The notes below the pieces were generated by a model. It was not told the origin of the DNA. It worked only from the letters and a program-made list of their open reading frames with translations, and did not search any database. A stretch of DNA of 41,210 nucleotides from a virus. The position numbers and the translations under genes were made by a program. The stretch lies in the IMG/VR virus record IMGVR_UViG_3300034061_003146, positions 1 through 41,210 of that record; one strand, given 5' to 3'. Positions 1 through 41,210 of the stretch are shown piece by piece; positions within the stretch are counted from its first letter, which is position 1; every line of letters begins with the position of its first letter.

Positions 1-25
1 CGCTAATTTGTTCGCAGGGGGGTAA
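1..25 (+). CDS. 3' end of a 41-aa peptide gene (partial)
   Basis: The first 25 bases hold the last seven codons and TAA stop of a reading frame whose complete version lies at 38996-39121 (ending FANLFAGG). The start is outside the window. Function unknown. Confidence 0.45.
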
Positions 26-35
26 GGGGGGCGGT

Positions 36-539
36 ATGCAAATTATCAAGATCAAGGTGGCAGACCTTAGCAACGATCCTGCCAATGCAAGGAAGCACGA
101 CGATCGAAATATAGAATCCATCGTCGCGTCGCTTCGCCGGTTCGGTCAGCAAAAGCCGATTGTCATCGACATGAACAACATCGTTCGGGCAGGAAATGGA
201 ACACTAGAGGCGGCTCGTCGTCTTGGGTGGGATTCGATCGAGTGCGTCAAGACATCGCTAAAGGGCTCTGAGGCTATCGCCTACGCTATTGCAGACAACC
301 GAACAGCAGAACTAGCCCAGTGGGATTCGGATATCCTAGCGGCCCAGCTAAGCGGCTTGCTGACCGACGATGAGGCACTAGCAAACGCGGCTGGTTTCTC
401 GACTGAGGAAATCGAGGCGATGCTAGCCAACTTTGAGCCAGGAACCGAAGACGATCAAGGCCAACTTGACACGCTAGCAGAAAAGATCGTTACTTGTCCT
501 CATTGCCAAAAGGACTTTGATTGCCGTGACCAAAGCTGA
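36..539 (+). CDS. ParB-like N-terminal domain protein, allele 1
   Basis: A 167-residue protein with a ParB/Srx-type N-terminal domain: NARKH near residue 17, FGQQKPIV at 36-43 and RAGNGTLEAARRLGW at 51-65, which takes the place of the nucleotide-binding box of partition ParB. Such solitary ParB domains in phages often sit beside DNA-modifying enzymes and terminases; their activity (nuclease, CTPase or DNA-binding) cannot be told from sequence. The C-terminus carries a small Cys cluster (CPHC at 154-157 and C163) resembling half a zinc ribbon. The second allele at 39132 is near-identical to about residue 129 and then unrelated. The 3' end overlaps the Mom-like gene. The G-rich stretch just upstream (about 16-33) supplies the ribosome site. 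Confidence 0.8.
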   Translation: MQIIKIKVADLSNDPANARKHDDRNIESIVASLRRFGQQKPIVIDMNNIVRAGNGTLEAARRLGWDSIECVKTSLKGSEAIAYAIADNRTAELAQWDSDILAAQLSGLLTDDEALANAAGFSTEEIEAMLANFEPGTEDDQGQLDTLAEKIVTCPHCQKDFDCRDQS

Positions 540-1218
540 TTTGAAAATCGATTGGGCAACGCATGAGGCGGCAAAGTATGCTTGTGAGAACTGGCACTAC
601 AGCAAGTCGCTCCCAGTGGGAAAAATGGTCAAAATAGGGGCGTGGGAAGGCGGCAGGTTTATCGGCGTTGTGATCTTTGCGTGGGGGATGAACAGGAACT
701 TAGGTAGTCCCTATGGCCTTGGGATCAGCGAATGCTGCGAATTAGTTAGGGTTGCATTGACCAAGCATAAAACCCAAGTAAGCAGGATAGTCAAGATTGC
801 CATTGCATTCCTAAAATCAAAATCCCCTGGGCTCAAAATGATTGTTTCATTTGCTGATCCGGAGCAAGGCCACAGCGGAGGCATTTACCAAGCAGGTAAC
901 TGGGTTTACGCTGGCAGGAGTTCCGGTGGTTTTGAGTGGGTGTTAAATGGAAAGCGACTAAACAAAAGGGCGTTTACAGGGCAGCAGTTTGGTGGCGGCT
1001 CAGCATCTGTAGCCAAAGTCCCGAAAGGAGCCGTCAAGCGAAAAATCTGCGGCAAGCATCGCTACCTAATGCCCCTAGATGATGCGATGCGAAAGCAGAT
1101 ACAATCACTAGCGAAACCATACCCTAAACGCGTTACAAGTGCTGACAGCGGCACGCTCGGCAATCCAGCCGAGAAGGGGCGGTGCGATTCCGACCGTAAC
1201 GCTTTTGAATCTTCATGA
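526..1218 (+). CDS. mom: Mom-like DNA adenine hypermodification protein
   Basis: A 230-residue protein resembling the phage Mom family, GNAT-fold enzymes that convert adenine in DNA to N6-methylcarbamoyl-type adenine and protect it from restriction enzymes. Visible family signatures are HYSKSLP near 24-30, ECCELVRVAL near 69-78, FADPEQGHSGGIYQAGNW near 109-126 and KHRYLMPLD toward the C-terminus. I chose the GTG at 526 because AAAGGAC lies about 11 bases upstream; a TTG at 517 is possible and would add three residues. It overlaps the end of the ParB-like gene and its TGA overlaps the ATG of the small terminase gene, so the three are probably co-translated. At the matching place in the right-hand copy sits an unrelated glycosyltransferase gene. 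Confidence 0.8.
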   Translation: MTKADLKIDWATHEAAKYACENWHYSKSLPVGKMVKIGAWEGGRFIGVVIFAWGMNRNLGSPYGLGISECCELVRVALTKHKTQVSRIVKIAIAFLKSKSPGLKMIVSFADPEQGHSGGIYQAGNWVYAGRSSGGFEWVLNGKRLNKRAFTGQQFGGGSASVAKVPKGAVKRKICGKHRYLMPLDDAMRKQIQSLAKPYPKRVTSADSGTLGNPAEKGRCDSDRNAFESS

Positions 1219-1598
1219 CAGTCCGTCAGACTCGACTATGGGAGAGAGCGTTGCGTGAGCGATGGCCAATAAAACCAGAGTATCGGGAAAAGATCATGTT
1301 TTCCCTTTTGGCGATTGTTGCCGACAAAAACGCTTCGCCACGGGAAAAGACCGCAGCGGCCAAGGCTCTAATGGCGGCGGATTCCTTGAACGTCCAGCAA
1401 GAGAGGATGGATCAAGCAGATGAGCATGAACGCAGACAGCGATTGGTGGAACTCGCTCGACAACTCAGCCCTGGAGAGGTTGCTAGGCTCTCGGCTGAAT
1501 CAGGTGTCGTCGTCGATGGCCTCATCGTTGACGAATACGACGGGGAGGAAATCGAAGGACGCGGAGAGGATGGCTCGAAAGAGGGCAGCGGAACGTGA
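1215..1598 (+). CDS. Putative terminase small subunit, allele 1
   Basis: A 127-residue, charged, probably helical protein directly upstream of and overlapping the large terminase gene, the usual place of the DNA-recognising small subunit. I recognise no classical helix-turn-helix, so the call rests mainly on position. The N-terminal 45 residues differ from the right-hand copy (40481), while ASPREKTAAAKALMAADSLN and the following 50 residues are almost unchanged. The last 60 codons are also open in the +1 frame that leads into the large terminase. The ATG overlaps the preceding TGA by four bases. Confidence 0.55.
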   Translation: MTVRQTRLWERALRERWPIKPEYREKIMFSLLAIVADKNASPREKTAAAKALMAADSLNVQQERMDQADEHERRQRLVELARQLSPGEVARLSAESGVVVDGLIVDEYDGEEIEGRGEDGSKEGSGT

Positions 1599-3651
1599 CA
1601 TAGCGATTCCAAGGCCAGCGAACATGCAGCGAAGGATCGACAGCGAACAAGACGCGAAGATTTGGCTTTCGACCTATTTCGGATCCCAGTTCTTTGAGGC
1701 ATGGACTAGCGACCGTCTAGCGATGATCGAATCAATCATCGACGCGGCCAAGTACGGTGGGGATCAAGGTATCGCAGGGCCTCGGGGCGAAGGGAAAACG
1801 ACGTTATCTATTCGCGTTGCGTTATTCCTTATGGTGCGTGGCCTATCGACATTTCCTGTCGTCATTGGCAAGAACGCCGACAAAGCAAAAAAGGAGGTGC
1901 GCGACCTAGTTGAGCAACTGCAGCAAAACGATTTGTTCATTGCGGACTATCCTGAAATCGGGATCCCATTCCAATCTGTTGGCGGTTGGTCAAGTCGCGG
2001 ACGGATGCAGACTTGCGGCGGAATGCCTACCAACATCGTCATCGGGCCGGAATTCTTTGTCTTCCCTACGATCAACCGCGGGCAGATCCCCGATTGGCCT
2101 AAAGAGATCGAGCCTGCTTCATGCGGCCAGGTGCTTTACTCTCTGGGCATCGATGGTGCGATCCGAGGTACTAAGTATCGAAGCAGGCGACCAACTCTTG
2201 CAATAATCGATGACATCGAAGATAGGGAAGCAGCAGCAAGCGAAACGACCATCGAGAAGAACGAGGAGGTAATCGAACAAGACATTGCGGGGTTAGGTCA
2301 GTCCTCAGAGCGGATCCCTCGGGTCATGCTTTGCACGATTCAAAACAGAAAGTGCATTGCGTATCGTTACACCGATCCGAAGATCAAGCCATCTTGGAGG
2401 GGCAAGCGATACCGCAAGCTCGTTACCAAGCCGGATCGGATGGACTTGATAGAGAAGTACATCGACATGAGAAAGGGACGCAAGGACGACGATCCTGACG
2501 CTCGGGAGGCTTTCCGCTTTTGGCGTGACAACCAAAAGGACATCGAGCGGGGATCTGTCGTTAGCAATCCGCATAGCTACAGCAAAAAGACTCACAGCGA
2601 CGGCGAGCCGATGGAATTGTCAGCGGTGCAAAGCTATTTCAATCGAGTCGCAGACGTAGGCCAAAAGGCGGTATCGACCGAGATTGACAACGATCCACCA
2701 GAGGAAGCCGGGCCAATGGGCCTTGGAATAACTCCGGCTCTTGTTGAGTCGAGGATAAGCGGTTTAGTTCGTCGTCAACTACCAGCTAACACGGTGGCAC
2801 TGACAGCGGCGATCGACTTGGGCAAGTATTACCTTCATTGGGTTCTTATCGCCTGGTGGCATGGGGCCGGAGGTGTTGTGGTTGACTATGGTATCCATCA
2901 GGTTTACGGAACAGACAAGAGCATGAATCACGAAGCTAGTGAGCCGATGATCTATCAGGCTCTCTTGAGCCTTCGGGACGAGTTGCTAACCAAAGAGTTC
3001 AGCGACACAACAGGCACTCGGCGAACGATCGATTTTTGCTTTGTGGATTCAGGTGCGTTTACCAATGCGGCTTACCAGTTCTGTCGTGAGGTCGGCGGGA
3101 TATTTCATCCGTCGAAAGGTCAAGACCCATACCATCGAAAAGCCAAGTCAACATCGACAACTATCGCAGGTGCCAACCTACACGCTCAAAAGTTGCCATC
3201 GTCCAATGTTTGGTTGTATGAACTGGACACAAGCTATTGGAAGCAATTCATCCACGAACGGTTTATGACGCCGACTTTCGACGAATCGAACATGCTTCGG
3301 CGCGGTTCGCTTTCGTTGTTTGCACTTGAGGAAGAACGCAGACATTCACAGTACTCGCAACATATCGCAGCCGAAGAGCTCGTGACTAAATTCACTGAGG
3401 GCAAGGGGGCTAAGACCTACTGGATGGTCAAGGATTCAAATAATCACTGGCTCGATGCGACCTACATGGCAGCGGCGGCTAGTGAGGCTTGCGGGGTCAA
3501 GTTGATTGCTCCAAGTGAGATCGAGGTGCAACCGAAGCACGTTAGCGGCGATCAGCAAAAGCAAACAAAGCCAGCACAGCAGGCTTACAGGCACGGCCAG
3601 CAACGATTCAAACAGAGACAAGGTGGATGGATTCCCAAGCGGAGAGGATGA
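1570..3651 (+). CDS. Terminase large subunit (gpA-like packaging ATPase/nuclease)
   Basis: With the ATG at 1570 the protein has 693 residues. Walker A is GPRGEGKTTL at about 70-79, and a Walker B-like LAIIDDIED lies near 209. A C-terminal half with AIDLGKYYLHW and CFVDSGAF looks like the RNase H-type nuclease of phage terminases. It pumps DNA into the prohead through the portal and cuts the concatemer. The frame is open back to an ATG at 1420, which would add 50 residues and overlap the small subunit by 179 bases. Both copies keep that extension open, but it varies more than the small-subunit frame, so I prefer 1570. A lambda-like gpW and portal follow, which supports the gpA-like assignment. 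Confidence 0.88.
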   Translation: MARKRAAERDIAIPRPANMQRRIDSEQDAKIWLSTYFGSQFFEAWTSDRLAMIESIIDAAKYGGDQGIAGPRGEGKTTLSIRVALFLMVRGLSTFPVVIGKNADKAKKEVRDLVEQLQQNDLFIADYPEIGIPFQSVGGWSSRGRMQTCGGMPTNIVIGPEFFVFPTINRGQIPDWPKEIEPASCGQVLYSLGIDGAIRGTKYRSRRPTLAIIDDIEDREAAASETTIEKNEEVIEQDIAGLGQSSERIPRVMLCTIQNRKCIAYRYTDPKIKPSWRGKRYRKLVTKPDRMDLIEKYIDMRKGRKDDDPDAREAFRFWRDNQKDIERGSVVSNPHSYSKKTHSDGEPMELSAVQSYFNRVADVGQKAVSTEIDNDPPEEAGPMGLGITPALVESRISGLVRRQLPANTVALTAAIDLGKYYLHWVLIAWWHGAGGVVVDYGIHQVYGTDKSMNHEASEPMIYQALLSLRDELLTKEFSDTTGTRRTIDFCFVDSGAFTNAAYQFCREVGGIFHPSKGQDPYHRKAKSTSTTIAGANLHAQKLPSSNVWLYELDTSYWKQFIHERFMTPTFDESNMLRRGSLSLFALEEERRHSQYSQHIAAEELVTKFTEGKGAKTYWMVKDSNNHWLDATYMAAAASEACGVKLIAPSEIEVQPKHVSGDQQKQTKPAQQAYRHGQQRFKQRQGGWIPKRRG

Positions 3652-3652
3652 T

Positions 3653-4051
3653 ATGGCGAATAAATCGAAAAGACCAAAGACGGTTATTTCAGTTCAAACA
3701 GAGGAGGTAACGAAACCAATAGGTCGAGGTGTTTGCGTAGATTATGATCCTGTCGAGGATGTTTCATCTAGGACTAGGATTTACGATGACGATGGAACAT
3801 TGACGTATGATTCACTCGAAGATTGCAACCCTCAAGAGATACCGCATCCTGAAATCAGCCCTCTAACCAAAGAGGAAGAATCGATTGCTGAGACCATGCC
3901 AAGGTTTCGCCCTCGCGATTGCGTTCAGTGTACAGCAAGGCGACCGACACGATCTAGCTACAGTCGGGTCTATTGCACGAAAGGAAACACTCGCTACATC
4001 CGTTGCGGTTGGAAGCCTTGTGGCTATCGGTACAAGCAAGTGGAAGAATAG
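3653..4051 (+). CDS. Zinc-ribbon-like protein between terminase and portal genes
   Basis: A 132-residue protein. The first 85 residues are acidic and probably disordered; the last 45 carry CVQC, then VYC and CGWKPC, a spacing that suggests a zinc-binding knuckle. I do not recognise the family. Position between the large terminase and the gpW/portal genes suggests a role in packaging or head assembly. The start is the ATG two bases after the terminase stop, with GGAGAGG upstream. Confidence 0.65.
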   Translation: MANKSKRPKTVISVQTEEVTKPIGRGVCVDYDPVEDVSSRTRIYDDDGTLTYDSLEDCNPQEIPHPEISPLTKEEESIAETMPRFRPRDCVQCTARRPTRSSYSRVYCTKGNTRYIRCGWKPCGYRYKQVEE

Positions 4052-4129
4052 CAAGCGGTTTACCATCAGCGTGGTAACAAGTCGCTATAGACGATTGAGA
4101 TTGTCGGCTCTCCATGCAATCCTTTGTGC

Positions 4130-4345
4130 ATGGCATCAGCAGCAAGTCTGTTAGCACTCATCGACGCAGCTATTGAGGCTCTCCTAAACGGAGGGGCTCA
4201 GCAGTATTCTATTGGCTCTCGGACGGTTACCAAACTTGACCTAGCGTCGCTAATGGAACAGCGAAACAAGCTACTCCATCAAGTCCAACGCGAAAGCGGA
4301 TCGGGCGGCATCTCCCTCGGTAGAATCGTAGGGGGTGGTCGATGA
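4130..4345 (+). CDS. gpW-like head-tail joining protein
   Basis: A 71-residue helical protein with a central segment of the type SIGSRTVTKLDLASLMEQR, as in the lambda gpW family (short, between large terminase and portal genes), which completes the head after packaging and provides a platform for the tail. An upstream in-frame TTG at 4124 would add two residues; I prefer ATG 4130. Its stop overlaps the portal ATG by four bases. The 78 bases before it contain only a small hairpin near 4059-4077. Confidence 0.6.
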   Translation: MASAASLLALIDAAIEALLNGGAQQYSIGSRTVTKLDLASLMEQRNKLLHQVQRESGSGGISLGRIVGGGR

Positions 4346-6123
4346 TTGATCGATTCATCGATTCAGTGGTATCGGCGGTAAGTCCGATTGCAGGATTGCG
4401 ACGGCAAGCGGCCAGGAAAGCCCTTGCGCGATCCTACCAAGGGGCCGAACCATCTAGAGTTAGCAGCAACAAGAATCCGAAAAACCTACCGGCTGACCAA
4501 GAATTGATGGGGCCATTCGGGGCTGATAAGCTTCGGGCATGGGCTAGGCTTTTGGTTCGAGATAATGCTTACGCTTGGGGCGTGGTCGATACGATCGTTT
4601 CATCGGTAATCGGTGCGGGCATCCAGGCTCAAAGCACCTATGAGACTCCCGAAGGCGATGACATCGAGGACATAAACGACCTGCGCGATAAGGCTTGGTC
4701 AGAATGGTCGGAAGTTGCCGACATCAACGGCAGATTAACGCTTGAAGAAATACAGATTATCGCCCTTCGCGAAATGGTCGAAGCGGGCGAAGTGCTGATT
4801 CGGATTGTCAATCTACCATCGACGGAATATCGCGGAATCTCTCGACCAATTCCGATGGCTCTTGAGATCATCGAGGCCGACAGGCTAGCGACCGATCGCG
4901 ATACCTACACGATGGGCATCGATCGCAAGGATGGTACGCGGGTGATTCGCGGCATCAAGGTTGACGAATACGGCAAACCTCTTGCGTACATGATCTATGA
5001 CGACCATCCTCTACAGCCTTACGCAGTCAGTCGTACTCCGAAAGAGATTCCAGCTAGGGAGATTATCCATCTATTCCGGCAGGATCGAGTCGGACAGACG
5101 CGCGGCGTTACTTGGTTTGCTCCAGCGTTGGCATCGATCAGGGATCTTGGAACGTATCTCGACAACGAGCTCCAAGCTTCGGCTATCGCGTCTTGCTTCA
5201 CAGCAGCGATCAAGACCGAGACGCCAATGGGCAACTTGAGCAACCCAGAAGCGGGAAGCGGAAGCGACAGAAACGGAAACCGTGAGCGATACCTCGAGCC
5301 TGGGCTAATCTTTGATCTTAATCCGAATGAATCGGTTGAGGTCATCAATCCAACCAGGCCGAACAACAGCGCGGGCGAGTGGACGAAAGTAATCCTTCGA
5401 GGGATCGCAGTTGGTACGGGGCTGTCCTATGAGGTTGTTGCACGCGACTACTCGCAGACTTCCTACAGTTCGAGCCGAACAAGCCAGCTAGAAGATCGTC
5501 GGCGGTTCCGTATCATCCAAAAGTACATCATTAGACACCTCCTGCAGCCTGTTTGGGATCGCTTTTGCGATGCAGCGACCAGAACAAGCCTCGACGGTTT
5601 CCCATCGCCTGTTGACCTGTTAAGCGATCGCAGGCGGTTCACTCCTGTCGAATGGCAGACTCCTAAATGGGAATGGGTGGATCCAGGCGTTGAGCAACAG
5701 ACAAGCGAATCGGGCATCAATTCGTTTACCGCGACCTACTCGGAAGTCCTCGGGGCTCAAGGCCTCAATTTCCGCACAGTGTTCTATCAGCGGGCCAAAG
5801 AGAATCGATTGCTCAAAAAGCTTGGATTGCAGACTCCAGAGCAAACGCAGCTAGCGATCTCGGCGGCTCAGACTCAAGGTGCGGTTGGAACGCAACCAGC
5901 AACCGGAAGCGGTGAAATGATGGGGCTATCAACGCTTCAATTCAATCGCAACCGCAAAGCCATTGCCAAGACCCTCGATGAGCTTTCGAGCGGGGTCATA
6001 AGCGAAGCAGCGGCCAGAGTGTTCCTATCGTCGGTCGGCATGAGCGAAGCGAGCGTACAAGCCCTTATTGACGACGCAAAAGACGGATCAGTTGACACGC
6101 TACCGGCTGAGGTGACGCAATGA
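4342..6123 (+). CDS. Portal protein (lambda gpB-like)
   Basis: A 593-residue protein of the lambda-type portal family. AYAWGVVDTIVSSVIGAGIQ near 77-96 is the typical N-terminal signature, followed by EIIEADRLATD, REIIHLFRQDRVGQTRGV and a C-terminal WVDPGVEQ. The portal forms the dodecameric ring at the unique head vertex through which DNA passes. About 80 residues after the portal domain form an extension rich in Ala, Gln and Glu ending in helices. The start overlaps the gpW-like stop and the stop overlaps the capsid gene start (ATGA), showing tight co-translation. Confidence 0.9.
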   Translation: MIDRFIDSVVSAVSPIAGLRRQAARKALARSYQGAEPSRVSSNKNPKNLPADQELMGPFGADKLRAWARLLVRDNAYAWGVVDTIVSSVIGAGIQAQSTYETPEGDDIEDINDLRDKAWSEWSEVADINGRLTLEEIQIIALREMVEAGEVLIRIVNLPSTEYRGISRPIPMALEIIEADRLATDRDTYTMGIDRKDGTRVIRGIKVDEYGKPLAYMIYDDHPLQPYAVSRTPKEIPAREIIHLFRQDRVGQTRGVTWFAPALASIRDLGTYLDNELQASAIASCFTAAIKTETPMGNLSNPEAGSGSDRNGNRERYLEPGLIFDLNPNESVEVINPTRPNNSAGEWTKVILRGIAVGTGLSYEVVARDYSQTSYSSSRTSQLEDRRRFRIIQKYIIRHLLQPVWDRFCDAATRTSLDGFPSPVDLLSDRRRFTPVEWQTPKWEWVDPGVEQQTSESGINSFTATYSEVLGAQGLNFRTVFYQRAKENRLLKKLGLQTPEQTQLAISAAQTQGAVGTQPATGSGEMMGLSTLQFNRNRKAIAKTLDELSSGVISEAAARVFLSSVGMSEASVQALIDDAKDGSVDTLPAEVTQ

Positions 6124-8309
6124 ACAAGAGCAACCTAATCAAGCGACGCAAAGAACTCGATGCAAGACATCAATCCAAGCCTATTGAGGGCGGATCGATT
6201 GTTCGACAATTCGGAACCGTCAAGGATGGCCGGGCGGTGATTGCGACCGAAACTCCGATTGACATCTACGATCAGACTCGCGGATGGATCAAGCAAGTCC
6301 TCTTGATGGATGGCGTTCGCTTCCGAAACGACAAGCGACAGCTACCAATCGTTGACAGCCACAATGATAAGACTGTTCGCAACGTCTTTGGATCAATTCG
6401 CAACATCGTTATCGAGGGCGATGAGCTGCTAGGCTTGCCTGATTTTGCGAGCGATCCAGATAGTCAAATCGTCGCGACAAGATACACCGAGGGCCACTTG
6501 AATGACTTTTCGATTGATGCACAGATCCTAGAGCGTCAATTCGTTCGAGAGGGCCAAACGTACACTACGCCAAGGGGCCAAGTGATTGAGGGGCCAGCGG
6601 AAATAGTAACCGCATGGGAACCTCACAACGCTTCGATCTGCGCAACGGGTGCAGATCCTAATTCTACTGTTCGCAGGTCTTATGACCAAGAAAGGGTTGA
6701 AAGAATGGACGAGTCGCTTTTGGCAACTCTCAAGGGGCTCGGGTTGCCAGAAGGCATGACCGATCCAACGCAAATCATCATCTTCCTCGCAGGCAAGGCA
6801 GCAGCTCAAGCGGCTGACGAATTGAGCGACACTCCGATGGAGCAAGTTGAATCGATGGCAGACAAGAAGCCTGAAGAAGCGATGAGGGCCGAAGCAGTGG
6901 CACCTGTCGAGGATCCTGAAAAGAAAGTCGAAGCCGAGGTTGCAAGGCAACTTAAGGCAGCCGACGACCGACGCAAAACAATCGTTGCCCATTGTGCGCT
7001 TGCGAAGCTTGAGCGAAGCTTTACAGACGCCTTGGTTGACGATCCATCAGTGACCGTTGAGATCGCTCAAGAAAGGATCATCCGAAAGATGGCTTCACAA
7101 CCACTAGGCGGGGCCGTCGAAGGCTCTCACATTGGCTTCGGTGAATCGGAGCAAGACAAATTCGAAAACGCAGCTAAGGCTGGGTTTACGCAGCGATGTT
7201 TTCAAGGCACTGTTAAGCGAACAGCAGCACCGAAGGCAGAGGGAGCAAGCCACTTTGCTAACCTCGGCATCTACCGTCTTGCTGAAGCTTGCGTGCGACG
7301 CATGGGCATCGATCCTGAGAAGCACACCAAAAAAGACATCGCACGAATGGCGATGGGACACGCTCCGACGCTCAATCACGTTAAGCGCGGTTTGGCTGAT
7401 GTTTTCCACACTACGGGATCTTTCCAAAACATCCTGTTTGATGGACTCAACAACACCTTGCGGGCAGCTTACGAAGAAGCTCCTTACACTTGGTCTTCTT
7501 GGGTTCGTCAGCGTCAAAGCGTTGAGGATTTCAAAGATATCCACGCCACGCAGTTGAGCGAATTTCAAAATCTTGAAGTCGTTCCCGAGGGCAAGGAGTA
7601 TCCCGAAAAGAAACTCAGCGACCGACGCAAGACCTACAACATCGACAAGTTCGGCGCGAATTTCTCAGTGACTTGGGAAACCATCATCAACGACAACCTC
7701 GACGCATTGTCTCGCATTCCATCGATGCAAGGCGTTGCGGCTCGACGAACTCAGGAACAGCTCGTTTATGACACGTTCCTATCGAATCCGATGATGCCGG
7801 ATGGAGTTGTTTTGTTCTCGGCATCGCACGTTAGCGGGCGAAACATTACCTCGACGACTCCAGCGGCTCCGAGTGAAACGACTCTCGACGAAGGCTTTGA
7901 GTTGATGGCCAAGCAGAAGGGTCTAAACGGCTCGGTGCTTAACTTGGTTCCGTCGGTCTTGCTTGTGCCTCAGCGATACGCAGCAACGGCTCTGCGGATC
8001 ACGAACAGCCTTTCGTTCGCGCAAACCAACGGCAACGAGGGGATTTCAAGCCTCTACGGGGTGAACGGCGTTCGTCCATTACAAGTCGTTGCGACTGCTT
8101 TGCTCGACAATAACAACGCGACCAACTGGTATTTGATCGCGTCGAGCTCGGTAGTTGATACCGCCGAGATCGTTTTCTTGCAGGGCGAAGAATCGCCGGT
8201 GCTGGAAAACGAATGGACGATGCTTTCCGACAAATACGATTTCAAGATCCGTCAATCGATGGGTTGCGCGATGATCGATCATGTCGGATTCTACGGCAAC
8301 CGCACCTAG
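6120..8309 (+). CDS. Fused prohead protease, scaffold and major capsid protein
   Basis: A 729-residue polyprotein. Residues 1-190 look like an HK97-type (U35) prohead protease: H81 in VDSHND and S131 in DFSID are the likely catalytic residues. Residues 195-330 are Ala/Glu/Lys rich and probably act as scaffold. Residues 340-729 resemble the Mu gpT-like major head subunit (FKDIHATQLSEF, FSVTWETIINDNL, ARRTQEQLVYDTFL, LFSASH). In most phages these are two or three genes; here self-cleavage presumably releases the shell protein. The terminator 16 bases after the stop fits a gene needing its own strong transcript. Confidence 0.88.
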   Translation: MNKSNLIKRRKELDARHQSKPIEGGSIVRQFGTVKDGRAVIATETPIDIYDQTRGWIKQVLLMDGVRFRNDKRQLPIVDSHNDKTVRNVFGSIRNIVIEGDELLGLPDFASDPDSQIVATRYTEGHLNDFSIDAQILERQFVREGQTYTTPRGQVIEGPAEIVTAWEPHNASICATGADPNSTVRRSYDQERVERMDESLLATLKGLGLPEGMTDPTQIIIFLAGKAAAQAADELSDTPMEQVESMADKKPEEAMRAEAVAPVEDPEKKVEAEVARQLKAADDRRKTIVAHCALAKLERSFTDALVDDPSVTVEIAQERIIRKMASQPLGGAVEGSHIGFGESEQDKFENAAKAGFTQRCFQGTVKRTAAPKAEGASHFANLGIYRLAEACVRRMGIDPEKHTKKDIARMAMGHAPTLNHVKRGLADVFHTTGSFQNILFDGLNNTLRAAYEEAPYTWSSWVRQRQSVEDFKDIHATQLSEFQNLEVVPEGKEYPEKKLSDRRKTYNIDKFGANFSVTWETIINDNLDALSRIPSMQGVAARRTQEQLVYDTFLSNPMMPDGVVLFSASHVSGRNITSTTPAAPSETTLDEGFELMAKQKGLNGSVLNLVPSVLLVPQRYAATALRITNSLSFAQTNGNEGISSLYGVNGVRPLQVVATALLDNNNATNWYLIASSSVVDTAEIVFLQGEESPVLENEWTMLSDKYDFKIRQSMGCAMIDHVGFYGNRT

Positions 8310-8324
8310 TCCGGTTAATTCATC

Positions 8325-8353
8325 GCCCCTGAGCGTTTGCTTAGGGGCTTTTT
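8325..8353 (+). terminator. Rho-independent terminator after the capsid gene
   Basis: A ten-base-pair stem (8325-8334 with 8339-8348, one G-T wobble), a four-base loop GTTT and five T residues. It lies directly after the capsid stop and before the ribosome site of the next gene, so an upstream start for the next gene at 8281 is unlikely. Confidence 0.85.
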
Positions 8354-8391
8354 GGGATGGCAACAATTTCACAAAACAGGAATATAAAAAC

Positions 8392-9057
8392 ATGGCAGGC
8401 ATGAAAGACTTCAAACCGTACGTCGATGACTTCATCGGGCCAGCGGTATCCATTCCGACTTCAGCAAACATCGCTACCCCTTGGACCGTTGCGGTTACCG
8501 GGGCGGCTCCTCCTACGTCACAGCGAAACAACGACCGTTTGGTGTGCACCCTCACAAGTGCAAGCCAAATTCAGATCATTGGCAACGCTCACGGCGATGC
8601 ATTGGCGTTCGATATCGACGACGTTCAGCGGGTTGTTATGCGGGCTCGGATCGGTGCATCGACCTTTACCAGTGGATCCATCTTGGTCTTCGGTCTCGGT
8701 TCGGCTCGAAACGATACCGCCGATGACGTAGCGGCCAATGCTTGGTTCAGGATGGAAGGGGCTAACAGTACCACGTTGGTTTATGTCGAGACCGATGATG
8801 CGGTACGAGACAATAACGACGTTTCGACGGGCGTTACCCTTGGGACGACCTACAAGGAATTCGTTATCGACTTCACTGGCGGCAAGCAGGACGTTAAGTT
8901 CTACATCGACGGAGTGCGAGTGGCGAAAGAAACAACCTTCGACATGTCTGGCTACTCGGCTGGCCTTCAACCGATTGTTCAGCTTCAAAAAGCGGCAAAT
9001 ACAAACGCCGACGTTTTCGAGCTGGACTACATCGAAATAGATGGCAAGCGTCAGTAA
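8392..9057 (+). CDS. Putative capsid decoration/jelly-roll protein
   Basis: A 221-residue protein rich in beta-strand-forming, Thr/Ala/Asp-rich segments with an ending like LDYIEIDGKRQ. The pattern suggests a concanavalin/laminin-G type jelly roll. It follows the capsid gene where lambda-like phages encode head decoration proteins, so a surface decoration role is inferred. Start at ATG 8392 (AGGAATAT upstream); the in-frame ATG at 8281 would lie within the capsid gene and read through the terminator. Confidence 0.6.
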   Translation: MAGMKDFKPYVDDFIGPAVSIPTSANIATPWTVAVTGAAPPTSQRNNDRLVCTLTSASQIQIIGNAHGDALAFDIDDVQRVVMRARIGASTFTSGSILVFGLGSARNDTADDVAANAWFRMEGANSTTLVYVETDDAVRDNNDVSTGVTLGTTYKEFVIDFTGGKQDVKFYIDGVRVAKETTFDMSGYSAGLQPIVQLQKAANTNADVFELDYIEIDGKRQ

Positions 9058-9060
9058 CCG

Positions 9061-9408
9061 ATGAGCCTTCACGATCTCATCAAAGAGGATGCCAAGAAGG
9101 TCTTCGCCAACTCTGATGACTTTGCAGAGCCGATCGTTTACTACAAGCGGAACGGTCGGTCTCGGAAGATCAGCGCGGTGGTTGTGCGCGAAGCCCTTGG
9201 CATCCTTCCCGAAGATGGTGACGTTGTATATCCCGTTTTCGAGATACACGTTGCGAATGATGAGACTGAAGGCATCGCAAGCGACGAGTTGAATCTAGGC
9301 GGTGACGAACTAGAATTTTCAGATCGAGTCGGTCAACCTGTTAAAAGGCACTCGATCCTAAGACTGACAAGTCACGATGAAGGGATGCTGATTCTCGAAT
9401 GCCGGTAG
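9061..9408 (+). CDS. Head-tail connector protein, gpFII-like (putative)
   Basis: A 115-residue, beta-rich protein with an N-terminal helix (LHDLIKEDAKKVFANSDDFAEP) followed by strands, like the lambda FII / head-tail attachment group that binds under the portal. Position after the head genes and before tail completion genes supports it. It begins three bases after the previous stop and overlaps the next gene by ten bases. Confidence 0.55.
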   Translation: MSLHDLIKEDAKKVFANSDDFAEPIVYYKRNGRSRKISAVVVREALGILPEDGDVVYPVFEIHVANDETEGIASDELNLGGDELEFSDRVGQPVKRHSILRLTSHDEGMLILECR

Positions 9409-9887
9409 CAGTGGTTGAAACAATCGCTCTCGCTCTCAAGTCGCGTCTCGATGCGATGATCGGCAGCGGTTCGTACTCAACGGATATCAGCGAGGTGCAG
9501 CGTCCAAAACGCTTCGCCGACTTTACTCCAAGGCATAACCAAATCGTTTTGACTCAGGGGCCATTGGATCGAGTCGGTGAGCTTGATAGGCCAGGCAATC
9601 CGCCTGCCAATGCTTACCGTCAGACTTTCAATATCCATTGTCACGTTATGCAAGACGAGCGAGGGCAAGAGGCTATCGACGAAATGCTAAATGCTTTCCA
9701 TGCCGACGTTGTAAAAGCGATTGCAAGCGGTTCATCTACTTGGCATACTTTCGGAGGTAACGCTGTCGATGCGGTCTTCGGAAGTGTACAATTCATCGCG
9801 GCGGATGGCGGGATCGATGGGTTAACTGTCCCTTTGCAAATCACTTTCAGGGTCTCGGAAGATGACCCAACGGAGCTTCGGAACTGA
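9399..9887 (+). CDS. Putative tail terminator protein (gpU-like)
   Basis: A 162-residue protein starting with a helix (VVETIALALKSRLDAMI) and containing a strand-rich middle and an IDEMLNAFHADVVKAI helix, a layout seen in tail terminator/completion proteins. The order connector, this gene, gpZ-like, tail tube fits a siphovirus. The exact family is not certain. Confidence 0.5.
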   Translation: MPVAVVETIALALKSRLDAMIGSGSYSTDISEVQRPKRFADFTPRHNQIVLTQGPLDRVGELDRPGNPPANAYRQTFNIHCHVMQDERGQEAIDEMLNAFHADVVKAIASGSSTWHTFGGNAVDAVFGSVQFIAADGGIDGLTVPLQITFRVSEDDPTELRN

Positions 9888-10543
9888 TGCTAAAAATCAC
9901 AGTTGACGAAGCCTCAATTCGGCAAATGAAAAGCAACCTTGGTGCGTTCGGCGATCACTTGCCAAGGCACTTGGCTACAGCAGTCAATCGGACTGCAAAG
10001 ACTGTCCGAGTGCAAGCAGCAAAGGCACTCAATCCGTTGGTCAACCTCAAGCTGTCGAGTGAGAACAAGGGCGTAGCCAAACCGATCAACAAAGCAGCAA
10101 CGCTCAAGAAAACAATCAAGCAAAAGAACAAAGCCGAGCCCGGTAACGCAGGCGTAACGATTGGGCTTTGGGAAGGTCATCACTTCCCGGTTCGGATGAA
10201 CGAAGCCAAGTCCTATAGTAAGAAGCGACGGGGCAAGAGGCAGAGTCTCGGAGTTCAATACAAAACGCACATGGGCGGCGGGTGGACTGTAATCTCCGAT
10301 GGGTTCATCCAGTCGCGATGGCGTGGCGATGTTTACCGGCCAGCTAGCGAAGGGGCTAGGAAGCTTGTTCGGGTTCTCAGCAAGCGACCCGGTGACTACT
10401 TCCGCGAAGGCAACATCGGGACAATTGCGGCGGATACTGCAAGGGAGCGACTCCCAATTGAAATCAATCGGCGGCTTAGAGAAATCATTCTTGCGGCCAG
10501 TGGACAGATTAAACTAAGAGCATCAAGGGAGCTAGGCAAATGA
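9887..10543 (+). CDS. Minor tail protein Z-like tail completion protein
   Basis: A 218-residue basic protein. The N-terminal region (LPRHLATAVNRTAKTVRVQAAKAL) matches the recognisable start of lambda gpZ-like proteins, which help join the finished tail to the head. The middle is Lys/Arg-rich. The start overlaps the previous stop by one base; the stop overlaps the tail tube gene start. Confidence 0.65.
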   Translation: MLKITVDEASIRQMKSNLGAFGDHLPRHLATAVNRTAKTVRVQAAKALNPLVNLKLSSENKGVAKPINKAATLKKTIKQKNKAEPGNAGVTIGLWEGHHFPVRMNEAKSYSKKRRGKRQSLGVQYKTHMGGGWTVISDGFIQSRWRGDVYRPASEGARKLVRVLSKRPGDYFREGNIGTIAADTARERLPIEINRRLREIILAASGQIKLRASRELGK

Positions 10544-11475
10544 CTCTACTAAAACGCAAGCGAGTATTGGCGGCAAAGATCGAAGCAACACCGGGAACGG
10601 CGGAGGCTTTAACGGCATCCGAAGCGGCTTTCAACTGCTATGACATCATGATCCAGAGCGAAACGGAACTTGAGGCCAGGGAAGGTCAGGCATCTTTCGG
10701 GATGCGTGCTTCGGTTCCCGGCAACTACAAGGGCAGGCTCACATTCAAGCATGATGCGTCTTGGGATGGCACGGCTACCGAGCCATCATGGGCCGATACG
10801 TTTCTTCCTGCTTGCGGTTGGGTCAAGTCCGGTCAAGTGTTTACACCTCGGACGGAAGCCCCAGGGACAAACGTAAAGACCCTCACGATGGCAGTTTATA
10901 TCGACGGCGTTCGTAAGCTTTTGCGTGGATGCGTTGGAACATTCAAGATCAACTGCCCAACAGGAAAAGCGGCTTTCCTTGAGTTCGATTTCATGGGTGT
11001 TTGGGAATCGCCGACTGATACGGCCATCCTTGTGCCTACCTATCCGACGGCAAGCCCATTGCGGTTCGCATCCTCGACAACTACATGGAACAGCGTTGAT
11101 CTTGCAGTTGAAAACATGACGCTCGATAGCGGCAATACGATGATGCTTCGGGAAGATTCTAGCAATGTAGCGGGGCTCAAGTGCGGACTTATTACCAACA
11201 GGCTCATCAAGGTCACGGGAAACCCTGAGGCCAAGCTTGTTGCGACCAATCCGGTTTACGCCAAAATGCTCGACATGAGCGAGCACGCTCTGACCTGGGA
11301 TCTTGACGGGCCTACGAACAGCAAAATCACGATCGCTTGTCCGAAGGCTCAAATCGTCGGCTTGACCGAAGCAGATCGAGAAAACATGGTCACTGATGAA
11401 ATCGAGTGGCAAGGAAATCGAAACGGGTCATCCGTCGATGAGGAATGCTCGATCACCTTTACAGCGGCAACTTAA
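10540..11475 (+). CDS. Major tail tube protein
   Basis: A 311-residue protein beginning LLKRKRVLAAKIEATPGTAE, a typical tail tube start (a strand then a TPGT turn), with a beta-rich body and a terminal WQGNRNGSSVDEECSITF segment. Position between tail completion genes and the frameshifted chaperone supports the assignment as the polymerising tube subunit. Confidence 0.78.
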   Translation: MTLLKRKRVLAAKIEATPGTAEALTASEAAFNCYDIMIQSETELEAREGQASFGMRASVPGNYKGRLTFKHDASWDGTATEPSWADTFLPACGWVKSGQVFTPRTEAPGTNVKTLTMAVYIDGVRKLLRGCVGTFKINCPTGKAAFLEFDFMGVWESPTDTAILVPTYPTASPLRFASSTTTWNSVDLAVENMTLDSGNTMMLREDSSNVAGLKCGLITNRLIKVTGNPEAKLVATNPVYAKMLDMSEHALTWDLDGPTNSKITIACPKAQIVGLTEADRENMVTDEIEWQGNRNGSSVDEECSITFTAAT

Positions 11476-11492
11476 TAGGCATCGGAGGTAAC

Positions 11493-11840
11493 GTGCCAAT
11501 CTTTTTGGAACCAGATCAAAGCTTTTTGGTGGTGCTTGCATCAGACAAGGATAAGCCCATCGAATCTCGGCCAGTGTTTCGCGTCAAGTCTCAATCGATG
11601 CGGCATCAACGCAGATTGCTTGAGATTATCGACATCATCCATAAAGATGGCGTTACTGTCGATGAAATATTTGACGCAACCATCGAGCAACTAAAGCGAG
11701 TTGTTTGTGGCTGGTCGAACATGGGGCAACCGTTTAGCGTCGATGCTCTCGATGAGCTGTTGACGTTTAGCGAAGCTAGAGAGTTGCTTTCGCTGTGTGC
11801 GTACAATCAGCGAATGGATGACTCCGAAAAAAAAGACTGA
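11493..11840 (+). CDS. Tail assembly chaperone, gpG-like product
   Basis: A 115-residue protein read from GTG 11493; GGAGGTAAC lies immediately upstream and decides this start over the in-frame ATG at 11445, which is inside the tail tube gene. It sits between tail tube and tape measure genes, the fixed place of tail assembly chaperones. Its last codons run through eight A residues (11827-11834), where ribosomes can slip to make a longer form. Confidence 0.75.
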   Translation: MPIFLEPDQSFLVVLASDKDKPIESRPVFRVKSQSMRHQRRLLEIIDIIHKDGVTVDEIFDATIEQLKRVVCGWSNMGQPFSVDALDELLTFSEARELLSLCAYNQRMDDSEKKD

Positions 11841-12172
11841 GAGTCGCGGCATTGATACGGCAGGGATTGCTCTGTCGGCATTGCAGCGACAAAGAATGCA
11901 AAGACAAGGGAACGAGCCATGAACCGATCGAAATCGAATGCACAGCTTGCAACGGTGGCGGATGCGATCAATGCGATCAAGGCATCTTTCGCGTTGAAGG
12001 TTGCCCCAATCGATATTGCGATGGTCTCGGGCAATTCGTCGAGTTGGTTGATCTGTTCGATGAGGGCTTGCCACCTGTAGCGGGTGGGGCGCTTGATCAG
12101 GCGGTTAGTTTCCTTGAGGCGGCAAGACGGTTTAAGAACGAAGAACAACGAGCAAAAGCGGAGCGAGCATAG
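11493..12172 (+). CDS. Predicted -1 frameshift product, gpGT-like chaperone with Cys-rich extension
   Basis: A -1 slip on 11827-11834 passes from the gpG-like frame into the frame ending at 12172 with no stop between, giving about 227 residues. The extension alone would need a TTG start at 11852 with no visible ribosome site, which favours frameshifting. The extension carries CRHC, then CTACNGGGCDQCDQG and GCPNRYCDG, a pattern like the DnaJ zinc-finger CxxCxGxG repeat, followed by a helical tail. Lambda gpG/gpGT uses the same logic to regulate loading of tube subunits on the tape measure protein. Confidence 0.72.
11827..11834 (+). promoter_or_regulatory. Slippery A8 sequence for -1 frameshifting
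   Basis: Eight A residues read in the zero frame as GAA AAA AAA. A -1 slip keeps Lys pairing at both codons. The zero-frame stop follows four bases later (11838-11840). Confidence 0.7.
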
Positions 12173-13561
12173 ATGGCAGGCGATGCGGTCAAGATCGTTA
12201 TAGCGGCGGAAGACAAAGCATCCGCACAGGCGATGAGCGCAGCCAAGAACATCGAGGCATCCGTTAAGGGCATCAAGGAGACTGGCCAAAAGGCTAAAGC
12301 CTCGACCGAGTTTATCGGCATTCTCGCTGGTCAACTTGGCGGCGGTCAGCTTGCGTCAGCGGCTCAGCAAGTCGCAGCTATCACAGAGAAGGTCGGTCAG
12401 TTTGCCGAGGTGCAGAAGCTAGGCGGGGCTGGTGCGAATCTCTTTAAGGCTGGTATCGCGGCTCTCGTTGGCGTCATGTCGTTTCAGCTCGGCAAGTCGA
12501 TCGGCGAAATGATCTTCGGGGTCGAGGAGGTTAAGGACGCACTTACGGAAGCAACGGAGGATGCTGATAGGTTTACGTCAGCACTAAACGAGCTATCAAA
12601 TAAGAAGTTCGGCGAGACTCTCGAAGATATTTCGCTTGTTCGAGATCCAAAAGCCAAGCAGCAGGCGGCTTACGATGCTTTCCAAGGCATCCAAAAGGAG
12701 CTCAATAAAGCATACGATGGTATGCACTCAAGGCTAACGCAGATCGATAAACTCAAGTCTCAGTTCGATCCGTTTGGAGGCAACACCGACGCGATCAATC
12801 AATTGCAGATAGAGGCGAATTCTCAGGTTGAAATAATCAACAATCTTGAGAAGCAAAAGCAAAAGATGGGCGAGTTGTTCGGGCCAAGATCGTTGGAGAT
12901 TCAGGCGATCAAAGACAGGCAAAAAGCAGAGGACGAAGCAGCAGCAAAAGCCAAGCAGATTAAAGACTCGGCACTTAATCAACTGAAGAAAGCCAACTTT
13001 CAATATCTCGAATTGACGAAGGGTATCGAAGCATCAAGGGAGGCTCAACTTGCCGACGAGGGCATAACGGGTATCGATGCCGAGCGAATCATCTTGGCCG
13101 AGCGTGCAGCGGACATCGCCAAGAAGAACGCCGAAGATAAAAAGCGAGCCGACGACGAGGAGCAAGCAAGGCTTAAGCGTGTTGCTGACTTGCAAGCTAG
13201 TGAAACTCAGCGACTTGAAGAACAGCGAATCCTATTGACGCAAGGCGAAGAAGCGGCGAACCGGTTTAGGCTCGTTCAAGAGGGACTGTCGGAAGATGCA
13301 GCAGCTAGGATCGCAGCAGAGCAATCCGCATTGGACAAGCAAAAGAAGCAAAGCGAACTAGCCAAGAAGCTTTCCGAAAAGCCTCAGTTAATGGCAGTCG
13401 AGCAACGGCTTGTGATGCGTGGTGCTTCTGAGGACATCCAAAAAGACATTGCATCCAATACGCTCAAGACGGTCGAAAAACTCGATCAAGTAACCGAAGC
13501 AATCAAAGCGATGCCGAAACAAGGTGCTGAGAACAATCTGCAACTGGAGTTTGTTTCGTGA
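12173..13561 (+). CDS. Tape measure protein
   Basis: A 462-residue protein starting MAGDAVKIVIAAEDKASAQA, a frequent tape measure opening. A hydrophobic section lies near 95-125 (LFKAGIAALVGVMSF) and long coiled-coil stretches rich in Ala, Lys, Glu and Gln follow. It sets tail length and is placed right after the frameshifted chaperone, as in other siphoviruses. It is short for the family; at the usual 0.15 nm per residue it implies a tail of roughly 70 nm. Confidence 0.82.
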   Translation: MAGDAVKIVIAAEDKASAQAMSAAKNIEASVKGIKETGQKAKASTEFIGILAGQLGGGQLASAAQQVAAITEKVGQFAEVQKLGGAGANLFKAGIAALVGVMSFQLGKSIGEMIFGVEEVKDALTEATEDADRFTSALNELSNKKFGETLEDISLVRDPKAKQQAAYDAFQGIQKELNKAYDGMHSRLTQIDKLKSQFDPFGGNTDAINQLQIEANSQVEIINNLEKQKQKMGELFGPRSLEIQAIKDRQKAEDEAAAKAKQIKDSALNQLKKANFQYLELTKGIEASREAQLADEGITGIDAERIILAERAADIAKKNAEDKKRADDEEQARLKRVADLQASETQRLEEQRILLTQGEEAANRFRLVQEGLSEDAAARIAAEQSALDKQKKQSELAKKLSEKPQLMAVEQRLVMRGASEDIQKDIASNTLKTVEKLDQVTEAIKAMPKQGAENNLQLEFVS

Positions 13562-14460
13562 GTAACATCATCGAAGTAACTGAAATGTGGAGCAAGCCGG
13601 TTTCATCGGTCACGCTATCGGACAATTTCCGCAAGCGACAGATTAAGCTTCAGCGAGCGTTTCAAATCCTAACGACTCCACAGGCTAAAGAGGTAGACTG
13701 CTTTTCGTCCACTGGCATCCTAGAAGGAGATCGATTCTCGGCAGACTTTCCGTATGCTTTCGCCGACAATTTTTCTTTGAGCCGGCAAAGCTTGATCCTT
13801 TGGCAACTCAACATCGACTACACCGGCGAGCTAGGGCCAAGCGAGAATGAGGACAATCCGCTATTTGCTCCACCTCGAATCGATTGGGACGACGTTGAGA
13901 CTGAGGAAGAAATAGACGAGGATTGGGACGGAAACCCGATCCAGACGGTTAACGGTGAGCCGATCGAGGGCGTTAAGACCTTGCTACCGGATCAGACGGT
14001 TACGATCAAGCGTAACATGCTGATGTTTAATCCCTACGTTCAGGCGGCATATCGTCGATCGGTCAACAGCGATTCGTTTTTGAATTGGCCACCGGGTACG
14101 GCGAAACTGATGAAGCTGTCCGCGTCCAATGTGGTCACGCCTCAGCTTGCCTATTGGGAAGTAACGGGCCAAATTCGCTTCCGGTATCCATACCGAACGA
14201 CGAACGAGAAAGCGTGGTATCGTCGGACTCGGCATCAAGGATTCTATAAGAAGATTGAAATCGACGATCCTGCCAACTCAGGCGAAAAGAAAAACATCAT
14301 CGTCCGAGCACTCAAGGGCGGTGAGCCGACTAACAGGCCGGTTTTGCTCGATGCCAACGGTTTCGAGATACCACAGACCGAAGGTCAACAAGTGCAGGCA
14401 CACTGGTTAGAATTTAAGATTTATAATCCACTTCCCTACGGAGCATTGGGGCTACTATGA
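13558..14460 (+). CDS. Tail tip/distal tail protein, family not recognised
   Basis: A 300-residue protein starting at GTG 13558, overlapping the tape measure stop. It has an acidic linker (DDVETEEEIDEDWDG near 120-134) and aromatic-rich strands (FRYPYRTTNEKAWYRRT). I do not recognise the family. Position just after the tape measure gene suggests the distal tail or baseplate hub. Confidence 0.6.
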   Translation: MSNIIEVTEMWSKPVSSVTLSDNFRKRQIKLQRAFQILTTPQAKEVDCFSSTGILEGDRFSADFPYAFADNFSLSRQSLILWQLNIDYTGELGPSENEDNPLFAPPRIDWDDVETEEEIDEDWDGNPIQTVNGEPIEGVKTLLPDQTVTIKRNMLMFNPYVQAAYRRSVNSDSFLNWPPGTAKLMKLSASNVVTPQLAYWEVTGQIRFRYPYRTTNEKAWYRRTRHQGFYKKIEIDDPANSGEKKNIIVRALKGGEPTNRPVLLDANGFEIPQTEGQQVQAHWLEFKIYNPLPYGALGLL

Positions 14461-15086
14461 CAACGATTCCAAATATTACGATGGTTCTACCTCCCGAGGT
14501 CATCACCAATTACACGATCGCGGGCAATGCCGACATTGCATTCACCAAGATCGCCCAAAGGGTCTTGGCCGAGTCGGTCATTCCGTTGACGCAGGCGCGG
14601 GTATGGGATGCGGTTCAAACCAACCTGTCCCATACACCGGCCAGCGACGATCTAGGGCTAGTCTCAGGCACTTGGGGAACGAATCCGGTCAGAATTACGG
14701 CGGGTGACGTAAAGGCTCTAGGATCGACGACTAGGCGGCTTTATTTGGCAATTCCGATCCCGTCGAACTATGAGGACGGCCAGACTATCCAACTTCGCAT
14801 CCGTGCCAAGATGGAAACGACGGTAGCGGACAACTCTTGCACGATCGACGCTGAGGCTTACGTCGGCGCCGATGGATCGCTCGGCTCTGATCTTGTGACG
14901 ACTCCAGCGGCTTCGATGAACAGCCTGTCGGCGGCGAACTATGATTTTACGATCAACGCTACGGGCGTGGATCCTGGGGATTTGCTCGAAGTCCGTTTAA
15001 GCATCGCTAGCAACGATGCAGCAACGGCAACGGCGGTAACTCCGGCGATCTACTCGGTCTCGTTGCTCTGCGATACAAGGGGCTAA
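14457..15086 (+). CDS. Putative tail structural protein
   Basis: A 209-residue beta-rich protein with many Thr and Ala residues and no clear catalytic motif. It overlaps the previous gene by four bases and is followed three bases later by another structural gene. A virion role is inferred from the operon only. Confidence 0.55.
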   Translation: MTTIPNITMVLPPEVITNYTIAGNADIAFTKIAQRVLAESVIPLTQARVWDAVQTNLSHTPASDDLGLVSGTWGTNPVRITAGDVKALGSTTRRLYLAIPIPSNYEDGQTIQLRIRAKMETTVADNSCTIDAEAYVGADGSLGSDLVTTPAASMNSLSAANYDFTINATGVDPGDLLEVRLSIASNDAATATAVTPAIYSVSLLCDTRG

Positions 15087-15089
15087 TCA

Positions 15090-15770
15090 GTGGCTCAACA
15101 GATCGGAGCATACACGCCAAAGCAGGCGAAGCGAATATGGGACGCGGTGCAAGCTTTCGAGCGAAGTGGCACAGCGTCGCAAGGGGCTTTCCTGCCTTAT
15201 ACGCCGACTCCGATCTACTTCGTCAACAAGTCAACCGAAACGATTCCGCCTTATGGGTGCGTCCAGATGATCGGATCGAGCGAGATTGACGGAACGACCT
15301 ACCTCGAGGTTGATCGACCATTCGACTACACCGATTCGGTAATGGGGCCGTTTCTGCTCAATGGGCCGGGCGAATGCTTGCCCGATGAGATCGGTACGGC
15401 TCAATGGGGGCCAGTGTTTCGAGCAACGAAGGATTCAGCGACCTACACAACCGGAACGCGAATGGGGCCAGTTGCAAGCTCTTTCGATCTGTCGAAGGGC
15501 TGCCTCTTTACGTTCATCGGCGACGACGAACAAGAGGTCGATTTAATCAAGGTCATCGCCTGCGAGACTCCATTGCTAGCGGTGGCAACATCGGGCATCG
15601 GTGCCAACACCAGCGGAACGGTAACCGCCAAGGCTCCTGGATCTGGTAATTGGACGGCGGGAAGCGTAACATATACCGCATGGAATCCTACGGGCGATGC
15701 AATTGGGTCGGCGGCTCTTGTGCTGCTTTTTCCGGTCGATGCCAAGTGGCTTGCTGTGGAGCTCTGCTAA
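15090..15770 (+). CDS. Putative tail structural protein (GTG start)
   Basis: A 226-residue protein starting at GTG. The helical N-terminus (YTPKQAKRIWDAVQAFERSG) precedes a beta-rich body with Gly/Ser/Thr segments (SGIGANTSGTVTAKAPGSG). The family is unknown to me, but its place in the tail operon suggests a tail tip or adhesin component. Its TAA shares one base with the ATG of the next gene. Confidence 0.55.
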   Translation: MAQQIGAYTPKQAKRIWDAVQAFERSGTASQGAFLPYTPTPIYFVNKSTETIPPYGCVQMIGSSEIDGTTYLEVDRPFDYTDSVMGPFLLNGPGECLPDEIGTAQWGPVFRATKDSATYTTGTRMGPVASSFDLSKGCLFTFIGDDEQEVDLIKVIACETPLLAVATSGIGANTSGTVTAKAPGSGNWTAGSVTYTAWNPTGDAIGSAALVLLFPVDAKWLAVELC

Positions 15771-17221
15771 TGGGTGGAATGGGTCGCTGTTGTTGCACTT
15801 GCGATTGCTTGCCATTGGAGGACTTGCCAACGGTGACAATTGACGGCTACACCGGAAGCGGTTGGAGTGGCGAATGTTGCTATGAGCAAACATTTACGCC
15901 AAACAGTACGCCAAGTTGGTCTAAGTCTTGTAGCGGGATGCTTTACGAGGCATCTTCGTCATCTACTTGCGTTACTCAACACTGGATTCAAAAGAGCCCG
16001 GATTATCGCGGTTACGAAATTTTCCCAAGCGGGTGCGATGAGATACCGGAGGATTATTGCTGCTACGAAGACTCCGAGCACATAGCGACAACGACAACTA
16101 GCGGGACTGGTGCTGAGAATGCTTTTCTTGCAGTATGGAGACGGATCAAACACATAAAGGTTAGGATCAGTCAAGAAGAAGTTGATTGTAGCGGGGTCGA
16201 AGGTCAGACAGGCGGATGCAAGATCGTCATTCGGTCTCGATTTGTTTATGATTGGTCTTCCAAGGTTTACACCGACAAAACAAGCACAATCGAGCAATCG
16301 GTTCAAATGGTGAACGAGTCATGTTTCGAAGCAAACACGCTTTATACTTACGAGGACTACACTCCACCTTTAATGACTTGCAGCGATGTTCCATCGGATC
16401 CACCTGAGGATGAACCATTCGCTTGTATGTATGGCGGTGAGATCTATTTTGATCGAGTAAAATACTTCGATGAAATGCCTTTAGAAAGCCTGACTTTTGA
16501 AAATGGCGACATCCCAGGGTGCGACTCGTCATCATGCGACTACGAGCCTTACAACTATGTCTCGCAAATTTGCATTTACGGGCCATCAGGCGAGATTGAT
16601 GACAACGAATGCAGATTTGCTTTGCCTTGTTATTGCGTATCTCCGCCAACGCAAAGAAGCGTAACGCTTACTCAAGATGACACAATTTGCGAAGGCAACT
16701 CAGTAACCGAAGTCGGGCCATGCGATCCAGCGGAGGAAGTGCTTTGCAATACATTGACGACATCTTGCCAAAACCCAGGCGATCCACCAAATTTTTCGTA
16801 TGATTGCAATGATGGAGAGTCGGCAAGTGCAATAGGGTTTATTGATACATCAGGCGGTATAGGCTGCGGGTTTTACGATGGGGTTCGTAAAGGTGGAGTA
16901 GCACCGCCAGCGTTCAGTGGTTTATTCGCGCTTTACAACGGTTGCGGAGGTGGGTTTGGGCCTTACGAAACTCCAGTAGCTGATGGCCCTGAGATTTATC
17001 CTTGGGTGCGCACCTATGATTGCGATGAAACCCCATGCAATCAAGCTTGCTGTCGATTCTACGACGATTGCCCGAATTGCTTTCCCGATGGTGTTTGCAA
17101 AGAGCTGTACGAGCGGCCTTGGTCAACGGTTATTTCACACACTCGCTCCCAGTCTTGCACAGGTTTACAATCCGCTTCCGTTTGCACAAGTGCCCCATCA
17201 TGGACAATAACACTGTCTTAA
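15770..17221 (+). CDS. Very cysteine-rich tail-operon protein
   Basis: Read from ATG 15770 (overlapping TAATG) the protein has 483 residues with about 39 cysteines, roughly 8 percent. They come in pairs and clusters such as RCCCTCDC at the N-terminus, ECCYE, YCCYED, CYC and a C-terminal NQACCRFYDDCPNCFPDG. It is also rich in Asp, Glu, Ser, Thr, Tyr and Pro, with no transmembrane segment. This looks like an extracellular, disulfide-bonded protein and is unusual for a phage made in a reducing cytoplasm. Position at the end of the tail operon suggests a tail tip or receptor-binding role. The next gene resembles a sulfhydryl oxidase. Confidence 0.7.
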   Translation: MGGMGRCCCTCDCLPLEDLPTVTIDGYTGSGWSGECCYEQTFTPNSTPSWSKSCSGMLYEASSSSTCVTQHWIQKSPDYRGYEIFPSGCDEIPEDYCCYEDSEHIATTTTSGTGAENAFLAVWRRIKHIKVRISQEEVDCSGVEGQTGGCKIVIRSRFVYDWSSKVYTDKTSTIEQSVQMVNESCFEANTLYTYEDYTPPLMTCSDVPSDPPEDEPFACMYGGEIYFDRVKYFDEMPLESLTFENGDIPGCDSSSCDYEPYNYVSQICIYGPSGEIDDNECRFALPCYCVSPPTQRSVTLTQDDTICEGNSVTEVGPCDPAEEVLCNTLTTSCQNPGDPPNFSYDCNDGESASAIGFIDTSGGIGCGFYDGVRKGGVAPPAFSGLFALYNGCGGGFGPYETPVADGPEIYPWVRTYDCDETPCNQACCRFYDDCPNCFPDGVCKELYERPWSTVISHTRSQSCTGLQSASVCTSAPSWTITLS

Positions 17222-17670
17222 AAATCAACCTCGATGGCTCTCGTTACGTCGAGCAACCGCCAGCGGTGCCAACGTCGAGCAAGATCGAGCTAGTCGGTCA
17301 GCAACCGCAACCAAGGCAACCAGTGAGCCAAGAGCAAGTGATTGCAGCAAGAGCCGAGCGAACAGCCAAGCAAGGTCGGTTCGCATGGTCGTTGCTTCAC
17401 AAATATCGCGGGTGCGATCCTCAGTGGTTGGAATTGTGGGTCTACTTTATTCCGTCGAGGTGCGATTGCAGGGACGGATTCCAGCACATCCTAAAAGAAT
17501 TGCCACCGGATTATTCAAGCCCCGAAGCCTTTTTCGCCTGGGGCGTTGCACTTCACAACGCCGTCAACGCGAAGCTAGGCAAGCCACAAATCACGCTAGA
17601 GGAAGCTTACTTAATTTGGAGGAATAAAGATGGGTTGGAGCACAAAGAAACTACAGCGGAACGTAGTTGA
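17200..17670 (+). CDS. Erv1/ALR-like sulfhydryl oxidase homologue (CxC variant)
   Basis: From ATG 17200 the protein has 156 residues. Residues 61-129 line up with the FAD-binding helical domain of Erv1/ALR sulfhydryl oxidases: WSLLH near 63-67, LPPDYSSPEAFFAW near 101-114 and HNAVNAKLGKP at 119-129, the family FAD-binding signature. The redox site is RCDCRDGF at 87-94, a CxC instead of the usual CxxC, so activity is uncertain. Residues 1-60 are Gln/Pro rich and probably flexible. It overlaps the Cys-rich tail gene by 22 bases, which suggests a joint role in disulfide formation; this link is inferred. Confidence 0.65.
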   Translation: MDNNTVLKINLDGSRYVEQPPAVPTSSKIELVGQQPQPRQPVSQEQVIAARAERTAKQGRFAWSLLHKYRGCDPQWLELWVYFIPSRCDCRDGFQHILKELPPDYSSPEAFFAWGVALHNAVNAKLGKPQITLEEAYLIWRNKDGLEHKETTAERS

Positions 17671-18511
17671 GATCATAATCGATCTGTCCCGCAACAAGGA
17701 TTGGGAGCAATGGGTATTGCTTCGATCGGATGTCCATCATGACAACCCAAAGTGCGACCAAGAACTAGAAAAGCATCACCTCCAAGAGGCCATTGACTAT
17801 GATGCTCCGATCATCGATAACGGAGATCTGTTCTGCGCGATGCAGGGCAAATGGGACAAGCGAGCCGACAAGAATGCACTAAGAGAAGAGCATCGAGGAG
17901 GCAACTACTTCGATCTACTCGTTGAAACTGCGGCGGAATTCTACAAGCCATTCGGGGCTCAATTCGCGGTGCTTGGCAAGGGCAACCATGAAACGGCGGT
18001 GACTAAGGCACATGAGACCGACTTGACCGACAGGCTGGCCTCTAGGATGCGTGCCCACGGGTCGAAAGTAGAATCGAGTGGCTACGGTGGGTTTGTTCTG
18101 TTCCGCTTTCAGGATGCCAACCAGAAGCATCTACGCAAGAGCCCGAAGGATTCTAAGGTGCTTTACCACTTCCACGGCACAGGCGGAGGCGGGCCAGTTA
18201 CGCGAGGCGTGATTCAGACGAATCGAATGGCGGTTTGGAGTCCTGATGCGGATATCGTGCTATCGGGACATACGCACGATGAATGGGCTGTAACGATACC
18301 GAGAATGCGAATATCCTCAAAGGGCGTGGTTTACCATGATGAGCAATTGCACATCAGGCCGCCAGGATACAAGGATGCTTGGGCTGATAGCGATCATGGT
18401 TTCGAAACCGAGAAGATGCTCGGGCCTAAGTCGCTCGGAGCTGCTTGGCTTCAGTTCACATGGTGCTCTCGTCGCGGGCGAGTAATGGTAGACACGAAGC
18501 GAGCGAAATAA
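17630..18511 (+). CDS. Calcineurin-like metallophosphoesterase
   Basis: A 293-residue protein with the complete set of metallophosphoesterase motifs: SDVHHDN (D34, H36), DNGDLF (D66), GKGNHE, YHFHGTGGGG and LSGHTHDE. These bind two metal ions and hydrolyse phosphoester bonds; the substrate cannot be told. GGAGG upstream supports the start at 17630, which overlaps the previous gene by 41 bases. Confidence 0.85.
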   Translation: MGWSTKKLQRNVVEIIIDLSRNKDWEQWVLLRSDVHHDNPKCDQELEKHHLQEAIDYDAPIIDNGDLFCAMQGKWDKRADKNALREEHRGGNYFDLLVETAAEFYKPFGAQFAVLGKGNHETAVTKAHETDLTDRLASRMRAHGSKVESSGYGGFVLFRFQDANQKHLRKSPKDSKVLYHFHGTGGGGPVTRGVIQTNRMAVWSPDADIVLSGHTHDEWAVTIPRMRISSKGVVYHDEQLHIRPPGYKDAWADSDHGFETEKMLGPKSLGAAWLQFTWCSRRGRVMVDTKRAK

Positions 18512-18810
18512 TGGATAACTTCGCTACCCTTCGCGATGCACTCAAGCAAGCCAACCCAACTATCAGCGTCTCGGTCAGGCGGTGCAAGATGCCTGCGAAA
18601 TTGCTAGGCGATTGCCGACGCAAGAGCGATCATTTTCTAGTGCGAGTCTCAAACGATCAACCGATGCAGGGCCAAGTCGATACACTTGTCCACGAATTCG
18701 CTCACGCCATCGCGTTCATCGAGTGGGAAGAAACCGGCCAACACGGGTCGATTTGGGCCAGTGCTTACGCCGATTGCTACCGGATCTACGAAAAAACGGT
18801 TACCGGCTAA
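18511..18810 (+). CDS. SprT-like zinc metallopeptidase domain protein
   Basis: A 99-residue protein with VHEFAHAIAF (HExxH at 61-65) and a third candidate ligand in GQHGSIWA (H78), the order seen in SprT-like zinc peptidases. It lacks the usual C-terminal zinc ribbon. I chose ATG 18511, which shares one base with the previous TAA, over an upstream in-frame start inside the phosphoesterase gene. It is the last gene before the AT-rich control region. The substrate is unknown. Confidence 0.7.
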   Translation: MDNFATLRDALKQANPTISVSVRRCKMPAKLLGDCRRKSDHFLVRVSNDQPMQGQVDTLVHEFAHAIAFIEWEETGQHGSIWASAYADCYRIYEKTVTG

Positions 18811-18833
18811 AAATTCTCTAAATCTTTTTTCCC

Positions 18834-18862
18834 TGCGTTTTCGTTGGCAAAACGCATCTTTT
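18834..18862 (+). terminator. Probable terminator ending the late (structural) operon
   Basis: Arms 18834-18841 and 18849-18856 form an eight-base stem (TGCGTTTT with AAAACGCA), seven-base loop, followed by TCTTTT. A T-run also precedes it (18825-18830). It lies in the 167-base gap after the SprT-like gene. Confidence 0.5.
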
Positions 18863-18894
18863 GGGGAAAACTTCGATATCTTTTTTGATAAAGG

Positions 18895-18923
18895 TGTTAA
18901 TCTTTGTTTGGTGTGGCGATAAT
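18895..18923 (+). promoter_or_regulatory. Candidate promoter for the small-gene block
   Basis: GATAAT at 18918-18923 matches five of six bases of a sigma70 -10 box in an AT-rich stretch; the -35 candidate TGTTAA (18895-18900) at 17 bases spacing is weak. Location in the only sizeable gap between structural and small-gene blocks supports a promoter here. Confidence 0.35.
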
Positions 18924-18930
18924 ATACACA

Positions 18931-18953
18931 CGTCAGGCGATTGAGACCTGACG
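18931..18953 (+). promoter_or_regulatory. Inverted repeat downstream of the candidate promoter (operator or hairpin)
   Basis: CGTCAGG (18931-18937) and CCTGACG (18947-18953) are perfect inverted arms separated by nine bases. They begin eight bases after the candidate -10 box, where a repressor operator or 5' RNA hairpin would lie. Confidence 0.45.
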
Positions 18954-18977
18954 AAAACCCAAACGGAGATTAAGACG

Positions 18978-19223
18978 ATGACAGTAGCAAACGCAGTTAA
19001 AAAGTTGGTCAAAAGCGGATTCGAGGTAACTGGCTCAGGAGTGCGATTCAGCGGACGCAAGGGAAGCCAAGTTATCGAGTTTAATCGTCTTGGAAGCGAA
19101 TCCGATTCGATCGGTTGCATTAAGGTTCGATCGATCAACGACAACGACAATGCTCAATCCGACTACTCGGCTGGTGTTTGGTGCAACAATCTTTCGCAAG
19201 CGATCAAGCTTTCTTCAAACTAG
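18978..19223 (+). CDS. Small protein, function unknown
   Basis: An 81-residue protein with a helical N-terminus (MTVANAVKKLVKSGFEV) and a strand-rich rest. CGGAGAT lies before the ATG. It is the first gene of the small-gene block; no motif recognised. Confidence 0.6.
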   Translation: MTVANAVKKLVKSGFEVTGSGVRFSGRKGSQVIEFNRLGSESDSIGCIKVRSINDNDNAQSDYSAGVWCNNLSQAIKLSSN

Positions 19224-19252
19224 GCCTAACCAACTGACGAGCCGGGAACGGC

Positions 19253-19290
19253 GAAACCCCTCGGGGTCTTGGTTTCAACACTTTTTCAAC
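19253..19290 (+). terminator. Hairpin in leader of the next small gene
   Basis: GAAACC (19253-19258) and GGTTTC (19271-19276) pair around a GC-rich loop containing CCTCGGGG; a T-run follows at 19282-19286. It may be a weak terminator or attenuator. The sequence AACACTTTTT and GGAGATAG after it recurs before the next gene. Confidence 0.3.
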
Positions 19291-19302
19291 GGAGATAGGA
19301 TT

Positions 19303-19551
19303 ATGGCAACTGCAAACAATGGTGTCGATCAAGAATTCAGCATCCGATGCAAGGCTTTTAGCGGCGAAGGTGTGAGGCTTAACAGGGTGCTTGTCGAGGG
19401 CGGTGCTAATGGCAGCATCTCTGTGTGGGATTCTGTCGCGGGTCACTACACGACATGCCACAGCCTCTCAGAGCGAGCCCAAAAGCGCATCCGCAAAGAA
19501 AGCTTGCACCGCTGGAAAGTACAGTATTTTCACGGGCTCAAGTTGGCTTAA
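19303..19551 (+). CDS. Small protein, function unknown
   Basis: An 82-residue basic protein read from ATG 19303 after GGAGATAG. Its C-terminal half is Arg/Lys/His rich (SERAQKRIRKESLHRWKVQYF). An upstream in-frame ATG at 19090 lies inside the previous gene and has no ribosome site. No family recognised. Confidence 0.55.
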   Translation: MATANNGVDQEFSIRCKAFSGEGVRLNRVLVEGGANGSISVWDSVAGHYTTCHSLSERAQKRIRKESLHRWKVQYFHGLKLA

Positions 19552-19572
19552 CACTTTTTTGGAGATAGAACG

Positions 19573-19749
19573 ATGGCACGATTAACTAAAGACGGACTCA
19601 CAATTTACGACCTTCAGCCGCAAGCCAGTGAGCTTTGCGTTGTTGCTGGGCCGATTGGCTACAGGGTTGACGAGATCGACATGGACGACTTGCCGATTGG
19701 TTTTCGGTGGGTTACGGCTCAAGAGTGGGAGGAACTGCAACATGCCTAA
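19573..19749 (+). CDS. 58-residue protein, function unknown
   Basis: ATG 19573 follows GGAGATAGAACG and a leader resembling that of the preceding gene. The product is acidic and ends TAQEWEELQHA. Its stop overlaps the start of the next gene by eight bases, which supports translation. Confidence 0.55.
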   Translation: MARLTKDGLTIYDLQPQASELCVVAGPIGYRVDEIDMDDLPIGFRWVTAQEWEELQHA

Positions 19750-19972
19750 ACGCACAAAAGAGCAACTGACGAAGGAAATCAAGATGCTCGCAGATCACAT
19801 CACGTACAGTATTGGTTTCGCATTTGAAAAGGATCTCGATCTGCAATGGATCGGAATCGCCAAGCGTCGAGCCCAAGAGCTGGCGGTTGAGTGCCAACGG
19901 CTTGAGGATCGGGAGAACGAGGGGATCGAGGAAGCGGTACAGCAACTTAGAAAGGGTTTGGAAGATGAGTGA
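19742..19972 (+). CDS. Small helical protein, function unknown
   Basis: A 76-residue charged protein, probably two helices (KEQLTKEIKMLADHITYSI and RRAQELAVECQRLEDRENE). ATG 19742 lies within the end of the previous gene; its own stop overlaps the next start by eight bases. No function recognised. Confidence 0.55.
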   Translation: MPKRTKEQLTKEIKMLADHITYSIGFAFEKDLDLQWIGIAKRRAQELAVECQRLEDRENEGIEEAVQQLRKGLEDE

Positions 19973-20381
19973 AGGATTTAAAGGTGTTCCAGGTGTGCCC
20001 GATGGGTGGGAGCTGGTGGCGTTGCGTGTGCCAGATAAGGGAGAGTGGTTTATCGGTGTTGACGGAAAGCCGTGCCAAGCCGATCGTAGTAGCGGACAAG
20101 TGTGGCCCATCATCCGCAAGATCGAGCAACCTGCGAAGTATCGACCGTTTGCGAACGGTGCGGATTTCATGGCGAACAAAGGGCAGGGTATTGCTGTAGA
20201 TTGGAGCTCTCCGAGTGATTGCCCAGGTTTCTACGCTATCGTTTCTGCGAACAATAGTTTTCTTTGGGTTGCTTTCGGTGGTGTTGTTAAAAGTTTTAGA
20301 TGGGAGCAAGCATTCGAGGAACTCAAGTTCCGCCATGCTGACAACTCTACATCACCCTTTGGAGTGCGAATCGATGAATAA
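19965..20381 (+). CDS. Hypothetical protein rich in Trp and Gly
   Basis: A 138-residue protein (ATG 19965). The repeated pattern of Trp with Gly/Pro (DGWELVALRVPDKGEWFIG) resembles the small phage proteins that occur in arrays in such early regions and shares the style of the gene at 25638 (KGWTALSDDEPRLESDAFWS). No catalytic motif visible. Confidence 0.55.
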   Translation: MSEGFKGVPGVPDGWELVALRVPDKGEWFIGVDGKPCQADRSSGQVWPIIRKIEQPAKYRPFANGADFMANKGQGIAVDWSSPSDCPGFYAIVSANNSFLWVAFGGVVKSFRWEQAFEELKFRHADNSTSPFGVRIDE

Positions 20382-20580
20382 CACTGTCAACGTCAACACA
20401 ACGCAACCTTCCGACTGGGCAGAGCTAGCCAGAAAAGCGGCATCGCTAGAGGGCATCGGGCTATCGGAGTTTGTGGGGCTTGCGATGGTGGATCGAGCCC
20501 ATCGGATTCTCGGTACTGATCCGGTCAAGGGCTGGAAAAAGCTTTCCAAGCGAACTAGAGGGAGGCCGAAAAATGACTGA
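20374..20580 (+). CDS. Small protein, possible ribbon-helix-helix DNA binder
   Basis: A 68-residue protein. An N-terminal strand-like NTVNVNTTQ is followed by helices (SDWAELARKAASLEGIGLSE) and a basic tail (KKLSKRTRGRPKND). This could be a ribbon-helix-helix regulator, but the match is weak. Start ATG overlaps the previous TAA by eight bases. Confidence 0.5.
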   Translation: MNNTVNVNTTQPSDWAELARKAASLEGIGLSEFVGLAMVDRAHRILGTDPVKGWKKLSKRTRGRPKND

Positions 20581-20770
20581 GTGCCGAGTGATTGAGCTTT
20601 GCTTCTGGCGGTTCCTTGCAGTGGATGACGACACGATCACAAGCAGGATCACAGTGTCCAGCGGTGTTCCGATCCAATGGGGATGCGATGATATTTGCGA
20701 TTGGGTAGAAGGTCGCTTTGGTGACCTTCTCAACGGTGGGTGGGAATTCGGTTTTAAGTTTGTTTCGTGA
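20573..20770 (+). CDS. Small protein, function unknown
   Basis: A 65-residue protein with several Trp and Cys residues (CDDICDWVEGRFG). It overlaps the previous gene by eight bases. No family recognised. Confidence 0.45.
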   Translation: MTECRVIELCFWRFLAVDDDTITSRITVSSGVPIQWGCDDICDWVEGRFGDLLNGGWEFGFKFVS

Positions 20771-20778
20771 GGTGCAAA

Positions 20779-20877
20779 ATGACATACGTCCTAATCTTCC
20801 TGATCGCTTTCGGCATCGGTCTTGGCTGTGGAATCTCTGATTTAGGGAGCAAGCATGATGAGCCAGATGATGCATGA
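20779..20877 (+). CDS. 32-residue membrane peptide
   Basis: ATG 20779 after GAGGTGC; the product begins with one hydrophobic span (YVLIFLIAFGIGLGCGI) and ends in an acidic tail (KHDEPDDA). Probably a single-pass inner membrane peptide. Function unknown. Confidence 0.45.
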   Translation: MTYVLIFLIAFGIGLGCGISDLGSKHDEPDDA

Positions 20878-20924
20878 GGTTGTTTGCAGTTTTTGTTTTT
20901 TAACTCTTTAATACTGGAGGAAAC

Positions 20925-21113
20925 ATGATTGGAAAATTGTCTAGAATTGCATGGCTTGCTTTAATTTCGAGCAATAAAGATCGCAATAAAATCCGAAAGT
21001 CCCGCAAGGATTTGAAGCGAGAGGGGCTGGTAGGAAGAAACTCGGAAAATTATGTGCCTAGGCTCACCAAGGCACCAAGAAGGAGGAAGTCGGTCAGCAA
21101 TGAACGGTATTGA
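20925..21113 (+). CDS. Small basic protein
   Basis: A 62-residue, strongly basic protein (many Lys/Arg, RRRKS near the end) preceded by a good ribosome site TGGAGGAAAC. It may bind nucleic acid; this is only a guess from charge. Confidence 0.5.
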   Translation: MIGKLSRIAWLALISSNKDRNKIRKSRKDLKREGLVGRNSENYVPRLTKAPRRRKSVSNERY

Positions 21114-21192
21114 TCTGCATGAGCTGCTTTACCTCGGCGTGGTCGAGGTCAGCGTAGGGTTTGTTCTTTACTTGGTTATGAGAGGTGAATGA
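21100..21192 (+). CDS. 30-residue membrane peptide
   Basis: ATG 21100 with AGGAGG upstream; product has one hydrophobic span (LLYLGVVEVSVGFVLYLV). Its stop overlaps the ATG of the next gene by four bases, which supports it being translated. Confidence 0.45.
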   Translation: MNGIDLHELLYLGVVEVSVGFVLYLVMRGE

Positions 21193-21563
21193 TGGAAAAT
21201 GAATACGATCCGCATCCCGATTTTGGCATCACGCCAGCGCAGTACCATGCGGGATTGTCGAAGCTATGGGATGCGCTTAACATGTCTAGCAACCCGACAG
21301 GCGAAGACGTTTTTACGCTTGCGGCTAGGGCGATTGAAGACGCACAACAAAAGCCAAGCCGTCGAGAGATCGCGGCGATGGCGATGCAAGGGCTGTTGAG
21401 CGATCCTGAAGAATCAGGGGTCTATGCAACAGTAGCGGATGTTGCGGTCAAGTACGCCGATGCACTCATCGAGCGACTGTCCGCCGATCCGGTGGCTGAG
21501 GGGCTCAATCTGCTTCCGATGTACTCCAGAGAACTAGATGAGGGGCTGACAGATGACAACTAA
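21189..21563 (+). CDS. Hypothetical helical protein
   Basis: A 124-residue protein, mainly helical, acidic at both ends. It carries PSRREIAAMAMQGLL and VADVAVKYADALIERL, a pattern common in small phage proteins of recombination regions. Function unknown. Confidence 0.6.
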   Translation: MMENEYDPHPDFGITPAQYHAGLSKLWDALNMSSNPTGEDVFTLAARAIEDAQQKPSRREIAAMAMQGLLSDPEESGVYATVADVAVKYADALIERLSADPVAEGLNLLPMYSRELDEGLTDDN

Positions 21564-21777
21564 AGAACCAACGCCACCACCGCCACCCATAAGGCTTGTG
21601 AATCACCCCAAAGCCGAGTTTGCCTTGCTTCTAGCTATGCGGTGGAGGCAAGAGCAGCTAAGAGGCGACAAGATGGCGGAAAAGTCTTGCTGTCTCGCTC
21701 TTTGCTTAGACCTCGACGAGATAATTCGCGACATAGCGAACCCACCAACCTCACCCCCACCACCGAGGAAACAATAG
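21553..21777 (+). CDS. Proline-rich small protein
   Basis: A 74-residue protein with proline runs at both ends (TPPPPPIR and TSPPPPRKQ) around a helical centre with two adjacent Cys. It overlaps the previous gene by eleven bases and ends two bases before the exonuclease gene. Function unknown. Confidence 0.55.
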   Translation: MTTKEPTPPPPPIRLVNHPKAEFALLLAMRWRQEQLRGDKMAEKSCCLALCLDLDEIIRDIANPPTSPPPPRKQ

Positions 21778-21779
21778 CC

Positions 21780-22592
21780 ATGAGTGACTACTACGCCAAC
21801 AAAGCCCTATCGCACTCCAAGCTATCCTGCTTGGCTCAGAATCCGATGGAGTTTCGGATGCGTTACGTTGACGATCCGCCAAGCTTACCGCCGAAAGAAT
21901 CCGACGCTTTCGCGATGGGTCATGCTGTCCATTGTTTGGCACTTGAGCCTGAGAAGTTCGACGAGCGTTTTGCGGTTGCCCCAAAGGTTGACAGACGAAC
22001 GACAGCGGGCAAGGTGGCATGGGCTGAATACCTGGCTGACTGCGAAGGCAAAACAGTCCTCGATGAACAGGATCACGCCGACGCGATCGCTTGCGTCCAG
22101 GCGTTGAACAATCACCCTGAGTTTGCGACGATCATGGCGCAACCTCGGCGGGTCGAAGTGCCTTTTGAGTTCGATCTGTTCGGGCATCGCTTCAAAGCCA
22201 AGCCTGATTGCATTGTGGACTCGATGCGGTTGATCGTTGACATCAAGACAACCGACGACGCGAGCCCCCATAAGTGGCAATGGTCGGCGGTTGATTATGG
22301 GTATCATCGGCAAAAGTACATTTATCAACAGGCTGTTTATCTTGAAACGGGCGAATCGTATCAGTTTATCTTTGCGGTGGTCGAGAAGCCCAAGCCATCA
22401 ACGAGAGGCATACCTCCAACTGTCGCTCTGTATGAGCTTGACGGAGAAGCAACCAGAATGGGGATTCAGGATACTGCGGGACTCATCCTGCAATATGAAA
22501 AGCGACTAGAGACGAACGATTGGAAGCAACCCTACAGCAACGGGCTGAAGGTGTTGAGCTTGCCAAAGAGAAGGGTTTATTCGGAGGAATAG
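21780..22592 (+). CDS. RecE-like exonuclease (PDDEXK family, exodeoxyribonuclease VIII type)
   Basis: From ATG 21780 the protein has 270 residues. LSHSKLSCLAQNP at the start, FAMGHAVHCLALEP near 42-55, the nuclease core GHRFKAKPDCIVD and LIVDIKTT, and the later QAVYLETGE are the recognisable pattern of RecE/DUF3799-like 5'-3' exonucleases. Asp of KPD and Asp-x-Lys of DIKTT are the metal and catalytic residues. It makes single-stranded 3' ends for the RecT-like protein encoded next. An upstream in-frame start at 21642 lies inside the previous gene and is rejected. Confidence 0.85.
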   Translation: MSDYYANKALSHSKLSCLAQNPMEFRMRYVDDPPSLPPKESDAFAMGHAVHCLALEPEKFDERFAVAPKVDRRTTAGKVAWAEYLADCEGKTVLDEQDHADAIACVQALNNHPEFATIMAQPRRVEVPFEFDLFGHRFKAKPDCIVDSMRLIVDIKTTDDASPHKWQWSAVDYGYHRQKYIYQQAVYLETGESYQFIFAVVEKPKPSTRGIPPTVALYELDGEATRMGIQDTAGLILQYEKRLETNDWKQPYSNGLKVLSLPKRRVYSEE

Positions 22593-22594
22593 AA

Positions 22595-23476
22595 ATGAGT
22601 ACAGACATCACAACAGAACCAAAAAAGGAAACCAAGGCTCTCAGCAAGCCAGCAGCATTCCGTCAAACTGCGTTGAATTTCGCAACGATGGTGCTTACTG
22701 ATTGGGTCGGCGAAGATCGAGCAAGGGAAGCGGCTGGACGCATCAGCGTTGCTCTTTCGGCTGCAAGATCATCGAGCAAGAAGCCTGAGGATTTCGACGA
22801 ATGCCTAAGCACACCGCAAGGGCAGGAGTCGGTCGGTCGAGTAATCGCAATCGCGGCTCTTACCGGCATGATGCCAAGCACTGGCGCGGGGGCTCTTGCG
22901 TTTGCAATCCCTAGATCAGTTCGGCGAGGTGAGCCTAAGCAACTGTTTTTTCAGTTGTCGCATCGAGGGCTAAACGCTTTAGCGAATCGAGCGGGTATGC
23001 ACATGGTCGCAACGCCAATTGGTTACGATGACAAGATCAAGATCGGAGCTGACGGGACTTGCGAAATTGAGTCGATCGATTTCGACAATCCGCCGATTTC
23101 ATTCGATGATCTTCGCGGTGTTGTCTTGTCGGTCAAGATTCGCGACACTGGTACGGTTATCCATACCGGATTCGTAGCTAAAAAGTTGATCGAGAAACGC
23201 AGGGCCAATAGCGATGGATATAACTACGCAGAGAAACCCGGCAACGACTTTGCGAAGGACTCTGATCCCTGGCACAAGTGGCCAATTGAGCAAGCGATGA
23301 AGACGGCGATGCATTATGCAATTGGGCGCGGATGGTGCATTATCGATGACACTGAAAGCGTTCGAGCGTTGCAGGCTGATATCCAAAGCGATAACCGGAC
23401 GATCGATGCGGAGTACGTTAAGCGCGTCACGCTCCAAAAGGTTGACTTACCAGCGATCGAAGGGCCAGCGGAATGA
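22595..23476 (+). CDS. recT: RecT-like single-strand annealing protein
   Basis: A 293-residue protein from ATG 22595 with GGAGGAATAG upstream. It contains the RecT core: IAIAALTGMMPSTGAGALAF, QLFFQLSHRGLNALANRAG, RGVVLSVKIRDTG, WHKWPIEQAMKTAMHYAIGRG. Together with the exonuclease gene three bases upstream it forms a RecE/RecT-like pair for homologous recombination and concatemer processing. Confidence 0.88.
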   Translation: MSTDITTEPKKETKALSKPAAFRQTALNFATMVLTDWVGEDRAREAAGRISVALSAARSSSKKPEDFDECLSTPQGQESVGRVIAIAALTGMMPSTGAGALAFAIPRSVRRGEPKQLFFQLSHRGLNALANRAGMHMVATPIGYDDKIKIGADGTCEIESIDFDNPPISFDDLRGVVLSVKIRDTGTVIHTGFVAKKLIEKRRANSDGYNYAEKPGNDFAKDSDPWHKWPIEQAMKTAMHYAIGRGWCIIDDTESVRALQADIQSDNRTIDAEYVKRVTLQKVDLPAIEGPAE

Positions 23477-23562
23477 GAATGGGAGCATGGCACCAGCTCC
23501 CTAAAAAGCGTGCCAGGATCGGCGGCGTGGACAGAGACACGCAAGCTATGAAAGGCCCGTGA
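23473..23562 (+). CDS. Possible 29-residue peptide after recT
   Basis: ATG 23473 overlaps the recT stop (ATGA). The product is basic (HQLPKKRARIGG). It overlaps the 5' part of a candidate structured RNA, so either could be the real feature. Confidence 0.3.
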   Translation: MRMGAWHQLPKKRARIGGVDRDTQAMKGP

Positions 23563-23640
23563 TGGCGTGGACGCAACACGACAGGGCAGCGGAAGGCGAA
23601 ATCCCCGCATGCGTAGCAGGTGCGATTCCTGCCCGATCCT
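23516..23640 (+). ncRNA. Candidate structured RNA with tRNA-like ends
   Basis: GGATCGG (23516-23522) pairs perfectly with CCGATCC (23633-23639), followed by one base and a T-run. Immediately before the 3' arm is a T-arm-like hairpin: GCAGG, loop TGCGATT, CCTGC (23616-23632). After the 5' arm comes a D-arm-like hairpin GCGTG/CACGC (23525-23529 with 23538-23542). The spacing is 125 nt, too long for a tRNA, and no proper anticodon stem forms although TGAAA occurs at 23549-23553. A GCCC/GGGC stem (near 23556 and 23584) and a GCGG/CCGC stem (23589 and 23605) fill the middle. It may be a tRNA-like element or a degenerate tRNA. Confidence 0.35.
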
Positions 23641-23783
23641 TTTGCCAACCCCACTTCGGGGCGGCGTATGGAGGTGAACAATGGAGATCGACTGTCATCA
23701 TCGAGCCCCCGATGGTGACGATGACTAAACCAAGAAACGTGCGTCGGGGGCTTCGATGCATGACTTTGTTCGCCTGTTTTTAG
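23562..23783 (+). CDS. Doubtful 73-residue reading frame
   Basis: ATG 23562 overlaps the stop of the 29-residue frame (TGATG style), as is common here, but the product shows no recognisable domain and runs through the RNA-like hairpins at 23616-23640, 23644-23665 and 23700-23757. It may not be translated. Confidence 0.2.
   Translation: MAWTQHDRAAEGEIPACVAGAIPARSFCQPHFGAAYGGEQWRSTVIIEPPMVTMTKPRNVRRGLRCMTLFACF
23681..23757 (+). promoter_or_regulatory. Possible leader peptide with overlapping long hairpin
   Basis: ATG 23681 follows GGAGGTGAACA, one of the best ribosome sites in the area, but encodes only 15 residues (MEIDCHHRAPDGDDD, stop 23726-23728). A long stem (23700-23712 with 23744-23757, 13 pairs and one bulged T) starts inside this frame. 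This resembles a translated leader controlling the genes from 23793 on. Confidence 0.3.
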
Positions 23784-23792
23784 GGAGTGATT

Positions 23793-24071
23793 ATGTATTT
23801 AGTGGTAGTAAGCGGAGCGTTTGACGACGTGCCAGTTAGGTTGTTTAGAGCATTAAAGGAAGCAAAAGCGTATGCGAAACAGCGATGGGATTCAAAAGAA
23901 AACGAAGCAACAGAGGAGCTTTACAAAGATGCGTGGGATGCCAGTCAATCAGCCAGTCTACCGGCGATTAACGAAATCGCCGGTGTTCGCATTTTGCGGT
24001 TTCGTGATGGCGTTCTGGTTGGGTGTGTCTGTCACATTAGCGGGAGAGTCAAAAGTGGAAATGTGGGTTAA
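23793..24071 (+). CDS. Hypothetical protein
   Basis: A 92-residue protein from ATG 23793 with AGGGAGTG upstream. Starts MYLVVVSGAFDDVPVRLF with a helix ALKEAKAYAKQRW, like small phage proteins of unknown role. A second frame inside it (from about 23930) encodes a hydrophobic segment and joins the next gene's frame. Confidence 0.55.
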   Translation: MYLVVVSGAFDDVPVRLFRALKEAKAYAKQRWDSKENEATEELYKDAWDASQSASLPAINEIAGVRILRFRDGVLVGCVCHISGRVKSGNVG

Positions 24072-24225
24072 GCGTTTGACGTATGCAGGAGTTTGGGAAG
24101 TAGTCAACCAATCCGGTGAGGTCATGGCCGCAAGCCTAAGCAGTACCGATGTCGTTAGCGAAGCGAACGCAGAAGCGGCTAAACGTGGAATTGCAATGAT
24201 GATCGTGACGGAAGATAAAAAATGA
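24061..24225 (+). CDS. Small hypothetical protein (start uncertain)
   Basis: From ATG 24061 the product has 54 residues (WVKRLTYAGVWEVVNQSGEV). The frame is open upstream; from ATG 23930 it would gain a Lys/Arg then hydrophobic stretch (SPVFAFCGFVMAFWLGVSV) that looks like a membrane anchor, but would overlap the previous gene by 140 bases. The short form is preferred. Confidence 0.45.
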   Translation: MWVKRLTYAGVWEVVNQSGEVMAASLSSTDVVSEANAEAAKRGIAMMIVTEDKK

Positions 24226-24428
24226 GCAACGAACCAAAGCCGCATCCGATGATGTGCGAGCGTAATGGATGTGACAAGCAAGCCGATTACGATTGCGAAC
24301 CGATTCCAGGAACCGCCGAACCTGGATGGGAAAATGAACCGACAGCGAGATGCGAAGAACACGCAAAAGGGCTGTTGATTCTTGGGAGAGTGACGCACGA
24401 TCGTCGCGATCCTGGGGCAAAGTATTAA
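24222..24428 (+). CDS. Small Cys/His protein, possible zinc binder
   Basis: A 68-residue protein with CERNGCDKQADYDC and a later RCEEHAKG: four Cys and a His in zinc-knuckle-like spacing. Overlaps the previous stop by four bases. Function unknown. Confidence 0.55.
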   Translation: MSNEPKPHPMMCERNGCDKQADYDCEPIPGTAEPGWENEPTARCEEHAKGLLILGRVTHDRRDPGAKY

Positions 24429-24444
24429 GTCAGGCGAACATAGT

Positions 24445-24708
24445 ATGGTCAATCGTTTTGGTTTTCTTTGTGTTTTTAGTTGCGTTTGTGTTTGCAGTCT
24501 AGTCGGGTGCAAGTCAACGCCAAGTCAGTACGAGATTTTGGAGGTTAAAGATGAAAATTGTTTTGAACAGGTCGAAGTTTTTGGAAGCGTTCAATCTCGC
24601 AGCATCGGGGGCATCAAGCCAAGTCAAAGACGTACTTGGCAACGTCTTGATCGATGCGACGACGGGTCAGTTAGAGGCCAGCAACGGCGAAACGTCGCTG
24701 GTGGTTGA
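24445..24708 (+). CDS. Possible small lipoprotein overlapping the clamp gene
   Basis: An 87-codon frame whose N-terminus looks like a lipoprotein signal: MVNRFGF, a hydrophobic Cys/Val-rich stretch and a lipobox LVGC at about 19-22 followed by KSTPS. The last 52 codons overlap the sliding clamp gene in another frame and look like a shadow, so the gene may be decayed or end in an overlap. Confidence 0.35.
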   Translation: MVNRFGFLCVFSCVCVCSLVGCKSTPSQYEILEVKDENCFEQVEVFGSVQSRSIGGIKPSQRRTWQRLDRCDDGSVRGQQRRNVAGG

Positions 24709-25636
24709 TTTCGTTGCCGACGAATTGCACTCCCAAGGTACAGCTCTCTTGGATCCTCGCAGAGTCGGTTCGATCCTGAAAGAGTCTAGGTCGGAGCTTG
24801 TCACAATCGAATCCGACGATAAGTCGATCGAGATCACAACCGACGAAGGCTCTTTCACGCTCCAGGCTCGCAATGCAAGCGAGTTCCCACGGGTATCGAC
24901 CATTGAGGGCAAGAGCATCGAGGTTGGCTCTACGGGCTTGCTAGGGGCTTTGCGAAGGGTCGATTTTGCAACCGACGTTGACTCAACACGATACCAGCTT
25001 GGCGGGGTTAATTTCGTTGCCAACTCAAAACATTTGGAACTGATTGCGACCGACGGGCGGCGAATGGCCTACAGCTTCCTAGATTTGCATCTAGGAAGCT
25101 ATTTAGAAGGCGGTTCGGCCATTGTGCCAACCAAGGCTCTCGGACTCGTTAAACGCTCGCTAGAGGGCTCGGAAGGCTTTGTGGGTGTTTCGGTCAACAA
25201 GTCGTCGATCCAGTTTCGAGGGGATAAAGTGGCGATCCAGACCAGGTTGGTCGAGGGCCGGTATCCCAATTGGCAATCGGTTATTCCGACTGCTGATGGC
25301 ATCGAGTTTCGATTCTTGGCAGGGCCGTTTCTGCAAGCAGTTCGCCAAGCATCGGTAACCGCTGAGCAGGAATCGCGGGGTGTTGTATTTAGCTTTGGCG
25401 ATGGCTCTTGCAAGATCGCTGCAAAGGCGGCTGACGTTGGGCGGTCTCAAGTGTCAGTACCGCTAGAGACTCCCGAAGCGTTTGAGATCACGATGGATTA
25501 TCGGTTCGTGCTCGATTGGTTGCAGTCGCTCGACAAGACCGATCAAGTGTCGCTGTGGTGCAAGGATCCTACAAGGCCTACGTTGTGGGTCTCGGGTGAG
25601 TCCAAATACGTCATTATGCCAATGAACAGGAGTTGA
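24551..25636 (+). CDS. dnaN: DNA polymerase III beta subunit-like sliding clamp
   Basis: A 361-residue protein similar in length and motifs to bacterial DnaN: a start of MKIVLNRSKFLEAFNLA, IATDGRRMAYS near 162, TRLVEGRYPNWQSVIP near 232, and a C-terminal YVIMPMNRS like the clamp's final strand. The three-domain clamp encircles DNA and tethers polymerases. GGAGGTTAAAG precedes the ATG. No polymerase gene is seen here, so it probably serves the host polymerase or other DNA enzymes. Confidence 0.88.
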   Translation: MKIVLNRSKFLEAFNLAASGASSQVKDVLGNVLIDATTGQLEASNGETSLVVDFVADELHSQGTALLDPRRVGSILKESRSELVTIESDDKSIEITTDEGSFTLQARNASEFPRVSTIEGKSIEVGSTGLLGALRRVDFATDVDSTRYQLGGVNFVANSKHLELIATDGRRMAYSFLDLHLGSYLEGGSAIVPTKALGLVKRSLEGSEGFVGVSVNKSSIQFRGDKVAIQTRLVEGRYPNWQSVIPTADGIEFRFLAGPFLQAVRQASVTAEQESRGVVFSFGDGSCKIAAKAADVGRSQVSVPLETPEAFEITMDYRFVLDWLQSLDKTDQVSLWCKDPTRPTLWVSGESKYVIMPMNRS

Positions 25637-25637
25637 A

Positions 25638-26327
25638 ATGAACGAACAAAAGATCGAACAATTTTGGCGGGATGCAAAACATGGTGATGTTGCACGGGTG
25701 ATGAATCGTGAGGCGGTTGAGGCTAGGTTTCGGGATAGGATAGATCAGGAATGGAAACCCGGATTGCTTTCGGGGTGGAGCAAAATAGACAAATCAGATT
25801 CTCTTCAATGGGTATCATCTGAAGGTGCGTCTTGGAGATATTGCCAAGTCTACGAGCCTCAGCAATGGTGGCTTGACAAGCCCGATCCCGGCGAAGGGTG
25901 TAGGTTGCTTGAGAAGTTTCCGGCGGAAGATTTGCAACCCGGTGACGAGTGGTTTGAGCCTGATCCGTTAGAGAAAGGATGGAAGGTGTCGCACAACGAA
26001 AGACAAGCAAACTTCCTTTGGTATCGCCGACGCATCGAGCCGGTGAAACAGGATGCCGGATCCACATCAGCAAGCAACATTCCTAAAGGCTGGACGGCTC
26101 TTTCGGACGATGAGCCTCGATTGGAATCGGATGCGTTTTGGTCGGTAGGCGCGAAAGACTGGGTCATCATCGATGAATGCAGGGTCGAGTACGCCAACCG
26201 CGACAAGTGGCCAGCGATTCGGCAAGTCGAGAATTGGCGGTGTATGCAACTAATGGAAGGTTGTTTTTACAGGCTACCGAATGGCCAGGGCATCAAGGTT
26301 ACAAAGAAAGGCTTTGAGCTGGAATAA
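25638..26327 (+). CDS. Hypothetical Trp-rich protein
   Basis: A 229-residue protein with many Trp residues and repeated motifs (EWKPGLLSGWSKID, GDEWFEPDP, KGWTALSDDEPRL). It has no catalytic pattern I recognise. It starts one base after the clamp stop and may be co-translated with it. Its last third resembles the style of the protein at 19965. Confidence 0.6.
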   Translation: MNEQKIEQFWRDAKHGDVARVMNREAVEARFRDRIDQEWKPGLLSGWSKIDKSDSLQWVSSEGASWRYCQVYEPQQWWLDKPDPGEGCRLLEKFPAEDLQPGDEWFEPDPLEKGWKVSHNERQANFLWYRRRIEPVKQDAGSTSASNIPKGWTALSDDEPRLESDAFWSVGAKDWVIIDECRVEYANRDKWPAIRQVENWRCMQLMEGCFYRLPNGQGIKVTKKGFELE

Positions 26328-26503
26328 TGGATGATTTTACGATCAACGAATGGTTCGCAGAGCGTGTTTGCATAAAAATTGCCGACGCTGGATTGCCTGA
26401 CTTAGAGGCGATCCGGCAGGCGTATCACGAAACGAAATCAATGTTCGGCAAAGTAACCGAACAGGTGAAATCTAAATACAGAAAGGCGGTGGGTCTTGAG
26501 TAA
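26327..26503 (+). CDS. 58-residue helical protein
   Basis: ATG 26327 shares a base with the previous TAA. The product is helical (NEWFAERVCIKIADAGLPD, KSKYRKAVGLE). It overlaps the next gene by eight bases, supporting translation. Function unknown. Confidence 0.5.
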   Translation: MDDFTINEWFAERVCIKIADAGLPDLEAIRQAYHETKSMFGKVTEQVKSKYRKAVGLE

Positions 26504-26870
26504 CAAATGGCAGATCGGGCCGGTTAAACTGGCCAATGGAGAAGATGCTTTCATTGACGCGATCAATGAGGGGCAGGATGCTAATCGATACACAGGGCGG
26601 GTAAGAAGCGTCGAAAACAATCAATGGGATGCTGCGGCATGGCACCTCAACGGTCGATATGCTGGCGATATGTTCCTGGAGGAAAACGACGCACTGAACC
26701 TTGCACCTCCACCAAAAAAGAAGGTGCGGGTTAAGTGCTGGCTAGTCGTTTACCCAAACGGAAACACTTGCAGATACTCTGATGAACAGTCTGCAATTGT
26801 TGAAGCAAATCGCTTGGGCTTCGCACTCATCGAAATCAATCGCGAAGTCACGGAGGGGGAAGGGCTATGA
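26496..26870 (+). CDS. Hypothetical protein (TTG start)
   Basis: A 124-residue protein starting at TTG 26496 with GGCGGTGGG upstream. The first half (WQIGPVKLANGEDAFIDAI, YTGRV) recalls small phage proteins of unknown role; a KKKVRVKC strand follows. It overlaps the nuclease gene by four bases. Confidence 0.55.
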   Translation: MSNKWQIGPVKLANGEDAFIDAINEGQDANRYTGRVRSVENNQWDAAAWHLNGRYAGDMFLEENDALNLAPPPKKKVRVKCWLVVYPNGNTCRYSDEQSAIVEANRLGFALIEINREVTEGEGL

Positions 26871-27265
26871 GTCGTATCCACATTTACCAAGCAAAGATCG
26901 TCGATGTTGTTGACGGTGACACTTTTGATTTAATGATCGATCTTGGGTTCAACAACTTTACAAAACAGCGCATGAGTCTCTACGGCATCGATGCACCGGA
27001 GATGAGGACGAATGCAGGAAAGGATCTTGCGTGGAATCTTTCGATGCAATACCCAGGTAGCTTGCCTGTCATCGTTCAATCCGTCGAGGCTCCCAAGAGC
27101 AAGCAGTTTCGCGACAAGTACGGGCGGTTTTTGGCCATCATTTACGATGCGTGGCCGTTGAATCCAAGGGCGATTGCAAACAAACAAAAGATCCTGACAG
27201 TCGCTCCATCGTCGCTAAACTCTCAACTCATCAATGATGGGCTGGTTAAGGAAAGGTATTGGTAG
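26867..27265 (+). CDS. Staphylococcal nuclease-like (SNase) protein
   Basis: A 132-residue protein with the SNase fold signature: VDVVDGDTFDL near 12-22, RMSLYGIDAPEMR near 36-48 and KYGRFLAIIYD near 84. The Arg before SLYGIDAPE, the Glu of APE and the Arg of YGR correspond to the catalytic R35, E43 and R87 of S. aureus nuclease. No signal peptide, so it probably acts inside the cell, for example in host DNA degradation or repair. Confidence 0.82.
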   Translation: MSRIHIYQAKIVDVVDGDTFDLMIDLGFNNFTKQRMSLYGIDAPEMRTNAGKDLAWNLSMQYPGSLPVIVQSVEAPKSKQFRDKYGRFLAIIYDAWPLNPRAIANKQKILTVAPSSLNSQLINDGLVKERYW

Positions 27266-27448
27266 GTGACACCGGAACGCATGATCGAGATCGAGCAACA
27301 CGCTCGACGGTTTGGCTCTGCTAATTGCTGGACAGGCACTAGCGGAACATTGGCGACAATGATTATTGAGTTGCTCAAGGTCATTCGGGATCTTGAGGCT
27401 CAAAAAGATGGTTCTTTAACGGAGGTTGATAAAGATGAATTACGATGA
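27266..27448 (+). CDS. 60-residue protein (GTG start)
   Basis: Starts at GTG right after the nuclease stop; mainly helical (MIEIEQHARRFGS, MIIELLKVIRDLEAQ). It overlaps the next gene by 14 bases. No function recognised. Confidence 0.5.
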   Translation: MTPERMIEIEQHARRFGSANCWTGTSGTLATMIIELLKVIRDLEAQKDGSLTEVDKDELR

Positions 27449-29963
27449 GTTTATAAAGTCGAAAGCTCCAGTTGTCGAGGATGATGGTTTTGAACCGTCA
27501 ACACCTTGCCCTGATTGGTTTAAGCCTCATCAGGTCGATTGTGTTAACTGGGCGATACGCAAGGGACGCGCAGCACTGTTTGAGGCGTTCGGGCTCGGAA
27601 AGACTGTACAGCAGCTGCAGCTAGGTAAGTGGATTCACGAAAAGACTGGCGGCAAAGTGTTGTTTGTTGCACCCCTTGGAGTCCGTCAAGAGTTCACAAA
27701 AAACGACGGGCCACGAATGGGAATGCAAGTCGTTTATTGTCGAACAGATGCCGAGGTCGACGCGTGCGAATCGCCATACATCATTACCAACTATGAGCGA
27801 GTTAGAGATGGCGACATCGATCCAGCTAAGTTTGCAGGTGCGATGCTTGATGAGGCTAGTTGCTTGCGATCCTACGGGACGAAAACAACGCAGCAATTCG
27901 CTATGCTGTTTCGCAAGATCCCTTATCGATTCGTGGCAACGGCTACACCATCGCCTAACGACTTCATTGAGTTGATTAACTACGCCGACTTCTTGGGTGT
28001 AATGGATCGAGGGCAAGCGATGACGCGATTCTTTCAGCGTGACAGCAAGAAAGCCGGAAATCTTCAATTGTACCCGCATGAGGTGCAACGCTTTTGGCTT
28101 TGGGTTGCATCTTGGGCGGCGTTTGTTTATTCGCCTGGAGATCTTGGATACGATGAAACTGGGTACTCAATGCCAGAGCTAAAGGTGCATTGGCACGAGG
28201 TCGAAGGCGAACAAGGGGCACCTGGAGATTGCATCGACAAACATGGAAACGCTTTACTGTTTGAACAAACAGGAGGCGGCATAAAGCACGTCGCAAAGCA
28301 TCGACGAAAAACAAAAGACCGACGTATCGAAAAAGCGGTCGAGATAGTTAATAGCGATCCTGATTCTCATTGGCTTGTTTGGCACTACCTAGAATCCGAA
28401 CGCGATGCGATTCAAAAAGCATTGCCCGATTCTAAAGCTGTTTACGGTTCGCAAGATCTTGAGACTCGCGAACAGATCGTTGATGATTTCGCCAATGGTC
28501 GCTTGAGAATCCTAAGCAGCAAACCTGAGCTTCTTGGTAGCGGTTGCAACTTTCAACGGCATTGCAATAAGGCTGTTTTCATCGGGCCGACGGACAAGTT
28601 TAACGACTTCATTCAGGCGGTTCACAGAATTCAGCGGTTTATGCAAAGCAAGCCGGTCGAGGTGCATATCGTTTTTGCAAGTACGCAATTCGATACCGTC
28701 ACGATCATGCGTAAAAAGTGGGATCGCCATAATGAGCTTTCGCAGCGTATGCGGGAGATTGTCCGAGAGAATGGTTTATCTGGAGAGTTGTTAAAGATGA
28801 AATTTCAGCGAGGTTTAGGTGTTCCAAGGGTCGAGGTTAGCGGCGATCTTTATCGAGCAATCAACAATGATTGCGTCGCAGAGTTAAAGACTTGGCCGGA
28901 TCAGTGCGTCGATGAAATCGTTACGTCGATCCCGTTTTCTGACCATTACGAATACAGCCCGAACCTTAACGACTTCGGCCACAATCAAGGCGATGATGGA
29001 TTCTTTAAGCAGTTCGATTATCTCGTTCCTGAGTTGCTTCGAGTTCTTAAAGATGGTCGCGTTGCTTGCATCCACACCAAGGATCGGATTCAATACGGGA
29101 CGATGACAGGGACAGCAATGTACTCTGTCAATGAGTTCAGCGATAAGACCGTTGCGGCGTTCAAACGGCATGGCTTTATCTACATGGGTCGCATCGTGAT
29201 TGATACCGATGTTGTTCGAGAGAACGCCCAAACCTACAGGCTCGGACACACTGAGAACAGCAAGGATTCCACCAAGATGGGTTGCGGTTCGACTGAGTTT
29301 GTTTTGTTGTTTCGCAAGTGGGATCCGTCGATGAGCCCGAACCAGACAGCTAACGGGCCTGATCCAGTTACAAAAGACAAAGACGAATACTCAAGGTCTC
29401 GTTGGCAGATCCACGCTAGCGGTATCTGGCGATCAAGCGGGAATGAGCTTGTAAGCCCGCACATTCTCGAATCGATGACGGTTAGCGAGGTTTATCACTG
29501 GTGGCGGAAATACGCCAAGGATCATGCCTATAACTACCAAGATCACGTTGCGTTTACTGAAGCAGTCGAGAGCGTTGGTAGGCTCCCAGCGTCAATGATG
29601 CTGTTTGCTCCAGTGTCGAACAACTCGGATATTTGGACAGACATCATCAGAATCAAGACGCTTAACACGGAGTTGAGCCGAAAGACTTCCGAAAACCACG
29701 TTTGCCCATTGCAGCTTGACGTTATTGAAAGGCTCATCGAGCGGTACAGCAATCCGGGCGATGTAATCCTAGATCCGTTTGGAGGTGTGCATTCTACGCC
29801 ATACCAAGCAATCAGGATGGGACGCAAAGGATGGGGTATCGAGTTAAATCCTGATTATTGGAAATTCGGTGTAGCATTCTGCGAGCGTGCAGAGCGTGAA
29901 ATGAATGCTCCGACACTGTTCGACCTGACCGAGCTTGATGCTGTTCCGATTGCGTTTGATTGA
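27435..29963 (+). CDS. SNF2-type helicase fused to a DNA methyltransferase
   Basis: An 842-residue protein. Residues 30-460 form a SF2/SNF2-like ATPase: Walker A GLGKT at 53-57, motif II as MLDEAS at 137-142 (DEAS rather than DEAH), motif V GSGCNF and motif VI QAVHRIQR. Residues 475-842 resemble a beta-class N6-adenine/N4-cytosine methyltransferase: catalytic motif TSIPF at 497-501 in place of the usual TSPPY, then the AdoMet site DPFGGVHS at 780-787 and GIELNPDYW near 805. The fusion may translocate on DNA to modify it, as part of self-protection. The Pro to Ile change may alter base or chemistry. ATG 27435 is preferred over the TTG at 27426. Confidence 0.85.
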   Translation: MNYDEFIKSKAPVVEDDGFEPSTPCPDWFKPHQVDCVNWAIRKGRAALFEAFGLGKTVQQLQLGKWIHEKTGGKVLFVAPLGVRQEFTKNDGPRMGMQVVYCRTDAEVDACESPYIITNYERVRDGDIDPAKFAGAMLDEASCLRSYGTKTTQQFAMLFRKIPYRFVATATPSPNDFIELINYADFLGVMDRGQAMTRFFQRDSKKAGNLQLYPHEVQRFWLWVASWAAFVYSPGDLGYDETGYSMPELKVHWHEVEGEQGAPGDCIDKHGNALLFEQTGGGIKHVAKHRRKTKDRRIEKAVEIVNSDPDSHWLVWHYLESERDAIQKALPDSKAVYGSQDLETREQIVDDFANGRLRILSSKPELLGSGCNFQRHCNKAVFIGPTDKFNDFIQAVHRIQRFMQSKPVEVHIVFASTQFDTVTIMRKKWDRHNELSQRMREIVRENGLSGELLKMKFQRGLGVPRVEVSGDLYRAINNDCVAELKTWPDQCVDEIVTSIPFSDHYEYSPNLNDFGHNQGDDGFFKQFDYLVPELLRVLKDGRVACIHTKDRIQYGTMTGTAMYSVNEFSDKTVAAFKRHGFIYMGRIVIDTDVVRENAQTYRLGHTENSKDSTKMGCGSTEFVLLFRKWDPSMSPNQTANGPDPVTKDKDEYSRSRWQIHASGIWRSSGNELVSPHILESMTVSEVYHWWRKYAKDHAYNYQDHVAFTEAVESVGRLPASMMLFAPVSNNSDIWTDIIRIKTLNTELSRKTSENHVCPLQLDVIERLIERYSNPGDVILDPFGGVHSTPYQAIRMGRKGWGIELNPDYWKFGVAFCERAEREMNAPTLFDLTELDAVPIAFD

Positions 29964-29986
29964 TCCTTCTCAGGTCGGTTCGCCTC

Positions 29987-30152
29987 GGCAAAGGTGCTTG
30001 CTGTTTGAAACTTCCTGCAAGAGTCCTGCCAAATGAACTGGTGCGCGGTACGAGCCGGCCTAATCAGCTAATCGACCGCCGGTAGGTAAGTGGCTAATGT
30101 CCACACTGCCTACCACAGGGCCGCTCGTTCGAGAGGGCGGGCGGCTCTTTTG
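29987..30152 (+). ncRNA. Candidate structured RNA in a 230-base gap, ending in a terminator
   Basis: Between the helicase-methyltransferase stop and the next start at 30196 no gene fits. The + strand folds into successive hairpins: GGC, AGG, CTTGC (29987-30001) with GCAAG, CCT, GCC (30017-30030); CCGGC with GCCGG (30055-30059, 30078-30082); GGTAGG plus GTGG (30081-30093) with CCAC plus CCTACC (30101-30114); and a final terminator stem. The third and second compete for two bases. This may be a small RNA or a 5' control element; the family is not recognised. Confidence 0.4.
30117..30151 (+). terminator. Rho-independent terminator-like hairpin
   Basis: AGGGCCGC (30117-30124) pairs with GCGGCTCT (30141-30148; one wobble) across a 16-base loop, followed by T residues to 30151. 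It would end transcripts from the helicase-methyltransferase gene or the RNA element upstream. Confidence 0.6.
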
Positions 30153-30195
30153 TGTGTCCTAAAATCGAACTGTTTTTAACTCCAAGGGAAACGAA

Positions 30196-30450
30196 ATGAC
30201 AGAATCTAAAAACACAGACATTGCGGGCTTAAAGCCAAAACAATTGCCGGACTCGCCAAGATGGAGCGTCGCGGCTGAAGCAGCGGAATGTAGTTACCGA
30301 AGGGGCTTTGTGCACGGGTTTTCGCAGGCTATCGACGCAGCTGAAAAGTGTATGACGATCAGCGATATGATTGACTACTTAAACAACGATCTTGCAGAGT
30401 GGAGGCAGTCGAGCGCGGACACTGAAAAGATTCCACCTAATCTTCCGTAG
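30196..30450 (+). CDS. Hypothetical protein
   Basis: An 84-residue protein with AAGGGAAACGAA before the ATG. Middle segment SYRRGFVHGFSQAIDAAEKC is helical. First gene of the replication block after the RNA-like gap. Function unknown. Confidence 0.55.
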   Translation: MTESKNTDIAGLKPKQLPDSPRWSVAAEAAECSYRRGFVHGFSQAIDAAEKCMTISDMIDYLNNDLAEWRQSSADTEKIPPNLP

Positions 30451-30491
30451 GTGGCGGTTTATTGGCTTCAACTGAGAGGGTTGGTGGAGAG

Positions 30492-31343
30492 ATGGCTGGT
30501 GATTGGATACCTATGCGGCTCGATCTATGCGAGGATCCTGCCGTTCTTCAGATGGCCGATATTCTCGGCGAGTCCGATGAATATGTCGTCGGATGCTTGC
30601 ATCGGGTTTGGTCTTGGGCGTCACGAAATTGTCACGATGGAACCGTGACAGGTGTCACGAAAATGTCACTGTCGAGGGCCGTCAAGCTTCCGAAAGTGAT
30701 TGACGCGATGTGTTCCGTTGGCTGGCTGGTCGAAGGAAAAACAACGGATGGGGTATCGTTCGTCGCTTTCCCGAAGTGGGAAAACTGGCTTTCCAAGTCT
30801 GCAAAATCGAGGATTCAAAACGCGATGAATCAACGAATTGCAAGGGAAACTAAGAAATCGCAACCTGCAAAGCAGGATCCCGAACCGCCGGAATCTGTCA
30901 CGAATCTGTCACGGTCAGACAGTGACAAAACCGTGACCACAGGAGAGAACAGTACAGGAGATAAGAGTAGTCATTATGTCTCTCTCTCTCTGTTGAGAAT
31001 CAAGCATTTTGAGTTCTTGTCAGAAAACACGGTTTGCCCTGAGTGGCTTGCACCTGAATTCTGCCGATGGTTGGCATTTCGTTTTTCGAGGGATGCGGTC
31101 AAAGTTGACGAGATATTGCAGGAAACTTGGATCAAGCGATTGATCGAGAGAGGGAAAGAAAAAGCACTGGCGGACATTGATTTTTCAATCAGCAAACAAG
31201 CGAAAAATCTATTGCATGTTGAAAACGACTTTGACAAGATCGCAAAAGCGAAACTGGAATCTGCTAGGAATCCGCAGGGCAGGGAGACAAGGGGAGACAA
31301 AGCAAGGCAACTCATCGAGGATATCAAAAATGGACGCGTCTGA
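30492..31343 (+). CDS. Putative replication initiation protein
   Basis: From ATG 30492 (GGTGGAGAG upstream) the protein has 283 residues. The N-terminal 110 residues (WIPMRLDLCEDPAVLQMADIL, VVGCLHRVWSWAS, FPKWENWLSKSAKSR) look like the winged-helix start of phage replisome organiser proteins. The middle is Ser/Thr/Lys rich and the C-terminus helical. This domain order (DNA-binding, linker, helicase-binding) fits an O/DnaD-like initiator. The following gene may be its loader. Confidence 0.6.
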   Translation: MAGDWIPMRLDLCEDPAVLQMADILGESDEYVVGCLHRVWSWASRNCHDGTVTGVTKMSLSRAVKLPKVIDAMCSVGWLVEGKTTDGVSFVAFPKWENWLSKSAKSRIQNAMNQRIARETKKSQPAKQDPEPPESVTNLSRSDSDKTVTTGENSTGDKSSHYVSLSLLRIKHFEFLSENTVCPEWLAPEFCRWLAFRFSRDAVKVDEILQETWIKRLIERGKEKALADIDFSISKQAKNLLHVENDFDKIAKAKLESARNPQGRETRGDKARQLIEDIKNGRV

Positions 31344-31806
31344 AAATCGATTGTTTTTTACCGAGGTGGTATTTGCACATTTTCCGGCTCTCTACGTTTA
31401 CCTGCAGGAGAACAGCGTAAAGGTCATTGACACAATCGACGCTTGGCAGGGAACACTGCGAGACATAACTACGCAGGAGGCTCTGTCGGTTGTCTACAGG
31501 TGGACAAGGGACGAGCTACCAAGACCGAGCTACTTGCAGTATTCCGATTTTGCTTTGCACTTGCGAGGCGTTGTAATGCGAGACAGAACGGATCAGAAAA
31601 AAGGCGTTCTGATTGAATCGATCAAGAGTCGCGAAAGCGATTCGGCAAGCTACAGCCATGTGAGCCTAAGGCCATTCATGAAACGAATATGGGATTCAGG
31701 AGACGCGTTTAAGGCTGGATTGATAACCAGAGAGCAGCACGACGAAAACACAAAGCTAGTCTTAAGCGATCATGCTGCAGAATATCGAAAGGCTAACTTG
31801 CGATGA
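31330..31806 (+). CDS. Putative helicase loader-like protein
   Basis: A 158-residue helical protein from ATG 31330 overlapping the initiator candidate by 14 bases. WQGTLRDITTQEALSVVYRW and PRPSYLQYSDFA recall the arrangement of G39P-like helicase loaders (a helical bundle with a Trp-x3-L and a conserved Pro). No replicative helicase is seen in the window, so it may recruit the host's DnaB. Assignment is tentative. Confidence 0.4.
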   Translation: MDASENRLFFTEVVFAHFPALYVYLQENSVKVIDTIDAWQGTLRDITTQEALSVVYRWTRDELPRPSYLQYSDFALHLRGVVMRDRTDQKKGVLIESIKSRESDSASYSHVSLRPFMKRIWDSGDAFKAGLITREQHDENTKLVLSDHAAEYRKANLR

Positions 31807-31985
31807 AGCTATCCGAATACTTTGCCAACATAGAGGATCTTAAATCCGAAAACAAAGACCTTCGCAAGCAGCTTGAGCGAACGAGCCGAAAGCTGACCGA
31901 ATCTCAGGCAAGAACCAAAGAGTTATTCGACGCACTCCGAGCCGTCGTCAACAAAGATCATCCAGCGTTAAGGAGGAAGAAATGA
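31803..31985 (+). CDS. Small coiled-coil protein
   Basis: A 60-residue protein, nearly all heptad-like helix (IEDLKSENKDLRKQLERTSR), ending in a basic tail. Overlaps both neighbours by four bases. Probably oligomeric; role unknown. Confidence 0.55.
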   Translation: MKLSEYFANIEDLKSENKDLRKQLERTSRKLTESQARTKELFDALRAVVNKDHPALRRKK

Positions 31986-32350
31986 AAAAAGGCGATAAAG
32001 TTTGGGTGTTGTGCTTAGTGCTGGAAGTTGAGAATAATTCTGTACTCGTTTGCGGAAGTGCCGATAAATCATGGTGGGTTCGCGATAAAGACTGCAATCC
32101 CGTCGAGCCAGAAGCGGTTGAGCAACGTACCAGCGATCCGGTCAACCCTTCGCACTACAAGCAATTACCGGCAGAGACGATCGACATCATTGAAGCAGCA
32201 ATTGCTAAAGCACCAAACAACAAAGCGGCGGGATTGCATTGGCAAGTTCTCAAGTACGTTTTGCGATGCTGGTTCAAAAACGGCATCGAGGATCTTAAAA
32301 AGGCTCGATGGTATCTCGATCGATTGATTCAAGAGGAGGAAGCGAAGTGA
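31982..32350 (+). CDS. DUF3310-like protein (SaV nucleotide kinase-type)
   Basis: A 122-residue protein. The last 70 residues match the pattern of the DUF3310 family common in phage replication regions: NPSHY, ETIDIIEA, WQVLKYVLRCWFKNG and DLKKARWYLDRLI. The first 45 residues form a small SH3-like barrel (GDKVWVLCLVLEV). The biochemical role is not established; it occurs near replication and resolvase genes. Confidence 0.78.
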   Translation: MKKGDKVWVLCLVLEVENNSVLVCGSADKSWWVRDKDCNPVEPEAVEQRTSDPVNPSHYKQLPAETIDIIEAAIAKAPNNKAAGLHWQVLKYVLRCWFKNGIEDLKKARWYLDRLIQEEEAK

Positions 32351-32712
32351 TAATCATCGAGCTACCATACCCCGATAAAGTCAACAGTCACAACAAAGGG
32401 CACTGGGCAACGAAATCAAGTGCAGTCGCCAAGATGAGGCATCAAGCCAAATTAGCGGCAATCGATGCGATAAATCGAAGTGGAAAGCGGTTTGCCGGGT
32501 CGCATCAAATCAGCTATTGGTTTACGGTCAAGGACAATCGCAGGCGCGATCTAGCCAACATGATTCAGCAATGCAAGCCCTACATTGATGGCATCGTTGA
32601 CGCTGGGCTAATTGCTGGCGATCATTGGCAGATATCATCTATCGGGGCTGTTTCTGTCTGGATTGATCCGCCTAGCTACGGAGTTAAGATCGTGATTGAG
32701 GAACAAAAATGA
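32347..32712 (+). CDS. rusA: RusA-like Holliday junction resolvase
   Basis: A 121-residue protein from GTG 32347, overlapping the previous gene by four bases. It has PYPDKVNSHNKGHWA at the start and the RusA core KDNRRRDLANMI, YIDGIVDAGLIAGDHW, with Asp63, Asp68, Asp81 and Asp92 as the likely metal ligands. It would resolve four-way junctions made by RecE/RecT recombination or replication. Confidence 0.85.
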   Translation: MIIIELPYPDKVNSHNKGHWATKSSAVAKMRHQAKLAAIDAINRSGKRFAGSHQISYWFTVKDNRRRDLANMIQQCKPYIDGIVDAGLIAGDHWQISSIGAVSVWIDPPSYGVKIVIEEQK

Positions 32713-32906
32713 CGCAACGAAAAAACATCTCGCAACCTAAGGAAGCTTGGGTGGCATGGGATCGAGCAGCGGCAAAAATGGACATGACTTTAAGCCAACT
32801 GATTTTTGAGGCAATGAACGAGCATTTAGGCTTGTTTTTGCCACGAAAGGCCAAGAAGCGACCAAAGACAGCTAAGGCGGCTCGGAAGCGGGAGAAGCGA
32901 ATTTAG
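32709..32906 (+). CDS. Small basic protein, possible DNA-binding
   Basis: A 65-residue protein: a helical part (WVAWDRAAAKMDMTLSQLI) and a Lys/Arg tail (KAKKRPKTAKAARKREKRI). The first part resembles ribbon-helix-helix proteins. Overlaps the RusA-like gene by four bases. Confidence 0.5.
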   Translation: MTQRKNISQPKEAWVAWDRAAAKMDMTLSQLIFEAMNEHLGLFLPRKAKKRPKTAKAARKREKRI

Positions 32907-32964
32907 GGCCGTTGCTTGCAATTTCAGCGGGTCAAGCCTAAAATGCGGGAAAGGAGCAGAAATC

Positions 32965-33153
32965 ATGAACATCGGTGATTTATTCAAATCGAAGCGTTTT
33001 TGGGCGGCGGCGGCTACGATTGCCGTCGTCGTCCTCAAGGACAAGACCCCGTTGACTGAGGATCAGATTCAGCAACTCGTCTGGGTTGTTGGTGCATGGA
33101 TCGTTGGCGATTCTGTTCGGCCATTGCCGAAGCCTGACGAGGTGACCAAGTGA
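32965..33153 (+). CDS. Small two-span membrane protein, holin candidate
   Basis: A 62-residue protein after AAAGGAGCAG with two hydrophobic spans (FWAAAATIAVVVL and QLVWVVGAWIVGD). Starts the lysis/envelope cassette and ends SVRPLPKPDEVTK. Size and topology fit a small holin; proof is lacking. Confidence 0.5.
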   Translation: MNIGDLFKSKRFWAAAATIAVVVLKDKTPLTEDQIQQLVWVVGAWIVGDSVRPLPKPDEVTK

Positions 33154-33464
33154 GTCGCGTGAAATTTGCTGACAGGCTCAAGGCACGTCGAGCGGCTCGG
33201 GAAATCTGGATCGCTAGGCGATCGGATCCAACCGTGGCTGACCTCGTTGCAAAGACCATCGACGGCGACGAGGAAGCTGGAAAGCTTTTGTTTGGCTCGC
33301 ATCCTGAGTTGGTTGGCATCGATCCGGCTACGCTGTTTTTGCTCATCCAGATCGCGTTGAAGCTTTGGCTATGGTGGCAATCGCAGAAGATCGAGAATCC
33401 TTCGGAAGATGTTGCCGTTGGCGAGCCTTTCGATTCCACAATCAGCGACGACGACCAAGACTAA
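33150..33464 (+). CDS. Membrane-associated protein of the lysis cassette
   Basis: A 104-residue protein from GTG 33150, overlapping the holin candidate. It has a basic N-terminus, then one hydrophobic span (PATLFLLIQIALKLWLWW near 68-85) and an acidic tail. It could act with the holin candidate; no family recognised. Confidence 0.5.
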   Translation: MSRVKFADRLKARRAAREIWIARRSDPTVADLVAKTIDGDEEAGKLLFGSHPELVGIDPATLFLLIQIALKLWLWWQSQKIENPSEDVAVGEPFDSTISDDDQD

Positions 33465-33551
33465 GCCCAGATCGCAACGACTACCTACTAACCTTCAATC
33501 CTTACAAGCGGGTTAGTCGGAGCGAGACGGGCGATACACAAGGATGGATTG

Positions 33552-33929
33552 ATGGCTGAGAAGCAAAAAGAAAACTGCTTGCCTTGGATCGTCGCAGCGT
33601 TGGCGGTCTTTGCGATGTTGCGTAATCAGCAACCGCAACCGGATAAGTCGCGACCGAAGGAACTCAAGGCGGTCGTCTCTCAGACATTGCCAAGCATTCG
33701 AGCGGCGTGGAAGCAGGTTTTTCTTGATGCGGCAGCGAAGATCGAATCGGGCGAAATCGCCAACCAAGAGCAATGGACGAAGTTTATCTCGGACAATGCG
33801 GGCGGCAAGAATCGCGAAGCTATGGACAAGGTTTACTCGGCCATTGACAAGCTAGATTTGCCTGCAAGCTTCGCCGGCAAGGAATCAGAGATCGCTAAGA
33901 TCAATCGGGAGATCGCTCAAGCATGGTAA
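33552..33929 (+). CDS. Membrane-anchored protein of the lysis cassette
   Basis: A 125-residue protein from ATG 33552: N-terminal hydrophobic anchor (LPWIVAALAVFAML), then a Pro/Gln hinge and a helical domain probably facing the periplasm. The gap before it (33465-33551) holds only a hairpin (33487-33493 with 33511-33517). Function unknown. Confidence 0.55.
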   Translation: MAEKQKENCLPWIVAALAVFAMLRNQQPQPDKSRPKELKAVVSQTLPSIRAAWKQVFLDAAAKIESGEIANQEQWTKFISDNAGGKNREAMDKVYSAIDKLDLPASFAGKESEIAKINREIAQAW

Positions 33930-34066
33930 GCGTCCTGTCGGCTTTTGCGATTACTTCTGTAGTGTGCTTCGGCGCGTTGGTGCTTGTGCTGATTGTCGAT
34001 AGTGCTGCTACGATCATCATCGATGCCATCAAGACTCTTACCAAAAGGGTGTTTTGGGATGATTAA
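33923..34066 (+). CDS. 47-residue membrane peptide
   Basis: ATG 33923 overlaps the previous stop. It has a long hydrophobic span (AFAITSVVCFGALVLVLIV) and a short basic tail. Overlaps the next gene by eight bases. Possibly part of the holin/antiholin set. Confidence 0.45.
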   Translation: MVSVLSAFAITSVVCFGALVLVLIVDSAATIIIDAIKTLTKRVFWDD

Positions 34067-34217
34067 AGACACCTTGAAAATCGGTTTAAAGTGCTTGCTG
34101 TTCGTCGCTTTTTTTCCGTTCATGCCGTTGATATTCATTCACTGTGTTCTTGAGGAACTGATTTCTGCAATCGGGCATCTTGTGGAAAGATTAGAGGATC
34201 GAATCGATGGAATTTGA
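34059..34217 (+). CDS. 52-residue membrane peptide
   Basis: ATG 34059; product has one hydrophobic span (CLLFVAFFPFMPLIFIHCVL) followed by an acidic helix. Overlaps the peptidase gene by eleven bases. Candidate holin-like or regulatory peptide. Confidence 0.45.
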   Translation: MIKDTLKIGLKCLLFVAFFPFMPLIFIHCVLEELISAIGHLVERLEDRIDGI

Positions 34218-35025
34218 GTTCACAGGCTACGATCCAACCATAGAAAACCGCGACGCGATACTATCGCAGTCGATCGAAATCGGATTTACATTCCGCGACT
34301 ACGAAGCACCCGAGGAAGTCGATTTCCGCAAGTTGATACGCCATGACAACCAAGGCAACATGGGCTCCTGCGGTGGATTTGGTAACACGAATTGCGGCGA
34401 AGGTCTTTGGGCATTGCATACTGGCTCGATGAGCAACGATAGGCAACTGTCGCCATTGTTCAGTTATCTTGAGGCTCAACGTCTTGATGGTCTCTTGGGT
34501 CGCGATGCTGGATCTACGATCAACAGCGGGCTCAAGATTAGCAAGGAAGTTGGATATCTTGAGTTGAAAGACCTTGAGTACAAGACTCCATACCCAAACA
34601 ACGCTCGGACACTCATAACCGCCGAAATGAGGGCTAAAGCGGATCGATTTCAGGTTCGATCATCCACTTGGCTCGATTCCTACGATGCCATCAAGAATTA
34701 CATGGCATCGCAAGTTGGTGTTTGCTATGTGGGCACAATTTGGAACCAGTCGTTTTATGGTCGCAATGGCGTACTAGAATCAATCTCGATGGTCAATGGC
34801 GGAGGACATGCGTATTGCTTTGCAGGCTACAGCAAACGCAAAGACTCTAAAGGACGCAACTACATTTGGCGGTTAAACTCGCACAACGATTCTTGGACTG
34901 AAATTGCTCCATCGGTCATAGATGCTCTTTGTAAGCATCAATGGACATCGATTGTGGGCGTGTCGGATCTTTCAACGCCAGGGCCCCGGAAGGTGTCTTG
35001 GATGAAGGACAGGCCACTAGAATGA
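34207..35025 (+). CDS. Papain-like (C1 family) cysteine peptidase
   Basis: A 272-residue protein with the papain catalytic set in order: Gln49 (DNQGNMGSCGGF), nucleophile Cys55, His202 (GGGHAYCFAGYS) and Asn225 (WRLNSHNDSW). The N-terminal 45 residues are a short lead without a signal peptide, and there is no inhibitory propeptide. It stands between holin-like membrane peptides and other envelope genes, where an endolysin would normally be. I infer that it cleaves host envelope protein for lysis; it could also process virion proteins. Confidence 0.8.
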   Translation: MEFEFTGYDPTIENRDAILSQSIEIGFTFRDYEAPEEVDFRKLIRHDNQGNMGSCGGFGNTNCGEGLWALHTGSMSNDRQLSPLFSYLEAQRLDGLLGRDAGSTINSGLKISKEVGYLELKDLEYKTPYPNNARTLITAEMRAKADRFQVRSSTWLDSYDAIKNYMASQVGVCYVGTIWNQSFYGRNGVLESISMVNGGGHAYCFAGYSKRKDSKGRNYIWRLNSHNDSWTEIAPSVIDALCKHQWTSIVGVSDLSTPGPRKVSWMKDRPLE

Positions 35026-35459
35026 ACCTTAGCAACGGAGAAAAGGGAATGTTTGCCGTGATTGGTCTTTGCTTGCTTAGTTGGTTTTTTGGATCGAGTC
35101 CAAAGCCTGATCCAACTCAGTGCGATATTCCATCGAGTGACCTTGTTGGACAGGTCGCAACTGTTCGAAATTCTCTAACGGTTCAACCCGCTCCGGTTGA
35201 CGATCCCAAGCCAATACCAAGCCCAAGCGACAAGCCATTGAGGATCGAGATATTGGTGTTCGTTTCCAAGAATTGCCCACCTTGCGAAAAGTGGAAGCGA
35301 TGCGAAATGCAAAAGTTCTTGGATGCAGGATGGCAAGTCGGTATTGTTGAAGATCATCCGTTTCCGGTCACTCCAAGGTTTGAGGTCTCCAAGGGATCGG
35401 AGCGTAAGGATCACGTCGGTTACTTGACTTTTGAGCAGGCGAAAGGGTTGGTAAAGTGA
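35022..35459 (+). CDS. Membrane-anchored thioredoxin-like protein (CPPC)
   Basis: From ATG 35022 (overlapping the peptidase stop) the protein has 145 residues: a hydrophobic N-terminal anchor (MFAVIGLCLLSWFFG), a Pro/Ser-rich hinge, then a compact thioredoxin-like domain with KNCPPCEKWKRC (C85 and C88) and a following VEDHPFP and FEV segment. CPPC is typical of reductive or exchange thioredoxins. If exported it would act on disulfides at the cell envelope, perhaps on the Cys-rich tail protein or the peptidase; this is inference. Confidence 0.65.
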   Translation: MNLSNGEKGMFAVIGLCLLSWFFGSSPKPDPTQCDIPSSDLVGQVATVRNSLTVQPAPVDDPKPIPSPSDKPLRIEILVFVSKNCPPCEKWKRCEMQKFLDAGWQVGIVEDHPFPVTPRFEVSKGSERKDHVGYLTFEQAKGLVK

Positions 35460-35794
35460 TAGGACAGATTGACCCATCGCAGGCTAAGGAATGGCTGACA
35501 GAAAGCAACTACACGGTAGCGGGCGTGTTGCTTGTCATCTTTGTTTGCTTCGGTCTTGCTGTTTGGCGTGTGATAAGCTGGATCGGTCGCGAATTCGTGA
35601 TTCCCGGTAGGGATCGAATGTTTCGTCATTTGGATCGAGTTGATGACACGATGAAGGATGTTTCGACCAGTTTACAAAAGCTTGCTACGGTTCCAGAGAG
35701 GCTTGATGGAATCGAGGAAAAGGTCGAAAGCATATCTCTCCGAGTCAAACAGATAGACGCGAACATGGGGCACGATGGAGGGCCTAGAAAGTGA
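35456..35794 (+). CDS. Membrane-anchored coiled-coil protein
   Basis: A 112-residue protein from GTG 35456: one transmembrane span (VAGVLLVIFVCFGLAVWRVI) and a long coiled-coil tail (MKDVSTSLQKLATVPERLDG). This resembles spanin- or BhlA-like lysis helpers in layout. Overlaps both neighbours by four bases. Confidence 0.5.
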   Translation: MIGQIDPSQAKEWLTESNYTVAGVLLVIFVCFGLAVWRVISWIGREFVIPGRDRMFRHLDRVDDTMKDVSTSLQKLATVPERLDGIEEKVESISLRVKQIDANMGHDGGPRK

Positions 35795-36318
35795 TCGAGT
35801 GGATCCTATTTATTATCCTGTCATTCCTCGCAGCTGACTTCGTTGCCGGTGTATTCCATTGGTGGGAGGATTCGTACCTGGATCAAGATACGCCGATTTT
35901 TGGCAGGCTCATCGGTGGGCCAAACCAGTTGCATCACAGCGATCAGTATGCATTCTTGAAGGGCTCATACTGGCATCGCAATTACACAACCATTATTCCA
36001 TCGATGTTGGCTTGTGGCGCGTGCCTTTGCTTTGATGCGACACAAGACGCATGGCTGACGTTTTTGTTCCTGTCCCAAGCCAATCAGATTCATGCTTGGG
36101 GGCACTCTAAAGGGCGGAACGGCTGGTTGGTATCGATGGCTCAACGATGTGGCATCCTGCAATCGTGCAAGCATCATGCGGAGCATCATCGTTCGCCCTA
36201 TCATATCCGGTATTGCGTAATGAGTCCGATGCTTAATCCGGTGCTCGATGCGATCGGTTTTTGGCGGTACATCGAGTACGTTGTTTTTGTGACTACCAGA
36301 ATTGAGGCGCGAGTATGA
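35791..36318 (+). CDS. Kua/TMEM189-type lipid desaturase (CarF/PEDS1-like)
   Basis: A 175-residue membrane protein that matches the Kua / TMEM189 (PEDS1) and bacterial CarF family, which introduces the vinyl-ether double bond of plasmalogens. Its His pattern is preserved: H23 (VFHWWEDSY), H48-H49 (NQLHHSDQ), H101 and H105 (NQIHAWGH), H128-H129 and H132-H133 (CKHHAEHH), then a YHIRYC and LDAIGFWRYIE ending like human TMEM189. Hydrophobic spans lie at 4-20 and about 66-82 and 86-98. It may remodel host membrane ether lipids. It is encoded in the lysis cassette and overlaps both neighbours by four bases. Confidence 0.82.
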   Translation: MIEWILFIILSFLAADFVAGVFHWWEDSYLDQDTPIFGRLIGGPNQLHHSDQYAFLKGSYWHRNYTTIIPSMLACGACLCFDATQDAWLTFLFLSQANQIHAWGHSKGRNGWLVSMAQRCGILQSCKHHAEHHRSPYHIRYCVMSPMLNPVLDAIGFWRYIEYVVFVTTRIEARV

Positions 36319-36887
36319 ACGACGAACCATTGATTGAAGAACTTAAAAAGCCTATTTACAGCTACCTAAGCGACCAAGAATCGGCGGATTTAATAAACGC
36401 CTTGACGGTGCGGGTCGCATCGAATGTCAAAATTGTCGATGTGCTTAAGTATGCCGTTGACCAAGGCATCTACGGCAAGGTTAACGCAGATGCGTTTGAT
36501 CCTTCGCTTCCTAGAGACCAAAGGAATGCGATTTGGAATATCAAGGGTTGGGTTGACAACCCGAGCAACCCATCTGAGGTTGCCGACATGAACTCACAAA
36601 CAGCAGCAACGATGATTTCGCACTTGGTGCAATACGGCTACGCAACCGAGAGTCAAGCTCAAGAACTCGCTGGGATGGGCTTCAAAACGATCCGGTGGGT
36701 CGATCATGTTGGTATCGGCACTCAGTCGGCTGATTCGATTCGGGTGGCTAGGGATGTACTCAACGGGGCAGCGGCTAAGCGTGCCCTGTACACGCAGCAA
36801 AATATCGATCGCTACAACTCAACGCAAGCGATCATTGACCAATACAAACATGGCGATGAGGATCTGGTGATAAGTGGCAATCTCTAG
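36315..36887 (+). CDS. Hypothetical protein of the fibre region
   Basis: A 190-residue protein, helical, with YLSDQESADLINALTV and a VDHVGIGTQSADSIRVAR segment. The start is typical of a small group of phage proteins near tail fibre genes. No catalytic motif recognised. Confidence 0.5.
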   Translation: MNDEPLIEELKKPIYSYLSDQESADLINALTVRVASNVKIVDVLKYAVDQGIYGKVNADAFDPSLPRDQRNAIWNIKGWVDNPSNPSEVADMNSQTAATMISHLVQYGYATESQAQELAGMGFKTIRWVDHVGIGTQSADSIRVARDVLNGAAAKRALYTQQNIDRYNSTQAIIDQYKHGDEDLVISGNL

Positions 36888-37527
36888 AGTCGGTTCAGCA
36901 TCAGCACAAGCAACTACAATCACAATCCCAACGCATCAAAGCGGGGATCTGATCTTGATCGTTGCTAACAGAAACAACTCGACAGCGGCGACAATCCCTA
37001 GCGGCTGGGTTGCGTATTCTGTTAGCGGAACCAATGTTAGTTCCGCAATCGGATGGAAGCTAGCTGAATCGTCAAGCGAAGTTAGCGGCACTTGGACTAA
37101 CGCGTCAGTGTTGCATTGTGCGGTCTATAGGGCCAGCGGAATACTTGCGATTAGTACTGCGGTTGCATCAACAGGAGCAAGCAGTTCAACGATTATTTAT
37201 CCAGGCTTAGGAAACTATCGGGCCGGCGTTCTTGATAATTGGTACGTCGCAACGGCGATCCAACTCAATTCGACCAACAGCCTTGAAACGGCTCCAAGCG
37301 GCATGGCTAACATCAACGTAGAATCGTCGTCAGGTGTCTGGAAGTCGGTATTACACGATACAAACGCAAGTCAGTTAAGCAACTGGGCATCGACAAACGC
37401 GACTCTGACGACCTCGGCAACTTACGCAAGCCGAGTCTTGCAATTAATCGAGTTTGACGGGCCTGCGTTTGGTGGTGGTGGTGGAATATTTTTCCGGCCA
37501 GGAATGAGCGGAGGGATGAGCGAATGA
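36874..37527 (+). CDS. Putative tail fibre/receptor-binding protein
   Basis: A 217-residue protein from GTG 36874. Nearly all short beta strands rich in Ser, Thr, Ala and Asn, ending with a glycine run and FFRPGMSGGMSE. The composition suggests an Ig- or jelly-roll-like adhesin. It overlaps the next, larger fibre gene by four bases. Confidence 0.5.
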   Translation: MAISRVGSASAQATTITIPTHQSGDLILIVANRNNSTAATIPSGWVAYSVSGTNVSSAIGWKLAESSSEVSGTWTNASVLHCAVYRASGILAISTAVASTGASSSTIIYPGLGNYRAGVLDNWYVATAIQLNSTNSLETAPSGMANINVESSSGVWKSVLHDTNASQLSNWASTNATLTTSATYASRVLQLIEFDGPAFGGGGGIFFRPGMSGGMSE

Positions 37528-38999
37528 GACGTAAAATCAAGGCTGGTTTAACATCGCTTTCGCTTCCTGTTATCGTCTACGATACCGCATCGACCACGGG
37601 CGGGGGGTTGAGCGGATTGACGCATACAACGAGCGGTCTTGTGCTCGAGTATCGAAGGCAAGGGCAATCGTCTTGGACATCGGTTACGCTCGTCTCAAAA
37701 ACCCTCGGTACTTACGTCTCAGGCGGTATCGTCGCGAGTGGATCTAGGGCTGGTAGGTACGAGATTGACATACCTGATGCGGCTATCGCTGCGGGTGCTC
37801 GGATGGTCGAGGTATGCCTGAGGGGTGCTGCGAATATGCACCCTGTTGACATCGAGATCGAGCTTGATGCGGTTGATTATCAGGATGCGGCGGCGTTTGG
37901 GCTATCGCGAATCGATCAGACCATCGGAAGCCGAGCGACGCAAACCAGCGTTGACGCGATCGATGATTTTGTGGATACCGAAGTGGCAGCAATTAAGGCT
38001 AAAACCGATTTGATTGTGGCATTCCCAGATAACTTCAGCAATCTTGCTATCACAATTGACGGGGCAATTGCCGAACTTGGGTCGAACGCACTTGCGGCCA
38101 ACGACCTCTACGCGCCGATCGCTCAAGCGGTTTGGAACTCATTAACGACTGCAACATGGGAAAACAATAGCTTTGGTAAGCAAGTGCTCATCGGGGCCAG
38201 CACTCAGCGAACAGTCGCGGTGACAGGATCCCATCACGTTGCGGCGGTTCTTCACGATGCCGAACCTAATTCGATTCCCGAAGATGCTTTTGCAACAGGT
38301 GCTTTGTCGGCTAGGGCTTTAGCAGCTGATGCAGCTACAGAGATTGCTACGGCGGTTGCAGCTACTCAGGCCCTTACTCGGCTCGATAGCATGATCGAAT
38401 CCGATGGAGCGGGGCAATTCCGGTTCGATACGATTGCTTTGGAGATGGCCCCATCCGTTGGAGGCGGTGGCGGCGGGACGGATTGGACAGCGAACGAGCG
38501 AACCGCTATCCGGTCGATTCTCGGCATACCAACGAGCGGAACAACGCCAACGGATCCAACGGTGGGTATCTTGGATGAGATTCGGGATAAGACGGCGTTA
38601 ATCACAGCGGGCGGTACGGTAAACGTAACGACTCCGGTTACATCGTCAGGTCAACTCGCAAGCCCATTGGTTATTGGGGATGATTACCTAGCGGCAAATG
38701 GACGGCGGTTTCGATGGACGGTGGAACTACCCAGCGGCTACGTTATTGCCACTTCAACGGCTCGATTCGGAATGCGGTACGAGGACGATGAAGGCGTCAA
38801 TTCCTTCATCGCTACAGGGACTGTGACCGACGCAACAGGCGGGAATGTCCATTTAGATTTTGACGTTGCCAAAACCGTTACAGGCACGCTCAGGCCTGGA
38901 TGGTACGAATGGTCTGTCGAGATCGTCAGTGCTATAGGCGTTAAGATAACACGGGTCAAGAGCGGCAAGAATGCTGAGTGGCAGGAGAAGCAAACATGA
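37524..38999 (+). CDS. Putative tail fibre protein
   Basis: A 491-residue protein. The N-terminal 115 residues form a beta domain (YEIDIPDAAIAAGARMVEV), followed by an Ala/Asp-rich helical stalk (120-330), a Gly hinge (GGGGGGTDW near 316) and a C-terminal strand-rich domain (330-491). This order fits a trimeric fibre with a distal binding head. On a circular map it sits just upstream of the ParB/terminase cassette. Confidence 0.6.
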   Translation: MRRKIKAGLTSLSLPVIVYDTASTTGGGLSGLTHTTSGLVLEYRRQGQSSWTSVTLVSKTLGTYVSGGIVASGSRAGRYEIDIPDAAIAAGARMVEVCLRGAANMHPVDIEIELDAVDYQDAAAFGLSRIDQTIGSRATQTSVDAIDDFVDTEVAAIKAKTDLIVAFPDNFSNLAITIDGAIAELGSNALAANDLYAPIAQAVWNSLTTATWENNSFGKQVLIGASTQRTVAVTGSHHVAAVLHDAEPNSIPEDAFATGALSARALAADAATEIATAVAATQALTRLDSMIESDGAGQFRFDTIALEMAPSVGGGGGGTDWTANERTAIRSILGIPTSGTTPTDPTVGILDEIRDKTALITAGGTVNVTTPVTSSGQLASPLVIGDDYLAANGRRFRWTVELPSGYVIATSTARFGMRYEDDEGVNSFIATGTVTDATGGNVHLDFDVAKTVTGTLRPGWYEWSVEIVSAIGVKITRVKSGKNAEWQEKQT

Positions 39000-39121
39000 T
39001 GACAGCTACGCCCCCCTATTTTGGGGTCCTTTCAGCGACATGGACTTTTGGTACGCAGACCATTAGCACGAAAAAACAAGAGAAAGTTCGTCTGTTCGCT
39101 AATTTGTTCGCAGGGGGGTAA
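38996..39121 (+). CDS. 41-residue peptide coupled to the fibre gene
   Basis: ATGATG 38996 overlaps the fibre stop by four bases; the product ends VRLFANLFAGG. The same 3' end opens the window. A G-rich segment (39112-39130) around its stop leads into the ParB-like gene. Function unknown. Confidence 0.5.
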   Translation: MMTATPPYFGVLSATWTFGTQTISTKKQEKVRLFANLFAGG

Positions 39122-39131
39122 GGGGGGCGGT

Positions 39132-39764
39132 ATGCAAATTATCAAGATCAAGGTGGCAGACCTTAGCAACGATCCTGCCAATGCAAGGAAGCACGACGAT
39201 CGAAATATAGAATCCATCGTCGCATCGCTTCGCCGATTCGGTCAGCAAAAGCCGATTGTCGTTGATATGAACAACATCGTTCGGGCAGGCAATGGAACAC
39301 TAGAGGCGGCTCGTCGTCTCGGATGGGATTCCATCGATTGCGTTAAGACCGATCTAAAAGGCTCTGACGCAATCGCCTACGCCATCGCGGACAATCGGAC
39401 ATCAGAATTAGCCGAGTGGAATTCCGACGTTCTAGCGGCTCAATTAAACGGCTTGCTGGCCGACGATGAGGAATTAGCGAATGCAGCTGGTTTCACGGCG
39501 GAGGAAATCGAGGCGATGGGTCTGATTGACGAAGAATCAAGTGAATCGGAAAGCGACGGAAAGCTATCACAATCCCTGCAGCTTGAGCCAGGAAAAGAGT
39601 ACATTCTGATTACGTTTTCAGATGCAATCGAATTTGACGAGGCAAAAGAAACGCTTGGCCTAGAGTTGGTTCGGAGAGGGGGATACAAAGACGGATCACC
39701 GTTCGATGCAGTTTCGACAGAAAGAGTTTTGACTTGGGATCGAGTGAAAGGATTGCTAGTGTGA
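39132..39764 (+). CDS. ParB-like N-terminal domain protein, allele 2
   Basis: A 210-residue protein from ATG 39132 (an upstream in-frame start lies in the preceding peptide gene). Residues 1-129 are almost the same as allele 1. After EEIEAM it continues with an acidic linker (GLIDEESSESESDG) and a 65-residue domain (EYILITFSDAIEFDEAKETL) absent from allele 1, and it lacks the CPHC cluster. Its stop overlaps the GTG of the glycosyltransferase gene. The shared N-terminus and changed C-terminus suggest that the C-terminal part matches the partner enzyme. Confidence 0.8.
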   Translation: MQIIKIKVADLSNDPANARKHDDRNIESIVASLRRFGQQKPIVVDMNNIVRAGNGTLEAARRLGWDSIDCVKTDLKGSDAIAYAIADNRTSELAEWNSDVLAAQLNGLLADDEELANAAGFTAEEIEAMGLIDEESSESESDGKLSQSLQLEPGKEYILITFSDAIEFDEAKETLGLELVRRGGYKDGSPFDAVSTERVLTWDRVKGLLV

Positions 39765-40480
39765 TATTCGCGGTTCCATCAAAAGGAAGGGCGGGGAAAG
39801 TCAAAACGCTAGACGTGCTTCCGTTCGCTAAACTATTTGTGCCTGAAAACGAGGTGAGGTCTTATGTAAAGTTTTATGGTAAGAATGCGGTAAATGCGGT
39901 ACCGAATACAGTTTCAGGAATAACAAGGACACGAAATTGGATTCTTGACAATTGCGGGTTCTCAGATGTGGTTATGGTTGATGACGACGTAAAGCAGCAA
40001 GGATGGGTTAAAATGCTTGAGTCGCAATCCAAGCACCAGAAGCTCAACGGGGATCAGTGGCTAGCGGAAGCGGAAAAGCTTTTCGAGATCACTCGGCAAA
40101 TGAAGTACAGACTGTGGGGCATTGCAACTCAGTCAGCTAAAAGATCGGTATATCCATACAAGCCTTTTCTGTTCAAGTCTTATGTGACAGCTAGTTTCTG
40201 CGGGATATGCAACGAAAGCGGAATTCGATTTGACGAGTCGTTTCCGGTCAAAGAAGATTACGAAATGAATCTTCGATGCGTAGTAGAAGATGGAGGAGTG
40301 GTTGCGGCTAGGTATCTTTACTGGGAAAACAGCCACTGGACAGACGATGGGGGATGCAAGGACTACAGGACGCAAAAAATGGAAAAGGATTGCATCGACA
40401 GGCTTAAAGCTAAATACCCGTCGATGGTAAAACGAATCGTTAGAGGCGGTTCTGATTTTTCGATTGAGTTGGTTTTTTGA
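39761..40480 (+). CDS. GT-A glycosyltransferase, TET-associated (TAGT)-like
   Basis: From GTG 39761 the protein has 239 residues. It begins MIFAVPSKGRAGK, has ITRTRNWILDNC near 54-65, a DDD metal-binding motif in VVMVDDDV (74-76) and a conserved acidic FPVKEDYEMNLR near 161-172. This layout recalls the phage TET-associated glycosyltransferases (related to the base J glucosyltransferase), which add sugar to hydroxymethylated pyrimidines in DNA. No TET/JBP or hydroxymethylase gene is visible in this window, so the base modified is unknown. It occupies the position of the Mom-like gene in the left copy. Confidence 0.65.
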   Translation: MIFAVPSKGRAGKVKTLDVLPFAKLFVPENEVRSYVKFYGKNAVNAVPNTVSGITRTRNWILDNCGFSDVVMVDDDVKQQGWVKMLESQSKHQKLNGDQWLAEAEKLFEITRQMKYRLWGIATQSAKRSVYPYKPFLFKSYVTASFCGICNESGIRFDESFPVKEDYEMNLRCVVEDGGVVAARYLYWENSHWTDDGGCKDYRTQKMEKDCIDRLKAKYPSMVKRIVRGGSDFSIELVF

Positions 40481-40861
40481 ATGCTTCGCGAAACAAGACG
40501 ATGGGAGAAAGCATTGAGAGAACGATGGCCAATACCCGACGCAATGCGAAGCGTCATAGTCAAGTCGCTAGCAAAAATCTTGCTAGATGCGGATTCGTCG
40601 CCACGGGAAAAGACAGCAGCGGCAAAAGCTTTGATGGCGGCGGATTCCTTGAACGTCCAGCAAGAGAGGATGGATCAAGCAGATGAGCATGAACGCAGAC
40701 AGCGATTGGTGGAACTCGCTCGACAACTCAGCCCTGGAGAAGTTGCTAGGCTCTCGGCTGAATCAGGTGTCGTTGTCGATGGTTTCGTCCTTGACGAGTG
40801 CGATTCCGAAGAAATCGAAGGACGCGGAGAGGATGGCTCGAAAGAGGGCGATGGATCGTGA
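40481..40861 (+). CDS. Putative terminase small subunit, allele 2
   Basis: A 126-residue protein starting one base after the glycosyltransferase stop. The first 45 residues differ from allele 1 (MLRETRRWEKALRERWP), while SPREKTAAAKALMAADSLN and what follows are the same, with differences again near the C-terminus (GFVLDECDSEE). It overlaps the large terminase start. Confidence 0.55.
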   Translation: MLRETRRWEKALRERWPIPDAMRSVIVKSLAKILLDADSSPREKTAAAKALMAADSLNVQQERMDQADEHERRQRLVELARQLSPGEVARLSAESGVVVDGFVLDECDSEEIEGRGEDGSKEGDGS

Positions 40862-41210
40862 CCTATCCATCCCTCCACCTCTCGATCCTGCTCGTCGGCT
40901 CAAGTGCGAGTCTGATCCAGCTTTATGGCTCTCGACCTACTTTCCCGAAAAGTTCTTCGAGGGCTGGACTGAGGATCGCTTGGCGATGGTGCATTCGATC
41001 ATCGATGCGGCTCGTTACGGCGGGGATCAATCGATTGCCGGGCCTCGGGGCGAAGGCAAGACGACGCTTGCAATTCTAACGGCTCTTTACTTGATGATCC
41101 GTCGGCTTTCGACCTTTCCGGTCGTCATCGGAAAGAACGCCGACAAAGCAAAAAAGGAGGTGCGCGACCTAGTTGAGCAACTGCAGCAAAACGATTTGTT
41201 CATTGCGGAC
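40833..41210 (+). CDS. Terminase large subunit, allele 2 (5' part, cut by window end)
   Basis: ATG 40833 begins MARKRAMDRDLSIPPP and runs off the window after 126 codons. It shows the same Walker A, GPRGEGKTTL. The first 95 residues differ from allele 1 at many positions; the last 26 codons are identical in DNA. The frame is also open upstream to 40684 as in allele 1. Confidence 0.85.
   Translation, partial: MARKRAMDRDLSIPPPLDPARRLKCESDPALWLSTYFPEKFFEGWTEDRLAMVHSIIDAARYGGDQSIAGPRGEGKTTLAILTALYLMIRRLSTFPVVIGKNADKAKKEVRDLVEQLQQNDLFIAD

Follow-up and report, generated by a model that had tools for sequence, protein, structure and literature searches.

A divergent Erv1/ALR homologue with a CxC redox motif encoded beside a cysteine-rich protein gene in tailed phages

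Disulfides do not normally form in the bacterial cytoplasm, where tailed phages assemble, and we know of no standard answer to how a phage builds a virion protein with some 40 cysteine residues. Human cells and giant viruses form protein disulfides with Erv/ALR-type enzymes, and most known examples come from eukaryotes or from large viruses that infect eukaryotes. The locus described here, in which a gene resembling these oxidases overlaps the gene for a 39-cysteine protein, raises the question of whether a phage carries such an enzyme for its own cysteine-rich protein.

The window, i.e. the whole stretch of DNA analysed, is the 41,210-base IMG/VR record IMGVR_UViG_3300034061_003146 of an uncultivated virus. 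It encodes a gpA-like terminase, a lambda-family portal, a fused protease-capsid protein and a tail tube, and therefore belongs to a tailed phage. Upstream of the locus lies a run of tail genes on the plus strand (10540..15770), which begins with the tail tube at 10540 (Phage_tube_2, phrog_290) and continues with genes at 12173, 13558, 14457 and 15090. The gene starting at 12173 (plus strand) encodes a cysteine-free protein of 462 residues in the tape-measure position, tape measures being found at the equivalent place in contigs L437 and L458. Downstream, a metallophosphoesterase/exonuclease-like gene (17630..18511, plus strand; phrog_7339, E 2.5e-10) overlaps the 3' end of the erv-like gene and is frequently found downstream of erv in the relatives. 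A SprT-like metallopeptidase domain at 18445-18810 is also often retained close to erv in these phages.

Identity and distribution of the erv-like gene

The erv-like gene (17200..17670, plus strand) encodes a protein of 156 residues, which a sequence-only reading had assigned to the Erv1/ALR sulfhydryl oxidases. Profile comparison confirms this assignment. The Pfam family Evr1_Alr (PF04777) matches residues 75-136 of the protein, scoring 41.1 bits where the cut-off is 27.6, and this threshold is exceeded in 19 of 20 related records, while a family search for Evr1_Alr gave no match in 14 control genomes. Human and rat ALR in the PDB are matched from the sequence alone (phmmer, E about 1e-6 to 1e-5), and a profile of the family raises this match to E about 1e-9.

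The Erv/ALR helical fold is predicted, as expected from the earlier assignment, by an AlphaFold2 model based on 32 members of the family. Its mean pLDDT is 82, and the blocks covering residues 41-140 score 87-94. The best 24 Foldseek matches to the model in the PDB were all Erv/ALR structures. With VIA-align 2, the best 20 rows were Erv/ALR/QSOX, the closest structure being ASFV pB119L (Z 9.3, rmsd 2.5, 90 residues), with ALR, Erv1 and Erv2 at Z 8.1-8.7 and the first unrelated chain at only Z 3.0. In the viral structure library (BFVD), the leading named matches were giant-virus sulfhydryl oxidases, and two matches carried no name. A Z of about 8-9 is weak by itself for a small helical protein, and the fold call stands because the match list is homogeneous and in agreement with the sequence evidence.

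Relatives of the erv-like protein are encoded by 86 viral contig stretches of IMG/VR in a first scan and by 211 in a later one. With these numbers, and with the motifs described below invariant in 32 diverse members, a chance resemblance of one sequence is excluded. Searches elsewhere were negative: tblastn with four family members found no credible match in 50,697 named phage records, and a genome scan with the single erv-like sequence gave no match. An alignment scan gave one contig (L082) in a metagenome-assembled genome (MAG) of Flavobacteriaceae. Since 147 other genomes of that phylum are without the family, L082 is probably a phage contig inside the MAG bin rather than a carrier of a host gene. 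We found no report of a phage Erv enzyme in the open-access literature, subscription papers being outside the scope of this search. Taken together, ORF 17200-17670 is a divergent variant of the Erv1/ALR proteins rather than a standard family member, and it adds to a known enzyme family a new branch, from phages, in which the active site is altered and the gene has a dedicated genetic partner.

The FAD-site motifs and the CxC redox site

The motifs of the Erv FAD site are retained in the erv-like protein. A WxxxH motif (W63..H67) is encoded at 17386..17400 and an HNxVN motif (H119-N-A-V-N123) at 17554..17568, both on the plus strand and both at the Erv FAD-site positions; the latter, which is also found in ALR, is part of the HNAVNAKLGKP stretch included in the earlier alignment by eye of residues 61-129. 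In Erv structures, WxxxH has a role in FAD binding. The redox pair, C88-D-C90, is encoded between these motifs at 17461..17469 (plus strand) and, as the sequence-only reading had noticed, is a CxC in place of the CxxC of Erv in the alignment with ALR and relatives. C90 is aligned with the FAD-proximal cysteine of ALR. Among 32 diverse members, W63, H67, C88, C90, H119, N120, A121, V122 and N123 are all invariant.

Of 110 distinct cores collected from the loci, the 109 that could be scored all have CxC and none has CxxC; the remaining core has a redox site of its own, CGC. The protein contains only one other cysteine, which is not conserved, and thus no shuttle cysteine pair, as is the case for many compact viral Erv enzymes (PMC3509050). 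The active-site cysteine pair is therefore present and invariant, but its spacing is not the CxxC that marks the characterised Erv enzymes (PMC10598087).

A motif search blind to the redox site returned at least 80 matches and, among those listed, 72 had CxC only, 7 had CxxC only and 1 had both patterns. The CxxC phage forms (PCGEC, GCSTC) have their cysteines at the same position as CxC, exceed the Pfam cut-off, and are again encoded directly downstream of a Cys-rich gene. In two CxxC-type contigs that were checked, genes for terminase or capsid, for the portal and for the tape measure are present. L491 and L437 are among the phages with the CxxC form. These members rule out CxC as a universal feature of the phage forms, and we limit the CxC claim to the wider clade of the window. 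Because CxxC relatives occupy the same position, the CxC looks like a genuine Erv active site shortened by one residue; it would, to our knowledge, be the first case of a CxC Erv active site. The site is presumably redox active. The two cysteines could instead bind a metal or have a structural role.

Compared with human ALR and yeast Erv1/Erv2 (PF04777), the phage protein shares the helical FAD-binding fold by model (VIA Z 8.1-8.7), WxxxH and HNxVN, and a cysteine pair at the start of a helix, but it differs in having CxC rather than CxxC, in the missing shuttle pair, and in being encoded by a tailed phage beside a Cys-rich gene. In its compactness it resembles the viral Erv proteins of giant viruses (ASFV pB119L, mimivirus R596) and baculovirus Ac92. 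Unlike the phage protein, those have CxxC sites and eukaryotic hosts, and we know of no genetic coupling of any of them to one Cys-rich tail gene.

The Cys-rich neighbour and its pairing with the erv-like gene

The gene directly upstream (15770..17221, plus strand) encodes a protein of 483 residues with 39 cysteines (8.1%), the presumed substrate of the oxidase. It overlaps the erv-like gene by 22 nt (17200..17221, plus strand), in accordance with the overlap noticed earlier, and the overlap probably reflects translational coupling of the two genes. The sequence-only reading had called the product a tail protein. The tail gene order agrees with this, and in L437 and L458, too, recognised tape-measure genes precede the Cys-rich and erv genes by a few genes. 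As the placement comes from gene order only, we describe the product as a probable tail-tip protein, or receptor-binding protein.

The cysteines are the most conserved part of the protein. Over 33 homologues (19-82% identity), only the first Met and 12 Cys are the same in every sequence, and Cys columns are 80% conserved vs 19-36% for each other residue type. Cysteine counts differ by twos: in the largest cluster, 25 of 26 proteins have 39, 41 or 43, and the counts are odd in 33 of 42 clusters of Cys-rich proteins. This pattern, drawn from related and hence not independent sequences, fits disulfides plus one unpaired cysteine. The model of the protein is all-beta with long strands (pLDDT 76, moderate confidence), and no known fold was recognised as a match to it (best VIA Z 3.6), which does not show that the fold is new. 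Nor did the 50,697 named phage records contain a credible match to this protein. The Cys-rich proteins, including those of phages with a CxxC-type erv, share an N-terminal M(G/S)xxG(K/R)C.C-like motif (window 15770-15808).

The pairing of the two genes is nearly complete, and the co-occurrence asked of other genomes by the earlier reading is observed in practically all relatives. In the first scan, a Cys-rich ORF directly precedes erv in all 78 contigs with enough upstream sequence. The upstream ORF has at least 4% Cys (median 7.9%) for 103 of 105 distinct erv cores, a level reached by only 5 of 507 background ORFs of at least 200 residues in the same loci. Contigs anchored on the tail gene at 14457 and extending at least 2.4 kb downstream contain both genes in 48 of 48 cases, as do all capsid-anchored contigs that reach 9.2 kb or more downstream. 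The upstream proteins fall into 11 groups unlinked at E 1e-5, nine of which are at or above 4% Cys, and the pairing spans the distinct capsid/portal families of the window, L437 and L458. A strict pairing of subtypes was rejected, as core type A is found with Cys-rich proteins of different kinds. In two contigs a CxC Erv domain forms the C-terminus of a different protein; L164 (5557-6267) has a neighbour of only 1.6% Cys, and L143 (2-586) begins at the gene.

Comparison of closely related contigs reveals an exchange cassette at 15778..17514 (plus strand), comprising the Cys-rich gene and two thirds of erv from its 5' end. L073 matches the window at 90% identity over 11231-15777, cannot be aligned beyond that point, and returns at 87% identity from 17515, from which position onward L052 and L053 are also 88-91% identical; in L031, similarity to the window restarts at 17344. 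Since the DNA identity of about 87-91% that L073, L052 and L053 have with the window is confined to sequence outside the block, the Cys-rich gene has been swapped together with the 5' part of erv. The incoming gene is again Cys-rich, which argues that Cys-richness, and not one particular sequence, travels with the oxidase. Exchange of a cassette between conserved flanks also fits a diversifying host-recognition protein.

Proposed function and alternative explanations

We propose, with a probability of about three in four, that the erv-like protein is a phage FAD-dependent sulfhydryl oxidase acting in the host cytoplasm, with the Cys-rich protein encoded directly upstream as its dedicated substrate. 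In the simplest scenario, the Cys-rich protein would be translated in the reducing cytoplasm, and translation of the erv-like protein would probably be coupled to this. Thiols of the substrate would then reduce the C88/C90 disulfide, C90 would hand the electrons to FAD, and FAD would pass them to oxygen, leaving a disulfide-hardened tail-tip protein. Catalysis, FAD binding, the substrate and the virion location are what we infer. Adjacency and co-inheritance of two genes do not by themselves prove that their products are enzyme and substrate. Like DsbA/DsbB, such an enzyme would place disulfides in proteins made in bacteria. DsbA/DsbB, however, work in the periplasm with quinones, whereas the phage protein has the Erv fold and no evident signal or membrane segment.

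If the proposal is true, a dedicated oxidase encoded beside its substrate would explain how a Cys-rich virion protein is made in a reducing cytoplasm, and viruses would bring their own machinery to harden a part of the virion within the bacterial cell. It would also offer a natural tool for producing disulfide-rich proteins in the bacterial cytoplasm. The finding is broader than the single locus first noticed, as it extends to over 200 IMG/VR contigs and several phage backbones. Somewhat less confidently, though we still lean towards it, we suggest that unrelated tailed-phage backbones share a portable cytosolic disulfide module, consisting of an Erv-fold oxidase, mostly CxC, dedicated to an adjoining, fast-changing Cys-rich tail-tip protein, with some of the oxidases fused to glycosyltransferases that may decorate the Cys-rich protein.

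The fusions themselves vary. In L162 and L233 the Erv domain runs on into a glycosyltransferase (Glycos_transf_1). L146, L141 and L046 join it to a further domain that by eye resembles another glycosyltransferase, and L436 has it in one chain with a methyltransferase domain. These suggest that the Erv domain belongs to a wider set of enzymes modifying the Cys-rich virion protein, and that the position beside the Cys-rich gene gathers enzymes acting on that protein. In two further fusions to a longer C-terminal domain, L288 4848-5993 and L301 4857-5975, the His of WxxxH is replaced by Trp (WxxxW).

The sequence-only reading had also included a CPPC protein in the disulfide system. This thioredoxin-like protein (35022..35459, plus strand) is a possible partner of the oxidase. 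After a hydrophobic N-terminus it has CPPC, which is CEPC in some relatives, and then a TPxF element. Of 19 related virus records that were searched, 12 encode it, among them 9 of 9 clade records of 36 kb or longer, in which the motif is always CPPC or CEPC. The case for a partnership is this co-occurrence. Against it, the hydrophobic helix suggests that the protein is probably membrane-anchored and faces the periplasm, i.e. the other side of the membrane from the proposed oxidase; its gene lies 17 kb away from erv; and the records of G006 and G012, two more distant erv phages, gave no match to it. Poxviruses oxidise virion proteins with an Erv protein and thioredoxin-like proteins (E10R, A2.5L, G4L; PMC1318495), and the proposed phage system would resemble theirs as a virus-encoded Erv for virion-protein disulfides in a reducing compartment. 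It differs in having one Erv gene beside its presumed substrate, with the putative thioredoxin-like partner probably in another compartment. We therefore regard a relay of this type, a refinement of the proposed oxidase rather than an alternative to it, as possible but doubtful. A homologue of papain-like C1 peptidases (34207-35025, Pfam E 1.6e-5) is encoded directly before the CPPC gene.

Of the true alternatives, the first, though we consider it unlikely, is that the Erv fold has degenerated: the protein would no longer be an oxidase and would instead act as a chaperone for the Cys-rich protein or as its structural partner. This would account for a CxC spacing unlike that of characterised Erv enzymes, for a short protein with 3 Cys only, and for a segment between WxxxH and the cysteine pair that some phage CxxC forms exceed in length. 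Degenerate enzymes, however, usually lose active-site and cofactor-site residues, whereas here both cysteines and the FAD-site residues are nearly invariant in about 110 distinct sequences while the rest diverges. CxxC forms, moreover, sit at the same gene position, and the missing shuttle pair is no mark of decay, being absent from many viral Erv enzymes too (PMC3509050).

A shade less probable still is that the cysteines of the neighbour bind metal (e.g. zinc or iron-sulfur) and form no disulfides, with the erv-like protein loading or protecting them. N-terminal clusters such as MGGMGRCCCTCDC do look like metal-binding clusters, but the number of cysteines shifts by twos within clusters and the cysteines are scattered along a predicted beta-rich chain, both as for disulfides, and the partner protein has the Erv fold. 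Ordinary vertical synteny, by which the genes stay together through phage kinship and not functional dependence, is very improbable: most contigs do represent one clade with the same gene order, but the pairing is kept across distinct capsid/portal families and with many unalignable Cys-rich proteins, and it survives the swap of the Cys-rich gene for another one.

Several other features of the window deserve mention beside the oxidase locus. Short stretches at 19226-19308 and 19543-19740 have matches at several places of L002 and are perhaps an intergenic repeat. The phage encodes its own DNA polymerase III beta clamp with all three domains (24551-25636), and a single ORF of 845 residues (27426-29963) combines helicase and DNA N6/N4 methylase domains. 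The ORF at 39734-40480 matches the PHROG of beta-glucosyl-HMC-alpha-glucosyltransferases (phrog_842, E 4.8e-25) and adjoins a ParB-like/DNA methyltransferase gene; from this match and this neighbour, the phage may modify its own DNA.

Follow-up and report, generated by a model that had tools for sequence, protein, structure and literature searches.

A cos-adjacent slot with alternative DNA-modification enzymes and matched ParB-like adapters in a group of metagenomic phages

Exchange of modification genes near the terminase genes is a known kind of phage variation, because related cases have been described in two phage groups. In a Mu-like cryoconite phage, near-identical backbones carry variable modification genes in the packaging module, including a methyltransferase versus an acetyltransferase (PMC7468147). 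In Tequatroviruses, the T4 beta-glucosyltransferase and the T6 TAGT replace each other at syntenic positions (PMC13390438). The role of Mom in restriction evasion is established, and in phage Mu the zinc-finger protein Com activates translation of the enzyme (PMC6483171). Enterococcus phage phiEf11 carries a ParB-Mom pair close to the terminase genes, counted across the ends of its record, and Streptococcus phage Javan291 has the gene order ParB-TAGT-HTH ORF-terminase. TAGT genes of other phage lineages frequently precede a terminase gene; among 28 downstream genes, 8 encode Terminase_4 small subunits, and some of the rest resemble Nu1 or a large terminase. A 2013 analysis of phage base-modification systems reportedly linked ParB, TAGT, and terminases.

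Here we analyzed an entire 41,210-base IMG/VR contig (the window), classed as linear and as a complete record, which carries a ParB–enzyme–TerS–TerL locus at both ends, with a Mom enzyme in the left copy (variant A, WA) and a TAGT glycosyltransferase in the right copy (variant B, WB; Table 1). As in the cryoconite phage, the variants are co-present in one metagenome; neither a glycosyltransferase nor cos mapping nor matched ParB adapters appear in the accessible part of the cryoconite report (PMC7468147), whereas in the window group four or more enzyme families use a single cos-adjacent slot. Like the different DNA glycosyltransferases of the T4/T6 case, the enzymes here alternate at one position in close relatives, but the T4 and T6 enzymes both belong to one hydroxymethylcytosine pathway (PMC13390438), whereas the window's chemistries are unrelated (Mom, methylation, and glycosylation) and a hydroxymethyl pathway was not found. 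The cultured-host phages phiEf11 and Javan291 have the same gene pairs beside their terminases as the window; unlike the window group, each represents one arrangement and gives no sign of exchange. The literature searched did not contain a cos-adjacent slot used by several enzyme families with matched ParB adapters, and within this search, whose coverage was incomplete, the combination of a cos-adjacent slot, several chemistries, and matched adapters is new.

Table 1. Features of the packaging loci and of the backbone in the window
Feature	Coordinates	Strand	Evidence and remarks
Left shared arm	1..127 = 39097-39223	.	127 identical bases, divergence after; last 127-mer before variants A and B part
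ParB-like, variant A	36..539	+	Shared N-terminal domain and Mom-type zinc-ribbon C-terminal adapter (CPHCQKDFDC); phrog_620 1.8e-42; PF02195 E 2.2e-4
Mom-family DNA-modification enzyme	517..1218	+	PF25680 2.5e-45; phrog_1384 9.5e-55; profile match to PDB 8bv8 2.6e-37
Putative TerS, variant A	1215..1598	+	Between cos and TerL; variable N-terminus, conserved C-terminus
Large terminase, variant A	1420..3651	+	Lambda gpA-type nuclease domain PF20454 3.5e-21; phrog_15, phrog_38
Right shared arm	1870..1947 = 41133-41210	.	78 nt exact, within TerL
RecE-like PD-(D/E)XK exonuclease candidate (DUF3799)	21642..22592	+	PF12684 1.1e-29; backbone
RecT-family single-strand annealing protein	22520..23476	+	PF03837 2.7e-9; backbone; candidate exchange driver
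cos cohesive end CAGACCATTAG	39056..39066	.	11 nt; left genome end starts at 39056, right end finishes at 39066
cos-proximal leader with repeated GTTCG	39067..39131	.	GTTCG two to three times in 10/10 cassette-bearing contigs with located cos
ParB-like, variant B	39132..39764	+	Shared N-terminal domain and TAGT-specific C-terminal adapter (EYILITFSD...VRRGGYKDGSPFDAV); phrog_620 9.2e-37
TAGT-family GT-A glycosyltransferase	39734..40480	+	PF20691 6.5e-13; phrog_842 4.8e-25; D83-D84-D85 motif
Putative TerS, variant B	40481..40861	+	N-terminus differs from variant A, C-terminus the same
Large terminase, variant B	40683..41210	+	Cut by contig end; phrog_38 9.6e-10; 81.3% nt identity to variant A

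Two variants joined through a cos site

Sequence comparison confirmed the two exact repeats that had been noticed in an original prediction, which was made from this DNA and took the two ends for a swap of modification enzymes between near-identical phages. The wider left flanks (1-422 versus 39097-39518) are 89.6% identical and the wider right flanks (1335-1947 versus 40598-41210) 81.3% identical, with E values of about 1e-160, far past chance, and the sequence between these flanks is unrelated in the two copies (Mom ORF, 517-1218, versus TAGT ORF, 39734-40480). Flank alignments and profile searches also bore out the shared ParB-like and terminase genes around both enzymes, and the enzyme starts given earlier (526 and 39761) are correct up to alternative start codons (517 and 39734). 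Near-identity of the phages fails for the window pair, with flanks 81-90% identical, and is seen in contigs L005 and L006 for a Mom versus a methyltransferase cassette.

Analysis of contig ends located a cos site between the two copies. At least 17 contigs (about 20), comprising 15 distinct sequences, share one exact start base (CARAYCATTAG...), shortly before the ParB or TerS gene, and right-end contigs finish directly behind the same 11 nt. Among them, L225 matches window 31524-39066 with 100% identity. In the right-end contig L272 (IMGVR_UViG_3300034198_018541), an untrimmed Illumina adapter, AGATCGGAAGAGCG, follows instead at the contig end, marking a physical phage DNA end. The common starts and stops together with the adapter therefore define physical genome ends and a cos site, and the 11-nt end on both sides would represent filled-in 5' overhangs. 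Fixed ends beside the terminase genes and the gpA-type nuclease domain identify a cos-packaging phage with a lambda-type terminase, and a lambda-type portal gene follows the lambda-gpA-like large terminase. Given this cos position, 39067-41210 belongs to a second genome unit, as its left end.

The leader next to cos differs between groups, with GTTCG repeats in cassette-bearing contigs (Table 1) and GTTAG twice in all 31 cassette-free contigs with a located cos. Judging from the sequences, these repeats may be TerS-binding sites that change along with TerS. A third leader class has CTTGC repeats. In some cassette-free relatives, zinc-finger/HNH-like ORFs lie across cos, after the last gene (L018 1624-2741, L022 1660-2777, and L034 1595-2457).

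The exact block common to both variants is 179 nt long and ends at 39223, and the contig starts at the last 127-mer of this block. Contig L085, which comes from another metagenome and carries Mom, matches window 1-2394 with 100% identity and has the 179-nt block in common with the TAGT version. A start at the last shared 127-mer fits a k=127 assembly graph branching between two strains, with the assembler and its k-mer length being presumed here; the 78-nt right overlap is not accounted for by k=127. We conclude that the contig is one cos-phage genome of ~39.1 kb with a Mom cassette (1-39066), to which the leftmost 2.1 kb of a co-assembled TAGT variant are joined through cos, and is not one two-cassette genome. 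Since two variants are joined in this way, the contig alone is no evidence for a swap.

The presence of Mom and TAGT on one contig would also be expected of a single phage that uses both enzymes, either because its packaging locus is duplicated or because it has a large terminal redundancy whose copies have diverged. Such a phage is hardly credible: no other contig of the set has both cassettes, and cos-to-cos packaging would give one cassette per virion because the copies lie on opposite sides of cos. The duplicated-locus reading was rejected on the cos site between the two copies. The other reading is that of a pure assembly artefact, in which two distantly related phages were fused at the conserved 127-bp stretch and no biological swap took place. 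It would explain the contig start at the last shared 127-mer, the flanks diverged to 81-90%, and the different right end of L085 (48-64 matching bases per 200 in ungapped blocks, >600 nt before cos) despite its identical left end. This account is true of the join but not of the slot, since alternative enzymes lie between the same arms in many separate contigs from different metagenomes; moreover, the join point is the mapped cos, and contig L017 repeats the right end-cos-TAGT order with 96% identity over window 38859-41194. We therefore consider a pure artefact improbable.

Cassette enzymes and their ParB-like partners

The Mom family call was supported by PF25680, whose score of 155.1 bits against a curated cutoff of 27.1 covers the whole domain (residues 9-204 of 2-202/202), and by the match to the solved structure of Mu Mom (8bv8), which has an E value of 8.2e-10 from the single sequence and 2.6e-37 from a profile of 14 relatives. 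Mu Mom, a methylcarbamoylase, belongs to the same family and aligns over the whole domain, and the Mom of phiEf11 is 54% identical to that of the window. Residues H27-Y28-S29 and D114/Y124 are invariant in the 14 relatives, and the HYS and SFAD...YQA motifs are kept in comparison with Mu Mom, where the equivalent residues presumably have a catalytic role. From its sequence, the window Mom is predicted to install a modified adenine. The zinc-ribbon end of the variant A ParB overlaps the mom start (517-539), recalling the Com/mom arrangement of Mu.

The right-hand enzyme was assigned to the TAGT family by PF20691, with a score of 49.5 bits against a curated cutoff of 27.5 (residues 13-207 of 4-205/205), and D83, D84, and D85, a DxD-type motif, are invariant in 38 TAGT sequences. 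The TAGT of Javan291 is 24% identical to that of the window. An AlphaFold model from a 38-sequence alignment reached a pLDDT of 89.1 and replaced a model from 5 sequences, which was unusable (pLDDT 38). Comparison of this model with viral models (BFVD) revealed TAGT-domain proteins and a phage beta-glucosyl-HMC-alpha-glucosyltransferase as the best named matches, with TM scores of about 0.7-0.8, consistent with the family call. Matches to PDB structures were weak and to GT-A enzymes, and no sequence relative of TAGT was found in the PDB. The family part of the predicted "TAGT-like hypermodification" thus stands, whereas hypermodification itself is uncertain because neither TET (PF12851) nor a thymidylate-synthase-type hydroxymethylase (PF00303) turned up when the window and 15 larger TAGT contigs were searched, a search in which records may be fragments and TET control genomes fell below the cutoff.

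The same absence, together with the weak similarity of the GT-A fold to cell-wall and polysaccharide glycosyltransferases, would be compatible with a TAGT-like protein that modifies a glycan or a protein rather than DNA. We regard this as rather unlikely, as TAGT is almost always paired with a ParB adapter and occupies the same slot as Mom and the methyltransferases, and its best viral fold matches are those named above.

Comparison of the ParB-like proteins revealed a constant N-terminal domain and a C-terminus that changes with the enzyme. They are called ParB-like only, since the window proteins score 21.6-22.4 bits against the curated PF02195 cutoff of 26.3. The C-terminus is a zinc ribbon for most Mom types, and a different domain takes its place in the divergent Mom type (L016, L037, and L176); each TAGT type has a C-terminus of its own, and the methyltransferases are fused directly. 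Of 61 TAGT relatives for which the sequence extended far enough, 57 have the TAGT adapter upstream, and a shared ParB N-terminus is detectable in 45 of the 57; none of the non-TAGT ParBs of the set contains this adapter. Because the adapter pairing is one-to-one, we infer that each ParB recruits its enzyme. A bolder reading, which we offer as a tentative and rather doubtful one, is that the ParB N-terminal domain serves as a universal cos-end socket into which enzymes plug via matched adapters, so that modification would be targeted from, or coordinated with, packaging, the chemistry would be changed by joint exchange of adapter and enzyme, and the TAGT branch would glycosylate DNA without a TET or hydroxymethylase step.

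Slot contents and mosaic junctions among relatives

Relatives were fetched from viral contigs via the terminase, the ParB N-terminus, and the last gene. The slot was then censused in 45 contigs having a ParB N-terminus (≥60% identical) followed by TerS or TerL, with the two window ends counting as two and Pfam run on representatives of each cluster. The slot gene is a DNA-modification enzyme in 45/45 of these ParB-anchored loci: Mom in 24, a ParB-fused N6/N4-methyltransferase in 14, TAGT in 5 (three of the window's type and two of a second type), and a C5-methyltransferase in 2, the last in more distant relatives. Other relatives have TerS immediately after cos, without a cassette. The search for relatives with each cassette that had been proposed as a check thus recovered both, plus further enzyme types, between the same arms. 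A complete genome with TAGT was not recovered from the core group; the sole match in a DNA search against cultured phages was 233 bp of mom in phiEf11, and no relative appeared when 84,980 bacterial and archaeal genomes were searched for a host with the terminase and the capsid.

Downstream of the slot, the variant A putative TerS has no Pfam match and no convincing PHROG match. The true start of the variant A TerL is probably 1570; cassette-free relatives match this protein only from residue about 51. An in-frame extension of TerL upstream of this start shares ~180 nt with TerS (1420-1598).

Mosaic junctions are visible at the nucleotide level. The exact left 127-mer of the window is followed by a different enzyme in each of three contigs, namely Mom (L085), TAGT (L017), and a methyltransferase (L006), and the right 78-mer is also exact in L005, L006, and L085. 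Contigs L005 (Mom) and L006 (methyltransferase) are 99.4% identical across 2,710 bp past the cassette, and WB (TAGT) and L009 (Mom) are 99.1% identical across 576 bp of TerS/TerL. Conversely, the Mom cassettes of WA and L009 are 99-100% identical between flanks of 83-89% (left) and 59-71% (right) identity, and the methyltransferase cassettes of L006 and L013 show the same pattern of a conserved cassette with diverged flanks. Cassette type is correlated with the ParB flank (permutation p 0.0006), whereas no correlation with the TerS/TerL flank was detected (permutation p 0.12-0.24, with the identical lineage L085 left out). The exchanged unit takes in the enzyme-specific ParB C-terminal adapter, and the TerS C-terminus block is the best conserved arm, with 91.5% mean pairwise identity versus 77.0% just beyond it. 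Alternative modification genes between the same flanks in close relatives, as observed here, characterize a modification-cassette exchange island of the type in PMC7468147. The predicted swap of unrelated modification enzymes at a fixed site is supported by independent contigs and not by the window contig itself. The core-group evidence consists throughout of short-read metagenome assemblies with arms long enough to share k-mers, so the cassette linkage in any single contig could be chimeric.

The slot might instead vary solely through selection on terminase specificity, by exchange of TerS and cos, with the modification enzymes as passengers. TerS N-termini do vary too, the cos-proximal repeats (GTTCG versus GTTAG) follow the TerS class, and variable islands of other phages often include terminases (PMC7468147). 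However, the leaders are all of the GTTCG type in the cassette-bearing group although the enzymes differ, both TerS N-terminal types occur with one enzyme (for example, the second TAGT type in L014, which is contig L160, and in L031), and each slot carries a modification enzyme rather than random cargo. Exchange driven by the terminase alone thus has little probability. Much the most probable explanation is a real exchange slot. It is bounded on the cos side by the constant ParB N-terminal domain, which lies ~75 bp from cos, and on the other side by the C-terminal half of the small terminase-like gene, which is conserved; through these arms, co-infecting relatives would swap adapter and enzyme as a unit.

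Proposed exchange and its meaning for the phage population

In the proposed exchange, co-infecting relatives would recombine in the conserved arms, with the ParB N-terminus on the left and the TerS C-terminus and TerL on the right, so that adapter and enzyme would pass as one unit. The RecE/RecT-like backbone proteins (the RecT-family protein and the PD-(D/E)XK exonuclease) probably help this exchange, and the adjacent cos end could supply DNA ends for recombination. The matched ParB would then recruit the incoming enzyme, and the swap would alter the base chemistry of the genome and hence which host nucleases can cut it; protection from restriction is an extrapolation for enzymes other than Mom.

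The backbone also encodes an 845-aa fusion of an SNF2-like helicase and an N6/N4 DNA methyltransferase (27426-29963), so each variant probably has more than one modification activity. Other backbone genes include a member of the lipid desaturase family PF10520 (35791-36318; E 1.5e-39), odd cargo for a phage and also present in L160, from a family that we take to include plasmanylethanolamine desaturase-type enzymes. The window further encodes an Erv1/Alr-type sulfhydryl oxidase domain (17035-17670; PF04777, E 4.7e-10) and a papain-type peptidase domain (34207-35025; PF00112) with overlapping Kelch-motif matches.

The window is a concrete example of a "single" assembled viral contig concealing two coexisting variants, and its mapped cos end makes the locus easily recovered from metagenomes. 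The consistent pairing of ParB adapter and enzyme, if confirmed, is a testable rule for the recruitment of such enzymes. If the exchange slot is likewise confirmed, one small site keeps several unrelated genome chemistries on one backbone in the phage population, and success of a bacterial restriction system against one variant would not imply success against the next.
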